Of a DNA stretch of 64,000 bases, positions 1 to 64,000 are shown one piece after another. The notes under the pieces were generated by a model. The model saw only the letters and a list, made by a program, of their open reading frames with translations, searched no databases and was not told the origin of the DNA. Source of the DNA: Pseudoxanthomonas sp. SE1. GTDB taxonomy: Bacteria > Pseudomonadota > Gammaproteobacteria > Xanthomonadales > Xanthomonadaceae. Within the stretch, counting starts at the first letter, position 1, and each line of letters begins with the position of its first letter. The DNA lies in contig NZ_CP113783.1 in the NCBI RefSeq assembly GCF_029542205.1, positions 2,099,001 through 2,163,000 on the forward strand, read 5' to 3'. A program made the position numbers and the translations under genes.

Positions 1-1
1 G

Positions 2-130
2 GCCGAAGCCCGCCGGGACAATGCCCGGGCTCGGAACGCCAAAGCGAAGGTTTCGCAGGGGTGCGTGAAGGTCGTCGTCGTAGAACTCGCCGACTGGCAG
101 GCCCGCCACTTCGGCAGCCGCGCGGGATAA
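2..130 (+). CDS. 3' end of an unidentified gene
   Basis: An open frame enters from the left edge and stops at TAA 128-130, giving the last 42 residues of a protein. The visible part is Arg/Ala-rich and then reads VKVVVVELADWQARHFGSRAG. I do not recognise the family. It is followed by a GC hairpin and then the SEC-C gene. It could be the last gene of a cluster lying to the left, possibly phage-related because of the prophage nearby, but nothing in the sequence proves that. Confidence 0.45.
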   Translation, partial: AEARRDNARARNAKAKVSQGCVKVVVVELADWQARHFGSRAG

Positions 131-158
131 GAGCCCGCTCCTTCCAGTCGCTTTCACC

Positions 159-177
159 GTAGGGGCGCTGCCCCTAC
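159..177 (+). terminator. GC hairpin after the left-edge gene
   Basis: GTAGGGGC and GCCCCTAC form a perfect 8-bp stem around a 3-nt loop, 28 nt after the stop of the partial gene. There is no clear T-run, so it may be a weak terminator or a structural element rather than a classic intrinsic terminator. Confidence 0.4.
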
Positions 178-207
178 ACCCCGGCTATCATCTACGCGGG
201 GGTAACT

Positions 208-1416
208 ATGCAACTTCAGCCAGCATGTCCAATCACCTTCAAACAAAAGCCTAGGCGACTAGGTCCATGTCCATGTGGAAGTGGGTTCCGCTATCGAGCC
301 TGCCACGGCAAGATCTTAGATCAAAATGACTCTGCCTCAGTCGGTGCACATCTGTTCGCAGTAATTCGAGCTCAGGAAGCTGCCGATAGGCGACTGTTTG
401 GCCGGGGACGAGAAGTTAAGGTGGTGCGCCACAAGGGAAGAAGGCTCCTGCTACTCGGGGGCCAACTCATGGCCGGACCGGACGGGGCAACGTTCACTGA
501 TTTTCTAACGTTCTTTGTCTGCGACTGGTTTGGTAACGCATGGATCGAACAAGAGACGACAAAGCCGATCCAAGAGCGGCATCCGGTTGCTATGTGGAAA
601 GCGCACTTGGATCATGCGCGCAAAAACGCGCCAGTGATGCCGGGAGGCGACTATTCGTTTTTTCCGATCTCCGGATTCGCGTCAGCCTTCTTTCGTCTAG
701 GAAACGACCTTCTTACCATTACGGCGAACGATTCTCTTATCAAATCACCGCAAGAGATCAAGCGAATCAATGACAGACTGCGAACAAAGTCCGGCTTCAT
801 TTCAGCCAGGCAAGAAATTGCAATGGCGGCGGCTTTTCTGAGAGGTGGGTTCGAGATCGAGTGGGAAGACGAAACAGATGGAAGTTCACAGCACGGCGAA
901 TTCTTGGCCCACTGGCGGAAAAATCGCACCTTCATCGTCGAATGCCGAATGAAGCAGCCGGACAATCTTGGCCCCGTTCTGCGCAGGTGGAGAACTTTTG
1001 GAACTCTCTTCACATCCGCGCTGGAAAAGCGGCTACGGGTTGGTGGGACACGAGTTGTCTGTATAGACCTCAATCTTGCCCCGGCGGCTAGCCAAGAGGA
1101 ACTTGTACGCCGCCTGCGTGCCGCAACAAAATCTATAGACCATATCTCCCGCCTTCCAGAACACGCTGCCCTCCCCCCGGCGGTGGTGGTCTTCAGCGAT
1201 CTTCCTGACAGACACTCAGGCGAGAGTTTGAAGCATAGCTACAGCGGGGCTGTGCATGTTTTTAAGCACTCGGAATACCCATACATGGGCTCTGGGCGCT
1301 CGATATCATCGGACGAGTCACTAAGCGCTATGCTCGATGGGCTACGTTTACAGGCAACGATTCCGCACAGATTTGCGCTCACAGACGAATCTCACCCGTA
1401 TGAGTTTCTAGACTGA
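208..1416 (+). CDS. SEC-C motif-containing hypothetical protein
   Basis: A 402-residue protein. Near the N-terminus (about residues 19-33) it has the SEC-C zinc-binding signature PCPCGSG...CHG, the short module found at the C-terminus of SecA and in many accessory proteins. The rest (residues 40-402) matches nothing I recognise. It has mixed alpha/beta character, no signal peptide and no membrane segment, so it is probably cytosolic. Base composition is visibly lower in GC, with many A/T-ending codons, than the metal genes to the right, which suggests separate acquisition. It runs convergently with the prophage zot gene only 19 bp away. It may be a phage-border cargo or defence-type gene, but that is inference from position only. 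Confidence 0.7.
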   Translation: MQLQPACPITFKQKPRRLGPCPCGSGFRYRACHGKILDQNDSASVGAHLFAVIRAQEAADRRLFGRGREVKVVRHKGRRLLLLGGQLMAGPDGATFTDFLTFFVCDWFGNAWIEQETTKPIQERHPVAMWKAHLDHARKNAPVMPGGDYSFFPISGFASAFFRLGNDLLTITANDSLIKSPQEIKRINDRLRTKSGFISARQEIAMAAAFLRGGFEIEWEDETDGSSQHGEFLAHWRKNRTFIVECRMKQPDNLGPVLRRWRTFGTLFTSALEKRLRVGGTRVVCIDLNLAPAASQEELVRRLRAATKSIDHISRLPEHAALPPAVVVFSDLPDRHSGESLKHSYSGAVHVFKHSEYPYMGSGRSISSDESLSAMLDGLRLQATIPHRFALTDESHPYEFLD

Positions 1417-1435
1417 TATCACCAGCCACTTACTT

Positions 1436-2755
1436 TCAAAGCGACGATACCGGACCAGTGTACGTTTGCGTCGCTTGGTAGCCGGGGCTGCGTGGGAACA
1501 CGTCTGGGCGTTGGCCGGGGGCATAGTCGATCGTGACGCCTGCGCGGTCGGCGCTGCCGGCCTCACTCGCGCCGCTCGCAAGGCCGGCAGCGCCGTCGCG
1601 CGAGCTGAGGTTGTAAAGCGTATGGTCTGACTCCCGGACGCGAATCTCACGAGGCCACGGCGTGGCGATGATGACGTGATCCCCTGCCACGAGCTTGACG
1701 CCGTAATTCGCCCAGGTGGCCGTGTAGCCCAACGCCTCGATGGCCGCGACCTCGATCTGTTCCATCGTCTCGCCAGAATCGTTCACCCACTCTACCCAGC
1801 CGCGAATGCGCCCCCCTACTTCCGCGCGGGCAGCAAGGCGCGCACGGCCAAGATCGGACAACTTGGCGACGAAGCGCTGATCCGGCGACAGGTCGGCGAA
1901 CTCATCTTTAGGCGGCTCCTTCAGCGATGCAGCCGTACTCTGAGCATCGAGCTCAGTCCGCAGGAACCTGCCATCCGTGTCGAACACCTGCGTCGCTTCC
2001 CCTTGCGGCGGCGCATCCTCCGTGCCGCCAGCAGAGAAGAAGAAGCTCAGAAAGAAATAGGCACCCACAAGGCCAGCAACGCCGAACAGTGCGCCCTTGA
2101 CGACCATGGCTTTCCAGACCGTCGTGCCGCCCTCCTCGTACACCTCTGTGTTATCCGAGCCCGGCGCATAGCCGTGGTACAGCGGGTATATCGCCGGATC
2201 GTACTTTTCCGTCTTGCCGCCCACCTTCTCGAACTTGCCCGGTGACGTGCTGTGGTAATACGTCACCCGGTAGCGGTTCTTAAGCCCGACCGCCGTCAGC
2301 TTCTGAAATACGTTCTTGCGCTCGATGCGCGCGACAAGGGCCTGATGCACACGGTTGATCCACTGCGTCATGATCACCGCGTCACCGCCGTTCTGACCCA
2401 GCAGCGCCCAGAAGTTTTCTTCCGCATCGGGCAGCGGCAGTCGCTGCTTGACGTAGAACTCGTGGACTTCATCTACGACGATCAGCGCATCCTTAAAGTC
2501 GTCGGGAATGCACCACTTTCCGCTGCCGTCCTGGTAACAGGCAAACAGCTTGCGCACGTCGTTGGTGTCCACCACGACCAACAGCGCCTGTACGTCGGCA
2601 AGCGACATTTTCAGGTGTTCAGCAATCTTGACGTGATCCAGCCCGTTGAGTCGGGCGAACACGCGCCGGCCCTTCCTGAGGGTCGGCAGAACGTGATTCT
2701 TTACCGCGTCGTAGCTCTTGCCGGCACGCGGCACGCCTTCGTTGAAAACGAGCAT
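1436..2755 (-). CDS. zot: Zot-family phage assembly ATPase (pI-like)
   Basis: A 439-residue zonular occludens toxin/pI-family protein. It starts with MLVFNEGVPRAGKSY, a Walker A (GxxxxGKS) loop within the first 15 residues, and a Walker B-like LIVVDEVHEFY lies near residues 90-100. A single hydrophobic helix (about residues 219-238) separates the cytoplasmic NTPase domain from a periplasmic C-terminal part. In filamentous phages this inner-membrane ATPase drives virion extrusion. The start codon lies just after the stop of the pVI-like gene. The name reflects homology with the CTX phage protein; toxin activity is not implied. Confidence 0.9.
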   Translation of the reverse strand: MLVFNEGVPRAGKSYDAVKNHVLPTLRKGRRVFARLNGLDHVKIAEHLKMSLADVQALLVVVDTNDVRKLFACYQDGSGKWCIPDDFKDALIVVDEVHEFYVKQRLPLPDAEENFWALLGQNGGDAVIMTQWINRVHQALVARIERKNVFQKLTAVGLKNRYRVTYYHSTSPGKFEKVGGKTEKYDPAIYPLYHGYAPGSDNTEVYEEGGTTVWKAMVVKGALFGVAGLVGAYFFLSFFFSAGGTEDAPPQGEATQVFDTDGRFLRTELDAQSTAASLKEPPKDEFADLSPDQRFVAKLSDLGRARLAARAEVGGRIRGWVEWVNDSGETMEQIEVAAIEALGYTATWANYGVKLVAGDHVIIATPWPREIRVRESDHTLYNLSSRDGAAGLASGASEAGSADRAGVTIDYAPGQRPDVFPRSPGYQATQTYTGPVSSL

Positions 2756-2756
2756 G

Positions 2757-3098
2757 TCACCACTTCCCTAGCGTGAGAATCTTGCGGCTGATACGGAACA
2801 CGGCAGCCGCGGAGAAGAAGGCCATGCACTCGGAAATCTTGAAGGTCTGAACGATCCAGCCCACGGTCGGCCCGGCACTGGCCAGCAGAGAGCCGATGCT
2901 GTTCTGTGCGATGAACTCCGGAACGGGCAGCGATTCAAAGGCCGTAGCGACCAGATCAAGCAGCTTTTCAATGGCGAGAATGATCAGGTCGGTAAAGAAC
3001 TGCTCGATGGCCTCCCACAGCTTCTGTACCAGCCCGCGTAGCCAGTTGGTCAGATCCTGCAGCCACCCCGCGCGCAGGAGCATCACGACAGCGCCCAT
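2757..3098 (-). CDS. pVI-like minor coat/membrane protein
   Basis: A 113-residue protein with several hydrophobic stretches (around residues 35-55 and 78-100) between the adsorption protein and zot, the position of gene VI/DUF2523-type proteins in inoviruses. The start is uncertain. ATG at 3098 overlaps the upstream gene by 16 nt, whereas ATG at 3083 forms a TGATG junction with the upstream stop and would give 108 residues by translational coupling. Neither has a strong ribosome binding site. Assignment rests mainly on size, hydrophobicity and gene order. Confidence 0.7.
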   Translation of the reverse strand: MGAVVMLLRAGWLQDLTNWLRGLVQKLWEAIEQFFTDLIILAIEKLLDLVATAFESLPVPEFIAQNSIGSLLASAGPTVGWIVQTFKISECMAFFSAAAVFRISRKILTLGKW

Positions 3099-4384
3099 AT
3101 GGCTGCGAGGAAGGCAGCAATCGCCATCAGCACGAAACCGATGGCCTGCAAGCTGCTGAGCATGTCGCCCGAGCAGTGCTTATCCCACGTCATCGAGTCC
3201 CAATACTCGGACGCGGGAACTGTCCATGTGGCGCACCCACCGCTGGCGTTGACGGTGAAGAAGCCATCGATAGCGTCAACGAGGGGCGACTCACCCACGC
3301 GCGCCTTGAAGGCAGCGAACACGCTGGCAATGGTTTTGTCAGTGGGCGTGTACAGATCATCCACGCCCGCACCTGGGCTACCGGGGCCGTCATCGTCGCC
3401 TTCGTCATCACCGTTGCCATTGCCGTTGCCGAGGCCAGAGCCGGAACCACTGCCGCTGTTGCCCTCCCCGCTTGCACCATTGCCGTTAGCACCCTGCCCT
3501 TGCGACCCGTAGCTGGACTGCCATCCCGTGACGTTACTCGTCTGCGTGGTGTCGTTGATCGTCGTGGTGACGGTGCTTTGGCCCGTCTGTGTCCATTCAC
3601 CACCGTTGTTTGGTGGCAGTGGCGGCGGCTTGGGTGTCGTGCCGTCAGGAGACTTGGTGGCGGCATCATTGCCGGACGCCTTGATGCCGTTCTCGCCCGG
3701 TTGCCAGCAGAACTGCTTGCCACTGGACGCGGTGGCGCAATGCTGACCATCCGGCTTAACGCATTGGGTGAGATTCCCCTGCGTGGCACACGCTTCACTG
3801 TCATTTGTGATTGGCTGGTTGCCATTCGTGCAGGTTGAACCGCTGGGCACCATCGAAGGGGCACGGTAGAACTGAACGCCGCCGATAGTCGTCAGGCCTG
3901 CGGGACCACTACCGGATTGCAGATCGACGATGTACTCACACCCACCAGAACACGCAGAACCGGCAATCCCGCCGGCGACCTGAAAACGCACGTTCGTCAT
4001 GGGCGGCTTGGAATTACAGCCCGAGTCGCACGTCATCGTTGCAGCGTTCCACGTGTGCCCAGCTGGACAGCTGATCATTGTGCGCTTGTAGACACCGAAG
4101 GACCCGTTGTTCGCTTCACCGTATCGGTAGCGTGTGCGATAGCTCCACGTGTCCGAACCGTTGAACGTCTCGATGGTGTCATCAAGCCCGTTGCAGTTTG
4201 AAAGTTGACTGCAATAGTGCTGCGCGGACGCCTTGGCAGCCGCTACGGCAGCGCCGCGATCAGGACACAGTGCGTTGGTCGCTGTAGGCACATTGCACTG
4301 TGAATAGTCCTGGGCACGAACGTCCGCCATCACGATCACAGCGAGCGCAAGAATGCAGCAGCACGCGACGATGCGACGCATCAT
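3083..4384 (-). CDS. TspB/pIII-like phage adsorption (minor coat) protein
   Basis: A 433-residue secreted protein. I start it at 4384, where a signal peptide follows (MMRRIVACCCILALAVIV..., cleavage near VRAQ) and the upstream sequence AAGGGGC is a plausible ribosome binding site. The mature part is rich in Cys pairs, then has a low-complexity Pro and Gly/Asn/Ser linker (about residues 250-345) and a C-terminal domain with two further Cys. It ends in a membrane anchor (about residues 410-430). This layout (secreted domains, glycine linker, C-terminal anchor) is that of pIII adsorption proteins and TspB-related proteins of Neisseria and Xanthomonadaceae phages. It would mediate pilus binding and virion release. 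Confidence 0.8.
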   Translation of the reverse strand: MMRRIVACCCILALAVIVMADVRAQDYSQCNVPTATNALCPDRGAAVAAAKASAQHYCSQLSNCNGLDDTIETFNGSDTWSYRTRYRYGEANNGSFGVYKRTMISCPAGHTWNAATMTCDSGCNSKPPMTNVRFQVAGGIAGSACSGGCEYIVDLQSGSGPAGLTTIGGVQFYRAPSMVPSGSTCTNGNQPITNDSEACATQGNLTQCVKPDGQHCATASSGKQFCWQPGENGIKASGNDAATKSPDGTTPKPPPLPPNNGGEWTQTGQSTVTTTINDTTQTSNVTGWQSSYGSQGQGANGNGASGEGNSGSGSGSGLGNGNGNGDDEGDDDGPGSPGAGVDDLYTPTDKTIASVFAAFKARVGESPLVDAIDGFFTVNASGGCATWTVPASEYWDSMTWDKHCSGDMLSSLQAIGFVLMAIAAFLAAIWALS

Positions 4385-4455
4385 TTCGCCAGCCCCTTGA
4401 CGGCAGCAAAGCCGCAGGTCATGCCGAGAAAGCCACAGAACAGGCACAGGATCAT
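4381..4455 (-). CDS. 24-residue phage membrane peptide
   Basis: A tiny gene, ATG at 4455, encoding MILCLFCGFLGMTCGFAAVK and a short basic tail. It is one hydrophobic helix, like pVII/pIX-type minor coat proteins. It overlaps both neighbours: its ATG shares a base with the upstream stop (TGATG) and its stop overlaps the next start (ATGATG). GGGGCGG just upstream can serve as ribosome binding site. The tight coupling on both sides is the main argument that it is real. Confidence 0.6.
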   Translation of the reverse strand: MILCLFCGFLGMTCGFAAVKGLAK

Positions 4456-4601
4456 CACCGCCCCCGCATCACGAAGAATCGTGCAACCTTGGGAGCGAGC
4501 CATTGCACGAAGCTACCCAGCACGACCAGCGCGGCAGCGCCGAGAATCGCGGCAGCAGGCCCAAGCGCGTTGATCGTGCTGATGATCGAATCGAAGTTCA
4601 T
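4455..4601 (-). CDS. 48-residue phage membrane/coat-like protein
   Basis: It starts MNFDSIISTINALGPAAAI, continues with one long Ala/Val/Leu helix, and ends with a basic tail (KVARFFVMRGR). This is the acidic-hydrophobic-basic layout of filamentous phage coat proteins. It lies between the terminator hairpin at 4614-4642 and the 24-residue peptide gene, which it overlaps by one base. Its tail resembles that of the proposed major coat protein upstream. Confidence 0.65.
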   Translation of the reverse strand: MNFDSIISTINALGPAAAILGAAALVVLGSFVQWLAPKVARFFVMRGR

Positions 4602-4613
4602 GGCTCACCCCGG

Positions 4614-4642
4614 AAATAGAAAGGGGGCGGTGCACCGCCCCC
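4614..4642 (-). terminator. intrinsic terminator after the major coat gene
   Basis: A perfect 20-bp palindrome (GGGGGCGGTG/CACCGCCCCC, 4623-4642) followed on the minus strand by TTTCTATTT. It sits 8 nt after the stop of the 45-residue coat gene. Partial termination here would give high expression of the upstream coat and ssDNA-binding genes relative to the adsorption genes, as in other filamentous phages. Confidence 0.8.
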
Positions 4643-4649
4643 ACGTACA

Positions 4650-4787
4650 TCAACGGCTGAAGAAGTTCGCGACCTTCTTCGATGCCCAGCCGGCGAAGCC
4701 GACCAGGGCGATGATCGCAGCGGCGCCGATCATGGCTTCGGTGGCGGTGGCACCGGACAGGCCGGTCAAGATGCCCGAGAAATCCAT
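4650..4787 (-). CDS. major coat protein (pVIII-like)
   Basis: A 45-residue protein, MDFSGILTGLSG..., with a short polar/acidic N-terminus, one Ala/Ile-rich transmembrane helix (about residues 18-33) and a positively charged C-terminus (ASKKVANFFSR) that would contact the virion DNA. It has the best ribosome binding site of the phage cluster (AGGAGT, 7 nt before ATG) and a strong terminator right after it. These features mark a highly expressed structural gene. No signal peptide is needed in this group. Confidence 0.75.
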   Translation of the reverse strand: MDFSGILTGLSGATATEAMIGAAAIIALVGFAGWASKKVANFFSR

Positions 4788-4814
4788 TGCATTACTCCTG
4801 AGTTGTTTCGCCGA

Positions 4815-5063
4815 CTATTGGTTGAAGAAGTTCGCGACGCGGCCGGCGATGTGCGCGACGACGAACCAGAACATGACGGCACCCGCTGAACCCACGAACC
4901 ACCCGGCGGCTTGCTCGGGGGTGGGTGTGGCGAATACCTGATTGATGAGGCCGTAAACGGCGTGTTCGGTACCGCTGATCAGCACGTAGCCCGTGCACTC
5001 GGCGACAGGCTGGCCCGTGGGAACCAGCGTCCCGTCCGAGGCAAGGGCTACGCACAGGGCCAT
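4815..5063 (-). CDS. 82-residue phage membrane protein
   Basis: A polar N-terminal half (MALCVALASDGTLVPTGQ...) with two Cys is followed by a single hydrophobic segment (about residues 52-70) and a short tail, GRVANFFNQ, that resembles the ends of the two coat-like proteins downstream. It starts 3 nt after the stop of the ssDNA-binding gene. It is likely a minor structural or assembly protein; the specific role is unknown. Confidence 0.6.
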   Translation of the reverse strand: MALCVALASDGTLVPTGQPVAECTGYVLISGTEHAVYGLINQVFATPTPEQAAGWFVGSAGAVMFWFVVAHIAGRVANFFNQ

Positions 5064-5066
5064 GCG

Positions 5067-5354
5067 TCAGACCTTCGCCGAGGCGAGCGATTTGAGCGCG
5101 GTGAACTTGCTCAGGTTGATCACGCCTTTGTTGACAGTGATCATCGCTTCGAGGTCGAGGGTGTAATCGCCCTTGGGATACGCCTTCTGGCCCTCTTCAA
5201 GCCGCACATCCAGCGGATACGCGAAGCCACCGGCTTCCAGCTTGGCCTTCTGCTTGCGCGTGGTGTAGCTGATCTGCTCGCCATCGCGACCGTCGAACGT
5301 TCCGCTGCGCTCGATGGGCGTTTCTTCCAGTACCGTCACCTTGATTCCGCTCAT
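5067..5354 (-). CDS. phage single-stranded DNA-binding protein (gene V-like)
   Basis: A 95-residue protein. I start it at 5354 (MSGIKVTVLEETPIERSG), because AGGAGC lies 8 nt upstream and the ATG overlaps the Rep stop (ATGA). A basic, beta-rich N-terminal half (TTRKQKAKLE) is followed by EGQKAYPKGDYTLDLEAMITVN, the type of OB-like helix-destabilising protein that coats phage ssDNA and switches replication to virion production. Position directly after Rep is diagnostic for inoviruses. A longer frame extends upstream but lacks a better start. Confidence 0.75.
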   Translation of the reverse strand: MSGIKVTVLEETPIERSGTFDGRDGEQISYTTRKQKAKLEAGGFAYPLDVRLEEGQKAYPKGDYTLDLEAMITVNKGVINLSKFTALKSLASAKV

Positions 5355-6442
5355 TGCTCTGCTCCTGCGTTGATGGCCACTATCTCGGGCCATGATTCAG
5401 CTGCTTGCTTACTCGCCCACGCCGGCAGCTTTGGCGACGTGAGTGTTCGGATAACCCGCGCCAATGCTTCGTCGCTGGGTGTGTTCTTGCAGATGAAGGT
5501 CAGCGTTGCGCCGTACTGGCGACGCAGGTGACGGCGTGCGCTCTTCCACGTCGCAGCCATTGCGGCATCGGTCACATCAATGCGCGACGCGAGCGCGTTG
5601 ATGAATCGGAGAACGGGGTACGCTCCGAGCAAATAGCCCGCAGGATCGCGCAGCATGTCGAGGGGCAATTCCTTACGCCGGCTAGCGCTAAACTGAGCCT
5701 CGTAGCGGACCCACGGGCTTTCTGGGTCGCCCTGTTCTTTGCCCTTCTCATACACGCGCATCTGCTTTTCACTGGACACCGATCCCACGTAGAAGGTCTG
5801 GCCGTCGCCACTGCCGAAGTCGTTGATGTGGCGTGCTTTGGGACGCTGGCCCCGGTTGTCGAACTCGCCCGCTTCCCAAATCTGCATCGCCCAGGTGAGC
5901 GGGAACTCCCCGTCGAGGTCGTCGGCAGCAACGTCCACACGGGTCAATCTTCCGGCGCAGCTTTCGAGCTTTGCTCGAAGCTCCAGCCACCGCTTCGCAT
6001 GGCCGGAGCCCGCCGCGCCTACGTACAGTCGGCAGCCGTCACCGGTTAGCTCAATGCGTGCGGTGTAGATGCCGTCTTGCCGGATCGTGTGAGGCCCACC
6101 CATTTCGATCAGGCCGACATGGTTGTCGTCAGCATCGCGCAGGCTCACGCGCTGCTTGTAGAACCTGCCCTTCCCTGCCACGTCAGCGACGCGGATGCCG
6201 CACCCGGCGAAGAAGTGACACGCCACCATCTCGGCAACGGCCCGGGCCTGCACGCCCTCCCCTGCCAGATCGGCGCACAAGTCGCCTCGGTTGCCTTCGT
6301 AGCCCTGCTCATCAAGCACCGCGCTCAGATCGACAGAGGCGGCAAGCCAGTCGATTCCGACCGAGATAGGCCGCGCGGACTTCCTGAATTCACTGACTCC
6401 CCTGTTAGACGCGGGGAGTCCCGTCCCGGTCCCGTCAGCCAT
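5351..6442 (-). CDS. phage replication initiation protein (Rep, pII/RstA-type)
   Basis: A 363-residue rolling-circle replication initiator. It has the Rep_trans-like features SVGIDWLAASV near the N-terminus, IRQDGIYTARIELTGDGCR in the middle, DVAADDLDGEF near residue 195 and QTFYVGS...MRVYEKGKEQG around residue 235. These are the conserved blocks of phage/plasmid Rep proteins, whose catalytic Tyr lies in the VYEKG region. It nicks the plus-strand origin, probably in the hairpin-rich region at 6833-7004. It overlaps the ssDNA-binding gene by 4 nt and the upstream small gene by 8 nt. Confidence 0.85.
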   Translation of the reverse strand: MADGTGTGLPASNRGVSEFRKSARPISVGIDWLAASVDLSAVLDEQGYEGNRGDLCADLAGEGVQARAVAEMVACHFFAGCGIRVADVAGKGRFYKQRVSLRDADDNHVGLIEMGGPHTIRQDGIYTARIELTGDGCRLYVGAAGSGHAKRWLELRAKLESCAGRLTRVDVAADDLDGEFPLTWAMQIWEAGEFDNRGQRPKARHINDFGSGDGQTFYVGSVSSEKQMRVYEKGKEQGDPESPWVRYEAQFSASRRKELPLDMLRDPAGYLLGAYPVLRFINALASRIDVTDAAMAATWKSARRHLRRQYGATLTFICKNTPSDEALARVIRTLTSPKLPAWASKQAAESWPEIVAINAGAEQ

Positions 6443-6611
6443 GGATCACCGCCACGTGATCGGCGACGCGCAGCACGACGCGGAACACGCGACGGCCACG
6501 GGTAAGGAAGTTGTACCAACGGCAGTTGGATACGGCGCCTGGCTCATCGGTGCCGTATGCGGCCACCATGCCGAGTCCGCCAACCTCTTCGATGAAGTAG
6601 CCGTCACGCAC
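6435..6611 (-). CDS. small hypothetical phage protein
   Basis: A 58-residue frame starting with GTG at 6611 (MRDGYFIEEVGGLG...), ending inside the Rep start (8-nt overlap). The GTG overlaps the stop of the small membrane-protein frame upstream (GTGCGTGA), suggesting translational coupling. A longer version from ATG at 6680 is possible. The aromatic and glycine residues resemble small phage proteins, but no family is recognised. It could influence Rep expression, given the overlap. Confidence 0.4.
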   Translation of the reverse strand: MRDGYFIEEVGGLGMVAAYGTDEPGAVSNCRWYNFLTRGRRVFRVVLRVADHVAVIHG

Positions 6612-6759
6612 GTTCTGTGGCCTCGCGGGCTTCGCGTGCACGCTGATGCTGGCGCACCACTTCGCGAACGAACGCGGCATGCGCGCGGCGCTGGGTGTAG
6701 TGGTAGTCCGCGATGATTGACCAGCAGGCGAGTGCGCCGTAAGCCACCAACGTGATCAC
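6604..6759 (-). CDS. possible small membrane protein at the head of the phage operon
   Basis: A GTG-initiated frame of 51 residues: one hydrophobic helix (ITLVAYGALACWSIIAD) followed by a charged tail (QRRAHAAF..., REAREATERA). It overlaps the next small gene by 8 nt. No ATG is available and the ribosome binding site is unclear, so this is tentative. Confidence 0.3.
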   Translation of the reverse strand: MITLVAYGALACWSIIADYHYTQRRAHAAFVREVVRQHQRAREAREATERA

Positions 6760-6839
6760 GCCGGCAGCGCAGGCAATGAAGAGGGTCGGCAGGGATTCGT
6801 GAGAAAAACAGCCGAATCGGCTCTAACACCATGATTCAA

Positions 6840-6973
6840 CGAGGAAACACCCCTCGACGTCAGGCAGTTCGTGGATTACAGAACTAGGCTTGATCGAACC
6901 AGAAACCGTGTGACACAGGCATTCCTGGAGTACTGCTCAGGCACGCGTGCCCTTCTTGAATATTGGATTCAAG
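6840..6973. promoter_or_regulatory. hairpin-rich intergenic region, likely phage origin/promoter
   Basis: Three inverted repeats lie within 134 bp upstream of the phage operon: CGAGG/CCTCG (6840-6856), the perfect palindrome GCACGCGTGC (6941-6950) and CTTGAAT/ATTCAAG (6955-6973). Clusters of hairpins in the single large intergenic region are typical of filamentous phage plus/minus origins and packaging signals. No Rep nick site could be defined by eye. Confidence 0.45.
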
Positions 6974-7004
6974 AGTTTCCACGCTCCTGACCCAACGAAA
7001 ACAC

Positions 7005-7163
7005 TCAAGAAGGCTCCGACCGTCGCCTGATCCATTGCAGCAGTTCCTCGTGCGGGATCGTACGTCCAGCGTCGACGTCGGCCATACCCTTGCGCGTTCG
7101 CCGATCTTTCTCTTCCTCGGTCAATTCCGGAAGGAGTGCTAGTAGCTTGTCTTCAGGGCTCAT
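7005..7163 (-). CDS. small antitoxin-like protein
   Basis: A 52-residue protein, MSPEDKLLALLPELTEEEK..., with the C-terminal block MADVDAGRTIPHEELLQWIRR. A DxDAGRxxxHEExxxW segment is typical of small antitoxins and addiction-module proteins paired with RelE/ParE-like toxins. No toxin gene is found next to it, so it would be an orphan or a non-TA regulator. It sits between the prophage and the SseB gene. Confidence 0.5.
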   Translation of the reverse strand: MSPEDKLLALLPELTEEEKDRRTRKGMADVDAGRTIPHEELLQWIRRRSEPS

Positions 7164-7180
7164 AGGCCGATGAGCTGCGC

Positions 7181-7942
7181 TCAAGTTGACTTGATTCTCG
7201 TGAATATGGGCAGGATCTGGGGATCATCCAGGCCCGCCGGCAAAGGCTGCGATACGTCGTGGACCGCCAAGTCGATGATGACGTCCAAATTTGAGCATAA
7301 GGGCTGTATGGCGGTGGTCACCAGACGAGCGGCCCGCTCGGCGAAAGCCAGGTCGACCACCAGCCAGATCAACAGACCGGGAGGCTGTTCGACGCCTCCT
7401 GACGAGTGAGTTTCCAGGAGATAAGCCGACGAGACGAAGTCGGCGTGCTCAAGGCTGGCGCTGATGGCCGGAGCGAGCCAAGCCGGTGCCGCCGGGGCAG
7501 GTCTTACCGCGAACTCAGCCGGCGACAGCCGTTCTACCCTGGCCAGAAAGCCCGTATCCAACAATGTCGCAACCTCTTCCGGGTACAGGACAACGCCGCC
7601 GTCGTTGGGATTGAGCATCAACGTCGCGCCGCGAGTACCGGTTAGCAGCTCACGGCCTGAAACTCCCAGAATTCTGACAGCAGCCGAGCTGGCCGCCTGC
7701 GCCTTGTCGAGCGAGGTAAAGAAAGGGATCGCGTCGAAACCGTCAGGATGGCGGAACTGGACTAGCCGCAGTGTCCGCGCGTCGTCCGAGACGGGCGCAT
7801 GCACGTACACGATCGCATCCATCAGTCGCTTGAAGAATGCGCGTTCCTCGGCTGCGCTGTCGCGGGCCCGTTCAAAGGAAGCCTCCAGCGCTGCCTCCGC
7901 AGACGTAGTCCCTCTTCCACGCGGCCTGCTCGGTTGCTTCAT
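7181..7942 (-). CDS. SseB family protein
   Basis: A 253-residue protein resembling the enhanced-serine-sensitivity (SseB) family. An N-terminal domain contains the typical FDAIPFFTSLDKAQAA block and LMLNPNDGGVVLYPEEVATLL, and a C-terminal SseB_C-like half ends in DPQILPIFTRIKST. It has no signal peptide, so it is cytosolic. The family's biochemical role is poorly defined. It starts 2 nt after the stop of the BPSL0761-family gene upstream, so the two are probably co-transcribed. Confidence 0.75.
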   Translation of the reverse strand: MKQPSRPRGRGTTSAEAALEASFERARDSAAEERAFFKRLMDAIVYVHAPVSDDARTLRLVQFRHPDGFDAIPFFTSLDKAQAASSAAVRILGVSGRELLTGTRGATLMLNPNDGGVVLYPEEVATLLDTGFLARVERLSPAEFAVRPAPAAPAWLAPAISASLEHADFVSSAYLLETHSSGGVEQPPGLLIWLVVDLAFAERAARLVTTAIQPLCSNLDVIIDLAVHDVSQPLPAGLDDPQILPIFTRIKST

Positions 7943-7944
7943 GG

Positions 7945-8217
7945 TCAGATGCGATGAGGGCCAAGCGGGTATCCGGAGAACCAGTCCGCCTCGATCTCGG
8001 TGCTCAAGTAGGGTCGTACGAAGGCCGACTGGGTCAGCGCTCGCAGCCGCTCTTCGTGCTCAGCAATCGCCTCAATGTCGCTGACCGTTGGATAGTGCCG
8101 CAGCAGTCGGTATGCCTCTTGCCGCACCTCTTTGGGCACGGCTTGGCTGGCGGCTAGCTGCCTGAGGAACGCGCCTGCCTGCAGCACATTGCGGGTGCGC
8201 TCAGATGGCATCGTCAT
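7945..8217 (-). CDS. BPSL0761 family protein
   Basis: A 90-residue cytosolic protein beginning MTMPSERTRNVLQAGAFLRQL, with VPKEVRQEAYRLLRHYPTVSDI, the signature region of the BPSL0761 family of small proteins common in beta- and gammaproteobacteria. Function is unknown. It heads a two-gene unit with sseB. Its upstream region contains CTAAG/CTTAG and A/T-rich sequence suitable for a promoter. Confidence 0.7.
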   Translation of the reverse strand: MTMPSERTRNVLQAGAFLRQLAASQAVPKEVRQEAYRLLRHYPTVSDIEAIAEHEERLRALTQSAFVRPYLSTEIEADWFSGYPLGPHRI

Positions 8218-8335
8218 GGCATCAAGAATGACTAAAACTAAGGAATGCTTAGCTTATCGCGTCTGTGGCCAGCCAGCGCACGGCGCAGTTACGGATCTTG
8301 CGAATTCCAACTTAAACTAATATAATCAATAACTT

Positions 8336-8363
8336 ACTTCGCATAACGTCGCTTATGTAAAGC
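8336..8363. other. dif-like XerC/XerD recombination site
   Basis: ACTTCGCATAA (XerC-type arm, 8336-8346), a 6-bp spacer CGTCGC and TTATGTAAAGC (XerD-type arm, 8353-8363). The layout and core (CATAA-6 bp-TTATG) match chromosomal dif and plasmid pdif sites. It marks a junction: accessory genes point away to the left, and a DsbA-family gene without its signal sequence begins immediately to the right. Confidence 0.7.
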
Positions 8364-8367
8364 CGGG

Positions 8368-8928
8368 GTGCGGCCGGTATCCTTGATTGATTCCGCGCGC
8401 TCTTTCTACTGGCCTGCCGGCGCACCGCCCATGGGGCCGGTGACTGCGCCAGGCACGATCGTGGAGTTCTGCGACTCCTGCCGTGCGATGTATCCCCACG
8501 TGAAGCAACTGCTGGCCGCCCATCCTAAGGACGTGCGTCTGGTGATCCGCTATGTGCCCTTCCATGGACAGGTCTCCAAGGAAGCCATTGGTGTGCTGGA
8601 AGCGGCCCGGGAACAGAAGAAGTTCGAGCCGGTGCTGGAGACCTTGATGAGAAACCAGCCTGTGTGGGCCAGCCATGGCGCGCCGGATCCGAAAAAGGTA
8701 TGGGAGTTTGCTGTCGCCGTCGGTTTGGACCGTGCGCGTGCACAGCGTTATCTGGCGACCGGGGCGGTCGAGACCCTGATCAAACGCGATGTGGCCGCTG
8801 TGGAAGCGGCCGACATTCGTGGCACGCCAACGTTCTTCGTCAACGGCAAGCTGCTATCCGAACTGGGTCCTCAGCAATTGAGCGCGCTCGTGGCAGCCGA
8901 GCTCCAGCGCACCCGAAAGAAGCCCTGA
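8368..8928 (+). CDS. 5'-truncated DsbA-family thioredoxin-fold protein
   Basis: A 186-residue DsbA-type disulfide oxidoreductase. The redox motif is CDSC within VEFCDSCRAMYPHVKQLL, and the cis-Pro loop is IRGTPTFFVNG near residues 148-158. Family members usually start with a signal peptide or lipobox and read VEFFDPAC..C. Here the export signal is missing and about four residues before the first Cys appear deleted. The frame begins 4 bp after the dif-like site, so the 5' end was probably replaced by Xer recombination. Without export it would be non-functional as a periplasmic oxidase; it may be a pseudogene. Confidence 0.6.
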   Translation: MRPVSLIDSARSFYWPAGAPPMGPVTAPGTIVEFCDSCRAMYPHVKQLLAAHPKDVRLVIRYVPFHGQVSKEAIGVLEAAREQKKFEPVLETLMRNQPVWASHGAPDPKKVWEFAVAVGLDRARAQRYLATGAVETLIKRDVAAVEAADIRGTPTFFVNGKLLSELGPQQLSALVAAELQRTRKKP

Positions 8929-8937
8929 TCTTGGCGC

Positions 8938-8962
8938 GGCCTGCCGAGGTACTCGGCAGGCC
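8938..8962. terminator. bidirectional hairpin between convergent genes
   Basis: GGCCTGCCGAG and CTCGGCAGGCC form a perfect 11-bp stem with a GTA loop. It lies between the DsbA-like gene and the convergent ATPase gene. There is no strong T-tract on either strand, so termination would rely on the very stable stem. Confidence 0.55.
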
Positions 8963-9033
8963 ATGACGACGCGGCGAAGGATCACGATGTGGCACCGCCG
9001 CGACCGTGATGTCATCAGCTTGAGGCTGTGGCG

Positions 9034-11526
9034 CTAGGACCTGTCCTTATAGGCCAACAGACGCAGTGCGTTGAAGACCACCAAGAGTGTGGAGCCTTCG
9101 TGCACGGCCACCGCCGGACCGATGCCGAGCCCGAAAATTGTGGCCGGCACCAGGAAGGCGACGATGCCGAGGCTGACGAAGACGTTCTGCCGGATGATGC
9201 CGCGCGTGTGACGACTTAAACCCACGGCGAATGGCAGGTGCTTCAGGTCATCGGCCATCAATGCCACATCGGCCGTTTCCAGGGCCACGTCCGAGCCGGC
9301 CGCGCCCATGGCGATGCCGACGGTGGCATTGGCCATCGCAGGCGCATCGTTGACGCCGTCGCCAACCATGGCGACCTTGTCCTGATCGCGCAGCTTGCGG
9401 ATCGCCTCGACCTTGTCTTCGGGCATCAGGTCGCCCCACGCCTCGTCCAGGCCGACCTCCTTGGCCACGGCCTGGGCCACCTTCTGGTGATCGCCGGAGA
9501 TCATGATCATGCGCTCGATGCCCATGGCCTTCAGGCGCATCAGCGCCTGCTTGGCCGCCTCGCGTGGCGTGTCCATCAAGCCGATCGCGCCGAGCTCCCG
9601 ATCGCCCAACCGCACGACCATGGTCGTCCTGCCCTGCTCGCGCAACGCGGCGATGGCCGCTGCCGCGGCGGCACCCAGGGCGGGAACCCCGTCCGCGCCG
9701 AACATCTCGGCCTTGCCGATCCATACCGGCTGATCGCCCAGACGGGCTTTGACGCCGCGGCCGATCAGGTTTTCCAAGTCCGAGGCCGTTGGCAACTTGC
9801 CTCTATCCAATCGGCTGCGACCATCACGCGCGATCGCGGCGGCCAACGGATGATCGCTCAGCGACTCCACCGCGACCGCTACCTGCAGCAGCTCGGTCTC
9901 CGACGCCCCGTCAACCGCCACCACATCGGTGATGCGCGGGCGCCCTTCGGTCAGGGTGCCGGTCTTGTCGAAGGCCATCGCCTTCAACGAACCCAGATCC
10001 TCCAGCGGCGCGCCGCCCTTGATCAGCACGCCCCCACGCGCCGCGCGGGCGATACCGGACAGGACCGCGCTCGGGGTGGCGATGGCCAACGCGCACGGAC
10101 TGGCGGCCACCAGCACGGCCATGGCGCGATAGAAGCTGTCGCGGAACGGCTCATCCACCACCACCCAGGCAAACAGCAGCAGGAACGCCAGCGCCAGTAC
10201 CGCAGGTACGAAGATCCGCTCGAAGCGATCGGTGAAGCGCTGGGTGGCCGACTTGCGTGTCTCGGCCTCGCTCACCATCTTCACCACCCGCGCCAGCGCG
10301 GAGTCCTCGGCGCGCTTGGTCACTTCCACTTCGATCGCACCGGCCCCATTGATGGTGCCTGCGAAGACCCGACTGGCCGCATCGACGCTGTCGGGCCTGC
10401 TTCGTGCCAGCGCGGCATCTTCCACCGGCCGCTTGTCCACCGGGATGGACTCGCCGGTCACCGGTGCCTGGTTGATGCTAGAGTTGCCCTTCAGCAGGAA
10501 TCCATCGGCCGGCAGGCGCTCGTTGGGACGCACCAGTACCCGATCACCGAGCTGGAGGTCGCCGACCGGAATCTCGGTGGTGGACTCGCCGCGGATGACG
10601 ATCGCCGTATCCGGCGCGAGCTCGGCCAGCGCCTCGATGGCGCGCTTGGCGCGTCCCATCGCGTAGTGCTCCAGCGCATGACCCAAGCTGAAAAGGAATA
10701 GCAGCAACGCACCTTCGGCCCAGGAGCCCAGCGCGGCGGCGCCGGCGGCGGCGACCAGCATCAAGGTGTCGATTTCAAAGCGCTTGAGCTTGAGGTTGTC
10801 GTAGGCCTCGCGCAGCGTGTAGGCGCCGCCAAAGACATACGCACCGATATAGCAGGCTGTGGGCAACCACCCCGGCAATGAAGCGGCGAACTTCTCGATC
10901 AGAAAGCCCACCAGCAGCAACGCACCACAGGTCAGGGCGAAGATCAGCTCGGTGTTGGGGCCGAGCAGGCCGCCGGTGTGGTCGTGGTCGTGCTTCTCCT
11001 CTCCGTGCTCCCCTTGTTTGCCGTCATGCGCATGACCGGCATGATCCTCGTGCTGGGACGGCTTGCCCGTCACCACGCGTGTAACGCCCATGCGCTTGAG
11101 AGAGGCCTCCAACCCGCTCTCGTCGATCTTCTCGCGCTCGAACTCCAGGTACACCGTGCCGGCCGAGCTGGCGCGGGCTTCCAGCACGCCGAACACCGAG
11201 CTCATCTGTTCGGCCACAGTGCGGGCGCGTCGCTCATGTCCGATGCCGGTGACCGTCCAGGTGAGGTGACCGAAGCTTTCGGTGACGCGTGCGCCCGCGG
11301 CCTGTGTCAGCTCGCGAATGCGGGCCAGCGACATCACCTGCGGATCGAAGTGCACGCATAGCTGGCCCAGCCCCTCCCCTTCGGCAGGTCGAATGTGGAC
11401 GCGATCCACACCGGGGCGTGCGAGCAGTTCGCTCTGCAGGCGCTCGATGCACGCATCGGCGGCATCTCGCACGTGGGGAAGCACAACGGGAATGTCCAGG
11501 CGCAACTTGCCAAGGGAGGTATCCAT
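9034..11526 (-). CDS. P1B-4-type heavy-metal efflux ATPase
   Basis: I take the start at 11526, giving 830 residues. Key motifs are SPC (about residue 476) in the metal-binding membrane helix, the phosphorylated Asp in DKTGTLTEG (about 520), the hinge GDGVNDAP, and HEGST (about 808) in the last helices. SPC plus HEG(S/G)T is the P1B-4 signature (CoaT/CtpD/PfeT group; Co, Fe, sometimes Zn or Cd), not the CPC of Cu or classical Zn/Cd pumps. The N-terminus has two degenerate HMA-like folds without CxxC and a His/Asp-rich linker (about residues 160-190). It exports divalent metal to the periplasm. A His-rich membrane protein gene lies upstream in the same direction. Confidence 0.85.
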   Translation of the reverse strand: MDTSLGKLRLDIPVVLPHVRDAADACIERLQSELLARPGVDRVHIRPAEGEGLGQLCVHFDPQVMSLARIRELTQAAGARVTESFGHLTWTVTGIGHERRARTVAEQMSSVFGVLEARASSAGTVYLEFEREKIDESGLEASLKRMGVTRVVTGKPSQHEDHAGHAHDGKQGEHGEEKHDHDHTGGLLGPNTELIFALTCGALLLVGFLIEKFAASLPGWLPTACYIGAYVFGGAYTLREAYDNLKLKRFEIDTLMLVAAAGAAALGSWAEGALLLFLFSLGHALEHYAMGRAKRAIEALAELAPDTAIVIRGESTTEIPVGDLQLGDRVLVRPNERLPADGFLLKGNSSINQAPVTGESIPVDKRPVEDAALARSRPDSVDAASRVFAGTINGAGAIEVEVTKRAEDSALARVVKMVSEAETRKSATQRFTDRFERIFVPAVLALAFLLLFAWVVVDEPFRDSFYRAMAVLVAASPCALAIATPSAVLSGIARAARGGVLIKGGAPLEDLGSLKAMAFDKTGTLTEGRPRITDVVAVDGASETELLQVAVAVESLSDHPLAAAIARDGRSRLDRGKLPTASDLENLIGRGVKARLGDQPVWIGKAEMFGADGVPALGAAAAAAIAALREQGRTTMVVRLGDRELGAIGLMDTPREAAKQALMRLKAMGIERMIMISGDHQKVAQAVAKEVGLDEAWGDLMPEDKVEAIRKLRDQDKVAMVGDGVNDAPAMANATVGIAMGAAGSDVALETADVALMADDLKHLPFAVGLSRHTRGIIRQNVFVSLGIVAFLVPATIFGLGIGPAVAVHEGSTLLVVFNALRLLAYKDRS

Positions 11527-11663
11527 ATCGATCTCGTCAGTGCTGCGCAGATGAACCTGAGTGTCCACAGCGCAAGTGAGTGCCACGCGACAGCACGGTC
11601 GTTGCGACCGGCGCACGCGATCCCGAAGCAGCGGCTACGCCAAGGCGGCGTGCGCCGGCGCGA

Positions 11664-12080
11664 TCACGCGATGGGTGGGCGTAAGGGATGCGTAGAGCGC
11701 TGGGCCAGCGCCAAGACCGCGGCGATGGGCGTATAGGCCTGGCCGGGGATGAGCGGCCCAGGGGCCGGGAAGTCCGGCAGGATCACCGCGTGTGCGCACA
11801 CGTCCGAGTGATGGAACAGGCTGTGCGCCCCCTTGGCGTGCTCATCGGGCACCTCGCCCTTGGCATCGTGCGCATGCGCGGCTGCGCGCAGGTGCGGTAC
11901 GCTGTGCTCCAGACCATGCAGCTGCCCGAGCTGGGTCAGGACCGGATGGGCCAGCACCGCCGCCACGACCAGCCACAGCGCGCCCAAGGCGAGCCAGGAT
12001 CGGGGATGGGCGGTCAGAAGGCGCACGCGGAGGTCCCGGGCTGCACGAATGGCCCGACGATACCCAACCCGGTCGCGCAC
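11664..12080 (-). CDS. His-rich membrane-anchored small protein
   Basis: A 138-residue protein with one hydrophobic segment (about residues 29-46) followed by a His/Asp/Glu-rich stretch (HLRAAAHAHDAKGEVPDEH, FHHSDVCAHA). It is probably periplasmic and metal-binding. It precedes the P1B-4 ATPase in the same direction and is divergent from a similar small protein in front of czcC. It resembles CzcI/CopL-type accessory proteins in size and layout only; there is no clear family match. Confidence 0.55.
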   Translation of the reverse strand: MRDRVGYRRAIRAARDLRVRLLTAHPRSWLALGALWLVVAAVLAHPVLTQLGQLHGLEHSVPHLRAAAHAHDAKGEVPDEHAKGAHSLFHHSDVCAHAVILPDFPAPGPLIPGQAYTPIAAVLALAQRSTHPLRPPIA

Positions 12081-12177
12081 GCCAAGCGCTGTTACACCCT
12101 AACGCTGCAGCGCGATGACAGTTTCCTGAATTGCGTGATTGTCTAACGCGCAAGGGACTGACTACCATGCGCGCACC

Positions 12178-12582
12178 ATGACGCGTGCCCTACGCCAACT
12201 CAGCCGATTCCTGCGCCTGCCGGCGCTGGCACTGCTGTTGTTCGCGGTGGTGGCCAATCCGGTGCTGGCGGCCGTGGGCGATATCCACGAGTCGGCCCAG
12301 GCCGTGGCCGATCATGCCGATCCGGAGCACTGCGATGTCAGCGATGACGCCACCAGCGCGGTGGTTGATCAGGATGCCGGCGATCAGGACGAGGGTTCGG
12401 CCGGCGATCTGCTGCACGCGCTGGTCCATGGCGCCCATGCGTGCGGCCACCCGGTGGCTATTCCCTCGCCCGCCCTTGTGGTCGATCCGCTCGCTCCTCA
12501 GGCGATCGCGCCTGTGCACGAGATCCAGCCGCTGGATTCCCTGCAGCCGCTGTCCCTAACCCGTCCCCCGATTACGGCCTAA
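12178..12582 (+). CDS. CzcI-like exported small protein preceding czcC
   Basis: A 134-residue protein starting MTRALRQLSRF. A signal peptide (LALLLFAVVANPVLAAVG) is followed by an acidic/His region with HADPEHCDVSDD and HALVHGAHACGH. It would be a periplasmic metal-binding protein. Small secreted proteins of this type (CzcI in Cupriavidus) precede czcCBA operons and modulate induction. Here the gene lies 54 nt before czcC. A longer start at 12139 is possible but would bury the signal peptide. Confidence 0.6.
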   Translation: MTRALRQLSRFLRLPALALLLFAVVANPVLAAVGDIHESAQAVADHADPEHCDVSDDATSAVVDQDAGDQDEGSAGDLLHALVHGAHACGHPVAIPSPALVVDPLAPQAIAPVHEIQPLDSLQPLSLTRPPITA

Positions 12583-12636
12583 CGCTGCACGCCGGCTTGC
12601 CGGTGCATCGTTCTTTCGCCTAATCGGAGATACCTC

Positions 12637-13905
12637 ATGTGGTTGCGACTGGCAGCGTGCGCTGCCTTTTTGGTCGTGCCCGTTGCGTACGCGCAGACGG
12701 GGACGGCGCCCTCTTCTACCCTTTCGTTGGACGACGCCATTGCGCGCGTTGCCACGACACACCCTGACCTGCGCATCTTCGACGGACGTCGTCAGGTCCT
12801 GGATGCCAACTTGGCATCGGCGGCCCTCAAGCCCCCGATGACCCTCGGCGCAACCATCGAAAACACGCTCGGCACCGGCAACTATCGCGGTTTCAGCGAG
12901 GCCGAGCTCACGGTCACCCTGGCTGGGGTGATCGAGCGCGGCGGCAAGCTCAACGCCCGGCAAGCCCTGGCGCTGGCTAACATTGATACGTTGGCGCCGC
13001 AGCGTGAGATGGCAAGGCTGGACCTGCTGGCCGAGACGGCGCAGCGTTATCTGGCGGTCACCGCGGCGACCAAGCGCAAGAGCATCGCCGAGTTGGACAT
13101 TGTTCAACGTAGGCGCGCTGTCGATGCAGCACGTACCCGCCTGACCGCAGGTGCGTCACCTGAGTCCGTCGTGCTCACCGCACAGGCGGCCTTGGCCACG
13201 GCCGAGCTGGATCGGGATCGTGCCATTGCCGATGAAGCGGCCACGCGCCAGAACCTGGCGGCCCTGTGGAATGAGCGCACGCCCAGCTTCACCGTGGCCG
13301 CGGGCAATCCTTTGGTGCTGCCGGAACTGCAGAGCTTCAATGCACTGAGTGACTACCTGCAGAACACGCCCGAGCTTGCTGAGTTGGCGGGCGTGGAGCG
13401 TGTGCGTGAGGCCCAGCTACGTCTGGCTCGTACGCAAGCTACGCCTGATCTGCAGTGGCAGGCCGGTGGACGCTACAACCGATCTACGAGTGATGTGGGG
13501 TTCATGGCCGGCATCAGCATTCCGCTGGGGTCGGCACGCCGTGCCGCACCGGGCATCCGGGCGGCTGAAGCCGAACTGGCCATGACGCCGATCGAACGCG
13601 AGTCCCTGCGTATCGATCTGTACTCCGCGCTCACCAACGCCTACGGCAATTACTCCACGGCACGGTTGGAAGTCGGTCGCCTGCGTACCGACGTGATCCC
13701 GCGCTTGGAGAAGGCTGAGAAGGCCGCCGAGTACGCGTGGAAAGCCGGTGCGATCAGCTATCTGGAGTGGTCGCAGCTGCAGGCGCAACGCGTGGAAGCC
13801 AGCGTGCGCCAGCTGCAAGTGGCCGTCGATGCACAAGCTGCCCTGATCGAGATCCAGCGCCTGACCGGGCAGCCGATCGTCGCCAGCGGCACCACCACTC
13901 CATAA
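12637..13905 (+). CDS. czcC: CzcC-type outer-membrane efflux protein
   Basis: A 422-residue TolC-family outer-membrane factor. It has a signal peptide (cleavage near AYA-QT, about residue 20), then two TolC repeats beginning LSLDDAIARVATTHPDL and LQSFNALSDYLQNTPEL, with long coiled-coil helices (PRLEKAEKAAEYAWKAGAISYLEW). It forms the outer-membrane channel of the tripartite Czc pump with the adaptor and RND protein that follow. GGAG lies 8 nt before the ATG. The gene order CBA with 10-11-nt gaps is the standard czc operon. Confidence 0.9.
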   Translation: MWLRLAACAAFLVVPVAYAQTGTAPSSTLSLDDAIARVATTHPDLRIFDGRRQVLDANLASAALKPPMTLGATIENTLGTGNYRGFSEAELTVTLAGVIERGGKLNARQALALANIDTLAPQREMARLDLLAETAQRYLAVTAATKRKSIAELDIVQRRRAVDAARTRLTAGASPESVVLTAQAALATAELDRDRAIADEAATRQNLAALWNERTPSFTVAAGNPLVLPELQSFNALSDYLQNTPELAELAGVERVREAQLRLARTQATPDLQWQAGGRYNRSTSDVGFMAGISIPLGSARRAAPGIRAAEAELAMTPIERESLRIDLYSALTNAYGNYSTARLEVGRLRTDVIPRLEKAEKAAEYAWKAGAISYLEWSQLQAQRVEASVRQLQVAVDAQAALIEIQRLTGQPIVASGTTTP

Positions 13906-13915
13906 GGATTTCCAC

Positions 13916-18153
<4,238 letters not shown>

Positions 18154-18234
18154 CAGGGCACGGCGGCGGTGTACGCACCGCCGCCCTACCCCGTTCCTAG
18201 CCGCTCTTTTGCATCTGTTCCCAGGAGAACACGC

Positions 18235-19131
18235 ATGAGCACAGGGCATGATCATGGAACGTCCGAGATCCGGTACGAGAAGCCCCTATGGTGGGCGCTC
18301 GGCCTGACTTCCACGTTCCTCATCGCCGAGATAATCGGCGGTCTGGTAACAAATAGTTTGGCGCTGCTATCCGATGCGGCGCACATGATGACCGATGTCA
18401 TCGCCCTCACCGTGTCGTTGATCGCGGTGCGTATGAGTCGACGTCCGGCTGATGCTCGCCGCACCTATGGCTATGCCCGTATGGAAGCCATCGGCGCGAT
18501 CATCAACGGCGGTCTGTTGTTCGTGGTCGCCGGCTACATCCTGTGGGAGGCGGTGGGACGTTTTCGTGAGCCGCCGGAAGTTGCGTCCACGGGCATGTTG
18601 GTCATCGCCATGCTGGGTTTGATCGTCAACCTGATCTCCATGCGCCTGCTACGCGCTGGCAGCGGCACCAGCTTGAATGTGAAGGGTGCCTACCTGGAGG
18701 TTTGGAGCGATATGCTCGGGTCGGTGGGCGTCATCATTGGCGCGATCGTCATCAAGGTCACGGGTTGGACGCTGGTCGATCCGATCATTGCGGTGTTGAT
18801 CGGCCTGTGGGTGCTACCCCGTACCTGGACCCTGCTCAAGCAGGCGGGCCATATCCTGATGCAGGGTGTGCCGGAAGGCATGGATGTGGCGGCCATCCGC
18901 AAGCGGCTGATCGAGATGCCGGCCGTGCAAGAGGTCCATGATCTTCATGTGTGGTCGTTGGGGATTGGGCAGGTCGTGCTGACGGCTCACATCGTACTGG
19001 CGGCGGGAGTGCCCGATCCGGACACGATCCAAGTCGAGCTCACCCGGGTGATCGAGCAGCAGTTCGATATCCACGACGTGACTTTGCAGGTGGAACGCAC
19101 TTCGTGCAAAAGCGAGGTGGGCCATGCCTGA
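18235..19131 (+). CDS. czcD: CzcD-type cation diffusion facilitator
   Basis: A 298-residue CDF exporter. I start at 18235 (MSTGHDHG), which has AGGAGA 8 nt upstream. Six membrane helices carry the HD-D pattern of Zn/Cd CDFs (LLSDAAHMMTDV in helix II, EVWSDMLGSVGVI in helix V), followed by a cytoplasmic C-terminal domain (VQEVHDLHVWSLGIGQ, HDVTLQVE). It exchanges cytosolic Zn2+/Cd2+ for protons. It follows czcA by 81 nt and its stop overlaps the phosphoethanolamine transferase start (ATGCCTGA), so metal export and lipid A modification are translationally linked here. Confidence 0.9.
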   Translation: MSTGHDHGTSEIRYEKPLWWALGLTSTFLIAEIIGGLVTNSLALLSDAAHMMTDVIALTVSLIAVRMSRRPADARRTYGYARMEAIGAIINGGLLFVVAGYILWEAVGRFREPPEVASTGMLVIAMLGLIVNLISMRLLRAGSGTSLNVKGAYLEVWSDMLGSVGVIIGAIVIKVTGWTLVDPIIAVLIGLWVLPRTWTLLKQAGHILMQGVPEGMDVAAIRKRLIEMPAVQEVHDLHVWSLGIGQVVLTAHIVLAAGVPDPDTIQVELTRVIEQQFDIHDVTLQVERTSCKSEVGHA

Positions 19132-20842
19132 CCGGAATCGAGCGAGTTTCCGCAAGGTTTTCGCCCGATTCCAAGACACATCGCTCCGAGGTTCAACAAG
19201 CGCACACCGTCCGCGTTGGCGGGTGGCGCTGAGCCTGGAGCTGGTCATCCTGACGGTTGCCGTCTTCTTTGCGTTCACCGCAAACGGCGCCTTCTGGGCC
19301 AGTGTCAAAGAGTCAGACGTCCTAAGCGGGGCGAGAGAACTGCGTTTCTACATCGGGGTGACCGCTGCCCTGGTTGGCTTGCATGCGTTGCTGTTCGGCT
19401 TGGTGCTCAACCGCTGGATTGCCCGACCTGTTCTGGCGATCCTGCTGGTGACCACCGCCTCGGCGGCTTACTTCGCCAGCACGTACGCGGTCTATCTGGA
19501 TCCGAGCATGGTCCGCAACGTGATCCGGACCGATGTGGCAGAGGCCCGTGAGCTGTTGACCTGGGACATGGTGGGCACGGTCTCGCTGATGGGCGTGCTG
19601 CCGGCGGCCGCTTTGTGGCTGGTGCACTTGCCGCGCTTCACGCTCAAGCAGGCCCTGCTACGCCGGATGCTGTTCCTGGGTGCGATGTTGTTACTCACGT
19701 GCGTGGGGGTGATGGCCACCTTCCAGGACGTGTCCTCGCTGATGCGCAATGACAAAGCGCTGCGCTACCTGATCGCGCCGGGCAACTACCTGGCGTCCAT
19801 CACGCGCGTGCTCAGCCAAGAGGCCGGGAGCCCAAAGCTGCCGCGCCAGGTCGTGGCGGCCGATGCCCGGCAGCAGGCGCACGCGCCCTCGACCAAGTCC
19901 CACCTGTTGGTGGTCGTGGTTGGCGAGACCGTGCGCGCCCAGAACTGGGGCTTAAACGGCTACGAACGGCAGACCACGCCTCAGCTGTCGAAGTTGAACG
20001 TCATCAACTTCAGCGACGTCACTGCGTGCGGGTCCAACACGGAAGTCTCCGTGCCCTGCATGTTCTCCCTTGCTGGCCGGCGCAACTACGACCGCGAGAA
20101 CATCGTGGGTTCCGAGTCGCTGCTACACGTGCTGGAGCGGGCCGGCGTCAAGACGTTGTGGCGGGACAACCAGACCGGCTGCAAGGGCGTCTGCGATGGT
20201 TTGTCCTTCGAGTCCTACCGCAAGCCGCCGGAGAGCTCGCTGTGCGATGACCAGGCCTGCCGTGATGCGGTGATGCTGCAAGGTTTGCACGATGTGATCG
20301 ATGACAACCCCGGCGACACGGTGGTGGTTCTGCATCAACTGGGCAATCACGGGCCGGCGTACTTCAAACGCTATCCGGAAGCACTCCGTCAGTTTCGGCC
20401 TGACTGTCGTTCCTCGGATCTGGGCAGCTGCACGCGGCAAGAGATCGTCAACGCCTACGACAACGCCATCCTGGAAACGGATGACTTCCTGTCCAAGACG
20501 ATCCAGATGCTCTCGCAAGACACCACGCACGACACGGCGATGATCTATGTCTCCGATCACGGCGAGTCGCTGGGCGAAGGCAACGTCTATCTGCACGGCT
20601 TGCCCTACTCCATTGCGCCGGACACCCAGATCAAGGTGCCGATGGTGGCCTGGCTTTCACCGGGCATGGCCGGCGGTAAGGGCGTCAACACCGCGTGCGT
20701 GCGCAGTCGGGCAAGCCAGCCGATCAGCCACGACAACCTGTTCCATTCCGTCCTGGCATTGATGCAGGTCAAGACCGAGGCCTACGAGCCGACGCTGGAT
20801 GTGTTCTTCGGATGTCAGGCCACGGCGGGAGCCTCGCCATGA
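19124..20842 (+). CDS. eptA: phosphoethanolamine-lipid A transferase (EptA/MCR family)
   Basis: A 572-residue membrane enzyme with five N-terminal helices (about residues 33-210) and a periplasmic alkaline-phosphatase-type domain. Visible catalytic and Zn-binding elements are VGETVRAQNWGLNGY (Glu near 268), the nucleophile Thr near 306 in CGSNTEVSVPCMFS, GNHGPAY (His near 409) and YVSDHGESLGE (Asp478, His479). Multiple Cys pairs fit the disulfide-stabilised family. It transfers phosphoethanolamine from phosphatidylethanolamine to lipid A, which reduces negative charge and polymyxin binding. The next gene, DgkA, recycles the diacylglycerol by-product. It belongs to the same superfamily as mobile MCR; the exact branch is undecided. 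Confidence 0.88.
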   Translation: MPDRNRASFRKVFARFQDTSLRGSTSAHRPRWRVALSLELVILTVAVFFAFTANGAFWASVKESDVLSGARELRFYIGVTAALVGLHALLFGLVLNRWIARPVLAILLVTTASAAYFASTYAVYLDPSMVRNVIRTDVAEARELLTWDMVGTVSLMGVLPAAALWLVHLPRFTLKQALLRRMLFLGAMLLLTCVGVMATFQDVSSLMRNDKALRYLIAPGNYLASITRVLSQEAGSPKLPRQVVAADARQQAHAPSTKSHLLVVVVGETVRAQNWGLNGYERQTTPQLSKLNVINFSDVTACGSNTEVSVPCMFSLAGRRNYDRENIVGSESLLHVLERAGVKTLWRDNQTGCKGVCDGLSFESYRKPPESSLCDDQACRDAVMLQGLHDVIDDNPGDTVVVLHQLGNHGPAYFKRYPEALRQFRPDCRSSDLGSCTRQEIVNAYDNAILETDDFLSKTIQMLSQDTTHDTAMIYVSDHGESLGEGNVYLHGLPYSIAPDTQIKVPMVAWLSPGMAGGKGVNTACVRSRASQPISHDNLFHSVLALMQVKTEAYEPTLDVFFGCQATAGASP

Positions 20843-20869
20843 GGCCTTCCGACTGTACTCCCACCTCTG

Positions 20870-20888
20870 CCCGGCGAACATCGCCGGG
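20870..20888 (+). terminator. hairpin between the PE-transferase gene and dgkA
   Basis: CCCGGCGA and TCGCCGGG form a perfect 8-bp stem with a 3-nt loop in the 111-bp gap. There is no T-run, so it may attenuate or process the mRNA rather than fully terminate it. Confidence 0.45.
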
Positions 20889-20953
20889 CCTTCCGATGCT
20901 TTGCGCGAGATTGCGATCGAAGCGCGCACTCACTCTTTCTCGAGGAACGTCCC

Positions 20954-21325
20954 ATGGCTGATGGGTATGGCCACCTGCCGCGTGGTCCCAAGCGTTTGAT
21001 GATGGCCACGTGCTGGTCTTTTCAAGGACTGCGCGCCGCTTGGCTGCATGAATCCTCCTTCCGACTTGAAGTGGTAATCGCCCTTGTGATGGCACCGCTG
21101 GGACTGCTGCTGGGTGAGAACGGTGTGGAGCGCGCCTTGCTGGCGATCTCCGTCCTGCTGGTACTGCCCGTGGAGCTTCTCAACTCGGCCATCGAGGCAG
21201 TGATCGAGCGCTACGGCCCCGAACACCACGAACTGGCCGGTCGCGCCAAGGACATGGGTTCGGCCGCCGTCTTCCTGACTTTGGCCATGGCGGCGCTGAC
21301 ATGGCTGGCCATCTTGGCCAGCTGA
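20954..21325 (+). CDS. dgkA: diacylglycerol kinase DgkA
   Basis: A 123-residue integral membrane kinase with three helices. Conserved blocks ELLNSAIEAVIERYG and AKDMGSAAVFL contain the active-site Glu and Asn residues of prokaryotic DgkA. It phosphorylates diacylglycerol to phosphatidate, clearing the by-product of phosphoethanolamine transfer by the enzyme encoded upstream. The pairing of eptA and dgkA is known from other gammaproteobacteria. Confidence 0.9.
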   Translation: MADGYGHLPRGPKRLMMATCWSFQGLRAAWLHESSFRLEVVIALVMAPLGLLLGENGVERALLAISVLLVLPVELLNSAIEAVIERYGPEHHELAGRAKDMGSAAVFLTLAMAALTWLAILAS

Positions 21326-21347
21326 TGCGACGCCTTTGGAGCGTGAT

Positions 21348-22094
21348 ATGGCATACGTACTGTTAGCCGCACTGGTGATTGCCCTGGGCTGGGGACTGAA
21401 GTCGGCGATGTCGATTCCCCACCCCGATGGCCTCACCGTGATTCTCAGCAGCACCGTGGTGCTGACGGGCGCGCTGTTCTGGGTGGTGGTCACCCTGCAC
21501 GCGCTGGATCTGCTGGTGGCGTTCAAGCGCGACGATCGCCGGTATCTGTCCGAGTTCGCGGCCGCGATGCGGCCACGCCTGCGTGAGTTGCTGGTGGCCG
21601 CGCCGGTGATGTTGCTCGGCTTGCTCATCGCCTATCGATCCGTGGGCACCGCCGGCACCGTGGTCGCCGCCCTGGAGGCGCCGTTCTACGCGCTCGCCAT
21701 CGCGTCGGCGCTGATGGCCAGACCCCTGCAGGCCATACCCGTGCGCCGGCGGCGCACGGGCATTGTGCTGAGCGTGATCTACGGCGCCCTGTTCACCATC
21801 ACCGCGGTCCTGCAGTCGGCTGTCGCCACCCGCACGGGCATGCAGGGCGCCGCGCCGTGGTTGGGGGTGACGTCGGCCCTGGCAGCGATCGCGGCCTGGG
21901 TGTCGGCGGCCAAATTCAGAGCTTCGATCGAGCAGGCACGCGCCCTGTCATCGCCGGTGATCGAGAGCTTCGGCAATCCCTTTCCCCGCCATCAGAACCG
22001 GCCGTCCCCACCGGACGGGACGTCGCCGCCTTTGCGCAAAGGGCCGTCCGGGCCGCCGCCGCACGGCGGACGAAAGCGTCGACGCCGCTTCTAG
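21348..22094 (+). CDS. hypothetical multi-pass membrane protein
   Basis: A 248-residue protein starting at MAYVLLAALV (an in-frame ATG lies 12 nt earlier). It has about six hydrophobic segments and a basic, Pro/Gly/Arg-rich cytosolic tail from residue 205 (PPDGTSPPLRKGPSGPPPHG, then RKRRRRF). I do not recognise the family. It is embedded in the lipid A cassette between dgkA and an ArnT-like gene, so a role in envelope lipid handling is plausible but inferred from context only. Confidence 0.65.
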   Translation: MAYVLLAALVIALGWGLKSAMSIPHPDGLTVILSSTVVLTGALFWVVVTLHALDLLVAFKRDDRRYLSEFAAAMRPRLRELLVAAPVMLLGLLIAYRSVGTAGTVVAALEAPFYALAIASALMARPLQAIPVRRRRTGIVLSVIYGALFTITAVLQSAVATRTGMQGAAPWLGVTSALAAIAAWVSAAKFRASIEQARALSSPVIESFGNPFPRHQNRPSPPDGTSPPLRKGPSGPPPHGGRKRRRRF

Positions 22095-22157
22095 ATCGCG
22101 CGATCCCGCACCGAAGGTTTCCCGTTCTCTTCCTCTGTTTGCACGAGCGATACGCCG

Positions 22158-23861
22158 ATGCGTCATTCCCTTAGCGACCTCTCCCCTCGCCAGACGTGGC
22201 TGCTGATCCTGCTGGTCATCGCGGCGTTGCTGGCCGGCCTGGGCTTACGCGAGCCGATGCCCGCAGACGAGCCGCGCTTCGTACTGGCGGCCAAGACCAT
22301 GGTGGAGACCAGCCAATGGCTGTTCCCGCAGCGCGGGATTGAGCTCTACGCCGAGAAGCCGCCCACCTTCATGTGGCTGCAGGCGGCCAGTTATGTGCTG
22401 GTGCGCAGTTGGGATGTGGCATTCCTGCTGCCGTCCTTGCTGGCCGCGCTGCTGACGCTGTGGCTGACCGGCGATCTTGCTCGGCGCCTGTGGGGAAAGC
22501 GCACGACCGACTACACCGTGTTGGGCCTGTTCGTCTGCCTGCAGTTCGTGCTGCAAGCCAAGCGCGCGCAGATCGACATGGTGCTGGTGGGCATGACCAC
22601 GCTCTCGCTATGGGCGCTGGTGCGCTACCTGCTTGAAAAGCCCAGCCCCTGGCTGCTGATGGTGGGCACCTTCGCCGCTGGCTTGGGCACGGTCACCAAG
22701 GGCGTGGGCTTTCTGCCGTTGTTGGTGTTCGTGCCTTGGCTGTGGGTGCGGTGGAAGTCGCCCCACCTCCTGCCCTCGCACCGAGGGGTGCATGTGCTGG
22801 CCGGCATTGCGGGTTTTGTGCTGGGCGCGGGTGTGTGGCTGGTACCGATGCTGGCCACGGTGGCGGCCTCATCGGATCCGGCCCTGCACACCTACGCGCG
22901 GGAAATGCTGTTCAAGCAGACCGGCACCCGCTACGCCAATGCCTGGCACCACGTAAAACCCGCTTGGTACTACCTACAGACCATGCTCACGCTGTGGCTG
23001 CCAGGCGTGCTGCTCGCGCCGTGGTTGCTGCCGGCGTGGTGGCGGCGTGTGCGTCGCGTGGACCCGCGTTACGCGCTACTGCTCGGTTGGGCGCTGCTGG
23101 TGCTGGTCTTCTTCAGTGCCAGCCCGGGCAAGCGCGAGGTCTACATCTTCCCGATGCTGCCTGCCCTGGCGCTCGCCGCATCGCCGTTGTTGGCCGGCTT
23201 GCTGCGCCGGCGTGGCGTACGCGCGGTGCTGTGGTCGTACCTGTCGGTGGTGATCACCCTGACGGGCGCCTTGGGCCTGTGGTTACTGACCGCCTCGCCC
23301 GAACGCGTGCAAGGCCTGCTCGAAGGACGCGGCATGGACATGAGCACCGTCAAGCAGGTCAGTGGCTGGCTGCTGGCCTTCACCGTCGTGAGCCTGGTCG
23401 TGATGGTCGCCGCACGCCGGAGGGTGGTGTTTGCGCTGGTGGCGGTCACCGCCTCGCTGTGGATCGCCTATGGCGTGGGATTCATGCCGGCGCTCAGTCC
23501 TGACAGTTCTGCCAAAGCGCTGATGCAACGCGTGGAGGCCACCATCGATCTGGATGCGGAACTGGCCATGCTCGGCTGGCGCGAACAGCATCTGCTCCAG
23601 GCCGACCGGCCGGTTACCGAGTTCGGTTTCAAGAAGCCCTGGGTGGAGCAGTGGCAGCAGGCGCACACCTGGCTGCTGCAGGACCCGACGCGACGCTGGC
23701 TGTTCCTGCGCAAGGAAGCCATTGGGCCTTGCCTGGATCCAATGCAGGTCATCGACATCGGCGCCTCCAATCGACGCGCCTGGATTCTGGCACCGGGTAC
23801 GGCCTGGATTCTGGACTGCGAAGTCCCGGCCACGTGGTCAGCCGATGTCAGCGAAGACTGA
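22158..23861 (+). CDS. ArnT-like GT-C glycosyltransferase
   Basis: A 567-residue polytopic GT-C transferase of the PMT/ArnT family. The first periplasmic loop holds PADEPRF and the following GIELYAEKPPTFMW, corresponding to the catalytic-loop Asp/Glu and the conserved EKPP of ArnT. About 11-12 hydrophobic helices precede a C-terminal periplasmic domain. ArnT uses undecaprenyl-phosphate-linked aminoarabinose to modify lipid A. No arn synthesis genes are nearby, so the sugar donor is probably made by the GT2 enzyme encoded next and may not be aminoarabinose. Confidence 0.8.
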   Translation: MRHSLSDLSPRQTWLLILLVIAALLAGLGLREPMPADEPRFVLAAKTMVETSQWLFPQRGIELYAEKPPTFMWLQAASYVLVRSWDVAFLLPSLLAALLTLWLTGDLARRLWGKRTTDYTVLGLFVCLQFVLQAKRAQIDMVLVGMTTLSLWALVRYLLEKPSPWLLMVGTFAAGLGTVTKGVGFLPLLVFVPWLWVRWKSPHLLPSHRGVHVLAGIAGFVLGAGVWLVPMLATVAASSDPALHTYAREMLFKQTGTRYANAWHHVKPAWYYLQTMLTLWLPGVLLAPWLLPAWWRRVRRVDPRYALLLGWALLVLVFFSASPGKREVYIFPMLPALALAASPLLAGLLRRRGVRAVLWSYLSVVITLTGALGLWLLTASPERVQGLLEGRGMDMSTVKQVSGWLLAFTVVSLVVMVAARRRVVFALVAVTASLWIAYGVGFMPALSPDSSAKALMQRVEATIDLDAELAMLGWREQHLLQADRPVTEFGFKKPWVEQWQQAHTWLLQDPTRRWLFLRKEAIGPCLDPMQVIDIGASNRRAWILAPGTAWILDCEVPATWSADVSED

Positions 23862-23907
23862 GTCATCCTTCTCCTTTCCCGCACGCCCTTCTGCTGAGTC
23901 CTTCGCC

Positions 23908-24666
23908 ATGCAAAGCCCGTCCCTGCCCCGGATGCCCAGTCTGTCAGTCGTCATTCCCGTCTTCAACGAACGCGGCAACATCGGGCCGCTCGTGCAGGAG
24001 GTGGTGCATCACCTGCGCGGCAAGATCGCCTTCGACATCATCTGTGTGGACGATCGCTCCGACGATGACACGCGTGAGGTACTCGTCTGGCTCAAAGCCG
24101 AGGTGCCCGAACTGCGGGTGTTGCTGCACCATCAACGCAGTGGGCAAAGCACCGCCATCCGCAATGGCGTCAAGCACGCGCTCTCGCCCTGGATCGCCAC
24201 GCTCGATGGCGACGGCCAGAACGATCCGGCCGACATCCTGAAACTACTGACCGCTCGCCAAGCGGCTTCGCCGCAGATACGCCTGTTCGCTGGCTGGCGC
24301 ACCGAGCGCAAGGACACGGCCAGCAAGCGCTGGGCCTCGCGCTGGGCCAATCGCATCCGGCAATCACTGTTGCGGGATGACACGCCCGATACCGGCTGTG
24401 GCATCAAGCTGTTCGACCGCGCTGCATTCTTGGACCTACCCTATTTCGATCACATGCACCGCTACCTGCCGGCACTGATGCAGCGCGCCGGCTGGAAGAC
24501 ACTCAGTGTGCCGGTCTCCCACCGACCGCGGGGATCGGGCCAGTCCAAGTACACCAACCTGGGCCGTGCGCTGGTGGGCATCCGCGACCTGATGGGCGTG
24601 GCCTGGCTGATCCAGCGCAGCCATGTAACCGCCACCAGCGAGCTCAGTGCTGGCTCCAAGTCATGA
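23908..24666 (+). CDS. GT2 polyprenyl-phosphate glycosyltransferase (DPM1/ArnC-like)
   Basis: A 252-residue GT-A glycosyltransferase: LSVVIPVFNERGNIGPLV at the N-terminus, the DDRSDDDT nucleotide-binding motif, TLDGDGQNDP (DxD) near residue 95 and HRPRGSGQSKY near residue 210. There are no membrane helices after the catalytic domain. It would charge undecaprenyl phosphate with a sugar that the ArnT-like protein transfers to lipid A. The start is uncertain: ATG at 23845 overlaps the upstream stop and adds 21 residues. It overlaps the following LAB_N gene by 4 nt. Confidence 0.82.
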   Translation: MQSPSLPRMPSLSVVIPVFNERGNIGPLVQEVVHHLRGKIAFDIICVDDRSDDDTREVLVWLKAEVPELRVLLHHQRSGQSTAIRNGVKHALSPWIATLDGDGQNDPADILKLLTARQAASPQIRLFAGWRTERKDTASKRWASRWANRIRQSLLRDDTPDTGCGIKLFDRAAFLDLPYFDHMHRYLPALMQRAGWKTLSVPVSHRPRGSGQSKYTNLGRALVGIRDLMGVAWLIQRSHVTATSELSAGSKS

Positions 24667-25037
24667 ACGTAATGGATCAGGAAATCCTATGGTTGAGCTG
24701 GACGGGCCTACATACAACGCCCTGGAAGCTCATTGGCCTGACCGGTGCGGCCTTCTTCGGCGTGCGCTGGCTGATCCAGTTCGTGGCGTCCAAACGCGCC
24801 GGCCGGCCGGTGATCCCGCGCCTGTTCTGGTACATGAGTTTGTGCGGCAGCCTGATGGCTTTGAGCTACTTCCTGTTCTCGTCCAAGCAGGATGCCGTGG
24901 GCGTCGTGCAGAACCTGCTGCCGGCCTTCACCGCCGCGTATAGCCTGTATCTGGACATACGCCATCACCGTAGCATTGGTACGAGCGCCGTAGCCAAACC
25001 CGCCTCGTCCCCTTCCGAGGACGATCACTCCTGCTAG
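24663..25037 (+). CDS. lipid A biosynthesis N-terminal domain (LAB_N) membrane protein
   Basis: A 124-residue protein with three hydrophobic helices and the LAB_N pattern (GAAFFGVRWLIQFVASKRAGR, PRLFWYMSLCGSLMALSYFLF). LAB_N proteins often accompany DPM1-like transferases and ArnT-type enzymes; they resemble small flippase-like partners. The ATGA overlap with the GT2 gene indicates coupling. It is the last gene of the plus-strand cassette that begins with czc. Confidence 0.8.
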   Translation: MNVMDQEILWLSWTGLHTTPWKLIGLTGAAFFGVRWLIQFVASKRAGRPVIPRLFWYMSLCGSLMALSYFLFSSKQDAVGVVQNLLPAFTAAYSLYLDIRHHRSIGTSAVAKPASSPSEDDHSC

Positions 25038-25675
25038 ATCGTGGCACTGGGCTGCGCGCTTGGTCGACTTTCGCGCCACGCAGCCCGCAACACGCGCACC
25101 GCCGAGCGCAGGAACAGAACCAGCAACGCTGCAGCAATCACTAGGTCGGGCCACCCCGCGCCGAAGGCCCACACCAGCGCCGCGGCCAGGATGACGGCGA
25201 CGCCCTCGTAGATATCATTGCGCGAACACTCCCACGCCGAGGCCATGTTGATATCGCCGGCGCGATAGGGGTTCAGCAACCACAGGCAGACCGCATTGGC
25301 CGCCAAGTTAAGCAACGCAGCCACCCCCATGCTCTCAAAGATCGGAACACCCGGATGGGCCAAGCGCCAGACGATCTGTACGCCTACCGCGATCGCGGCC
25401 CCTAGGATCAAGAAGCCTTTGAGCAGGGCCACCCGGCCCTTCAGGTGTGCCGATGCGCCCACCACCGCCAGGCTCACCGCATAGGTCAGCGCATCCCCGA
25501 GGTTGTCCAGGCTTCCGGACAACAGGGACGAAGAGTGGGAGTGCCACGCGGCGAGGGCCATCATGACGAAGGTCGCCAGGTTGATCAGCAGCACGATCAC
25601 CAGCACCTTGCGCTGCTTGGCTTGCATACCCGCTACATCGACTACCTTGCCGCAGCCACAGCATTCAGACATCAC
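25034..25675 (-). CDS. CDF-type cation transporter
   Basis: A 213-residue transporter resembling the membrane half of cation diffusion facilitators. It has a Cys-rich N-terminus (MMSECCGCGKVVD), then LLSGSLDNLGDALTYAVSL in helix II and SAWECSRNDIYEGVAVILAA in helix V, which are the metal-site Asp and Asn/Asp positions. The cytoplasmic C-terminal domain is almost absent, as in short MerR-controlled CDF proteins of mobile metal islands. It lies divergent from a ZntR/CadR-like regulator through an overlong-spacer promoter. Its 3' end overlaps the convergent LAB_N gene by 4 nt. Confidence 0.75.
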   Translation of the reverse strand: MMSECCGCGKVVDVAGMQAKQRKVLVIVLLINLATFVMMALAAWHSHSSSLLSGSLDNLGDALTYAVSLAVVGASAHLKGRVALLKGFLILGAAIAVGVQIVWRLAHPGVPIFESMGVAALLNLAANAVCLWLLNPYRAGDINMASAWECSRNDIYEGVAVILAAALVWAFGAGWPDLVIAAALLVLFLRSAVRVLRAAWRESRPSAQPSATI

Positions 25676-25730
25676 GCGCTCCGTTGAGGGGCCACTCCTG
25701 CAACCGGAAAATCACAGTTTGGGCCCGGCT

Positions 25731-25761
25731 AGCGTAAAGTCTGTAGTAACTACAGAGTCAA
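25731..25761 (-). promoter_or_regulatory. MerR-type promoter/operator for the CDF gene
   Basis: On the minus strand, TTGACT (-35), a 19-bp spacer and TACGCT (-10). The spacer contains the palindrome CTGTAGT-T-ACTACAG. The 19-bp spacing and central dyad are the hallmark of promoters activated by MerR-family metal sensors through DNA distortion. It sits between the divergent CDF and regulator genes. Confidence 0.85.
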
Positions 25762-25772
25762 GCGATCCTTCC

Positions 25773-26180
25773 ATGAAGATCAGTCAGGCTGCCGAAGCCA
25801 GCGGATGCCACCTTGAAACCATCCGCTACTACGAGAAGATCGGGCTGCTGCCCCACCCCACTCGCACGGACAGTGGTTATAGGGCTTATACGAGCGCCGA
25901 TATCGAGCGCCTGCGGTTCATCGCGCGAGGGCGGGATCTGGGCTTCAGTCTGGAAGAGATCCGCAGCCTCCTGCAACTGGCCAGCGATGAGCGTTTGTCC
26001 TGCGACGACGTCGATCGCCTGGCGCGTACACATCTGACCGATATTCGTGCGCGCCAGGAAGATCTTCGCCGGATGGCCGATGAACTTGAGCGTGTCATCA
26101 TCAGTTGCCACGGGGGACAGCGGGCCGAGTGCACGATTCTTTCGACGCTACGTCAGCCAACGCAAAGTTTTGAGGTGTAA
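25773..26180 (+). CDS. MerR-family Zn/Cd/Pb-responsive regulator
   Basis: A 135-residue MerR-family activator. The N-terminal winged helix is MKISQAAEASGCHLETIRYYEKIGLL and a dimerisation coiled coil follows. Metal ligands visible are a Cys in LSCDDVDRL (about residue 77) and a C-terminal loop CHGGQRAEC, the spacing of ZntR/CadR/PbrR sensors of divalent ions rather than CueR. It would activate the divergent CDF gene from the 25731-25761 operator. The IS3 element begins 37 bp after its stop. Confidence 0.82.
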   Translation: MKISQAAEASGCHLETIRYYEKIGLLPHPTRTDSGYRAYTSADIERLRFIARGRDLGFSLEEIRSLLQLASDERLSCDDVDRLARTHLTDIRARQEDLRRMADELERVIISCHGGQRAECTILSTLRQPTQSFEV

Positions 26181-26243
26181 CTGTGTAGCGTTTTTTTACT
26201 ATCGGCCAAAAGCGGACTGGACCGGCCAGAGTTCTGTAGACAC

Positions 26244-27095
26244 TCAGTCGCCGCTCTGCGCGTAGCGCCTTTCAAACTCTACCGGTGACAGTCCGCCAGC
26301 GGAACCATGCCGGCGGATCGGGTTGTAGAACATCTCGATGTAGTCGAACACGTCCGATGCTGCCATCGCGCGTGTCGGGTAGATCCGCCGCTTGATCCGC
26401 TCTTTCTTCAGCACGCTGAAGAAGCTCTCGGCCACGGCATTGTCGTGGCAGTTCCCGCGTCGGCTCATGCTCGGCACCATCCGGTGCGCTTTCAGGAACG
26501 ACTGCCAATCGCTGCTGGTGAACTGACAGCCCTGATCCGAATGCACCAGCACGCCTGGGCCCGGCTTGCGCCGCCAAGCCGCTGCCACCAGCGCCTGCAG
26601 CACCAGATCGCTGGTCATCGTCGGCGCCGTCGCCCAGCCGACGATCTGCCGCGAGTACAGGTCCATCACCGCTGCCAGGAACAGCCAGCCCTCGTAGGTC
26701 CGGATGTAGGTGATGTCCGTCACCCAGACCGTGTTCGGCGCCGGTGGCGCGAAGTTCCGGTTGAGCACATTGGTCACCACGCCCACGGGACCTCCGCGAT
26801 GACGTGGCTTGCGGCCGTAGCCGACTTGGGCACGCAGGCCTTCTGCCTTCATCAGCCTAAGGACGCGGTGCCGGCTGCAGCGCTCGCCGGCCTCGCGCAG
26901 GTCCAGGGTGATCTTGCGGTAGCCATACACCGTGCCGCTGGTCAGCCAGTGGTGCTTGATCAGCCCCAGCAGGCGCTGATCTTCGCGCTCACGAGCGCTG
27001 GCGCCATGGCGCAGCCAAGCGTAGTAGCCGCTGCGCTGCACGCCAAGCACCCGGCACATCGCCACCAAGCGGAACTCCCGGGCGTGCGCACGCAT
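26244..27095 (-). CDS. IS3-family transposase OrfB (DDE integrase core)
   Basis: A 283-residue rve-type integrase part of an IS3 transposase: an HTH_21 region (YGYRKITLDLREAGERCSRHRVLRLMK), then the DDE triad in VWVTDITYIRT, HSDQGCQFTS and NAVAESFFSVLKKE. The normal OrfAB fusion made by -1 frameshifting upstream can no longer form, because IS30 lies between the slippery site and this frame. OrfB alone is probably inactive. Confidence 0.88.
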   Translation of the reverse strand: MRAHAREFRLVAMCRVLGVQRSGYYAWLRHGASAREREDQRLLGLIKHHWLTSGTVYGYRKITLDLREAGERCSRHRVLRLMKAEGLRAQVGYGRKPRHRGGPVGVVTNVLNRNFAPPAPNTVWVTDITYIRTYEGWLFLAAVMDLYSRQIVGWATAPTMTSDLVLQALVAAAWRRKPGPGVLVHSDQGCQFTSSDWQSFLKAHRMVPSMSRRGNCHDNAVAESFFSVLKKERIKRRIYPTRAMAASDVFDYIEMFYNPIRRHGSAGGLSPVEFERRYAQSGD

Positions 27096-27136
27096 GAACG
27101 CGTACTTCGCCCTTACCCCTTGGCAAAGTACGCGGC

Positions 27137-28357
27137 GGTGAGTTCAACCCGTCAATGCAACATGATCAACAGTTGCACTGATAGGAGCGAACGATATGGC
27201 AAGGATGGGACGGCCCGGCATGTCTCGAGCCCAGAAGCGAGATCTATGGCGACGATGGAAGGGCGGCCAGTCGCTCAGCGACATTGCCCGCTTCTTTGAC
27301 AAGAATCCGGGTTCGATTTTCGGGGTTCTGGCCGCGCAAGGCGGGATCGCGCCGAGGGAACGTCGCCGATCCGCCCGGTCGCTGAGCTTAATGGACCGCG
27401 AAGAGATATCTCGATGCCTAGCTTCTGGCCAGTCGTTTCGCCAGATTGCGCTCAGCCTAGGGCGGCCTACCTCGACGATTAGCCGGGAAGTGGCACGGCA
27501 TGGTGACCGTGACCGATATCGGGCCGCACATGCCGATGAGGCCGCTTGGGAGGCAGCCCGGAGGCCACAGTCTTGCCGGTTGGCCGATAACCCTCGTCTG
27601 CGCTGGTTGGTGGCTTGCAAGCTGGGCCAGCAGTGGTCGCCGGAACAGATCGCCGGCTGGCTTAAGCTGAGGTTCCCGCTCAACCAGGCACTGCAGGTGT
27701 CGCACGAAACGATCTACCGGAGCTTGTTCATCCAGGCGCGCGGCCTGCTCAAGAAGGAACTCCTGGCGCACCTGCGCACGCGTCGTCGTATGCGCCACTC
27801 AAAGCTGGCCACCGCGATGCCTCGCGGCGGGATCATCGACGCGGTATCGATTCGGGAGCGTCCGGCGGAGGTCGAAGATCGCGCCGTGCCAGGGCATTGG
27901 GAGGGTGATCTGATCACGGGCAGCAACAATTCCCACATCGCGACGCTTGTGGAACGGCACTCGCGCTTCGTGATGCTGGTGAAAGTGAAGGGTAAGGACA
28001 CCAACAGCGTCGTCTCGGCGCTGAGCCGGCAAGTGAAAACACTGCCAACCGCGCTGCGAAAATCGCTGACGTGGGATCGAGGCGGTGAGATGGCCAGCCA
28101 CAAGAACTTCACCGTGGCGACCGACACGCAGGTCTACTTCTGCGATCCGCAAAGCCCTTGGCAGCGCGGTTCGAACGAAAACACCAATGGCCTTCTGCGG
28201 CAGTACTTCCCCGACGGCACGGATCTATCCCGCCATTCGCAGGCATTCTTGAACAAGATCGCCAGACGTCTCAACGAAAGACCTCGTAAGACCTTGGGCT
28301 TCCAGACGCCAGCCGCTAAGCTGAGCCAAGCCGTTGCGTCGACGGGTTGAACTCACC
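27137..28357 (+). mobile_element. IS30-family insertion sequence
   Basis: A 1221-bp element with terminal inverted repeats starting GGTGAGTTCAACCCGTC at both ends (about 23 of 25 bases identical). It is flanked by the direct repeat GCGGC (27132-27136 and 28358-28362), produced on insertion into IS3 orfA. It carries one intact transposase gene. The intact target duplication suggests a direct, relatively recent insertion. Confidence 0.9.
27196..28350 (+). CDS. IS30-family transposase
   Basis: A 384-residue transposase. N-terminal HTH segments (SLSDIARFFDKNPGSIFGVL and FRQIALSLGRPTSTISREV) bind the terminal repeats. The catalytic DDE residues are in GHWEGDLITG, SLTWDRGGEMASH and SNENTNGLLRQYFPDG, all canonical for IS30. 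The gene fills the element and its stop lies 7 bp from the right end. It appears intact. Confidence 0.92.
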   Translation: MARMGRPGMSRAQKRDLWRRWKGGQSLSDIARFFDKNPGSIFGVLAAQGGIAPRERRRSARSLSLMDREEISRCLASGQSFRQIALSLGRPTSTISREVARHGDRDRYRAAHADEAAWEAARRPQSCRLADNPRLRWLVACKLGQQWSPEQIAGWLKLRFPLNQALQVSHETIYRSLFIQARGLLKKELLAHLRTRRRMRHSKLATAMPRGGIIDAVSIRERPAEVEDRAVPGHWEGDLITGSNNSHIATLVERHSRFVMLVKVKGKDTNSVVSALSRQVKTLPTALRKSLTWDRGGEMASHKNFTVATDTQVYFCDPQSPWQRGSNENTNGLLRQYFPDGTDLSRHSQAFLNKIARRLNERPRKTLGFQTPAAKLSQAVASTG

Positions 28358-28617
28358 GCGGCTTTTTTTAGGATGTCGCGCTCCTCGGTCACCCGCCGTA
28401 GCTCGGCCTTGAGCCGGCGGATCTCGGCTGAGTCGCTCGGCGCAACCGTGGCTCCAGCGGCCGGCATCGTCTTCTTGGCCGCCTGCACCCAGCCATACAA
28501 CGTGTGCTTGGGAATCCCGATCCGGGAGGCGACGTCCACCACCGTGAAGCCACGCTCGATCACCTGCTTCACCGCTTCGGCCCGGAACTCATCCGTGTAC
28601 TGCTTGCTGTTGCTCAT
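28358..28617 (-). pseudogene. IS3 orfA interrupted by IS30
   Basis: An IS3-type OrfA (HTH_Tnp_1) starting MSNSKQYTDEFRAEAVKQV, with the leucine-zipper region RRLKAELRRVTEERDILKKAA. IS30 interrupts it after the A7 slippery run; its last codons (YFAKG, stop at 27113-27115) lie on the other side of IS30. The coding capacity for the OrfAB fusion transposase is therefore lost. Confidence 0.85.
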
Positions 28618-28739
28618 AAACACCTCGGTCATTGCCATCAATTATGGCAACCGGATGTCTACGAAAGGCTGGCCGGTCCAGTTTGCGCTTATGTTAGCAA
28701 TCCCATATCAAGGAAATTGTTCAGAACCCACTGACGCCG

Positions 28740-29190
28740 CCACGATGCGTGGAGAGATACGTAGATTCACCCTCGCCCTGTGCGGCTTTGCGATGCTCGC
28801 CGCTCAGCTCTTCCACATCTATCTTCCCTGGCTGATTGCGCGACCGGCGATGCTCGCCTTCCTGATGCTGATGCTGTTCGGCACGCCTATGCTCCTGTTT
28901 CCGCTGGCAAGGAGCCCGATCACTCTGGCGGTTCTCGTTGCGATGGCAGGCTGGTCGCCAGCCTGTGGATCGGCGGTGAAGGCACGCCTTCTGCATCGAG
29001 GCTCGGTCCGCAGCAATCGGCGACCAGCATCGGGCCGATTCTGGCGCCGATCGCCGTCGCCGCCATCAGCACGGATGGGCAGTTTGTCGTTGCCTGGGGG
29101 CTGGCCGCGGCTTCGCTCATGCTGACGCTCAGCCTTTCACGGCTCTGGCCCCAGCGCGGCGCTGGCTCCCCCGATTGTCCCCGTCCCTGA
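28740..29190 (+). pseudogene. remnant of an MFS transporter
   Basis: Two reading frames continue one another. The first gives hydrophobic segments IRRFTLALCGFAMLAAQLF and MLAFLMLMLFGTPMLLFPLA. After about 28950 the coherent frame shifts to LGPQQSATSIGPILAPIAV and WGLAAASLMLTLSL, which resembles the second half of a major facilitator protein. No intact start or full-length frame exists. It is a decayed transporter fragment between the IS cluster and the copRS operon. Confidence 0.4.
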
Positions 29191-29266
29191 ACCTCGCGGC
29201 ACGGCAGAAGTCCGCAGCTCTCGATGCCCCATCACCCGCCTGCGCGCGGCGATGAAGAACGTGTTT

Positions 29267-30679
29267 TCAGCTCTCGGTCAACGGCAAGAGGATGTAGAAC
29301 TTGGTCAGCTTCTCGTCGGACAGCGCGCTGACCGACCCGCCATGCGCCTCGACGATGGATTTGACGATGGCCAGTCCCAGCCCGGCGCCTTCGCCCTTTC
29401 GGTGGGCGGCGTGCCCCACCCGGTAGAAGCGGTTGAAGATGCGCGAGAGCTCCTCGGGTGGAATCTTCTCGCCGGGATTCTCCACGCTGATGATGACGTC
29501 CCGATCCTTCTGCGAGAACCTCACGGTGATGGTTTCGCCACTGGGCGTGTACCGGATCGCATTGGAGATCAGATTGCTGAGCGCCCGGCGAAGCATTTCC
29601 CGATCACCGCGGATCGGTGTCGTGCGGCCGCGAAGTTCGAGCTTCACGCCTCGCTCTTCCACCAAGGCCTCGAAGTACTCGAACAGCCCCCGGACGGCGT
29701 CCTCAAGGACCACGCTCTCCAGATTCAGATTGCCCGGATCGTTCTCGGTCTGAGCCAGGAACAGCATGTCGTTGATCATGCGGTTCAGGCGCCCGAACTC
29801 TTCCAGGTTGGAATAGAGAATCTCCCGATACTCGTCGGCCGAGCGGGCCTGACCGAGCGCCACTTCCGTCTGCGTGGTCAGGTTCGTGACCGGCGTGCGC
29901 AACTCGTGGGCGATGTCGGCCGAGAAGTTCGCCAGTTGCTCGAACCCATCCTCGATGCGCCCGAGCATGTCGTTGAAGGACGCGATGGTTTCTTCCAGCT
30001 CGACCGGTACAGCCTTGGGATCCAATCGCAGATACAGCTTGGACGAGGTGATCGCGCGAATCTTCTCGTTCGCCCTGTGGATCGGAATGTGCCCCCAGCG
30101 AACCGCGAACCAGGCGACAAGGATCGCGATGCACATGACCACGCAGATGGTCCACCACTGGATGCGCTTGAAGCTCCGGATGAATTCGAGATGGCCGCCG
30201 ATGTTCATCGCCACGGCGATCGTGTAGGTACCGCTCAGACTGGTGTCGCCCCCGACCTGGATGACGCCACCTCGATAGGACTTCCCGTTCTCTTCCCATA
30301 TCGTCATGCTTTGCCTGTCCGCCAGAGGGACGGGAGGTGTGCGCCGGGCGAAGCTCGCCAGGTCCGGACCGTCCTTCGGCGCGTACAGCGTCTTTCCGCC
30401 GGCATCAGCGACATAGTAGTAGACCCCGTGATGCCCCCGAACCGCACGGCGCAAGGCCTGCGTATCGCTTCCGTCCTGCACCTCGCCCAGTGCCCGGATG
30501 ACCGAACTGGCGATCACGCCCAACTCTTCCTCATCCATTTCGGCGAAATGCCGGTCGAGGGATCCCACGCTGACCCAACTGAACAGAAGGAGCACCACCA
30601 TCATCGCGATGCCGACGAGGCCGGTGACCCGTGCGGAGAGCGACGCCGGACGCCGCAGAAAGGCAAACCGGTCAGGCAT
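29267..30679 (-). CDS. copS: CopS/CusS-type heavy-metal sensor histidine kinase
   Basis: A 470-residue membrane kinase starting at 30679 ([11 protein letters not shown]), overlapping the copR stop by 8 nt. Two membrane helices (about residues 18-38 and 180-200) frame a periplasmic sensor domain. HAMP, then the H-box [17 protein letters not shown]-box [11 protein letters not shown] and G-boxes ([15 protein letters not shown]) follow. It is the heavy-metal sensor kinase class (IrlS/CusS) that detects periplasmic Cu. Together with CopR it probably controls the motifs found at five copper promoters in this window. Confidence 0.87.
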
Positions 30680-31352
30680 CCGGCAGGTCCAGCGTGTAGC
30701 CCATGCCACGTACGGTCTGGATGAGCTTGGGCTCGAAGCTGTCGTCGATTTTGGCGCGCAGCCGTCGGATCGCGACGTCGATGACGTTGGTGTCGCTGTC
30801 GAAATTCATGTCCCAGACCTGCGAGGCGATCAGCGAACGCGGCAGCACTTCGCCTTGGCGACGCGCCAGCAGTTCGAGCAAGGCGAACTCCTTGCTGGTC
30901 AGGTTGATACGCTGCCCGGCCCTCGTGGCACGACGGCGCGCCAGATCCAACTCCAGATCCGCAATCTGGATGCGATCGTGCGGAATAGGCGAACCCCCTC
31001 TGCGCAACAACGTCCGGACGCGTGCGAGCAGTTCCGAGAACACGAACGGCTTGACCAAGTAGTCGTCGGCGCCCAACTCCAATCCCTGGACGCGATCGTC
31101 GACGCTGCTGCGAGCGGTCAGGAACAGCACCGGCACCTGGTTGCCGGCCGCCCGGATGGTTTGCAGGATTTTCCGCCCATCCATGCCCGGCAACATGACG
31201 TCGAGCACGATCAGGTCGTAATGCTCGGTCGTGGCCATATGCAGGCCGTCGGGCCCATCGCGCGCCAAGTCGACGACGAACCCGGCCTCCATCAGTCCTT
31301 GACGGACGTAGTCCGCCGTCTTGTGCTCGTCTTCGACAACCAGAAGTTTCAT
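30672..31352 (-). CDS. copR: CopR/CusR-type response regulator
   Basis: A 226-residue OmpR/PhoB-type regulator starting [20 protein letters not shown] at 31352. The receiver domain has the acidic pair ED, the phospho-acceptor Asp in [13 protein letters not shown], and K in YLVKPF. The winged-helix DNA-binding domain holds [24 protein letters not shown] and [14 protein letters not shown]. Heavy-metal-type regulators of this subgroup (CopR, CusR, CzcR) bind imperfect palindromes upstream of metal genes. A candidate box lies 99-128 nt before the start (31451-31480), consistent with autoregulation. Confidence 0.88.
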
Positions 31353-31450
31353 GTCAGCCCTATGCCCGCACTCGTTCGTGCTTCCGGCCCCCGCCACGAC
31401 GGATGGATCATGATGGGTCACTGGAATCTATCGAGGCGAAGCTGCCATAA

Positions 31451-31480
31451 GGATGACGCAAAGATTACATATTGGTAATC
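31451..31480 (-). promoter_or_regulatory. candidate CopR box upstream of copR
   Basis: On the minus strand, ATTACC-AAT-ATGTAATC, then 4 nt, then CGTCATCC. It shares the composite layout ATTRCA-n3-ATGTAATS-n4-SGTCATYC with four other copper-gene promoters in the window and points toward copR. Confidence 0.6.
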
Positions 31481-31537
31481 ATTTCGTCACCATTTGGGCC
31501 GGAGCGGCCTTGAACGAGTGAATGCCAAACAATCGCG

Positions 31538-31973
31538 TCAGCGTCCGCGCCTCAGCAGCAGGCTGATCGCGGTTGCGGCGGCCAACGCGAACAGGGCCGA
31601 AATGAACCAGAGGAAATCCGAATCCAGGAGGATATTGCTGAACAGGAAGCGCCCAAACGCGACGAGGGCGCCTATTGCCGTGGCCCAGTACAGGCAATCG
31701 CGCCCGGCCGGAGAGCAGGAAGCCTCCACTCCCCAGCAGCAGGACGCCCAATCCGGCAATGAAGCGCCCCAAGCGCGGAACACGGTGCCGAGCCATTCCA
31801 GGAACGCCGTGAGCCAACGTGCCCGGATCGATACCGGTGTGCCGGATATCCTCGGGCAGAAGCGCGGGGCGCAACACTAGGAAGAACACCGCAGTTCCCA
31901 TGGTGAGGAGGCCGAGCGCTAGGAGCAGGATGCCGCTCAGCACGTCCCTCCGATCGACAACGTGCTGCTTCAT
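31538..31973 (-). pseudogene. frameshifted hypothetical membrane protein in the cop cluster
   Basis: It starts MKQHVVDRRDVLSGILLLALG at 31973. Coherent protein reads in alternating frames: first frame to about TGIDPGTLA, second frame LTAFLEWLGTVFRAWG, first frame RFIAGLGVLLLGSGGFLLSG, then second frame CLYWATAIGALVAFGRFLF to a stop at 31538. Three small indels within about 130 bp therefore break what would be a four-helix membrane protein. Either the gene is decayed or the sequence has indel errors; one shift lies at a TTGGGGC run. A CopR-type motif lies upstream. Confidence 0.5.
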
Positions 31974-32069
31974 CGCGTCCAATCTCCACAACGGCTTCGA
32001 GCGCCGACCCGACCAGGTCGGTAAGCCAGGATGCTTGCTGCCTACATTGCAAGCCGCCATCTGCCACGC

Positions 32070-32098
32070 GATGACGTGGTGATTACATGAATGTAATC
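32070..32098 (-). promoter_or_regulatory. candidate CopR box between two copper transcription units
   Basis: GATTACAT-GA-ATGTAATC is an 18-bp near-perfect palindrome at 32081-32098. On the minus strand it is followed after 4 nt by CGTCATCG, matching the composite motif of the other copper promoters. It lies between a minus-strand membrane protein gene and the plus-strand DUF2933 operon and could serve both directions. Confidence 0.6.
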
Positions 32099-32195
32099 GA
32101 CGCGTAACTGACCCGACAGCGACGCCTTTCTACGCTCAGGACGCATCTTCGCCAATTGTCCCGTCCATTCTTAACTGGCGTCCTGGAGCATCGAG

Positions 32196-32441
32196 ATGAG
32201 CGAAATTCCTGATCGGAAGCGAGGCGGTTGGCGCAGCCCCGCCGTCCTGACCCTGTGCGTCTTTCTCTTTATCGCGGGACTCTTCCTGTGGCTGGAGCAC
32301 CGGGCGCACGTACTCGGTGCGCTCCCCCTCTTGCTGCCCCTGGTGATCTGCATCGGCATGCACTTCTTCCTGCACCGCGGTCACGGCGGTCACGGTGGCC
32401 ACCAGACGCATCGGGAGGAGGGCGACCGCGATGACCGGTAA
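32196..32441 (+). CDS. DUF2933 domain-containing protein
   Basis: An 81-residue protein: basic N-terminus, two hydrophobic helices (VLTLCVFLFIAGLFLWLEH and LGALPLLLPLVICIGMHFF) and a His/Gly-rich tail (HRGHGGHGGHQTH). This is the DUF2933 layout commonly found next to copper ATPases. The tail probably binds metal. It is the first gene of a plus-strand operon and overlaps the methyltransferase gene by 11 nt. Confidence 0.75.
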   Translation: MSEIPDRKRGGWRSPAVLTLCVFLFIAGLFLWLEHRAHVLGALPLLLPLVICIGMHFFLHRGHGGHGGHQTHREEGDRDDR

Positions 32442-33096
32442 CCCGCCCGCCTACGGCCTCTGGTTTCTGGCGCTGGTGAACGCCGGCATCTTCATTCTGT
32501 TCGCCCTGAGCTTCTTCAAGCCGACGACGGCGCGCGACTGGCGCTCGCTGGGCGCGTTTTCCGCCTTCATCGTCGCCCTGTTCGTGGAAATGTACGGCTT
32601 TCCGCTGACGCTCTACCTGTTGGCGGGTTGGGTGGGCAATCGTTTCCCGGGACTGGACCCGCTGTCCCACGACGCCGGCCACATCTGGCCCGCACTCTTC
32701 GGTTGGTCGGGAGATCCTCATCTCAATCCGTTCCACCTGGCCAGTTACATGCTGATCGGCAGCGGGTTCTGGCTGATCGCCGCCGGCTGGCGGGTGTTGC
32801 ACGAGGCTCAACGCGCCGGATCGCTTGCCACCACCGGGCCGTACGCCCATGTGCGGCATCCGCAGTACGTGGGCTTCATCCTGGTGCTGATCGGATTCTT
32901 CCTGCAATGGCCCACACTCGTGACGGGCGTGATGCTGCCGATTCTGCTGGTCATGTACTGGCGGCTCGCCAAGCGGGAGGAGCGCGAGGTCGAAGCGACG
33001 TTCGGGGATCAGTATCGACGCTACGCGAGCGACGTGCCTGCATTCGTGCCGCGGCTTGGGCGCTTGTTCAACAATAGAGAAGGCCAGATCGAATGA
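32431..33096 (+). CDS. isoprenylcysteine carboxyl methyltransferase-family membrane protein
   Basis: A 221-residue protein with five to six membrane helices. The C-terminal signature GPYAHVRHPQYVGFILVLIG and EEREVEATFGDQYRRYA is that of the ICMT/PEMT (NnrU-like) family, which uses S-adenosylmethionine. The substrate is unknown. Homologues frequently sit beside copper ATPases. The start at 32431 (MTGNPPAYG) overlaps the DUF2933 gene, and the stop overlaps the ATPase start (ATGA). Confidence 0.78.
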   Translation: MTGNPPAYGLWFLALVNAGIFILFALSFFKPTTARDWRSLGAFSAFIVALFVEMYGFPLTLYLLAGWVGNRFPGLDPLSHDAGHIWPALFGWSGDPHLNPFHLASYMLIGSGFWLIAAGWRVLHEAQRAGSLATTGPYAHVRHPQYVGFILVLIGFFLQWPTLVTGVMLPILLVMYWRLAKREEREVEATFGDQYRRYASDVPAFVPRLGRLFNNREGQIE

Positions 33097-35183
33097 GTCA
33101 CCATGACCCGCACGCACACCACCAGCACGATCACGGCGCACACGTCCATGCGTCTCCACCCGGCACCGGCGCAGTCGTAAGCGCCGCCGGTTCGAGTCAC
33201 GCAGGCCATGCCGGCCACGACCATGGCGCCATGGTCGCCGACTTCCGCAGACGCTTCTGGGTCACGCTGCTGCTGACCCCGTTTGTCCTCGCGCTGTCGC
33301 CCATGATCCAGCACGCGCTCGGCCTGGGCGAGGCGTTGGCATTCACAGGCGATCGTTACCTCCTGTTCGCCCTGTCGACCGTCGCCTATCTCTACGGCGG
33401 CTGGCCCTTCCTGGTCGGCGTCGTCTCCGAACTGCGCAAGCGTCAGCCCGGGATGATGACGCTGATCGCGTTGGCCATTTCGGCCGCCTACATCTTCTCG
33501 GTGGCAGTGACCTTCGGCTTTCCCGGGCAGGAGTTCTACTGGGAACTGGTGACGCTGATCGCGATCATGCTGCTGGGCCACTGGGTCGAGATGCGCTCGG
33601 TCATGGGGGCGTCGCGTGCCCTGGAGGAACTGGTCAAGCTGTTGCCCGACAGTGCCACCCGCATCGATGCCGATGGCAGCCTGCACGACGTCCCGATCAG
33701 CGCACTGCAGCCGGGCGACCGCGTGATCGTCCGTCCCGGCGCCAAGGTGCCGGTGGACGGGGAGATCACCGAGGGCTCCTCGGACTTCAACGAAGCCATG
33801 CTCACCGGCGAATCCCGCCCGGTCGCCAAAGGAGTCGGTGCCACCGCGATCGGCGGGGCCATCAACGGCGCGAACGCCGTCACCATACGCGTCACCGCAA
33901 CCGGCGATGCCACGTATCTGTCGCAGGTGATCGACCTGGTCAAGAAGGCGCAGCAGACCCGCTCGCGCACGCAGGACATCGCCAACCGCGCTGCCGCCTG
34001 GCTGACCTACATCGCCTTGGCCGTGGGCGTCGGCACGCTGCTGGTCTGGTGGCTGGTGCTCGACGCGCCGCTCAACTTCGCCATCGAGCGCATGGTCACC
34101 GTCATGGTCGTCGCCTGCCCGCATGCCCTGGGCCTGGCGGTGCCGCTGGTGGTCGCGGTCAGCACGTCGCTGAGCGCGAGCAACGGCCTGCTGATCCGTG
34201 ACCGGGCCGCGTTCGAGCGCGCGCGCCGACTGGATGCGGTCGTGTTCGACAAGACGGGCACGCTGACCGAGGGACGATTCGGGGTCAGCGACATCGTGAT
34301 GCTGCAGGAGGGCGATGAGCGCCAGGAGTTGGCCTTCGCCGCGGCGGCCGAGAGCCAGTCGGAACATCCCATCGCCCATGGCATCGTGGCCGAGGCAAAG
34401 CGCCGCGACATCCCCATCCCCAAGGCCAGCGACGTGCGCAACATCACCGGCGAAGGCATCGTAGCCAACGTGGGCGACGAGCGCGTGCGCATCGTCAGCC
34501 CAGGTCATCTGGCCCGCCAGGGCAACGCCATTACCCACGAGCGGCTGGGACAGCTCGAATCGGCAGGCAAGACCGTCGTCGTACTCGAACGCGATGGTCA
34601 GCCGCGCGCACTGTTCGCGCTTGCCGATATCGTTCGGTCCGAATCCCGGGATGCCATCGCCGAATTGACCCGGCTGGGGATTCGCTCGGTGATGCTGACA
34701 GGTGATGCCCGAGGCGTGGCCGAATCGGTGTCCAAGGAACTTGGGATCTCGGAGTACTTCGCCGAGGTGCTCCCGGATCAGAAGTCGCAGAAGATTCAGG
34801 AGCTTCAGGCCCGCGGGCTATCGGTCGCCATGGTGGGCGATGGCGTAAACGACGCCCCGGCGCTGGTCCAGGCCGACCTGGGCGTGGCCATCGGCGCGGG
34901 CACCGACGTCGCCGTGGAGTCGGCCGACGTCGTGCTCGTGCGCAGCGATCCGCGCGATGTCGGCGCCATCCTTGGCCTGTCTCGCGCCACTTACCGCAAG
35001 ATGGTGCAGAACCTGATCTGGGCGACCGGCTACAACACGATCGCGGTGCCCATGGCGGCGGGCATCACCTTCGGTACGGGCTTCCTGATGACGCCTGCCA
35101 TCGCCGCCGTCTTCATGTCGGCCAGCACGGTGATCGTCGCCATCAATGCCCAGCTTCTCCGTTTCTACAGGCGACAAACATGA
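33093..35183 (+). CDS. CopB-type copper-transporting P-type ATPase (P1B-3)
   Basis: A 696-residue P1B ATPase. The N-terminus is His-rich (HHDPHAHHQHDHGAHVH) in place of HMA domains. The membrane metal site is CPH (about residues 342-344), diagnostic for the CopB/P1B-3 class. The phosphorylated Asp is 386 in DKTGTLTEG, and the hinge is MVGDGVNDAP. CopB-type pumps export Cu (Cu2+ or Cu+, also Ag+) from the cytosol. It is coupled to the upstream methyltransferase and overlaps the prs gene downstream by 4 nt, so the nucleotide genes are in the same operon. Confidence 0.9.
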   Translation: MSHHDPHAHHQHDHGAHVHASPPGTGAVVSAAGSSHAGHAGHDHGAMVADFRRRFWVTLLLTPFVLALSPMIQHALGLGEALAFTGDRYLLFALSTVAYLYGGWPFLVGVVSELRKRQPGMMTLIALAISAAYIFSVAVTFGFPGQEFYWELVTLIAIMLLGHWVEMRSVMGASRALEELVKLLPDSATRIDADGSLHDVPISALQPGDRVIVRPGAKVPVDGEITEGSSDFNEAMLTGESRPVAKGVGATAIGGAINGANAVTIRVTATGDATYLSQVIDLVKKAQQTRSRTQDIANRAAAWLTYIALAVGVGTLLVWWLVLDAPLNFAIERMVTVMVVACPHALGLAVPLVVAVSTSLSASNGLLIRDRAAFERARRLDAVVFDKTGTLTEGRFGVSDIVMLQEGDERQELAFAAAAESQSEHPIAHGIVAEAKRRDIPIPKASDVRNITGEGIVANVGDERVRIVSPGHLARQGNAITHERLGQLESAGKTVVVLERDGQPRALFALADIVRSESRDAIAELTRLGIRSVMLTGDARGVAESVSKELGISEYFAEVLPDQKSQKIQELQARGLSVAMVGDGVNDAPALVQADLGVAIGAGTDVAVESADVVLVRSDPRDVGAILGLSRATYRKMVQNLIWATGYNTIAVPMAAGITFGTGFLMTPAIAAVFMSASTVIVAINAQLLRFYRRQT

Positions 35184-36178
35184 CTACGACAGATTCCTCC
35201 AGCCGAGTGATCCTTCCCCTTCCCGGCAACGAAGCATTCGCCCGCCAGTTGGCGGTCGCTGGAAGGTGGGAGCTGGGAGAGCTGGAAACCCGGCGATTCC
35301 CCGACGGCGAAAGCTACGTGCGCATCGCCGCGGAGGTGGCGGACAAGTCGGTCGTCCTCGTGCAGACCCTGGCCCAGCCCGATCCCGGCTTCCTGTCGCT
35401 TGTCTTCGCCGCCGACGCCGCCCGCGACCTCGGTGCCCGCGACGTGATCCTAGTCGCACCTTACCTGGCCTACATGCGGCAGGATCGCCGCTTCCACCCC
35501 GGAGAAGCGATCACCTCCCGGAGCTTTGCCCGTCTCGTGTCGTCGAGCTTCGACCGCCTGGTAACGGTCGATCCCCATCTGCACCGTTACCCGGCGCTGT
35601 CGGCGCTCTACACCGTGCCCGCCGACACCCTTCATGCCGCTCCGCTGCTGGCCGACTGGATCACCGGCGAGGTGGAAAGGCCGTTGGTGATCGGTCCGGA
35701 CGAGGAAAGTGAGCAGTGGGTGGCGGCCATCGCCCAGCGCATCGGCGCACCCCATGCAGTCCTGCGCAAGATCCGCCACGGCGACCGCAATGTCGAGGTC
35801 GCATTGTCCGACCTGTCCGCCTGGCGCGATCGCCAGCCCGTGCTGGTCGATGACATTGCGTCCTCCGGACGCACGCTGATCGAGGCCGCGCGGCAGCTGC
35901 CTCAGCAAGGCTTCGCGCTGCCCGTGGTCGCTGTGGTGCATGCCATCTTCGCCGAGGATGCCTATCCACAACTCGCGCAGCTATGCAGCCGCATCGTCTC
36001 CACCGATGCCGTGCGTCATCAGAGCAATGCGATTGCACTGGCTCCCCTGATCGCGCAGTTCCTTGCCGCCTCTCCTGAGGCAGAGGCCCGCCTCGTGCGC
36101 CATCGCCGTCCACCCGAACCTCTCGATGACATCGACCCGTTGGATGCCGATTCCTTTACTGCCCCCTCCACATCTTGA
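35180..36178 (+). CDS. prs: ribose-phosphate pyrophosphokinase (PRPP synthetase)
   Basis: A 332-residue phosphoribosyltransferase-fold protein of the PRPP synthetase family. Recognisable parts are RRFPDGESYVRI, APYLAYMRQDRRFHPGEAI (ATP/flexible-loop region), VTVDPHLHRY and the PRPP-binding loop VLVDDIASSGRTLIEA. It makes PRPP from ribose-5-phosphate and ATP. It diverges from housekeeping Prs in having an extended C-terminus (about residues 300-332) and in its genomic setting within a copper operon. It may feed or drain PRPP with the phosphorylase encoded two genes later. Confidence 0.85.
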   Translation: MTTTDSSSRVILPLPGNEAFARQLAVAGRWELGELETRRFPDGESYVRIAAEVADKSVVLVQTLAQPDPGFLSLVFAADAARDLGARDVILVAPYLAYMRQDRRFHPGEAITSRSFARLVSSSFDRLVTVDPHLHRYPALSALYTVPADTLHAAPLLADWITGEVERPLVIGPDEESEQWVAAIAQRIGAPHAVLRKIRHGDRNVEVALSDLSAWRDRQPVLVDDIASSGRTLIEAARQLPQQGFALPVVAVVHAIFAEDAYPQLAQLCSRIVSTDAVRHQSNAIALAPLIAQFLAASPEAEARLVRHRRPPEPLDDIDPLDADSFTAPSTS

Positions 36179-36189
36179 GGAGCACCATC

Positions 36190-37545
36190 TTGCATCTCAC
36201 CTCGTTCGGCGGTGCTGGCACCGTCACCGGCTCCAAGCACCTGCTGAGCCACAACGGAAAACACATCCTGGTCGATTGCGGCCTGTTCCAGGGCCTGAAG
36301 AACCTGCGTGAGTTGAACTGGGAGCCATTGCCGATCGCGCCGAAGGAGCTCGATGCAGTGGTCTTGACGCATGCACACCTCGACCATTCTGGCTACATTC
36401 CCCGGCTCGTGCGCGACGGCTTTCGCGGACGCATCTACGCAACCGCCGCAACCCGCGACGTGGCCGAACTGATCCTAAAGGACAGCGGCCATCTGCAGGA
36501 GAAGGATGCCGAGTACGCCAATCGCAAGGGCTTCAGCAAGCACAAGCCCGCGCTGCCGCTGTACACCGTGCAGGATGCCGAGCGCGCGCTCAAGCAGTTC
36601 TCCAACGTGCCCTTCGGCAAGCCATTCGCGCTTCCCGACGGCGCGACACTGACGTTCCGCTACGCCGGGCACATTCTGGGCGCTGCGACCGTGGAGATCG
36701 ACTGGGGCGGCAAGCGCATCGTGTTCTCGGGCGACCTGGGACGCTACGACGACCCGATGCTGTTCGATCCGCAGCCCGTGACCGAAGCCGACTACGTGGT
36801 GATCGAGTCCACCTACGGCAACCGGACCCATGCCCCGAGCGATGCCGCCGAGGCACTCGGGGCGGTCATCGAGACAACGGTCGGCCGCGGCGGTACGGTG
36901 GTCATTCCCGCCTTCGCGGTGGGCCGGGCGCAGCTGCTGCTCTATCACCTCTGGAAGCTGCGCCAGGCCGGGCGCCTGGGTTCGGTGCCCATCTATCTGG
37001 ACAGTCCGATGGCGATCAACGCCAGCGAGCTGTTGTGCGATCACCTCGCCGACCACCGCCTGCCCGCCGAGATCTGCCATGCCGCCTGCGGGATCGCCAC
37101 GTATACACGCGAGGTCGAGGAATCCAAACAGATCACCGCCAGCCGATTCCCCAAGGTCGTCATCTCGGCCAGCGGCATGGCGACGGGCGGTCGCGTGCTG
37201 CACCATCTCGCAGCGTTCGCGCCCAGGCGCGAGAATACGATCCTGTTCGCCGGCTACCAGGCCGCGGGGACGCGCGGCCAGGCGATGCTGCAAGGCACGC
37301 GCGAAATCAGGATTCACGGTCAATGGGTGCCGGTCAATGCGCAGGTCGCCAACCTGCCGGAATTGTCCGCGCACGCCGATGCCAACGAGCTGATGCGCTG
37401 GCTCTCCGGTTTTCGGCACGCGCCTTCGCGGATCTTCGTCGTGCATGGCGAACCGGAGGCCTCCGAGGCGCTGCGCGTACGCATCGACAAGGAGAACGGC
37501 TGGCCTGTCTCGGTGCCGCGCTTCGGGCAGGTGTTCGAACTATGA
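36190..37545 (+). CDS. beta-CASP metallo-beta-lactamase-fold RNase/hydrolase
   Basis: A 451-residue protein. I choose the TTG at 36190 because GAGGAG lies 7 nt upstream; another TTG at 36175 would overlap the prs stop. The MBL motif THAHLDHSG lies near residue 60, SGDLGRYDDP further on, then the beta-CASP insertion with ESTYGNR and the RNA-specificity C-terminus (SASGMATGGRVLHHL, AGYQAAGTRG, LSAHAD). Family members are zinc-dependent RNA endo/exonucleases (RNase J/CPSF-like, YSH1-type). It overlaps the phosphorylase gene by 4 nt. Confidence 0.85.
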   Translation: MHLTSFGGAGTVTGSKHLLSHNGKHILVDCGLFQGLKNLRELNWEPLPIAPKELDAVVLTHAHLDHSGYIPRLVRDGFRGRIYATAATRDVAELILKDSGHLQEKDAEYANRKGFSKHKPALPLYTVQDAERALKQFSNVPFGKPFALPDGATLTFRYAGHILGAATVEIDWGGKRIVFSGDLGRYDDPMLFDPQPVTEADYVVIESTYGNRTHAPSDAAEALGAVIETTVGRGGTVVIPAFAVGRAQLLLYHLWKLRQAGRLGSVPIYLDSPMAINASELLCDHLADHRLPAEICHAACGIATYTREVEESKQITASRFPKVVISASGMATGGRVLHHLAAFAPRRENTILFAGYQAAGTRGQAMLQGTREIRIHGQWVPVNAQVANLPELSAHADANELMRWLSGFRHAPSRIFVVHGEPEASEALRVRIDKENGWPVSVPRFGQVFEL

Positions 37546-39068
37546 ACGCGCGTGATGCCCAGGTGGCCGATTCGCCGCCGACGCTACGCGCTCGGCGCCT
37601 GGGGCTTTATGCCCAACACCAGTCGATTGCGGTCATGCGCACGGATTGCCACGTGTGCCGCGCCGAGGGACTCGCCTCACGATCGCAGGTGTTGCTTTCG
37701 GCCGGTGGGCGACAGGTGCAGGCAGTGCTCTATCAGGCCGATGGCGATCTGGTTGCGCCAGGCGAAGCCGCACTCTCCGAATCCGCCTGGGAACGGCTGG
37801 GCGTCGCCGAGGGCGCCCCCATTGAGGTCTCCCATGCCCCCGCCCTGGACTCCTTGGCCAGCGTTCGACGGCGGATCTATGGCCATCGGCTCGATGCGGC
37901 CGCGCTGCAAGCCGTCGTCGCGGACGTGACGGCGGGACGCTACACGGACGTGCATCTAGCCGCGTTCCTGACGGCCAGTGCGGCCCTGCCGCTGGACGAA
38001 CAGGAAACGGTCGATCTGACCGCCGCGATGATCGATGCCGGGGAGCGCCTGACGTGGAACGCTCCGGTGGTGGTGGACAAGCACTGCATCGGCGGACTGC
38101 CAGGCAACCGGACCACGCCGATCGTCGTCGCCATCGTGGCAGCCCACGGCCTGGTGATGCCCAAGACCTCATCGCGCGCGATCACGTCGCCGGCGGGCAC
38201 CGCCGACACCATGGAAACATTGGCGCCTGTGGATCTTGACCTGGCCACCATGCGGCGCGTCGTGGATCAGGAAGGCGGCTGCATCGCCTGGGGCGGTGCT
38301 GTGCATCTCAGTCCCGCCGACGACATCTTCGTTCGCGTGGAACGGGAACTGGACGTGGACACCGAGGGGCAATTGATCGCCTCCGTGCTGTCCAAGAAGA
38401 TCGCGGCGGGCTCCAATCACGTCGTGCTCGATATCCCGGTCGGGCCGACCGCCAAGGTCCGCACGGAGGAAGCCGCAGATCGGCTGGGCGACCGCCTGAT
38501 CGCGGTCGCCGCGCACTTCGGGTTGGCCGCGACGTGCATCCGCACCGACGGCAGCCAGCCGGTGGGCCGAGGGATCGGCCCCGCCCTCGAAGCGCACGAT
38601 ATTCTCGCCGTCCTTCAGAACAAACCCGATGCGCCCGGCGATCTGCGGCACCGGGCCGCAGTGCTCGCCGGCGCCGCGCTCGAAATCGGCGGCGCGGCAG
38701 AGCCAGGAGCAGGCTATGCGCTGGCCTTGGCCACCTTGGCTGACGGTCAGGCCTGGACGAAGTTCCAGCGGATCTGCCAGGCGCAGGGCGGCATGCGCGA
38801 GCCGCCCAGGGCCTTGCACATCCGGCCCCTGACTGCGGCGCGTGCTGGGAGGATCGTCCAGATCAACAACCGCAAGATTGCCCAGCTCGCTAAGTTGGCC
38901 GGTGCGCCCGAGGCCAAGGCCGCCGGCGTCACCATGGAGGTCATGCTGGGAGCTGACGTCGGCATCGGACAGCCGCTGCTTCAGTTGTACGCCGACACCG
39001 CGGGTGAACTGGCCTATGCCATGGAATATGCGTCCCGGAACCCGGACATCATCGAAATCGCGACTTGA
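37542..39068 (+). CDS. thymidine phosphorylase-family (long form, AMP phosphorylase-like)
   Basis: A 508-residue protein starting MNARDAQVADSPP at 37542. An extra N-terminal domain of about 85 residues precedes the typical phosphorylase body: VVDKHCIGGLPGNRTTPIV (phosphate-binding), TSSRAITSPAGTADTMETL and IAWGGAVHLSPADD. The extended N-terminus is characteristic of the archaeal AMP phosphorylase/bacterial long DeoA group rather than classical DeoA (about 440 residues). It would phosphorolyse nucleosides or NMPs to base and ribose phosphate. Tightly coupled with the beta-CASP gene. Confidence 0.85.
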   Translation: MNARDAQVADSPPTLRARRLGLYAQHQSIAVMRTDCHVCRAEGLASRSQVLLSAGGRQVQAVLYQADGDLVAPGEAALSESAWERLGVAEGAPIEVSHAPALDSLASVRRRIYGHRLDAAALQAVVADVTAGRYTDVHLAAFLTASAALPLDEQETVDLTAAMIDAGERLTWNAPVVVDKHCIGGLPGNRTTPIVVAIVAAHGLVMPKTSSRAITSPAGTADTMETLAPVDLDLATMRRVVDQEGGCIAWGGAVHLSPADDIFVRVERELDVDTEGQLIASVLSKKIAAGSNHVVLDIPVGPTAKVRTEEAADRLGDRLIAVAAHFGLAATCIRTDGSQPVGRGIGPALEAHDILAVLQNKPDAPGDLRHRAAVLAGAALEIGGAAEPGAGYALALATLADGQAWTKFQRICQAQGGMREPPRALHIRPLTAARAGRIVQINNRKIAQLAKLAGAPEAKAAGVTMEVMLGADVGIGQPLLQLYADTAGELAYAMEYASRNPDIIEIAT

Positions 39069-39089
39069 GACGTCGCGGCAGTATCTCCA

Positions 39090-40913
39090 TTGGAGGCCAA
39101 GATGCGCCCACGTGAAACTCTGACTCGTTCAGCGAAGCGCGCTGCGGGCAGATCCAGAAGCGAAAGGGCTGTTCACGCATCACCCGTGGCAGCCGTGCCG
39201 TCGGTGTCGACAGATCATTCCGCCGAACAAGCGCTTGCAGGTTCTGCCGTGTACGACTTCGCTCAGGCAGTGGGCTACTCGCGTGACGTGTTCGAGCGCG
39301 CGGTGCTGTTCTGGGACACGCTGCGCCAGCGGGCCGACGACATGATCGCCCACGAGCGCGCGGGCAAGCCTCCGCTGCTGGACTTCGACTACGAAACCCT
39401 CCTCGATGCCCGGCGCTTCGAGCGTCCGGCCAACTACGCGCTCCTTCGCATCACGCGGGCCGGGGACCACTGCATCGAAGACTGCCTGGATGCCTCCAGG
39501 CCGCCCGTGGTGGTCGTCGATCCGCGTGCCGGACATGGCCCAGGCATCGGCGGCTTCAAGACCGACTCCGAAGTCGGTATCGCGCTGCATCGCGGCCATG
39601 CCGTTTACTTCGTCTCGTTTTATCCTGAACCATGTCCCGGCCAGACGCTCGCGGACGTGTTGCAGGCGCTGCGGCGCTTCGTGGAGGAAGAGGCGAGGCG
39701 CCATCCCGGCCTGCCTCCTGTGCTGTACGGCAACTGCCAGGCGGGTTGGGCGCTCACGCTGCTCGCGGCGGACTGCCAGGGCCTGAGCGGGCCAGTCGTG
39801 CTCAACGGATCGCCGCTGTCCTACTGGGCGGGCGCCGCGGGTATGAACCCGATGCGGCTCGCCGGAGGATTCGTGGGCGGCGTGTGGATGACCCATCTGC
39901 TCGCGGATCTGGGCAATGGTCGTTTCGACGGCGCCTGGCTCATCCAGAACTTCGAGAATCTCAAGCCGGAAGGCGTGTGGGAGAAGTACGCCAACCTCTT
40001 CGCTCATGTGGATACCGAGCGTGATCGCTTCCTCCAGTTCGAGCGCTGGTGGAATGCCTGGTACTTCATGAGCCGCGAAGAGATCGTCGCCATTGTCGAG
40101 AACCTGTTCATCGGCAACCGTCTTGAGGAAGGCAAACTGCGGATCGACGAGCACTGCGCCGTCGACCTGAAGCGCATCCGCAACCCGCTGGTGGTCTTCG
40201 CCTCCTACGGTGACAACATCACGCCGCCTCACCAGGCACTGGGCTGGATTCCCGTGGTCTATCCCGACACGAACGCGCTCAAGCAGGCGGATCAGCGCAT
40301 CGTCTACCTGACCAACCCGCATGTTGGTCACCTGGGGATCTTCGTCTCCGCGAAGGTCGCCCGCTTCGAGCATCGGGCCATCCTGGAGACCCTGGCGGAC
40401 GTCGAGGCATTGGCCCCGGGCCTCTACGAGATGAGGATCGACAACCCTACCGGCGACCCGGATTGCGCGCGGTCGCAGTACACCGTCCGTTTCGAGGAGC
40501 GACAGGTCGAGGACCTGCGGTTCGATGTCCCTAGTGCAGCGTTCGAGAAAGTGCGAGGGATGTCGGAGACGAACGAATTGTTCTACAAGACGTTCGTGAG
40601 TCCCGTCGTGAGCGCCATGAGCAATCCCTGGAGCGCCCCGGCGCTGGAATGGCTGCATCCGATGCGCACCAGCCGCTACCTGCTTTCGGAGGCCTTCAGC
40701 CCTTGGATGCACGCCGTCGCGGCCCTGGCGCCCCTGATCAGGAAGGAGCGGACGCCATTGCCCGCGGACAACCCCTTCGCGGCGCAGGAGCAGGCGGTGA
40801 TCGCGCAGGTTACCCAGGCCATCGAAGATGGGCGCAAGCATCGCGACGAGGCGATGGAATGGTGGTTCGCGCTTGTGTTCGGCGCCATGCCGAGAAGGCT
40901 CGGCGCGGCCTGA
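39090..40913 (+). CDS. DUF3141 alpha/beta-hydrolase (PHA synthase-like)
   Basis: A 607-residue DUF3141 protein. The central alpha/beta-hydrolase core has VVVVDPRAGHGPGIGGFK, then GNCQAG with Cys near residue 216 as likely nucleophile, as in PHA synthases (GxCxG), followed by FASYGDNITPPHQALGW and NPHVGHLGIF supplying the Asp and His. It has no signal peptide. Substrate is unknown; acyl-CoA or polyester-related chemistry is inferred from the Cys nucleophile. Last gene of the operon that starts with DUF2933; a 21-nt gap separates it from the phosphorylase gene. Confidence 0.82.
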   Translation: MEAKMRPRETLTRSAKRAAGRSRSERAVHASPVAAVPSVSTDHSAEQALAGSAVYDFAQAVGYSRDVFERAVLFWDTLRQRADDMIAHERAGKPPLLDFDYETLLDARRFERPANYALLRITRAGDHCIEDCLDASRPPVVVVDPRAGHGPGIGGFKTDSEVGIALHRGHAVYFVSFYPEPCPGQTLADVLQALRRFVEEEARRHPGLPPVLYGNCQAGWALTLLAADCQGLSGPVVLNGSPLSYWAGAAGMNPMRLAGGFVGGVWMTHLLADLGNGRFDGAWLIQNFENLKPEGVWEKYANLFAHVDTERDRFLQFERWWNAWYFMSREEIVAIVENLFIGNRLEEGKLRIDEHCAVDLKRIRNPLVVFASYGDNITPPHQALGWIPVVYPDTNALKQADQRIVYLTNPHVGHLGIFVSAKVARFEHRAILETLADVEALAPGLYEMRIDNPTGDPDCARSQYTVRFEERQVEDLRFDVPSAAFEKVRGMSETNELFYKTFVSPVVSAMSNPWSAPALEWLHPMRTSRYLLSEAFSPWMHAVAALAPLIRKERTPLPADNPFAAQEQAVIAQVTQAIEDGRKHRDEAMEWWFALVFGAMPRRLGAA

Positions 40914-40975
40914 CGATTCGTGGTCGCGGCTTGGTTGCGTAGTGGATCGGCGGATGAAGGCTTAGGCGCCAGTCG

Positions 40976-42580
40976 TCACAAGTGACCGGAGCGCGAGATC
41001 GCCAGAACCAGGCGTAGCGACAGCAATAGGGCCAGCAAATACGCGACGACCGCGAACAACGGCATGTCGCCCCAGATGCGAGGCCCAATGCTGTGCTGCA
41101 TCAAGAGCGATCCAGCAAGGTAAAGCCCCAGCGTGATCAACGCGACCGACAGTCTGTTGCCGGTCCGGCTGATGTTGGCCTGCAATGCCTCAAGCCCCCG
41201 GTGGTACATGGTCAGGCTCGGCCTGCCATCATCCACCATCGCCGACCTGAGCAGTTCTGATGCGATCGTCGACAAGCTGTCGGCCGTGCGCGCAGCACGC
41301 TCGGCCACCGGCCGCCGGCTGCGGCTCGCCTCCTTGCTCAACGAAGCTGCAAGGGTTTCGCGGTGGAGCTCGAAACTTCCCAGCAGGTTGAACTCCGGAT
41401 CGAGCTGGCGAATCGTGTTCTCGACCAGGAACAGTGTTCGGATCAGGACCAGCAGATGCCGGGGCAGCCGGAAACGCTCTCCTCCGCCCAGGCTTGAGAT
41501 CCGCCACACCATCTCGGCCAGCGACCACTCGGTGACGGGCAGGCTCTCCAGTTTGTCGAGAATCTCGCCGATGGCGCGCGTGTACTCGCGACGGTCCACG
41601 GGTGCAACGATGAAACCCAGAAGAAGCGCCGAATCCAGCACCTCGTCCGCATCCGCATAGGGCACGGCAGCGATCATGCGTGCGAGTGCCAGCCGCGCCT
41701 TTGGATCTAGGTATCCGATCGAGCCGAAGTCATGAAGGCACAGTCGCCCATCCGCCATCGCGAACAGGTTTCCTGGATGTGGGTCGGCGTGGTACACGCC
41801 GCGAACGAACAAGAGGTGCAGATAGGCATTGAACAACTGATCGGCAATGGCGCGCCCTCGGTCGCTTCCGGCGAAGTCGGTGACGACGACGCCGCTGCTG
41901 TATTCCTGAACCAGTACGTTAGGCGAGACATAGGGCTCGACGACGCGGGGCATCATGACGCCTGGCAGCCCCGCGATTGCTGACTGCAAACGCCGCATAT
42001 TCCGCGCTTCGTGATCCAGATCGATTTCTGCAAGCAACTGCATGCCGAGTTCGTCGATCAGCGCCAGCGGCTGTTGCCGCCTGAGCTGCGGCCACACAGG
42101 AAGCAAAATCCTCACCAGCAAGCGCAGCAGCAGAAGATCGGTCTTGACCTGGGAGACGACACCGGGGCGGCGAACCTTGACCACGGCTTCTTGCCCGTCG
42201 TGCGTACGGGCTCGATGAACCTGGGCCACGGACGCTGCAGCAAAGGGAATTGCATCGAACCGTGCGAACAGCGTTGCCGCCGGTTGACCGAACGCATCTT
42301 TGATGGCAGCTTCGGCAAGCTGCGACGAGAACGGCGGCACCCGGTTATGCAAGTCCTCCAGCACCACGCGGTACGCGTCGGGCAGCATGTCGCGACGCAA
42401 GCTCAAGCCTTGACCGAGCTTCACGAAAGTCGTGCCCAGCCCCTCCAGCGTCTCGCGCAATCGCTCCGCCAGCACCGATGGCGTGGTCTTCCGCAGGCGC
42501 CACCATGCCAAACCGAATCCAAGGGCAGCGACCACAATCTGAATGCCACGACGCAACGATGAGATTCGGGGTGGACGCAT
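40976..42580 (-). CDS. UbiB/ABC1 (AarF/ADCK)-family kinase-like protein
   Basis: A 534-residue atypical kinase. The KxGQ motif (FVKLGQGLSLRRDMLP, about residue 52) replaces the usual Gly-rich loop. AAASVAQVHRA and VVKVRRPGV carry the Ala-rich loop and the Lys; the catalytic region is GVYHADPHPGNLF and LHDFGSIGYL. Two hydrophobic helices form the C-terminus (about residues 475-530). Family members support ubiquinone biosynthesis or lipid homeostasis. It lies downstream of copB in the same direction, so it may link quinone supply to the copper stress operon; this is inference. Confidence 0.85.
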   Translation of the reverse strand: MRPPRISSLRRGIQIVVAALGFGLAWWRLRKTTPSVLAERLRETLEGLGTTFVKLGQGLSLRRDMLPDAYRVVLEDLHNRVPPFSSQLAEAAIKDAFGQPAATLFARFDAIPFAAASVAQVHRARTHDGQEAVVKVRRPGVVSQVKTDLLLLRLLVRILLPVWPQLRRQQPLALIDELGMQLLAEIDLDHEARNMRRLQSAIAGLPGVMMPRVVEPYVSPNVLVQEYSSGVVVTDFAGSDRGRAIADQLFNAYLHLLFVRGVYHADPHPGNLFAMADGRLCLHDFGSIGYLDPKARLALARMIAAVPYADADEVLDSALLLGFIVAPVDRREYTRAIGEILDKLESLPVTEWSLAEMVWRISSLGGGERFRLPRHLLVLIRTLFLVENTIRQLDPEFNLLGSFELHRETLAASLSKEASRSRRPVAERAARTADSLSTIASELLRSAMVDDGRPSLTMYHRGLEALQANISRTGNRLSVALITLGLYLAGSLLMQHSIGPRIWGDMPLFAVVAYLLALLLSLRLVLAISRSGHL

Positions 42581-42682
42581 ATGACCTTCGATTTCGTGTT
42601 CGATGGCCTGATGCGGGTTGCATTCCAGGCCCTCCTACGATGGCACCACCCCGCCATCTCCCCAACCCCAAACGCATCTACG

Positions 42683-43729
42683 TCAGAACCACAAGCGCAG
42701 GCCGACCACCCAGCGGTTGTCGGTTCGGGAATGACCGCTGAGCCTGCGCAGGTCGGACGTCTCGCCGAAGCTCCATTCGCGCTCGAACCCGATATAGGGC
42801 GCGAACTGCCGCGTGATCTCGTAGCGCAATCGCACACCTCCTTCTACCGTGCTCAAGCCTGACCCGATGACTTCCGCCGGATCGGACTGCCCGAACCAGT
42901 TGGCTTCGACACCCCAGCTTGCGATCAGCCGGTTGGTGAACAGCATGTCGTACTCGGCCTCGACGATCGCCGCCGTCTTGCCGCCTTCTGCGACGTAACC
43001 CGTTGCGGAAACCTCGAACTTATAGGGCGCCAGCCCCTGAACGCCGAACGCGGCCCAGGTGCGCGGCGTTCCGCCTCCGCCGAAGTCACCGAAATCCCGG
43101 CGCACGCCCACCACGGCATCCCACCAGGGATGGATCGCGCGTCCGTACATCGCCTCCACCCGCGCGCGCTGCAGGTTCTCGTCCAGGGCGTGCCCCTTGG
43201 TCCTCAGCCAGAGGCGGTTGATGTCGCTACCGACCCAGCCGATTCCCTCCCAGGCGATCTCCCTGCCTTCATCCGTGTTCGCCCCTTCCAGCTGATCCAT
43301 AAGCCAGAAGGAGTTCAGGCTGGTTCCATGCTTGTGGTAGTCCTTCAGCGTCGGAAATGCCGCCAGGCGATCGGCATCCGTGACGGCGGGGATGGGTTCG
43401 CGTGGCGAGTCGAACACCCCCATCCGGGAATGATCCATCTGCGAATGGTCGACCTGCGAATGGTCGACCTGCGGACGATCATGCTGCGAATGATCCATCT
43501 GCGAGTGGTCGACCTGTGGGCGACCATGCTGTCCATGATCCATCTGCGAGTGGTCCATGCCGGCATTGGGAGACTGCGCTGTCGTCGCGTCCTCTTCCTG
43601 CTGGTTCGCAGTCGGACTCGACGGGACAGGCTGGCCATGACCGGCGTGCTGCGCGTGGGCGCCGACAGGAGGGAGCAGCAATGCTGCGGCCAGCGCAGCC
43701 CAACGCATCGATGTTCTCACGCTCGTCAT
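42683..43729 (-). CDS. copB: CopB copper-resistance outer-membrane protein
   Basis: A 348-residue protein with signal peptide (cleavage near AHAQHAGHG), a long Met/Asp/His repeat region (about residues 56-103; units such as MDHSQ, VDHSQ) and a C-terminal PF05275-type beta-barrel domain (DINRLWLRTKG, VVGVRRDFG, ending in VVGLRLWF). CopB binds copper and sits in the outer membrane as partner of the multicopper oxidase CopA. Its start overlaps the copA stop (ATGA). Confidence 0.9.
   Translation of the reverse strand: MTSVRTSMRWAALAAALLLPPVGAHAQHAGHGQPVPSSPTANQQEEDATTAQSPNAGMDHSQMDHGQHGRPQVDHSQMDHSQHDRPQVDHSQVDHSQMDHSRMGVFDSPREPIPAVTDADRLAAFPTLKDYHKHGTSLNSFWLMDQLEGANTDEGREIAWEGIGWVGSDINRLWLRTKGHALDENLQRARVEAMYGRAIHPWWDAVVGVRRDFGDFGGGGTPRTWAAFGVQGLAPYKFEVSATGYVAEGGKTAAIVEAEYDMLFTNRLIASWGVEANWFGQSDPAEVIGSGLSTVEGGVRLRYEITRQFAPYIGFEREWSFGETSDLRRLSGHSRTDNRWVVGLRLWF
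43431..43560 (-). repeat. tandem Met/Asp/His-coding repeats in copB
   Basis: Imperfect 12-15-nt units coding for MDHSQ/VDHSQ/HGRPQ repeat at least eight times. They form the copper-binding region of CopB. Repeat number is likely to vary between strains through slippage or recombination. Confidence 0.75.
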
Positions 43730-45606
43730 TCTTCGACCCTCACTTCCCGGAACATCCCGGATTCCATGTGGAAGAAGAGATGGCAGTGGTAGGCCCAGCG
43801 ACCGAGCGCGTCGGCGCGCACCCGGTAGCTGCGCTTCGTGCCCGGCGGCATGTCGATGGTGTGCTTGCGCAAGTGGAAGTTGCCCTGTTCGTCCTCAAGA
43901 TCGCTCCACAGGCCATGCAGATGGATCGGATGCGACATCATGGTGTCGTTCACCAGCACGATGCGCATGCGTTCGCCGTAGTTGAGGCGCAGCGGCTCGG
44001 CGTCGGCGAACTTGATCCCATCGAACGACCAGGCAAAGCGCTCCATGTGGCCGGTCAGGTGCAGCTCCACCGTGCGCCCCGGCTCGCGACCGTCGGGGTC
44101 TTCGAACAGGCTCTTCAGGTCGGCATACGTCGCCACCTTGCGGTCGTTGCCGCGCAGACCGATCCCAGGATCGGACAGTCGCGGCTCCGGCGTCATGGTC
44201 CGCATGTCCACCAGGGGATTGCCCGTTTCGCTGGCCGGATGAGTCTGCATCTGCATGCCGCCGCCTTCATGCGCGGAGTGCGCGCCTGGTGCGGCCGGAA
44301 CGCCGTGCCCGGCATGCGGATCGGCGGCCACGGCCCCCGCCCCGTGGCCCGCGTGGGGGTCCGGCGCCGGCGCGGCGCCATGCCCGGCATGCGGATCGGC
44401 CGATGCGGCCGCCAGTCCGGAATGGGCACCGTGGCCGCCATGCCCCATGTCGGCCATGGTCAGCAGCGGCCGCGGGTCCACCGCCGGTACCGGAGCACGC
44501 AAGCCCTCGCGGACCGCAAGCGTGCCACTGACGTAGCCGGTGCGCGCGGAGTCTTGGGCGAAGATCGTGAAGGCGTCCTGCCCGGTAGGCTCGACGATCA
44601 CGTCGAAGGTTTCGGCAGTGGCGATGCGCAGCTCGTCCACCGTCAGCGGGTGGACGTACTGGCCGTCGACCTCGACGACCGTCATCTTCAGGCCCGGGAT
44701 GCGGACGTCGAAGTAGGTCATCGCCGCACCGTTGATGAAACGCAGGCGCACCTTCTCACCGGCACGGAAAAGTCCCGTCCAGTTGCCCAGCGACGTGGTC
44801 CCGTTTATCAGGTAGGTGTAGGTATGCGCGTTGACGTCGGACAGGTCCGTCGGCGTCATGCGCATGCGTCCCCATGCCTCGCGATCGCTTAGCGTCGCGC
44901 TCAAGCCGTCCCGGCGCACGTCGCGGAAGAAGTCGCCCACCGTACGCTGGTAGTAATTGTCGTACTCCGACAGCTTCTTCAGCCGGGCGAACAGGCGCGC
45001 CGGGTCCATGTCGGTCCAATCGGACAGGAAGACCACGTAGTCTCGATCGTAGGAGAACGGAGGCGGATCGATGGGGTCGATGATCAGCGGCCCGTACATG
45101 CCGCCCTGTTCCTGGAACCCCGAATGACTGTGGTACCAGTAGGTTCCGCTCTGGCGGACATCGAACTCGTACAGGTAGCTCTCGCCGCGGTTGATGCCGT
45201 CGAAGCTGAAGCCGGGAACCCCATCCATGTTGGCGGGCAGCAGGATGCCGTGCCAGTGGATCGACGTCGCGTCGCCGTGGATCGAGCCGGGGGGAAGGTC
45301 ATTCCGGGCCCTGAGCTGCACCCGCGTGCCTTCGCGCCAGCGCAGGATCGGTGCAGGCACCGAGCCGTTGACGGTGATGGCGGGCCGCGTCTTGCCCGTG
45401 TAGTTGACCAGGGTCTCGCCTATGGTCAGGTCGAACTGCGTGCCCGACAGGACTTCGAGCTGGCCAGGGGAGCGGAGCGCCCAGCTCTGCTTCGGCCAAA
45501 GTCCCAGGCCCAGCACTGCGCCACCCGCTGCCAATCCTTGAACGAACTGCCTTCGAGACAGCAGCAGCTGCTCGGCGGCGTTCGTGCCTGAAAGTCTGGA
45601 TCGCAT
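43726..45606 (-). CDS. copA: CopA copper-resistance multicopper oxidase
   Basis: A 626-residue periplasmic multicopper oxidase of the CopA (PcoA) family. The start at 45606 (MRSRLSGTNA) has AGGAGG upstream. The Tat signal is SRRQFVQGLAAGG. Type 2/3 copper ligands: SIHWHG, GTYWYHSHSG, HPIHLHGLW and the final WAYHCHLFFHMESGM with the type 1 Cys-His. An internal Met/His-rich insert (about residues 390-470) contains three DPHAGHG repeats. It oxidises Cu(I) and sequesters copper. A candidate CopR motif lies in the 338-bp upstream region. Operon: copA-copB, possibly with the ubiB-like gene. Confidence 0.93.
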   Translation of the reverse strand: MRSRLSGTNAAEQLLLSRRQFVQGLAAGGAVLGLGLWPKQSWALRSPGQLEVLSGTQFDLTIGETLVNYTGKTRPAITVNGSVPAPILRWREGTRVQLRARNDLPPGSIHGDATSIHWHGILLPANMDGVPGFSFDGINRGESYLYEFDVRQSGTYWYHSHSGFQEQGGMYGPLIIDPIDPPPFSYDRDYVVFLSDWTDMDPARLFARLKKLSEYDNYYQRTVGDFFRDVRRDGLSATLSDREAWGRMRMTPTDLSDVNAHTYTYLINGTTSLGNWTGLFRAGEKVRLRFINGAAMTYFDVRIPGLKMTVVEVDGQYVHPLTVDELRIATAETFDVIVEPTGQDAFTIFAQDSARTGYVSGTLAVREGLRAPVPAVDPRPLLTMADMGHGGHGAHSGLAAASADPHAGHGAAPAPDPHAGHGAGAVAADPHAGHGVPAAPGAHSAHEGGGMQMQTHPASETGNPLVDMRTMTPEPRLSDPGIGLRGNDRKVATYADLKSLFEDPDGREPGRTVELHLTGHMERFAWSFDGIKFADAEPLRLNYGERMRIVLVNDTMMSHPIHLHGLWSDLEDEQGNFHLRKHTIDMPPGTKRSYRVRADALGRWAYHCHLFFHMESGMFREVRVEE

Positions 45607-45944
45607 GCATGACCTCCTATGATCGGTATCGGCTGACATCGAGCCCGCCCGGCCCATCGCCACGATCTGGGTGCCGGCCACGCGCGCCGGAGAAAGCGCC
45701 AGCGTGGTGAGGAACGCGGGTCAGCGTGCGCATGACAAGCCACGTGACGGTGGCCGGAATGCTTGCCAGATGGGCCGCACAGGATCCAGGCAACGGTCGG
45801 GGTTGAACGCAAGGGCGTGGTGCTCGCGTCATGGTGACCAGCCTAGGAGGGGGTCACTTTCGGCGGGATGACCCATCCATTACATTCCCGTCATTTCATG
45901 GTCATTCGCCCTGCCAGAGGCCTCGATGCTTGGGCGGTTGCGCC
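45607..45944. other. 338-bp region between copA and cueR
   Basis: No convincing gene. Short frames on the minus strand are Arg/His/Pro-rich in two registers and have no family resemblance or ribosome binding site; a decayed copL-like gene cannot be excluded. The region contains the candidate CopR motif at 45864-45894 and should hold the copA promoter, with a long 5' leader to the copA start at 45606. Confidence 0.5.
45864..45894 (-). promoter_or_regulatory. candidate CopR box upstream of copA
   Basis: On the minus strand, ATGACG-GGA-ATGTAATG, then 4 nt, then GGTCATCC. It shares the composite layout and orientation with the boxes at 53950-53978 and 54077-54105. Confidence 0.6.
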
Positions 45945-46418
45945 TTACCCCCGCTGGGCCTTGCGCTTGCCGACACCACGGTCGTCGACCGCGCCGCGTC
46001 GGCGCTTGGGTTCTTTCGCCGCCGCCGCAGACGGCTGTTCGAGATCGGCCAGGATCGGGCAATCGGGACGGTCATCCCCCGAGCAGCATGTCGCCAGCTG
46101 CTGGAGTGTCGCTGCCATCTCTTGCATGTCGGCGATCCGCCGTTGCAGATCCTCGATGTGGTCCAGGGCGATACGCTTGACGTCGGCGCTGCGCCGGCGG
46201 CGGTTGCGCCAGAGCTGCAACAGGCCATCGATCTCGGCGACGGAGAATCCCAGATCCCTCGCGCGCCGGACGAAGCGCAGCACGTGGACGTCCTTTTCGG
46301 TGTAATCCCGGTAGCCTGCGTGCGTGCGGCCAGCCGGTGGAATCAACCCGATCTGCTCGTAGTAGCGGATCATCTTGGCCGATACACCCGAGGCCTTCGC
46401 CGCGTCACCGATGTTCAC
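45945..46418 (-). CDS. cueR: CueR-type Cu(I)/Ag(I)-responsive MerR regulator
   Basis: A 157-residue MerR-family activator. It starts with GTG at 46418 (MNIGDAAKASGVSAKMIRYY), with GGAGA upstream. The C-terminal metal loop CCSGDDRPDCPIL has the two Cys spaced as in CueR (C-n7-C), giving +1-ion specificity. An unusual basic tail (KEPKRRRGAVDDRGVGKRKA) extends beyond the usual CueR end. It begins 1 nt after the stop of the Cu ATPase gene. The targets are visible as two overlong-spacer promoters at 48828-48858 and 48883-48913. Confidence 0.87.
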   Translation of the reverse strand: MNIGDAAKASGVSAKMIRYYEQIGLIPPAGRTHAGYRDYTEKDVHVLRFVRRARDLGFSVAEIDGLLQLWRNRRRRSADVKRIALDHIEDLQRRIADMQEMAATLQQLATCCSGDDRPDCPILADLEQPSAAAAKEPKRRRGAVDDRGVGKRKAQRG

Positions 46419-46419
46419 C

Positions 46420-48801
<2,382 letters not shown>

Positions 48802-48827
48802 CTCGCCGGTGCAATGGTCACTAAACA

Positions 48828-48858
48828 AGTCTGCGGGTTCCTACGGTGGGAAGGTCAA
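48828..48858 (-). promoter_or_regulatory. CueR-type promoter for the Cu ATPase-cueR operon
   Basis: On the minus strand, TTGACC, a 19-bp spacer (beginning TTCCCACC and ending in GGAACCCG) and CAGACT. The overlong spacer and the TTCC...GGAA dyad are CueR hallmarks. It lies 27 nt before the ATPase start, so the leader is short. Confidence 0.8.
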
Positions 48859-48882
48859 CCCCTGCATGGCCCGCGAAAACCC

Positions 48883-48913
48883 TTGACCTTCCAACGATGG
48901 CAAGGCCCATCCT
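48883..48913 (+). promoter_or_regulatory. CueR-type promoter for copZ
   Basis: TTGACC, a 19-bp spacer (TTCCAACGATGGCAAGGCC) and CATCCT on the plus strand, 30 nt upstream of the copZ start. It is back-to-back with the CueR-type promoter of the ATPase operon, only 24 bp away. Confidence 0.82.
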
Positions 48914-48943
48914 AACCGTACACAAATCAGCAGGAGGTGCCCC

Positions 48944-49147
48944 ATGCACGCATTTCACATCCAGAACATGACTTGCGGCGGCTGCGTCCGAGGTGTGACG
49001 CGCGCCATCCAGTCCGTCGACCCGGATGCCCGGGTTCAGGCTGACGTTCATACCCGACTGGTGCAGGTCGTGTCCGAGCAGCCTAGCGAGATCGTGAAAG
49101 CCGCCCTGACCAAGGCGGGCTACCAGGCGATTGGCGTCGATCCCTGA
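48944..49147 (+). CDS. copZ: CopZ-like HMA copper chaperone
   Basis: A 67-residue single HMA domain: MHAFHIQNMTCGGCVRGVTR with the Cu-binding MTCGGC, and LTKAGYQAIGV near the end. It carries Cu+ in the cytosol, probably to the divergent ATPase. AGGAGG lies 8 nt before the ATG. Its CueR-type promoter lies directly upstream. Confidence 0.87.
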   Translation: MHAFHIQNMTCGGCVRGVTRAIQSVDPDARVQADVHTRLVQVVSEQPSEIVKAALTKAGYQAIGVDP

Positions 49148-49260
49148 CGCGCCGCCCGGCGGAGCGTTCAAGTCCCATTGATCGGCTGCAAGCAGCGAAG
49201 GGGCTCTCGCCAGCGCGGTCGTCGCACGACGCTGTGCCTTGAGCGTGTGGGCCGGTTCGC

Positions 49261-49644
49261 TCAGCCGGGATCATCCGGGTGGTCGGGCGCCGCCGGTCGA
49301 CGGCGCCGCCACGACCATCCTCGTTCGATCTCGATTTGCAGTGCAACGCTCAGGAAGGTGCGGATCAGCACGATCAGCGCAAGGATCGCCACGCCCTGGA
49401 GCGAGGGATCGATGGTGACGGTGCGGATGATGTCCGCGGCCACGAGGAACTCCAGGCCCAAGACGATCGTGCCGCCGAGCTCCTGCCGCAGGGCGTGATA
49501 GCGCGCCGTCATCCCGACCTTCGTGTGAAGGAAGGCGAACCGCCCACACGCCAACAGGCTTCCCAGCGTGATGACGCCGACACCGAACAACTCGAATCCA
49601 GCCACCGCGATTCCGATGGCGGCATGTGGCAAGTCGACGCTCAT
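49261..49644 (-). CDS. DUF1622 family membrane protein
   Basis: A 127-residue protein with three hydrophobic helices; GGTIVLGLEFLVAADIIRTV and LIVLIRTFLSVALQIEIE are typical of DUF1622. The Arg/Pro-rich tail is cytosolic. Function unknown. It follows the multihaem cytochrome gene after 12 nt and is probably the last gene of the electron-transfer operon. Confidence 0.78.
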   Translation of the reverse strand: MSVDLPHAAIGIAVAGFELFGVGVITLGSLLACGRFAFLHTKVGMTARYHALRQELGGTIVLGLEFLVAADIIRTVTIDPSLQGVAILALIVLIRTFLSVALQIEIERGWSWRRRRPAAPDHPDDPG

Positions 49645-49656
49645 CGGCCTGTCCGG

Positions 49657-50460
49657 TCAATGGTGGTCGTAGATGCCCACCCCGCGAATGTCGTTCCAAG
49701 ACGTGGTCTGGTGGCAGAGGTAGCATTGCTCGGGCTGCGCATTCCGGACACCCGCAATCGGCTTGGACATCATCGAGAAGTGCTCCTTGTAGTGGCTGAG
49801 CGGCGCGAGATGGCACTGGCCGCACTCGGTGGAACTGGGCAAGGGATGCCTGAACCCGGCGATCGACCACGTGCCGGTGCCGTGGCATGTCGCGCAATCG
49901 TTTCCGAACACCTGGACGTGAGGGTCCGTGGTCTTGTGGCAGCTCGCGCAGTCCAGCAGCGTCTCCTTGTAGGTCATGCCGCTGGCGAGCGAGACGTTGC
50001 CGGGCAGCGCCTCTGGCCTGTGCGCCTTCACGTGCGCGAGCAGCAGCGCGCCCTCGTGGCGCTCCGGAGCACGATCGAGCCATCGCACGATGATGTCGGT
50101 CAGCGCCGCATGGTCCATGCCGCGCAGGCTGCGACCGGCGTCATGTTCCTTGTGGCAGGCCACGCAGTTGTTCGTCTCGGCGATGTCGGCATGGAACGCC
50201 GTCGGCTGCCGCTGCAGGAGGGCGGTTTCGTTGGCATGGCAGGCAACGCAGGTCGCATCCTGCACCCCCTTGACCGGCGTGTGGCACGCCGCGCAATCCT
50301 CCTGCAGGAACGCATGCGCGCTGGACAGTGGGCCAGGCGAGGCCATGCTCTGCCACGTCGCGACGTGCAGCGTCTGCGGCACCGCCTTCCACAGCGCGAG
50401 TGCTGCCACCGACGCCAGCACCGCGAGCAGCGCGACGATGATCGTTCCCTTTCGACTCAT
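49657..50460 (-). CDS. seven-haem cytochrome c (cytochrome c3/NapC-like)
   Basis: A 267-residue protein starting MSRKGTIIVALLAVLASV, an uncleaved signal anchor. It contains seven CxxCH haem-binding motifs: CAACH, CVACH, CVACH, CASCH, CATCH, CGQCH and CYLCH, with extra His residues suitable as distal ligands (HKEHD, HVKAH, HYKEH). It would be a periplasmic, membrane-tethered multihaem electron carrier. Its start overlaps the stop of the cytochrome b gene (ATGA). Partners are the membrane b-type protein and the FNR-ferredoxin protein encoded upstream. Confidence 0.82.
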   Translation of the reverse strand: MSRKGTIIVALLAVLASVAALALWKAVPQTLHVATWQSMASPGPLSSAHAFLQEDCAACHTPVKGVQDATCVACHANETALLQRQPTAFHADIAETNNCVACHKEHDAGRSLRGMDHAALTDIIVRWLDRAPERHEGALLLAHVKAHRPEALPGNVSLASGMTYKETLLDCASCHKTTDPHVQVFGNDCATCHGTGTWSIAGFRHPLPSSTECGQCHLAPLSHYKEHFSMMSKPIAGVRNAQPEQCYLCHQTTSWNDIRGVGIYDHH

Positions 50461-51143
50461 CTGAACCAGCGCAGCCCGAAGTAGATGCCGGCCCAAATGT
50501 GCAGCGCCAGCAGGAGATAGAAGACGATCGAGAACGCGATGTGCGCCGACAGCCAGCCGGTGAACAGCTTGCGCACCCGCTCCTGGAACTGGATTGAGTA
50601 CTGCAGGTCGCCGGCGCCGGACGCCAGCGGCAGCAGTTCGGCGCCGGCCTTGGCCGTGCCGGCGCCGCCTGCCGGCGCCTGCGCGTAGGCCCAGTACGCC
50701 CCATCCAGGAGGCGCCACAGGCCGTCGAGCTGTGTCTTCTTCTCGCGGATGTTCTCGGCGACGTAGCGCAGGTAATGCTGGCCGATGAACCCGGTGAGCA
50801 CGCTCAGCAGCATCGACGCCGTCAGCGCGATCCCGAGCACGCTCTGGAACTTGTGCCCGCTATGGATGATGGCCAGCAGCGCGCCGATCAGGCCGAAATA
50901 CACGTGCGCCTGCAGCAATGCGGCGAAGCTGTGCTCGCGGGTGAATGCGCGGCGTAGCGTGGCGCTGCGCTTGACCACGGTGTAGACGAGCGGCACCAGC
51001 AAGAACGCGGCGCCCACGACGCCGAACACGCCACCCCACAGGCTACCGGCGAAGAACGGAGCGCGGTGTACCAGGAAGCCCAGCCACAGCACCGCCAGCA
51101 TCGACACGATGATCGTCGCGGCGATGCGATCGTGCCTGCCCAT
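50457..51143 (-). CDS. b-type cytochrome-like membrane protein
   Basis: A 228-residue integral membrane protein with about five helices. Paired His candidates for haem b lie in HSFAALLQAHVYFG, AIIHSGHKF, GQHYLRYV and LSAHIAFSIVFYLLLALHIW, resembling ferric-reductase/cytochrome b561-type domains. It starts immediately after the stop of the FNR-ferredoxin gene (adjacent bases) and overlaps the multihaem gene. It is the likely transmembrane step of a conduit from NAD(P)H to periplasmic haems. Confidence 0.75.
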   Translation of the reverse strand: MGRHDRIAATIIVSMLAVLWLGFLVHRAPFFAGSLWGGVFGVVGAAFLLVPLVYTVVKRSATLRRAFTREHSFAALLQAHVYFGLIGALLAIIHSGHKFQSVLGIALTASMLLSVLTGFIGQHYLRYVAENIREKKTQLDGLWRLLDGAYWAYAQAPAGGAGTAKAGAELLPLASGAGDLQYSIQFQERVRKLFTGWLSAHIAFSIVFYLLLALHIWAGIYFGLRWFR

Positions 51144-53279
51144 CTAGGCATCCACCGAGATGTCGGCCGACGCTTTCGCCTGGCAGGCCAGGATCATCCC
51201 CGACGAGCGGTCGAGCGGGGTCAGGCTGTCGTCCACCGCCATGGTGACCTCGCCCGAGAGCAGTTTCACCTTGCAGATGCCGCAGTAGCCCTGCCGGCAC
51301 GCGTACTCGATCGGGACGCCGACTTCTTCGGCGGCCTCGAGGACGGTCTGGCCGGCGATCAGCGGCGCCCTTTTCCCGGATCGCTCGAAGCGGCATGTCA
51401 CGGCCGCAGCGGTGTCGCCGGCTTGGCCCGGTTCGGGCGTCGCCGGCTTGGGCGGGCTCAGGAACAGCTCGGAGTGTATCGACGCCGGATCGATGCCCAG
51501 CTTGCCCAGCTCGTTGCGCACCGCATCCATCATCACCGGCGGACCGCACAGGTGGATGCGGCGCGAGCGGATCTCGGGGATCTGCCCCAGCAGTTCGGCG
51601 GTGATGAACCCGCGTGCGCCGGTCCACTCCTCTGATGACTCCTCACTCAACACGATGGACACATGCAGGTTCGGATGCCGACGGGCAAGCTGGTTCAGCT
51701 CGTCGTGGAAGATCACGTTCTCCAGGTCCTTGCAGGCGTAGACCAGGTCGATCCGGCCGTTCCAGCTCTGGTCGGTCAGGTAGCGGATCGAGCTCATCAA
51801 CGGCGTGATGCCGACACCGCCCCCCAAGAGCACGACGCTGTCGGACTCGACGCCGCGGAAGGTGAAGCGGCCGTACGGGCCGGACGCATCGAGCAGATCG
51901 CCTTCCTGGACGTGTTCGTGGAGGTATCCGGACACGATGCCGCCGCTTTCGTGCTTGACGGTCAGGTCGCACCAGCCATGGCAGCATGGCGATGAGGCGA
52001 TCGAATAAGAGCGCTTGACCTGTTTCCCTTCCGAGGGCACGGAGAGCGTGAGGAACTGGCCGGGCTCGAACTCGAAAGGCAGGGCACCTGTCCCCTCGAC
52101 GGGTGCCAGGCGGAACGTCTTGACCCGGGATGTCTCCGGGAAGATGCGCGCGACCCGCAGCTTGCCGACCCAACTGCCCGTGGTGGACGCAGGCGTGCGC
52201 GCCTGCGGGGCGCCTTCGGGCGAAGCAACGGCAGGTGCCTGTACCGCGGGGCCTGGCGATGCGCCGGCACGCGGTGCCGGGGAGGACGCCGGAGACGCCG
52301 GTGCTCCCGTGCGCAACGTGGCCAGCACCGCGTTCGTACGCCGGTTGCGGGCGACGTACATCCACGCACCCAGCAAGGCAAAAGCCGACAGCAGCGCCAT
52401 CGTGAAGTAGTGAAAGCCCGACAGGCCGAAGACCCCGTGCGCCGGGACCGTGGTCAGGGGATCGGTCAGATTCATTTCGCGACGGAACCAGTCCAACGCG
52501 ATGCCGCGCGGCGCCTGTCCTTCGGCCAGCGCGCGGTAGGCCGACAGGCCGCTGTCAAACTCGCCCCAGGCCACGCGCATCCGATCAGACGCCTCCTGCA
52601 AGCCGGCGTAGTCGTTGCGTTGAACCGCATGCGACGCCTCCGACGACAGGGTCGCCAACTGCTGGATGCCTTCGTGCATCCGATGGTGGGCGAGCTGCTC
52701 GACGCTGGCACGCCGCTCCGGCGGAAGGTCCGGCAGCGCCATCAGTTGGGGATACAGCAGCTTGTTGAGGCGCCGATCGCGACCGCACTCGTCTCCGCGG
52801 CAGCCACGCATCATGTCGTCCATCATGCCGCCCATGGAGCCGCCCATCGACGCACCTGCCGCAGCCGGCATGCCGCCAGCCGCGTCAGGGTGATGCGCGG
52901 CATGGTCGTCATCGCCCATGCCTGCGTCAGCCGGGGTTGGGGTGCCCATCGGCATGCCCTGCATCGGGCTGCTGCCTTGCATCGGTGCGCCCCCGACAGC
53001 CGGTTGCGGCGCCGCCATGTTTGCGGCTTGGTCAGCGTGATCGTCGTCGCCCATCGGCGCGTCAGCCGACGGCGTGGGTTCCATCGGCATGCCACCCATC
53101 GAACTGCTGTCTTGCGCGGCTGTCGTTCCAGCGGCCGCCGTGCTGTTGGTCTTGTTCGGTGGATGAACAGCGTGCGGATCGGCAGTTGTCTGAGCGCCGG
53201 CCGCAGCATACGCCAGCGACATCGCCAGCACGGTCAGGGCAACGATTCGCCTCCACCCCATGAAGCTCTCCGTCGACAC
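51144..53279 (-). CDS. fusion of Met/His-rich periplasmic domain, membrane helix, FNR and [2Fe-2S] domains
   Basis: A 711-residue protein. Order: signal sequence (1-29); low-complexity region rich in Met, Gly, Asp and His (about 30-160; MGGMPMEP, MQGMPMG, GSMGGMMDDMMRG); a helical domain (about 160-285); one membrane helix (about 290-312); a Pro/Ala linker; a ferredoxin-NADP reductase module with RSYSIAS (about 425), GGGVGITP (about 488) and CGPPVMM; and a plant-type [2Fe-2S] ferredoxin with CRQGYCGIC...LACQ (about 661 on). Predicted topology puts the Met-rich part outside and the flavin/Fe-S part in the cytosol. I infer NAD(P)H-driven electron transfer linked to copper. Confidence 0.8.
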   Translation of the reverse strand: MSTESFMGWRRIVALTVLAMSLAYAAAGAQTTADPHAVHPPNKTNSTAAAGTTAAQDSSSMGGMPMEPTPSADAPMGDDDHADQAANMAAPQPAVGGAPMQGSSPMQGMPMGTPTPADAGMGDDDHAAHHPDAAGGMPAAAGASMGGSMGGMMDDMMRGCRGDECGRDRRLNKLLYPQLMALPDLPPERRASVEQLAHHRMHEGIQQLATLSSEASHAVQRNDYAGLQEASDRMRVAWGEFDSGLSAYRALAEGQAPRGIALDWFRREMNLTDPLTTVPAHGVFGLSGFHYFTMALLSAFALLGAWMYVARNRRTNAVLATLRTGAPASPASSPAPRAGASPGPAVQAPAVASPEGAPQARTPASTTGSWVGKLRVARIFPETSRVKTFRLAPVEGTGALPFEFEPGQFLTLSVPSEGKQVKRSYSIASSPCCHGWCDLTVKHESGGIVSGYLHEHVQEGDLLDASGPYGRFTFRGVESDSVVLLGGGVGITPLMSSIRYLTDQSWNGRIDLVYACKDLENVIFHDELNQLARRHPNLHVSIVLSEESSEEWTGARGFITAELLGQIPEIRSRRIHLCGPPVMMDAVRNELGKLGIDPASIHSELFLSPPKPATPEPGQAGDTAAAVTCRFERSGKRAPLIAGQTVLEAAEEVGVPIEYACRQGYCGICKVKLLSGEVTMAVDDSLTPLDRSSGMILACQAKASADISVDA

Positions 53280-53291
53280 AGCGGCCGCCTC

Positions 53292-53819
53292 CTACATATG
53301 GCCCATCTTCTTCTTGGCCATGCCGCCGCCCATGCTCGAATCCATCTTCTGCATGGTCGAATCGACTTGCTGCATCTGCCGCTCGCAGTTCTCCATATCC
53401 TTCTTCATCTGTTCCATGTGCTGCATCGCGGCGGACATGTCCATGTCATTGTGCGTGGACGTGTCTCCTGCCTTCATCGACATGGCCTGCTGATGCATCT
53501 GCATGCTGCCTTCCTGCATCTGGCGGCCCATCGCTTCCATGGCCTTTCCCCGTTCACGCATCATCGTTGCCATCTCCTCCATGTGCGAAGCCATGGCATC
53601 GGGCGAGGCAGGCGAATTCTGGGAAGCAGGAGACTGTGGATCTGAAGCATGTGCCGCCGGAGGATGGGGCGCCGCTGGGGCGCTTGTGCTGGCGGGCGGC
53701 TGCCCCATGGCGCCTGACTGACCATGATTGTGCTTGTCGTCATCGGCCAGCGCCGAGCCGGCGAGCGTCGCACCAAGCAAACAAACCATCACCAGCGAGG
53801 GCCGACGATAATGCCTCAT
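53292..53819 (-). CDS. Met/His-rich periplasmic copper-binding protein
   Basis: A 175-residue protein starting at 53819 with GGAGG upstream. The signal peptide MRHYRRPSLVMVCLLGATLAG is followed by a His/Pro/Ala region and a helical C-terminal half extraordinarily rich in Met (HMEEMATMMRERGKAMEAMG, MQMHQQAMSMK, MSAAMQHMEQMKKDME). Such Met arrays bind Cu(I). First gene of the electron-transfer operon, 12 nt before the FNR fusion gene, with a CopR-type motif upstream. Confidence 0.75.
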   Translation of the reverse strand: MRHYRRPSLVMVCLLGATLAGSALADDDKHNHGQSGAMGQPPASTSAPAAPHPPAAHASDPQSPASQNSPASPDAMASHMEEMATMMRERGKAMEAMGRQMQEGSMQMHQQAMSMKAGDTSTHNDMDMSAAMQHMEQMKKDMENCERQMQQVDSTMQKMDSSMGGGMAKKKMGHM

Positions 53820-53949
53820 GACAACCTCCGATAAGTTGGCGGCGATCCCCATTCGGGAACCGGCGGATGCGGCGCACCCACAAAAGAAACCGGTCCGCGT
53901 CTGCGGCCGGCTTGTTCGCTTCCACCCTACGTACGGCAAGCTGTCGACG

Positions 53950-53978
53950 GGATGACCCCGCCATTACGATGCTGCAAT
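53950..53978 (-). promoter_or_regulatory. candidate CopR box upstream of the electron-transfer operon
   Basis: Minus strand: ATTGCA-GCA-TCGTAATG, 4 nt, GGTCATCC. It matches the composite motif and points toward the gene starting at 53819. Confidence 0.6.
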
Positions 53979-54076
53979 CGTCTCGTCATTCAACCAAGAC
54001 CTTTGGATCAAGTGATGCGCGTATTGAATTCGCTCCTCTCGTGGACGCGCTCAGCCGCCCCCGAAGTGACCAGCGC

Positions 54077-54105
54077 ATTGCAGAAATGTAATGAATGGGT
54101 CATTC
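54077..54105 (+). promoter_or_regulatory. candidate CopR box upstream of the 123-residue exported protein
   Basis: Plus strand: ATTGCA-GAA-ATGTAATG, 4 nt, GGTCATTC. This is the copy closest to the consensus and resembles known cop-box sequences of pseudomonads. It lies 66 nt before the start of the gene it faces. Confidence 0.65.
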
Positions 54106-54170
54106 AGATGAAAGAAGGGCTTTCCTAGGCTGGCACCGGGCATACCTCCCCAGCCCATCAGGAGATTTCA

Positions 54171-54542
54171 ATGAAGTCTGTCAAAGCGTCTTGGGTCATG
54201 ATGTTGTGTGCGATGTTCGCCGTAGCCATTCCGGTCTATGCGCAGCAGCCCACCGAAGAACCGGTCATAACGCTCCTGAACGATATCGCGGACAAGCCGG
54301 AGAACCATCTGGCCATCGCCGCGTATTACCGCACGCTGGCCCGCGAAGCCCTGGCAGAAGCCGAAACGCACAAGACGATGCGCAACACGTATCGCCATAA
54401 TCATCAAGCCTTCAAGAGTGGGACGGCCACGGACCAAACTCTGGCCAGACACTGCGATAAGCTGGTCAAGTTGAAGGAAGAAGCCGCTACGGAATACGAG
54501 GAGCTTGCAAAGCTCCACGAAGCCGAGGCGGCAGCGAGGTAA
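54171..54542 (+). CDS. exported alpha-helical hypothetical protein
   Basis: A 123-residue protein with signal peptide (cleavage near VYAQQ) and a mature part that is helical and charged, with His residues spaced through it (NHLAIAAYYRTLAREAL, ETHKTMRN, YRHNHQAF, RHCDKLVKLKEEA). I do not recognise a named family. Ribosome binding site AGGAG lies 8 nt upstream. A CopR-type box is upstream and an intrinsic terminator downstream, so it is a monocistronic copper-responsive gene, probably a periplasmic metal-binding or stress protein. Confidence 0.65.
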   Translation: MKSVKASWVMMLCAMFAVAIPVYAQQPTEEPVITLLNDIADKPENHLAIAAYYRTLAREALAEAETHKTMRNTYRHNHQAFKSGTATDQTLARHCDKLVKLKEEAATEYEELAKLHEAEAAAR

Positions 54543-54566
54543 ATGGCAGACTGCAAGCTTCCATTA

Positions 54567-54605
54567 CCCCGCTCTCCTCTGAATTGATTGGAGCGGGGAA
54601 TTTTT
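54567..54605 (+). terminator. intrinsic terminator, at the insertion point of the mer transposon
   Basis: CCCCGCTC/GAGCGGGG 8-bp stem with a 16-nt loop, followed by AATTTTT. The T-tract is part of the 8-bp target duplication of the ISL3 transposon that starts at 54607. Confidence 0.8.
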
Positions 54606-54832
54606 GGGGTATCCGGATTTTAGTGTGGGAAGACCGCACTAGCCCTTCTTGTCTGACAGCTCTCGTTCGGTAGGTTTCTGGTATCGCAAGGCTTACGCGC
54701 TTTTAGCCTTCAGTGTGGGCTTTGTCTGGCGCATGTCGGTGCAAGGAAACAATCAGTGGCAGGTCACCTTGCCCCCGGCTCGAACTGGGGTTTGAGGCGC
54801 AGTGGAACGGAAAACCGGGTTAAGCCACGCGC

Positions 54833-55240
54833 CTAGCTCCCGTGCAGAGAATCGATCAGCGGGCACGACACAGTGCCTCGCTGCGCATGGCACTCGTTGA
54901 CCAACCGTGACAGCACCGCTTCGATTCGCGTCAGGTCCGCCATCTTGGTGCGCACGTCGGTGAGCTGGAGCGCAGCCAGCTCGGCGGCTTCGCTGCAGTG
55001 AGTGCCGTCCTCAAGCTGTAGGAGTTGGCCGACTTCGTCCAGGTTGAACCCCAGCCGCTGGGCGGATTTCACGAAACGCACCCGCGCCACGTCCGCCGAT
55101 CCGTAGCGGCGAATACTGCCGACGGGCCGACCTGGTTCTGGCAATAACCCCTTGCGCTGATAGAACCGGATGGTCTCCACGTTGACCCCAGCGGCCTTGG
55201 CGAAAGCCCCGATGGTCAGTGTTTGCGGATCGTTCACCAT
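54833..55240 (-). CDS. merR: mercury-responsive regulator MerR
   Basis: A 135-residue MerR. The winged helix is [23 protein letters not shown]; Hg-binding Cys are in [10 protein letters not shown] (about residue 80) and the C-terminal loop [13 protein letters not shown], the three-Cys pattern of mercury MerR proteins. It represses and activates the divergent merTPA promoter at 55246-55276. Confidence 0.9.
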
Positions 55241-55245
55241 CGCGC

Positions 55246-55276
55246 TTGACTCCGTACTTGACTACGGAAGTAACCT
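55246..55276 (+). promoter_or_regulatory. merTPA promoter and MerR operator
   Basis: TTGACT (-35), a 19-bp spacer containing the dyad TCCGTA/TACGGA, and TAACCT (-10), between divergent merR and merT. This is the classical MerR-controlled promoter with an overlong spacer. Confidence 0.87.
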
Positions 55277-55314
55277 TAGCGCATCACGCAACGTCTCGGA
55301 AGGAGATCCCTCAC

Positions 55315-55665
55315 ATGGCAGACCCCAGCAACGGCCGCGGTGCACTGGCCGCCGGTGGCCTCGCCGCCATCCTCGCCTCGACCTGCTGCCTCGGTCCGCT
55401 GGTGCTGATCACGCTGGGTTTCTCCGGCGCCTGGATCGGCAACTTGACCGCGCTGGAACCGTACCGGCCGATCTTCATTGGCGTGGCGCTCGTGGCGCTG
55501 TTCTTCGCGTGGCGTCGCATCTTCCGGCCGGCTCGCGCCTGCGCGCCGGACGACGCATGCGCCGTGCCCCAGGTGCGGACGGCCTACAAGGTGATCTTCT
55601 GGATCGTCACCGCCCTGGTGCTGATCGCGCTCGTGTTCCCCTACCTCATGCCCCTGTTCTACTGA
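55315..55665 (+). CDS. merT: mercuric transport protein MerT
   Basis: A 116-residue inner-membrane transporter with three helices. The first helix carries the Cys pair in ASTCCLGPLVL; a second pair in the cytosolic loop is ACAPDDACAVP. It passes Hg(II) from MerP to cytosolic MerA. Start at 55315 (MADPSNGRGALAAGG), preceded by AGGAG; a longer upstream frame lacks a better start. Confidence 0.92.
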   Translation: MADPSNGRGALAAGGLAAILASTCCLGPLVLITLGFSGAWIGNLTALEPYRPIFIGVALVALFFAWRRIFRPARACAPDDACAVPQVRTAYKVIFWIVTALVLIALVFPYLMPLFY

Positions 55666-55677
55666 AAGGAGATTGCC

Positions 55678-57661
<1,984 letters not shown>

Positions 57662-57743
57662 TGGCTGGGCCTCTTACCTATGCTTCATCGGCTGAATCAC
57701 AAATTCAGGCTGAAGCGCCGCCTCTTGCACAATGGGCTGAGGA

Positions 57744-59084
57744 CTATTCGAAATACCCCTCTTCGAGTAGCCGCGCCAGCGTCGGGAGATAGGGGCCGTA
57801 CTCGACCACGCGCGTGATCTTCTTCTTGCGCGTTGCCGCCGTGGTCATCCGCTGGAACACGAAGTCCGTGGTCATTGGGTCGTCGTCATCGACCAACACG
57901 GTTTCGATAACCGAGCCATCCTTGCGCGCCTTCTTGTCGTAGAGCATGCGCGCCCGAAGCACCTCGAAGCTGTAACCCCTGCCCATGCGGTTCATGTCTT
58001 TGGCCACTCGGTTGACTGACTCAGTATAGGCATTGGTAATCGGCTGCTCGAAGTAGGCGAAGATTTCGTCGTGCCAGTTGTGCACGGCGGTGGTCAGGTC
58101 CTTGAACGTGGCCGCCAATTCGGTCGGAATATTGGCCTGCCACTTCGCGCAGGCGGCTTCTGCTGCTGGGCGGGTCTTCTGATCCCAGATCGACAGAAAT
58201 CCTTCCTTGAGCGCGTGGGCTTCGCTTAGGAGCGGGAACTGTTGGAACCATTCCCGCATCCGGTCCATATCTCTCCCTGTCAGGTCGTGCTGCCGCTTGA
58301 GCAGCAGGAACCGCTCGTCCTTGAGTTTGAGGCGCTGCCGGGTGGACAAATCCTTGCGAATGCGCTTGCGCAGCTTCTCCAGCGCGTCGTTCGCCATGCG
58401 CTGGATATGGAATCGATCGACCACGATCCGGGCCTGTGGCAGCGTGGCGCGCACCACCTGCCGATATACGTGGTACATGTCCATCGCCACCCACTCGACC
58501 GAGTCCTTGTCCCGCAGGTCGCGGAAATAGGGCATCAACTCGGCTTTGGCCCGGCTGGGGCGGATATCGAACACGGTCTTGCGCTCGACGTTGGTGATCA
58601 TGGCCCGGTACTGGCCGATGATCTTGAGCTCGTCGATACCCAGCACCCGCGGCGTCCGGAACTGGGTCTTGGCCTCGACCTCCTCGATGAAATCGTCGAA
58701 GACGTGGCGGACCGTCTTTTCGTCCACGGCTACTTCCCGGGCAAGGGCCGCAAAGGTCTTGGAGAAGGACTGGTCGCGGATATAACGCACCAGACGCGCC
58801 GTGGCTTGGCGTTTTCCATCAAGGTCCGCCACAGGCTCAAACAAGGTCTTGGTGCAGCTTGTACAGCGATAGCGACGGCGCTGGATGAAGATCACGACGG
58901 GTTTGCCGTGCGTCGGTGTGTCCTGAAACGACTGTTCCTGTGAGCCGTGACCATGCAGGCGTCCGGTCTTGCACAGCGGGCAGGTCACCCACTGATTGAC
59001 GCCTTCGGCCTTGACGACGTAACTGTCCTCGCTGGTCAGGATTTCAAGCGTCTTCAGGCTTCGCAGCTGGAGAAAGTCCGTCAC
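57744..59084 (-). CDS. ISL3-family transposase
   Basis: A 446-residue transposase. N-terminal zinc-finger-like Cys (CPLCKTGRLHGHG and YRCTSC), an HTH region, then the ISL3 DDE core: GIDELKIIGQYRAMITN, VVDRFHIQRMANDAL and NAYTESVNRVAKDMNRMGRGY. Intact. It runs toward merA and lies inside the same pair of inverted repeats, so it can probably mobilise the mer operon. Confidence 0.92.
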   Translation of the reverse strand: MTDFLQLRSLKTLEILTSEDSYVVKAEGVNQWVTCPLCKTGRLHGHGSQEQSFQDTPTHGKPVVIFIQRRRYRCTSCTKTLFEPVADLDGKRQATARLVRYIRDQSFSKTFAALAREVAVDEKTVRHVFDDFIEEVEAKTQFRTPRVLGIDELKIIGQYRAMITNVERKTVFDIRPSRAKAELMPYFRDLRDKDSVEWVAMDMYHVYRQVVRATLPQARIVVDRFHIQRMANDALEKLRKRIRKDLSTRQRLKLKDERFLLLKRQHDLTGRDMDRMREWFQQFPLLSEAHALKEGFLSIWDQKTRPAAEAACAKWQANIPTELAATFKDLTTAVHNWHDEIFAYFEQPITNAYTESVNRVAKDMNRMGRGYSFEVLRARMLYDKKARKDGSVIETVLVDDDDPMTTDFVFQRMTTAATRKKKITRVVEYGPYLPTLARLLEEGYFE

Positions 59085-59352
59085 TCAGCACCTTGGGCGA
59101 ACCCACACTGAAATCCGACTTTTACTCTAGCACATCCGCTCAGCCGTCCAACACCAAAATCCATTCTTTGAAAGTGATAGCTACAAAGACCCAAGGAGCC
59201 AGAACCCACACCAGATTCCGGATACCCAATTTTTACAGCGCGAGGCGACTAGTCAGGACCAATGGTGTTAGATCCGGAGCCAGGCAGGCCGCGGAGGCCA
59301 TTCGGATACCGCTATTTGTGCAGCTTGCCTTACGCTGGAACCTTGCTGCGGC

Positions 59353-59366
59353 TTGATCTTGATCAA
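59353..59366 (+). promoter_or_regulatory. FNR/ANR box upstream of the cus operon
   Basis: TTGATCTTGATCAA is a perfect match to the FNR/ANR consensus TTGAT-n4-ATCAA. A possible -10 (TAGACT, 59389-59394) would place the box centre about 41.5 bp before transcription start, the class II activation position. The rest of the region 59236-59475 shows no gene. Confidence 0.65.
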
Positions 59367-59475
59367 TGCCAGTCGGCCCCAAGAGGGCTAGACTGGCCAT
59401 CATGAGAGCTGGCACGTCCCCTACCCTGATCCGCCCAGCGTCCGCAGGCGCTGCTTCGGGCGTGCGTGAGCTGTC

Positions 59476-59871
59476 ATGGTGAAGCTGCTCAGGCGATGGC
59501 GGCGTTCCCGCCCTCGTGCCCGACTGGCATGGCTGGGACTGTGGGCGCTGCTGTTGCAGCAGCTGGCGCTGGTGGCCTACGCCTGTCCGCTGGAATCGGT
59601 GGAAGCTGGACAAGCGACCCTGATGGTCGGTTGCGAAGAGATGCCCGCGCCGGATCCCGATGCTCCGGCGTTGTGCGACCAGCATTGCCTGCGCGATCAC
59701 ATCACCACGGCCGATGCGAAGGCCCCTCAAGTGCCTTACCAGCCGGCGCTGGTCGCCTTCGCGCTGGCGCAGGCTCTGTTGCCACCGGTACACGCGCAGT
59801 TCTATCGGGATGTTCCGGTGTGCGTGTCCGATCCGCCTCCCCTGCAGCGCTTCTGTAGCCTGCTGATTTAA
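59476..59871 (+). CDS. small Cys-containing protein preceding cusC
   Basis: A 131-residue protein. A basic N-terminus and hydrophobic segment (LAWLGLWALLLQQLALVAYA) act as signal or anchor, followed by a Cys/Met/Asp-rich part (CPLESVE, VGCEEMPAPDPD, LCDQHCLRDH). It occupies the same place as the CzcI-like protein in front of czcC, so each RND operon starts with its own small exported protein. It is likely periplasmic and metal-binding; no named family is recognised. Confidence 0.6.
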   Translation: MVKLLRRWRRSRPRARLAWLGLWALLLQQLALVAYACPLESVEAGQATLMVGCEEMPAPDPDAPALCDQHCLRDHITTADAKAPQVPYQPALVAFALAQALLPPVHAQFYRDVPVCVSDPPPLQRFCSLLI

Positions 59872-59945
59872 GCCCCCTCCTGGATTGACCCGTGCTCGTG
59901 CTGCATGCATTGCAGCGCGCTCGTTGTCGTTTGTCCGGAGGTCTT

Positions 59946-61250
59946 ATGGAGATGTCTTTCTTCTTGCATGCAAGGCGCAGGATGGCGTGTGGATTCGTGT
60001 TTGCCCTGGCGCTCAGTGGTCCTGTGGTGGCAGCACCGCCCGCTATCCCGATCAGCTACACAGAAGCCCTACAACGGGCGCTTGCCAACGCCCCTACCCT
60101 GCAGGTGCGCCGATCCCAGATCGATGCCAGTACTGAAGAAGCCGCGCGTGCTGGCGCGCTGCCCGACCCACGTTTGATCGTGGGGCTGGCGAACTGGCCC
60201 GTCAGCGGACCCGATGCCTTCAGCCTGCGCGCCGATGAGATGACCACCCAGCAGGTCGGTCTGATGCAGGAGTTTCCTGCGCGTGCGAAACGACGTGCCG
60301 AGCAAGCGCTGGCTCAAGCGACGCTGGCGCAAGCGCGCTCACTGTCGTTGGCCGAACAACAGATGGTGGCCCAAGCAGCTGCGCAGGCCTGGATCGAGCT
60401 GTGGAGTACCCAGCAGGCCGTAGATGCGTTGGAGGGTTTGCGCGAGCCGGCGCGCATCGCCGAGCGTGCGGCGCGTGCGCGCTTGGCAGGCGGCACGGCA
60501 GGGGCCAGCGACGTGCTTGCCGCCCAGGCCGCGCTACTGCAGTTGGACGATCGCCTCGAACAGATACATGCGGAGCACGCCGCGGCACAGGCCGGTCTGG
60601 CGCGATGGTTGGGTATCTCACCTGAAACGGTACTGGCCAGCGGTCCGGCCCCGGATTTTTCGCAGTTGCCATTGGAGCCCACCCAACTGCTGGCCAAGCT
60701 GGACCAACACGCGCCGCTACTGGCCTGGGAGGCACGCCAGGACGTTGCCCAGGCCCAGGTGGATGCGGCGGTGGCCCAGACCCGTCCGGATTGGAGTGTA
60801 GAACTCACCTACGGACGTCGCGAGCGCGCACCCGACGGCATGGCGCGCAGCGACATGCTCATGGTGGAAGTGGGCGTGGGCCTGCCGCTGTTCCAGAAGA
60901 ACCGCCAAGCACGAGGCATCGCGGCACGACGGGCCGAGCTGGAGGCGGTGTCCGCAGAGCGCGATGAGGCCCGGCGCATCCAAGCCGAGTCGGTACACCG
61001 CGCGATGGCGCGATGGCGCGGATTAACCGGCCAGTTAGAGCGTCAGAACACGCAGAGCCTGCCTTTGGCGCGCGATCGCGCACGCACGGCGTTGGCTGCC
61101 TACGGCGCCGGTGCCGACCTGCAGCCGTGGCTGGAAGCGCGGCGCGATGAGATCGAACTGCAACTGGAGAACGCCCGCCTGCTGGGCGAACAGGGCCGTG
61201 CCTGGGCGGCACTGGCCTATCTGCTGCCCCATGAGGAGAACACGCCATGA
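59946..61250 (+). CDS. cusC: CusC-type outer-membrane efflux protein
   Basis: A 434-residue TolC-family protein. I start at 59946 (MEMSFFLHARRRMACG), which has GGAGG upstream. Signal peptide cleavage is near VVAAPP. TolC repeats begin ISYTEALQRALANAPTLQ and PTQLLAKLDQHAPLLAW. It forms the outer-membrane exit of the Cu/Ag pump with the two genes that follow; its stop overlaps the cusB start by 4 nt. Confidence 0.87.
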   Translation: MEMSFFLHARRRMACGFVFALALSGPVVAAPPAIPISYTEALQRALANAPTLQVRRSQIDASTEEAARAGALPDPRLIVGLANWPVSGPDAFSLRADEMTTQQVGLMQEFPARAKRRAEQALAQATLAQARSLSLAEQQMVAQAAAQAWIELWSTQQAVDALEGLREPARIAERAARARLAGGTAGASDVLAAQAALLQLDDRLEQIHAEHAAAQAGLARWLGISPETVLASGPAPDFSQLPLEPTQLLAKLDQHAPLLAWEARQDVAQAQVDAAVAQTRPDWSVELTYGRRERAPDGMARSDMLMVEVGVGLPLFQKNRQARGIAARRAELEAVSAERDEARRIQAESVHRAMARWRGLTGQLERQNTQSLPLARDRARTALAAYGAGADLQPWLEARRDEIELQLENARLLGEQGRAWAALAYLLPHEENTP

Positions 61251-62761
61251 GCCCGACCAAAACGCGTCTCACACAGCTCGCCGTGGCCCTCGGGTTGCTC
61301 GCGCTCGGCTTTGCCGGCGGCTATGCCTGGATGACTCGAACCTCTGATACCACCCCACCCATCGGCAAGAGCGGCGCAGATCAAGCACGCAAGGTGCTGT
61401 ACTGGTACGACCCCATGGCGCCGGAGCAGCGATTCGACAAGCCGGGCAAATCTCCGTTCATGGATATGGAGTTGCTGCCCAAATACGCAGATGAGGCCAT
61501 GGGGGGCGGAACGCAGATCGATCCGCGCCTGCAGCAGAACGTGGGCATACGCACTCAAGAAGTGGCGGTAGAGTCACTAGGAAGTGCCGTACGCGTGCCG
61601 GGCACGCTGACGTGGGATCTGACCCAGGAAACCGTGGTCAGTGCGCGCATGGAAGGCTTGATCACCCACGTGCAGGTAAAGGCGCCGTTTACCGAGGTTC
61701 GTCGTGGTCAAGCGCTGGCCACAGTGCAGGCCCCGGCATGGAACGCCGCCATCGCCGAAGCCCATGCGCTGAGCCAAGCTCAGTCCGCGAGCGCGCGTGA
61801 GCTACAGGGCGCCGCGCAACAACGTTTGCGTTCGTTGGGCGTTCCTTCTGGCGCCTCGGTCAGAAGTGGCGTCGTGCTTGGCGCAGACCACAATGGTGTC
61901 GTGACCGAGATCCTTGCACGCGAGGGGCAGACGGTGATGCCCGGTACGCCACTTTTCAAGATCAATGGGCTGGACACGCTGTGGCTGGAGGCCTCGGTGC
62001 CCCAGGCGGCGCTGGGCACCTTGCGACCGGGGACCTCAGTGCAGGCCACGGTCAGTGCATGGCCGGCAGAGCGCTTTGCCGGACAGATCCAGGCGTTGCT
62101 TCCCCAGGTCGACATGGCCAGTCGCACGCAGCGGGCGCGAATTGTGCTGCGCAACCCGCAGCGTCGGCTGGTGCCGGGCATGTTCGCCGAGGTGCTGGTG
62201 CAGCCCGATGCCGAGCAGCCCCTGCCGGTCGTCCCCACGGAGGCGCTGATTGCCACCGGGCGGGACAGCCGGGTCATCGTGCAGGATCCGGACGGGAGCT
62301 TCCGGCCAGTACGGGTGAGTGCTGGACGTAGCGTGCAAGGGCGCACGCAGATCGTGGCCGGCTTGGTCGGTGGTGAACGCGTGGTGGTCTCCGGTCAGTT
62401 CCTGCTCGACTCTGAAGCCAGTCTCTCCGGTGCGTTGGAGCGCCTGGGCGCTACGCAGCCAACCGGCCCTACCAGCGCATCAGGTGTAAACGAGCGCCAT
62501 GACGCCGGGCACGAGGCACGCACGGTTGTGCCGTCACCGTCCAGACAGCCTGCGCCTGTCGCGCCAGAGACCTCCCCCTCCACGCCGCCGCGCTGCCCGG
62601 TGCAGTACTGGTATGACCCGATGGTGCCGGAGAAGCATTTCGACAAGCCGGGCAAGTCACCGTTCATGGATATGCAACTGGTACCCAAGTTCGGCCCCGC
62701 CGCAGCCGCTGATTGCCAGGCAAGCGAGGTCATGTCCGAAGCGATGGAGGGCACGCCATGA
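61247..62761 (+). CDS. cusB: CusB-type RND adaptor with two heavy-metal-binding domains
   Basis: A 504-residue membrane-fusion protein with an N-terminal signal anchor. A heavy-metal-binding domain ([10 protein letters not shown]...[12 protein letters not shown], about residues 47-85) precedes the lipoyl and barrel domains ([36 protein letters not shown]). A second copy of the same metal domain ([10 protein letters not shown]...[12 protein letters not shown], about 454-490) is at the C-terminus, which is unusual. Tyr, Met and Asp residues would bind Cu/Ag and pass it to CusA. Overlaps cusC and cusA by 4 nt each. Confidence 0.88.
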
Positions 62762-64000
62762 TCGCGCGTCTGATCCATGCTTGCATCGCCAATCGTGTGC
62801 TGGTGCTGGTTGCCGCTGCGCTGCTGGCGGTGGTCGGCATCTGGTCGGTAAAGAACACGCCGCTGGATGCGCTGCCGGACCTGTCGGATACCCAAGTCAT
62901 CATCCGCACGCAATGGGCGGGGCAAACCCCGCGCATCATCGAAGACCAGGTCACCTACCCGCTGGCCACCACAATGTTGTCCGTGCCCGGTGTGAAGGCG
63001 GTACGCGGCTTTTCCTTCTTCGGTGATTCCTTCGTCTACATCCTGTTTGACGATGCCACTGATCTGTACTGGGCTCGCTCTCGGGTATTGGAGTACTTGA
63101 GCCAGGTGCGCGATCGACTTCCGCCTAACGTGAATCCAGCGCTGGGTCCTGATGCGACCGGACTGGGCTGGATCTACCAGTACGCCCTGGTGGATAGGAC
63201 CGGTCAACGCGATGTGGGGCAACTGCGTGCGTTGCAGGACTGGTTTCTTCGCTATGAGCTCAAGACTGTGCCGGACGTGGCTGAAGTAGCCAGTGTGGGC
63301 GGTGCGGTGCGCGCCTGGCAGATCCAGCCCGATCCGCAGGCGTTGGCGGCCCGTGGACTGACGGTGGCCGAGCTCATCGAGGCGGTGGATGCGGCCAACG
63401 GCGCTACCGGTGGCTCGGTGATCGAACAAGGCGAAGCCGAACTGATGGTGCGCAGCGAAGGCTACCTGCGCACACAGGAGGCGTTCGAACAGGTGCCGGT
63501 GACCGGCAACGATGGCATCCCCGTCTTGCTTGGCGAGGTGGCCACGATCAGTCGCGGCCCGACCTTCCGTCGTGGTATCGCAGAGTTGGATGGTCAAGGT
63601 GAGGTGGCCGGCGGCGTGATCGTCCTGCGCACCGGTAAGGATGCCTTGGGGGCCATCCGGAACGTCAAAGCGCGACTACAGGCGTTGCAATCCAGCTTGC
63701 CCGAGGGCGTGGAAGTGGTCCCGGTATACGACCGCTCCGAGCTGATCCAGGATGCAGTGCGCAACCTCACCCATAAGCTTGGCGAGGAGTTCCTGGTCGT
63801 AGCGATGGTATGCCTGCTGTTCCTGTGGCATTTACGCTCGGCGCTGGTGGCCGTCATCACCCTGCCCTTGGGCATCCTGGCGGCCTTCATCGTGATGCAC
63901 GCCCAGGGGATATCCGCCAACTTGCTATCGCTAGGTGGCATCGCCATCGCCATTGGTGCGATGGTCGATGCAGCGGTGGTGATGATCGAAAATGCACACA
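62758..64000 (+). CDS. cusA: CusA-type Cu/Ag RND efflux pump (5' part)
   Basis: The first 414 residues of an RND pump of about 1040; the frame is open at the right edge. N-terminal helix, then [19 protein letters not shown] and [15 protein letters not shown] typical of CusA. The helix-IV motif [16 protein letters not shown] (about residues 396-411) is the HME4 (Cu/Ag) type. Coupled to cusB (ATGA). It would expel periplasmic Cu(I)/Ag(I) together with CusB and CusC. Confidence 0.9.

Follow-up and report, generated by a model that had tools for sequence, protein, structure and literature searches.

Layout of the locus

The window, by which we mean the whole 64,000-nt stretch of DNA analysed here, holds a minus-strand run of five adjacent genes encoding, in order, a Met-rich protein, a fusion protein, a membrane cytochrome b (cyt b), a cytochrome c (cyt c) and a DUF1622 protein (Table 1). 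The positions, strand and spacing given by an earlier sequence-only reading of this DNA agree with the ORF coordinates, the successive genes being separated by 12 nt, 0 nt, an ATGA overlap and 12 nt. Its family calls were also recovered, with Pfam identifying the FNR/[2Fe-2S] modules of the fusion and the DUF1622 protein, and motifs or composition identifying cyt b, the heptahaem cyt c and the Met-rich protein. The Met-rich gene was read from an ATG at 53819 that has a ribosome-site-like GGAGG ahead of it; a longer ORF starting with TTG at 53939 is less likely. Met makes up 17% of the product from residue 23 onward, and scans against Pfam and NCBIfam gave no match above cut-off. The window also contains copA and further copper genes, including a small ORF that resembles an HMA-type copper chaperone.

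Table 1. The operon, its boxes and associated copper genes, with positions in the window
Feature	Position	Strand	Basis
Sensor kinase with CusS sensor domain	29267..30709	-	PF21085, E 2.8e-45
Response regulator, CopR/CusR/SilR family	30672..31421	-	TIGR01387, 348.3 bits; Pfam
Looser box GTAATN6GTCAT, 31 nt ahead of response-regulator ORF	31453..31468	-	pattern search
copB-like outer-membrane copper-resistance protein	42683..43729	-	named by reading and recurrence beside copA
copA, multicopper oxidase, copper-resistance type	43726..45681	-	TIGR01480, 1009.9 bits, above cut-off
Box GTAATG-GATG-GGTCAT ahead of copA	45868..45883	-	perfect site
Copper-type P1B ATPase	46420..48828	-	59% identical to a record's copper-translocating P-type ATPase
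Small HMA-type copper-chaperone-like ORF	48944..49147	+	MTCGGC motif read in the sequence
DUF1622 membrane protein, 127 aa, optional	49261..49644	-	PF07784, E 6.9e-23
Heptahaem cytochrome c, 267 aa, N-terminal membrane anchor	49657..50460	-	seven CXXCH
Five-TM bis-haem-b protein (cyt b), 228 aa	50457..51143	-	HX13H pairs, model
Fusion, 711 aa, GTG start	51144..53279	-	Pfam FAD_binding_6, NAD_binding_1, Fer2
Met-rich, probably periplasmic protein, 175 aa, first gene of operon	53292..53819	-	signal-like hydrophobic N-terminus
Box GTAATG-GCGG-GGTCAT ahead of operon	53952..53967	-	perfect site
Box GTAATG-AATG-GGTCAT facing divergent gene	54088..54103	+	perfect site
Divergent exported-looking protein, 123 aa, after second box	54171..54542	+	ORF reading

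Architecture of the electron-transfer proteins

The fusion is laid out as a signal helix, a low-confidence Met/His-rich stretch, a helical hairpin, one transmembrane (TM) helix, a linker, an FNR domain and a plant-type [2Fe-2S] domain, and its AlphaFold segments comprise a helix at residues 4-27, low confidence to 172, helices at 187-268 and 288-323, FNR at 362-605 and Fer2 at 627-710. With the phthalate-dioxygenase-reductase class it shares the order of FAD, NAD and plant-type [2Fe-2S] modules and the four cluster cysteines, which are invariant in the 46 rows of the alignment (Cys 661, 666, 669 and 699). The topology predicted from these segments and the sequence puts the FNR domain in the cytosol, as had been supposed, rather than in the periplasm. 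The Met/His-rich external domain proposed earlier was retained in part: Met and His are enriched at residues 28-172 (15.8% versus 4.8% beyond), but what is conserved of the external domain is a helical hairpin, and the Met/His-rich stretch is a low-confidence extension, probably disordered. The fusion had also been called novel, a description that has to be withdrawn, since at least 1174 proteins match it at E<=1e-20 (from scoring the 7997 candidates with most shared words) and it is a regular member of a three-gene module; among the matches listed, 116 of 120 homologues cover at least 75% of it. Separately, a Spy/CnrX origin of the external domain was unsupported when the hairpin alignment was compared by hhalign with 28 PF13801-type proteins (probability 0.95%).

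The b-type membrane cytochrome and seven-haem cyt c of the original description both carry the appropriate motifs. In cyt b, HX13H pairs lie at residues 80/94 and 201/215 and a TGFIG motif in TM4; the four histidines are invariant in an alignment of 64 rows, and the predicted model has a pLDDT of 88.6. Other records annotate the protein as a hypothetical protein or an iron reductase. A Pfam scan gave no match above cut-off; for PF01794 (FRD), the homologues P0137 and P0169 fell short of the 28-bit cut-off, at 19.2 and 25.7 bits, with the window protein unmatched. Foldseek and VIA-align output was dominated by long-helix matches, and a profile search against PDB sequences gave no credible match. 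The cyt c has CXXCH motifs at 56, 71, 99, 171, 189, 213 and 246, c3/c7/MtrC-like Pfam matches and 45-48% identity to five plasmid homologues from Alpha- and Gammaproteobacteria and Bacteroidota; its profile returned a single weak tetrahaem match among PDB sequences.

A conserved three-gene core

Among 92 loci gathered through cyt b or the fusion, a fusion is present in 91 and a cyt c in all 92, and the order fusion-cyt b-cyt c is kept in 89. The three failures are one contig end and two loci, L058 and L088, where the three genes lie in overlapping frames. Record titles of the best 80 of 132 confirmed cyt b relatives, all found through cyt b, span eight phyla; co-occurrence of the triad reaches far beyond this lineage. 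When 398 Pseudomonadota genomes were drawn regardless of copper, six besides our own contained a full-length cyt b, partial matches (30 of 37 genomes) not being counted as the module. The core is the fusion, cyt b and cyt c, with the DUF1622 and Met-rich genes optional: DUF1622 lies within 6 kb on the same strand at 28 of 92 loci and relatives of the Met-rich gene occur at 13 of 86, so that the five genes do not form the unit first proposed.

A sequence box common to copA and the operon

In the 4.23-Mb genome the box GTAATG-N4-GGTCAT is perfect at just three sites, ahead of copA, ahead of the operon and facing the divergent gene, and the copA and operon boxes are followed by an identical CCCG. 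Allowing one mismatch added 10 sites (control 2), and the looser pattern gave 7 sites, 5 of them inside the window (control 0). Because both patterns were read off the very sites counted, the evidence lies in the rarity of the boxes elsewhere and not in the hits themselves. A pattern guessed at the outset, TGACN3TN3TNAC, gave 2 sites versus 0.88 expected, which is not significant alone; the candidate CopR box placed ahead of the operon by the sequence-only reading finds its support in the common sequence, nearly private to the copA/operon region. At Stutzerimonas loci, where cyt b is 85-86% identical, the perfect box was not found. Compared with the P. aeruginosa CopR consensus CTGACAn5GTAAT, as given in the available part of PMC11195947, the GTAAT half is perfect at all three boxes and the TGAC half clear only at copA (TGACGGGAATGTAAT).

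The response regulator of the window is the one match above cut-off to TIGR01387 genome-wide. Like a CopR/CusR regulon, this genome has both a regulator of the family and a site common to copA and the operon. We infer, with indirect support from the common box, that copper induces the operon, whose copper regulation in this genome is very probable. In the available main text of a copper transcriptome of a related strain, Pseudoxanthomonas spadix ZSY-33 (genome CP095475, data PRJNA883805; PMC10667631), the operon genes are not named. The divergent protein has relatives at 8 loci in 5 groups and scored 18.7 bits against NCBIfam LIC_10421, far under the 90-bit cut-off.

Copper genes around the module

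A multicopper oxidase (MCO) gene, counted as PF07732 rows at E<=1e-9, lies within 10 kb of the module in 25 of 42 genomes, compared with 0.56 expected when contig ends are ignored and at most 5 by chance in 20,000 simulations. These are 42 of 43 genomes, L050 being left out, and they are not fully independent because several come from the same genus or order (Legionella, Stutzerimonas, Pseudoxanthomonas, Nitrospirales). In the 398-genome draw, copA lies within 24 kb on the same contig in three of the six genomes with full-length cyt b. Best-hit marker names (Cu- versus Zn/Cd-ATPase, CopB, CusB/C) reflect our reading of the window proteins; by these, the two copper-type ATPase queries were found in 12 and 3 of 57 groups and the Zn/Cd-type in 2 of 57, and 14 of the 41 groups with a locus of at least 15 kb had no CopA, CopB or Cu-ATPase marker. 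Of 86 loci, 28 encode a Met-rich protein of heavy-metal-resistance/Spy type, and at 22 of these its gene shares the strand of the fusion and ends no more than 1.5 kb ahead of it; two of the 28 were scanned with PF13801, one scoring above and one below cut-off.

The plasmid loci L007-L012 were hand-picked out of 52 records. On Sphingobium and Sphingomonas plasmids a four-helix copper-binding protein gene continues the operon, and on a Variovorax plasmid the operon is flanked by copper-binding genes and copAB. Of nine annotated plasmid loci, the one from Pontibacter lacks any copper-named gene within 12 kb, and on an Alteromonas plasmid a NiFe hydrogenase adjoins the module. Among the matches listed in a search for near-identical plasmids, only the mercury genes of the window matched. 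Given the MCO neighbours, the box common to copA and the sole CopR/CusR-family regulator in the window, the proposed copper link of the module is strong.

A predicted electron path and its relatives

The path originally drawn, from NAD(P)H through flavin, Fe-S and haem b to periplasmic haems, is supported. Sequence and models fit NAD(P)H–FAD–[2Fe-2S]–haem b–haem c and a predicted cytosolic FNR. The FNR/[2Fe-2S] half of the fusion would accept electrons from NAD(P)H in the cytosol and hand them to the two b haems of the five-helix protein, from which they would pass to the membrane-anchored seven-haem periplasmic cyt c. The triad is in all likelihood an electron conduit across the inner membrane, with haem loading and electron direction presumed.

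The nearest prior description is of clusters of an inner-membrane protein and a multihaem cytochrome in Fe(II) oxidisers, in the available part of PMC5566968. According to that text, the inner-membrane proteins of the PCC3, PCC4 and 'other multiheme cytochrome' clusters have five TM helices, HX13H on helices 3 and 5, an SGXXG-type motif on helix 4 and an adjacent periplasmic multihaem cytochrome, the 'other' clusters being mostly without a porin and usually with a further redox protein; quinone-pool exchange and extracellular transfer are the roles proposed for PCC3/4, while copAB is treated separately and a link to copper resistance is not stated there. The window cyt b shares the five TM helices, the HX13H pairs on helices 3 and 5 and the multihaem cytochrome next to it; its helix-4 motif is TGFIG (SGFxG in the consensus), and the W four residues before HX13H is found as W197 before H201, whereas L76 precedes H80. 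Unlike PCC3/PCC4, with their porin and very-many-haem cytochromes, the operon has no porin among its five proteins and a cytochrome with seven haem motifs; relative to the clusters in the accessible text of PMC5566968, it adds a dedicated fusion that joins NAD(P)H-linked FNR and [2Fe-2S] modules to a Met/His arm in the periplasm.

With the FRD superfamily (PF01794; yeast FRE, NOX) the triad shares two predicted bis-His membrane haems, a FAD/NAD reductase domain and a predicted flow of electrons out of the cytosol, but it divides the haem and reductase functions between two proteins, gains a [2Fe-2S] cluster and extends the path by the seven-haem cytochrome. FRE enzymes reduce Cu(II) too, and CcoG is called the first specific bacterial Cu(II) reductase (PMC7558416, part available). 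CcoG uses two tetranuclear iron-sulfur clusters, whereas in the five operon proteins Pfam found only Fer2. In MsrPQ with Fre, a membrane haem b protein is fed by a flavin reductase and carries the electrons toward the periplasm; the operon differs in having a heptahaem cytochrome in place of the MsrP molybdoprotein. By the gene order of L011, orf1 and cyt of the Alteromonas HynSL hydrogenase operon appear to be the cyt b and cyt c of the module; the available part of PMC3102683 describes them only as hydrogenase accessory genes, unnecessary for maximal HynSL activity in E. coli.

Candidate electron acceptors

The sequence-only reading had offered three possible functions: reduction of Cu(II), upkeep of Cu(I) for the exporters, and disposal of electrons. 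Periplasmic Cu(II) is our favoured, if tentative, candidate for the main acceptor. Copper would be bound beside the cytochrome by the periplasmic hairpin and Met/His-rich arm of the fusion and by the Met-rich partner, Cu(II) would become protein-bound Cu(I), and this would pass to sinks specific for Cu(I), either storage proteins of the Met-rich and four-helix kinds or Cus-type export. CopA-type oxidases, the commonest neighbours, are thought to oxidise Cu(I), and a Cu(II) reductase next to CopA could therefore mean a futile cycle. Also weighing against this reading are the genomes with no nearby MCO, the Alteromonas and Pontibacter loci and the Stutzerimonas loci without the perfect box. The fuller proposal, a copper-induced, NAD(P)H-driven conduit with periplasmic Cu(II) reduction as its most likely job, falls in our judgement just short of even.

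The main rival to Cu(II) is electron disposal, in which the conduit would empty into the ordinary cytochrome/oxidase pool of the periplasm, or into an MCO and oxygen, as a bypass for NAD(P)H while copper damages respiration. Several neighbours would suit it. In Methylophaga, Stutzerimonas, Parahaliea and a betaproteobacterium, the module and copper genes have small monohaem cytochromes next to them; the Nitrospira-type loci L029, L037, L040 and L050 have, some 6-7 kb off, a gene that we read as a bc-type cytochrome b; sugar-phosphate dehydrogenases are present in some loci; and a ccm set comes after the module on the Methylophaga plasmid. None of these is a general partner. Moreover, 64 of the 66 proteins in the neighbourhood oxidase/CopB cluster lack CXXCH, and each of the other two has a single motif, placed in an N-terminal extension that is implausible. 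A fusion of MCO and haem c domain, which would have suggested the oxidase as electron recipient, was not found among the 66, two Legionella ORFs with one CXXCH so placed being set aside. We consider disposal unlikely, if far from negligible.

The module might instead be a general periplasmic reductase (for silver, mercury or iron, or as a hydrogenase partner) carried on metal-resistance islands with the copper genes as fellow cargo, as could fit the 17 of 42 genomes with no MCO within 10 kb, the hydrogenase neighbours in Alteromonas and the mercury genes adjoining the module in the window and on the Methylophaga plasmid. The box common to copA and the operon, the excess of copper over Zn/Cd ATPases in the loci and the operons that include four-helix copper-binding protein genes argue against this explanation, which we find rather improbable. 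Periplasmic repair, meaning MsrQ/MsrP-like re-reduction of oxidised methionines or thiols in Met-rich copper proteins, would account for a flavin-reductase-fed, ferric-reductase-like membrane haem protein adjoining Met-rich proteins; with a heptahaem cytochrome as the acceptor here and a molybdopterin or Msr domain found by Pfam in none of the five operon proteins, it is very unlikely.

Implications for copper resistance

Copper-resistance islands are usually described in terms of pumps, oxidases and chaperones. Here we find a conserved, NAD(P)H-linked redox engine that often lies within the copper islands of distant phyla and in this genome has the same box as copA. A search of the open-access literature, with subscription papers outside its scope, found no functional description of the triad, and the portions available name no reductase dedicated to periplasmic copper. 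It is possible, though somewhat doubtful, that the triad is such an enzyme, powered by NAD(P)H, present in at least eight phyla and often on copper islands. Under that copper-reductase reading, it could perhaps, with similar doubt, be seen as a split ferric-reductase-like machine with a haem wire that sets the redox state of extracytoplasmic copper. The question is directly testable, since a cassette of three genes lends itself to a clear knock-out, its haem spectrum is visible and its reductase activity is easy to assay. If the reading is true, the triad would be the missing reducing counterpart of the CopA-type copper oxidases.

Operon architecture and predicted topology

The sequence-only reading had proposed five tightly packed minus-strand genes, and this arrangement was borne out with the spacing as it had described (see table). 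Pfam searches identified FAD_binding_6, NAD_binding_1 and Fer2 in the 711-residue fusion protein, c3/c7/MtrC-like matches in the cytochrome c, which carries seven CXXCH motifs, and DUF1622 in the last protein of the operon. The 228-residue cytochrome b shows five hydrophobic segments; its HX13H pairs number exactly two (80/94 and 201/215), and all four histidines are invariant across 64 aligned sequences. Its putative homology to the ferric-reductase superfamily rests on this motif and on Pfam matches that are sub-threshold.

The AlphaFold model of the fusion has a mean pLDDT of 69.4. Four Lys/Arg residues lie within 15 residues after its membrane helix and none before, and this bias, together with the signal-like start, predicts that the hairpin is outside and the FNR domain inside. 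Methionine and histidine make up 15.8% of the low-confidence arm and are richer there than in the rest of the protein in all 38 measurable sequences of the 46 aligned. For cytochrome b (mean pLDDT 88.6), positive charges place the loops linking helices 2-3 and 4-5 inside and thus, by prediction, the C-terminus outside. Planctomycete and Nitrospinaceae homologs bear a C-terminal extension with a CAAVSC motif, predicted to be periplasmic; in L062 and L074, the two loci scanned, Pfam identifies it as DUF547. From this anatomy and established knowledge of each domain class, we infer that electrons would pass from NAD(P)H to FAD, [2Fe-2S], two b haems and finally seven c haems.

Positions of operon, box and protein features (L-numbers denote homologous loci)
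Feature	Position	Strand	Detail
Operon gene spacing	53819-49261	-	12 nt, 0 nt, ATGA overlap, 12 nt
Perfect box	45868		before copA
Perfect box	53952		before operon
Perfect box	54088		before divergent gene
Fusion, signal-like helix	residues 4-27		AlphaFold model
Fusion, low-confidence stretch	up to residue 172		AlphaFold model
Fusion, helical hairpin	residues 187-268		AlphaFold model
Fusion, single long membrane helix	residues 288-323		AlphaFold model
Fusion, C-terminal part			low-confidence linker, then FNR, then [2Fe-2S] domain; AlphaFold model
Cytochrome b with CAAVSC extension	L062:10001-11638, L044:10001-11638, L074:8054-9679, L090:9902-11563, L053:6167-7801
Alteromonas orf1/cyt	L011:13644-15193		FNR fusion just upstream

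Conservation of the fusion-cytochrome module

The module of fusion, cytochrome b and cytochrome c is conserved. Protein searches at E ≤ 1e-20 returned 1174 matches to the fusion, with at least 75% of it covered by 116 of the 120 matches listed, and 851 to cytochrome b at 1e-3; among 72,556 plasmid records, relatives of the fusion, cytochrome b and cytochrome c were found in 52, 52 and 53. A genome scan yielded 132 cytochrome b relatives, and record titles of the best 80, which were retained, point to Pseudomonadota, Bacteroidota, Nitrospirota, Nitrospinota, Planctomycetota, Acidobacteriota, Verrucomicrobiota and Binatota lineages, some phyla being assigned from genus or family names. These 80 were combined with six plasmid loci and six from a draw of 398 Pseudomonadota genomes chosen without regard to copper. 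The fusion was present at 91 of the resulting 92 loci (the single miss being a contig end), cytochrome c at all 92, and the order fusion-cytochrome b-cytochrome c at 89; at 28, DUF1622 lay no more than 6 kb away in the same orientation. The module is rare, as seven of the 398 drawn genomes, our own counted, have a full-length cytochrome b match. Cytochromes b identical to that of the window occur at loci titled Pseudoxanthomonas, Lysobacteraceae and one proteobacterial MAG.

On the Bradyrhizobium BTAi1 plasmid the triad occurs twice, the copies being separated by about 7 kb (L115:1-2005, running off the edge of the region viewed, and 8944-12216), and a DUF3141 gene is annotated near the module. 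A second P-type ATPase lies within 33093-42580 of the window, followed there by what we take to be PRPP-synthetase-like, MBL-fold, thymidine-phosphorylase-like and DUF3141-like genes. Filamentous-phage-like morphogenesis and replication genes were recognized by reading at 1436-6442.

Copper genes near the module

Three lines tie the module to copper: its distance from copper genes, the gene content of its loci, and regulation. Multicopper oxidase genes (PF07732) were found within 10 kb of the module in 25 of 42 whole genomes and within 20 kb in 31, versus expectations of 0.56 and 1.1 based on how many PF07732 genes each genome has. In the phylum draw, three of the six other module genomes had copA (TIGR01480 above cut-off) no more than 24 kb away on the same contig, and 80 of 398 had it anywhere in the genome. 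Copper-named genes were present at seven of nine annotated plasmid loci viewed; among these nine, the Pontibacter locus had none. The Methylophaga plasmid locus has DUF411 and a heavy-metal ATPase whose best match is the window copper ATPase (49%), a four-helix copper-binding protein continues the operon downstream on the Sphingobium and Sphingomonas plasmids, and copAB follows the module on those of Variovorax and Bradyrhizobium. Among 57 groups, the best match of the locus ATPases was to one copper-type query in 12, to a second copper-type query in 3 and to a Zn/Cd-type in 2. A cluster of Met-rich proteins was represented at 28 of 86 loci, and in 22 of those its member lies just upstream of the fusion in the same orientation; of two members scanned against PF13801 (heavy-metal-resistance), one scored above and one below the cut-off. 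Together, the recurrent Met-rich neighbours and PF13801 matches suggest that the conduit is repeatedly accompanied by a likely metal-binding partner.

Some module islands also carry glucose-6-phosphate and phosphogluconate dehydrogenases (L010:17204-19633, annotated; L101:10801-16146, by reading) or further sugar-phosphate genes (L100:8489-14975, by reading).

A shared box and a candidate regulator

The box GTAATG-N4-GGTCAT was derived from the same upstream regions whose sites are counted; it occurs perfectly at three sites in the 4.23 Mb genome; allowing one mismatch added ten more (reversed control, two). A looser form, GTAATN6GTCAT, likewise defined post hoc, has seven sites genome-wide (control, none), five of them inside the window, a number reached by none of 100 window shuffles. 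One looser site lies 31 nt before the ORF of a response regulator (30672-31421) that is the sole genome match above the CopR/CusR/SilR cut-off and whose kinase partner has a CusS sensor domain. PMC11195947 quotes CTGACAn5GTAAT as the CopR consensus of P. aeruginosa; the copA site reads TGACGGGAATGTAAT, and at the operon box sites only the GTAAT half of that consensus is clear. Conservation of the perfect box extends to six of the 80 scanned loci, all of them close relatives; it was not found at the Stutzerimonas loci. Our genome has three copA copies (TIGR01480) clustered in about 92 kb (C1:2142732, 2187663 and 2232640), and of these the window copy alone has the perfect box. The divergent gene (54171-54542) encodes a small exported-looking protein and has its own box copy.

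Possible electron acceptors

We tentatively propose that the conduit reduces protein-bound periplasmic Cu(II). It might instead dispose of electrons, which we consider less likely, the repeated likely metal-binding partner favouring Cu(II) reduction. Against Cu(II) reduction, however, CopA-type oxidases are expected to catalyze the reverse reaction, 17 of the 42 genomes have no multicopper oxidase within 10 kb, and on an Alteromonas plasmid the module adjoins a NiFe hydrogenase operon.

In that HynSL operon, orf1 and cyt appear, judged by gene order, to be the cytochrome b and cytochrome c of the module; both were reported to be dispensable for maximal HynSL hydrogenase activity in E. coli (PMC3102683). 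Placements of this kind suggest that the conduit may serve other partners, and it may be a general one and not for copper as such.

Relationship to described multihaem clusters

PMC5566968 describes, for PCC3 and PCC4, five-helix inner-membrane proteins that have two HX13H motifs plus SGXXG and are encoded beside multihaem cytochromes. It also describes further, mostly porin-less clusters in which a short inner-membrane protein of that type is paired with a multihaem cytochrome and usually with one more redox protein. Among distant relatives of the module, ten of 13 loci scanned have a cytochrome with at least eight CXXCH motifs beside a cytochrome b-like gene, and four of those ten (L107, L110, L113 and L114) also have an FNR-like gene. 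These four form a distant sister group in which an FNR-like protein, a short HX13H cytochrome b and an eight- to ten-motif cytochrome share one cluster. We found no description in the open-access literature of a copper-island branch with a Met/His-armed reductase and a shared copA box. As the distant relatives fit the clusters described in PMC5566968, the module appears to be the copper-linked branch of a larger group.
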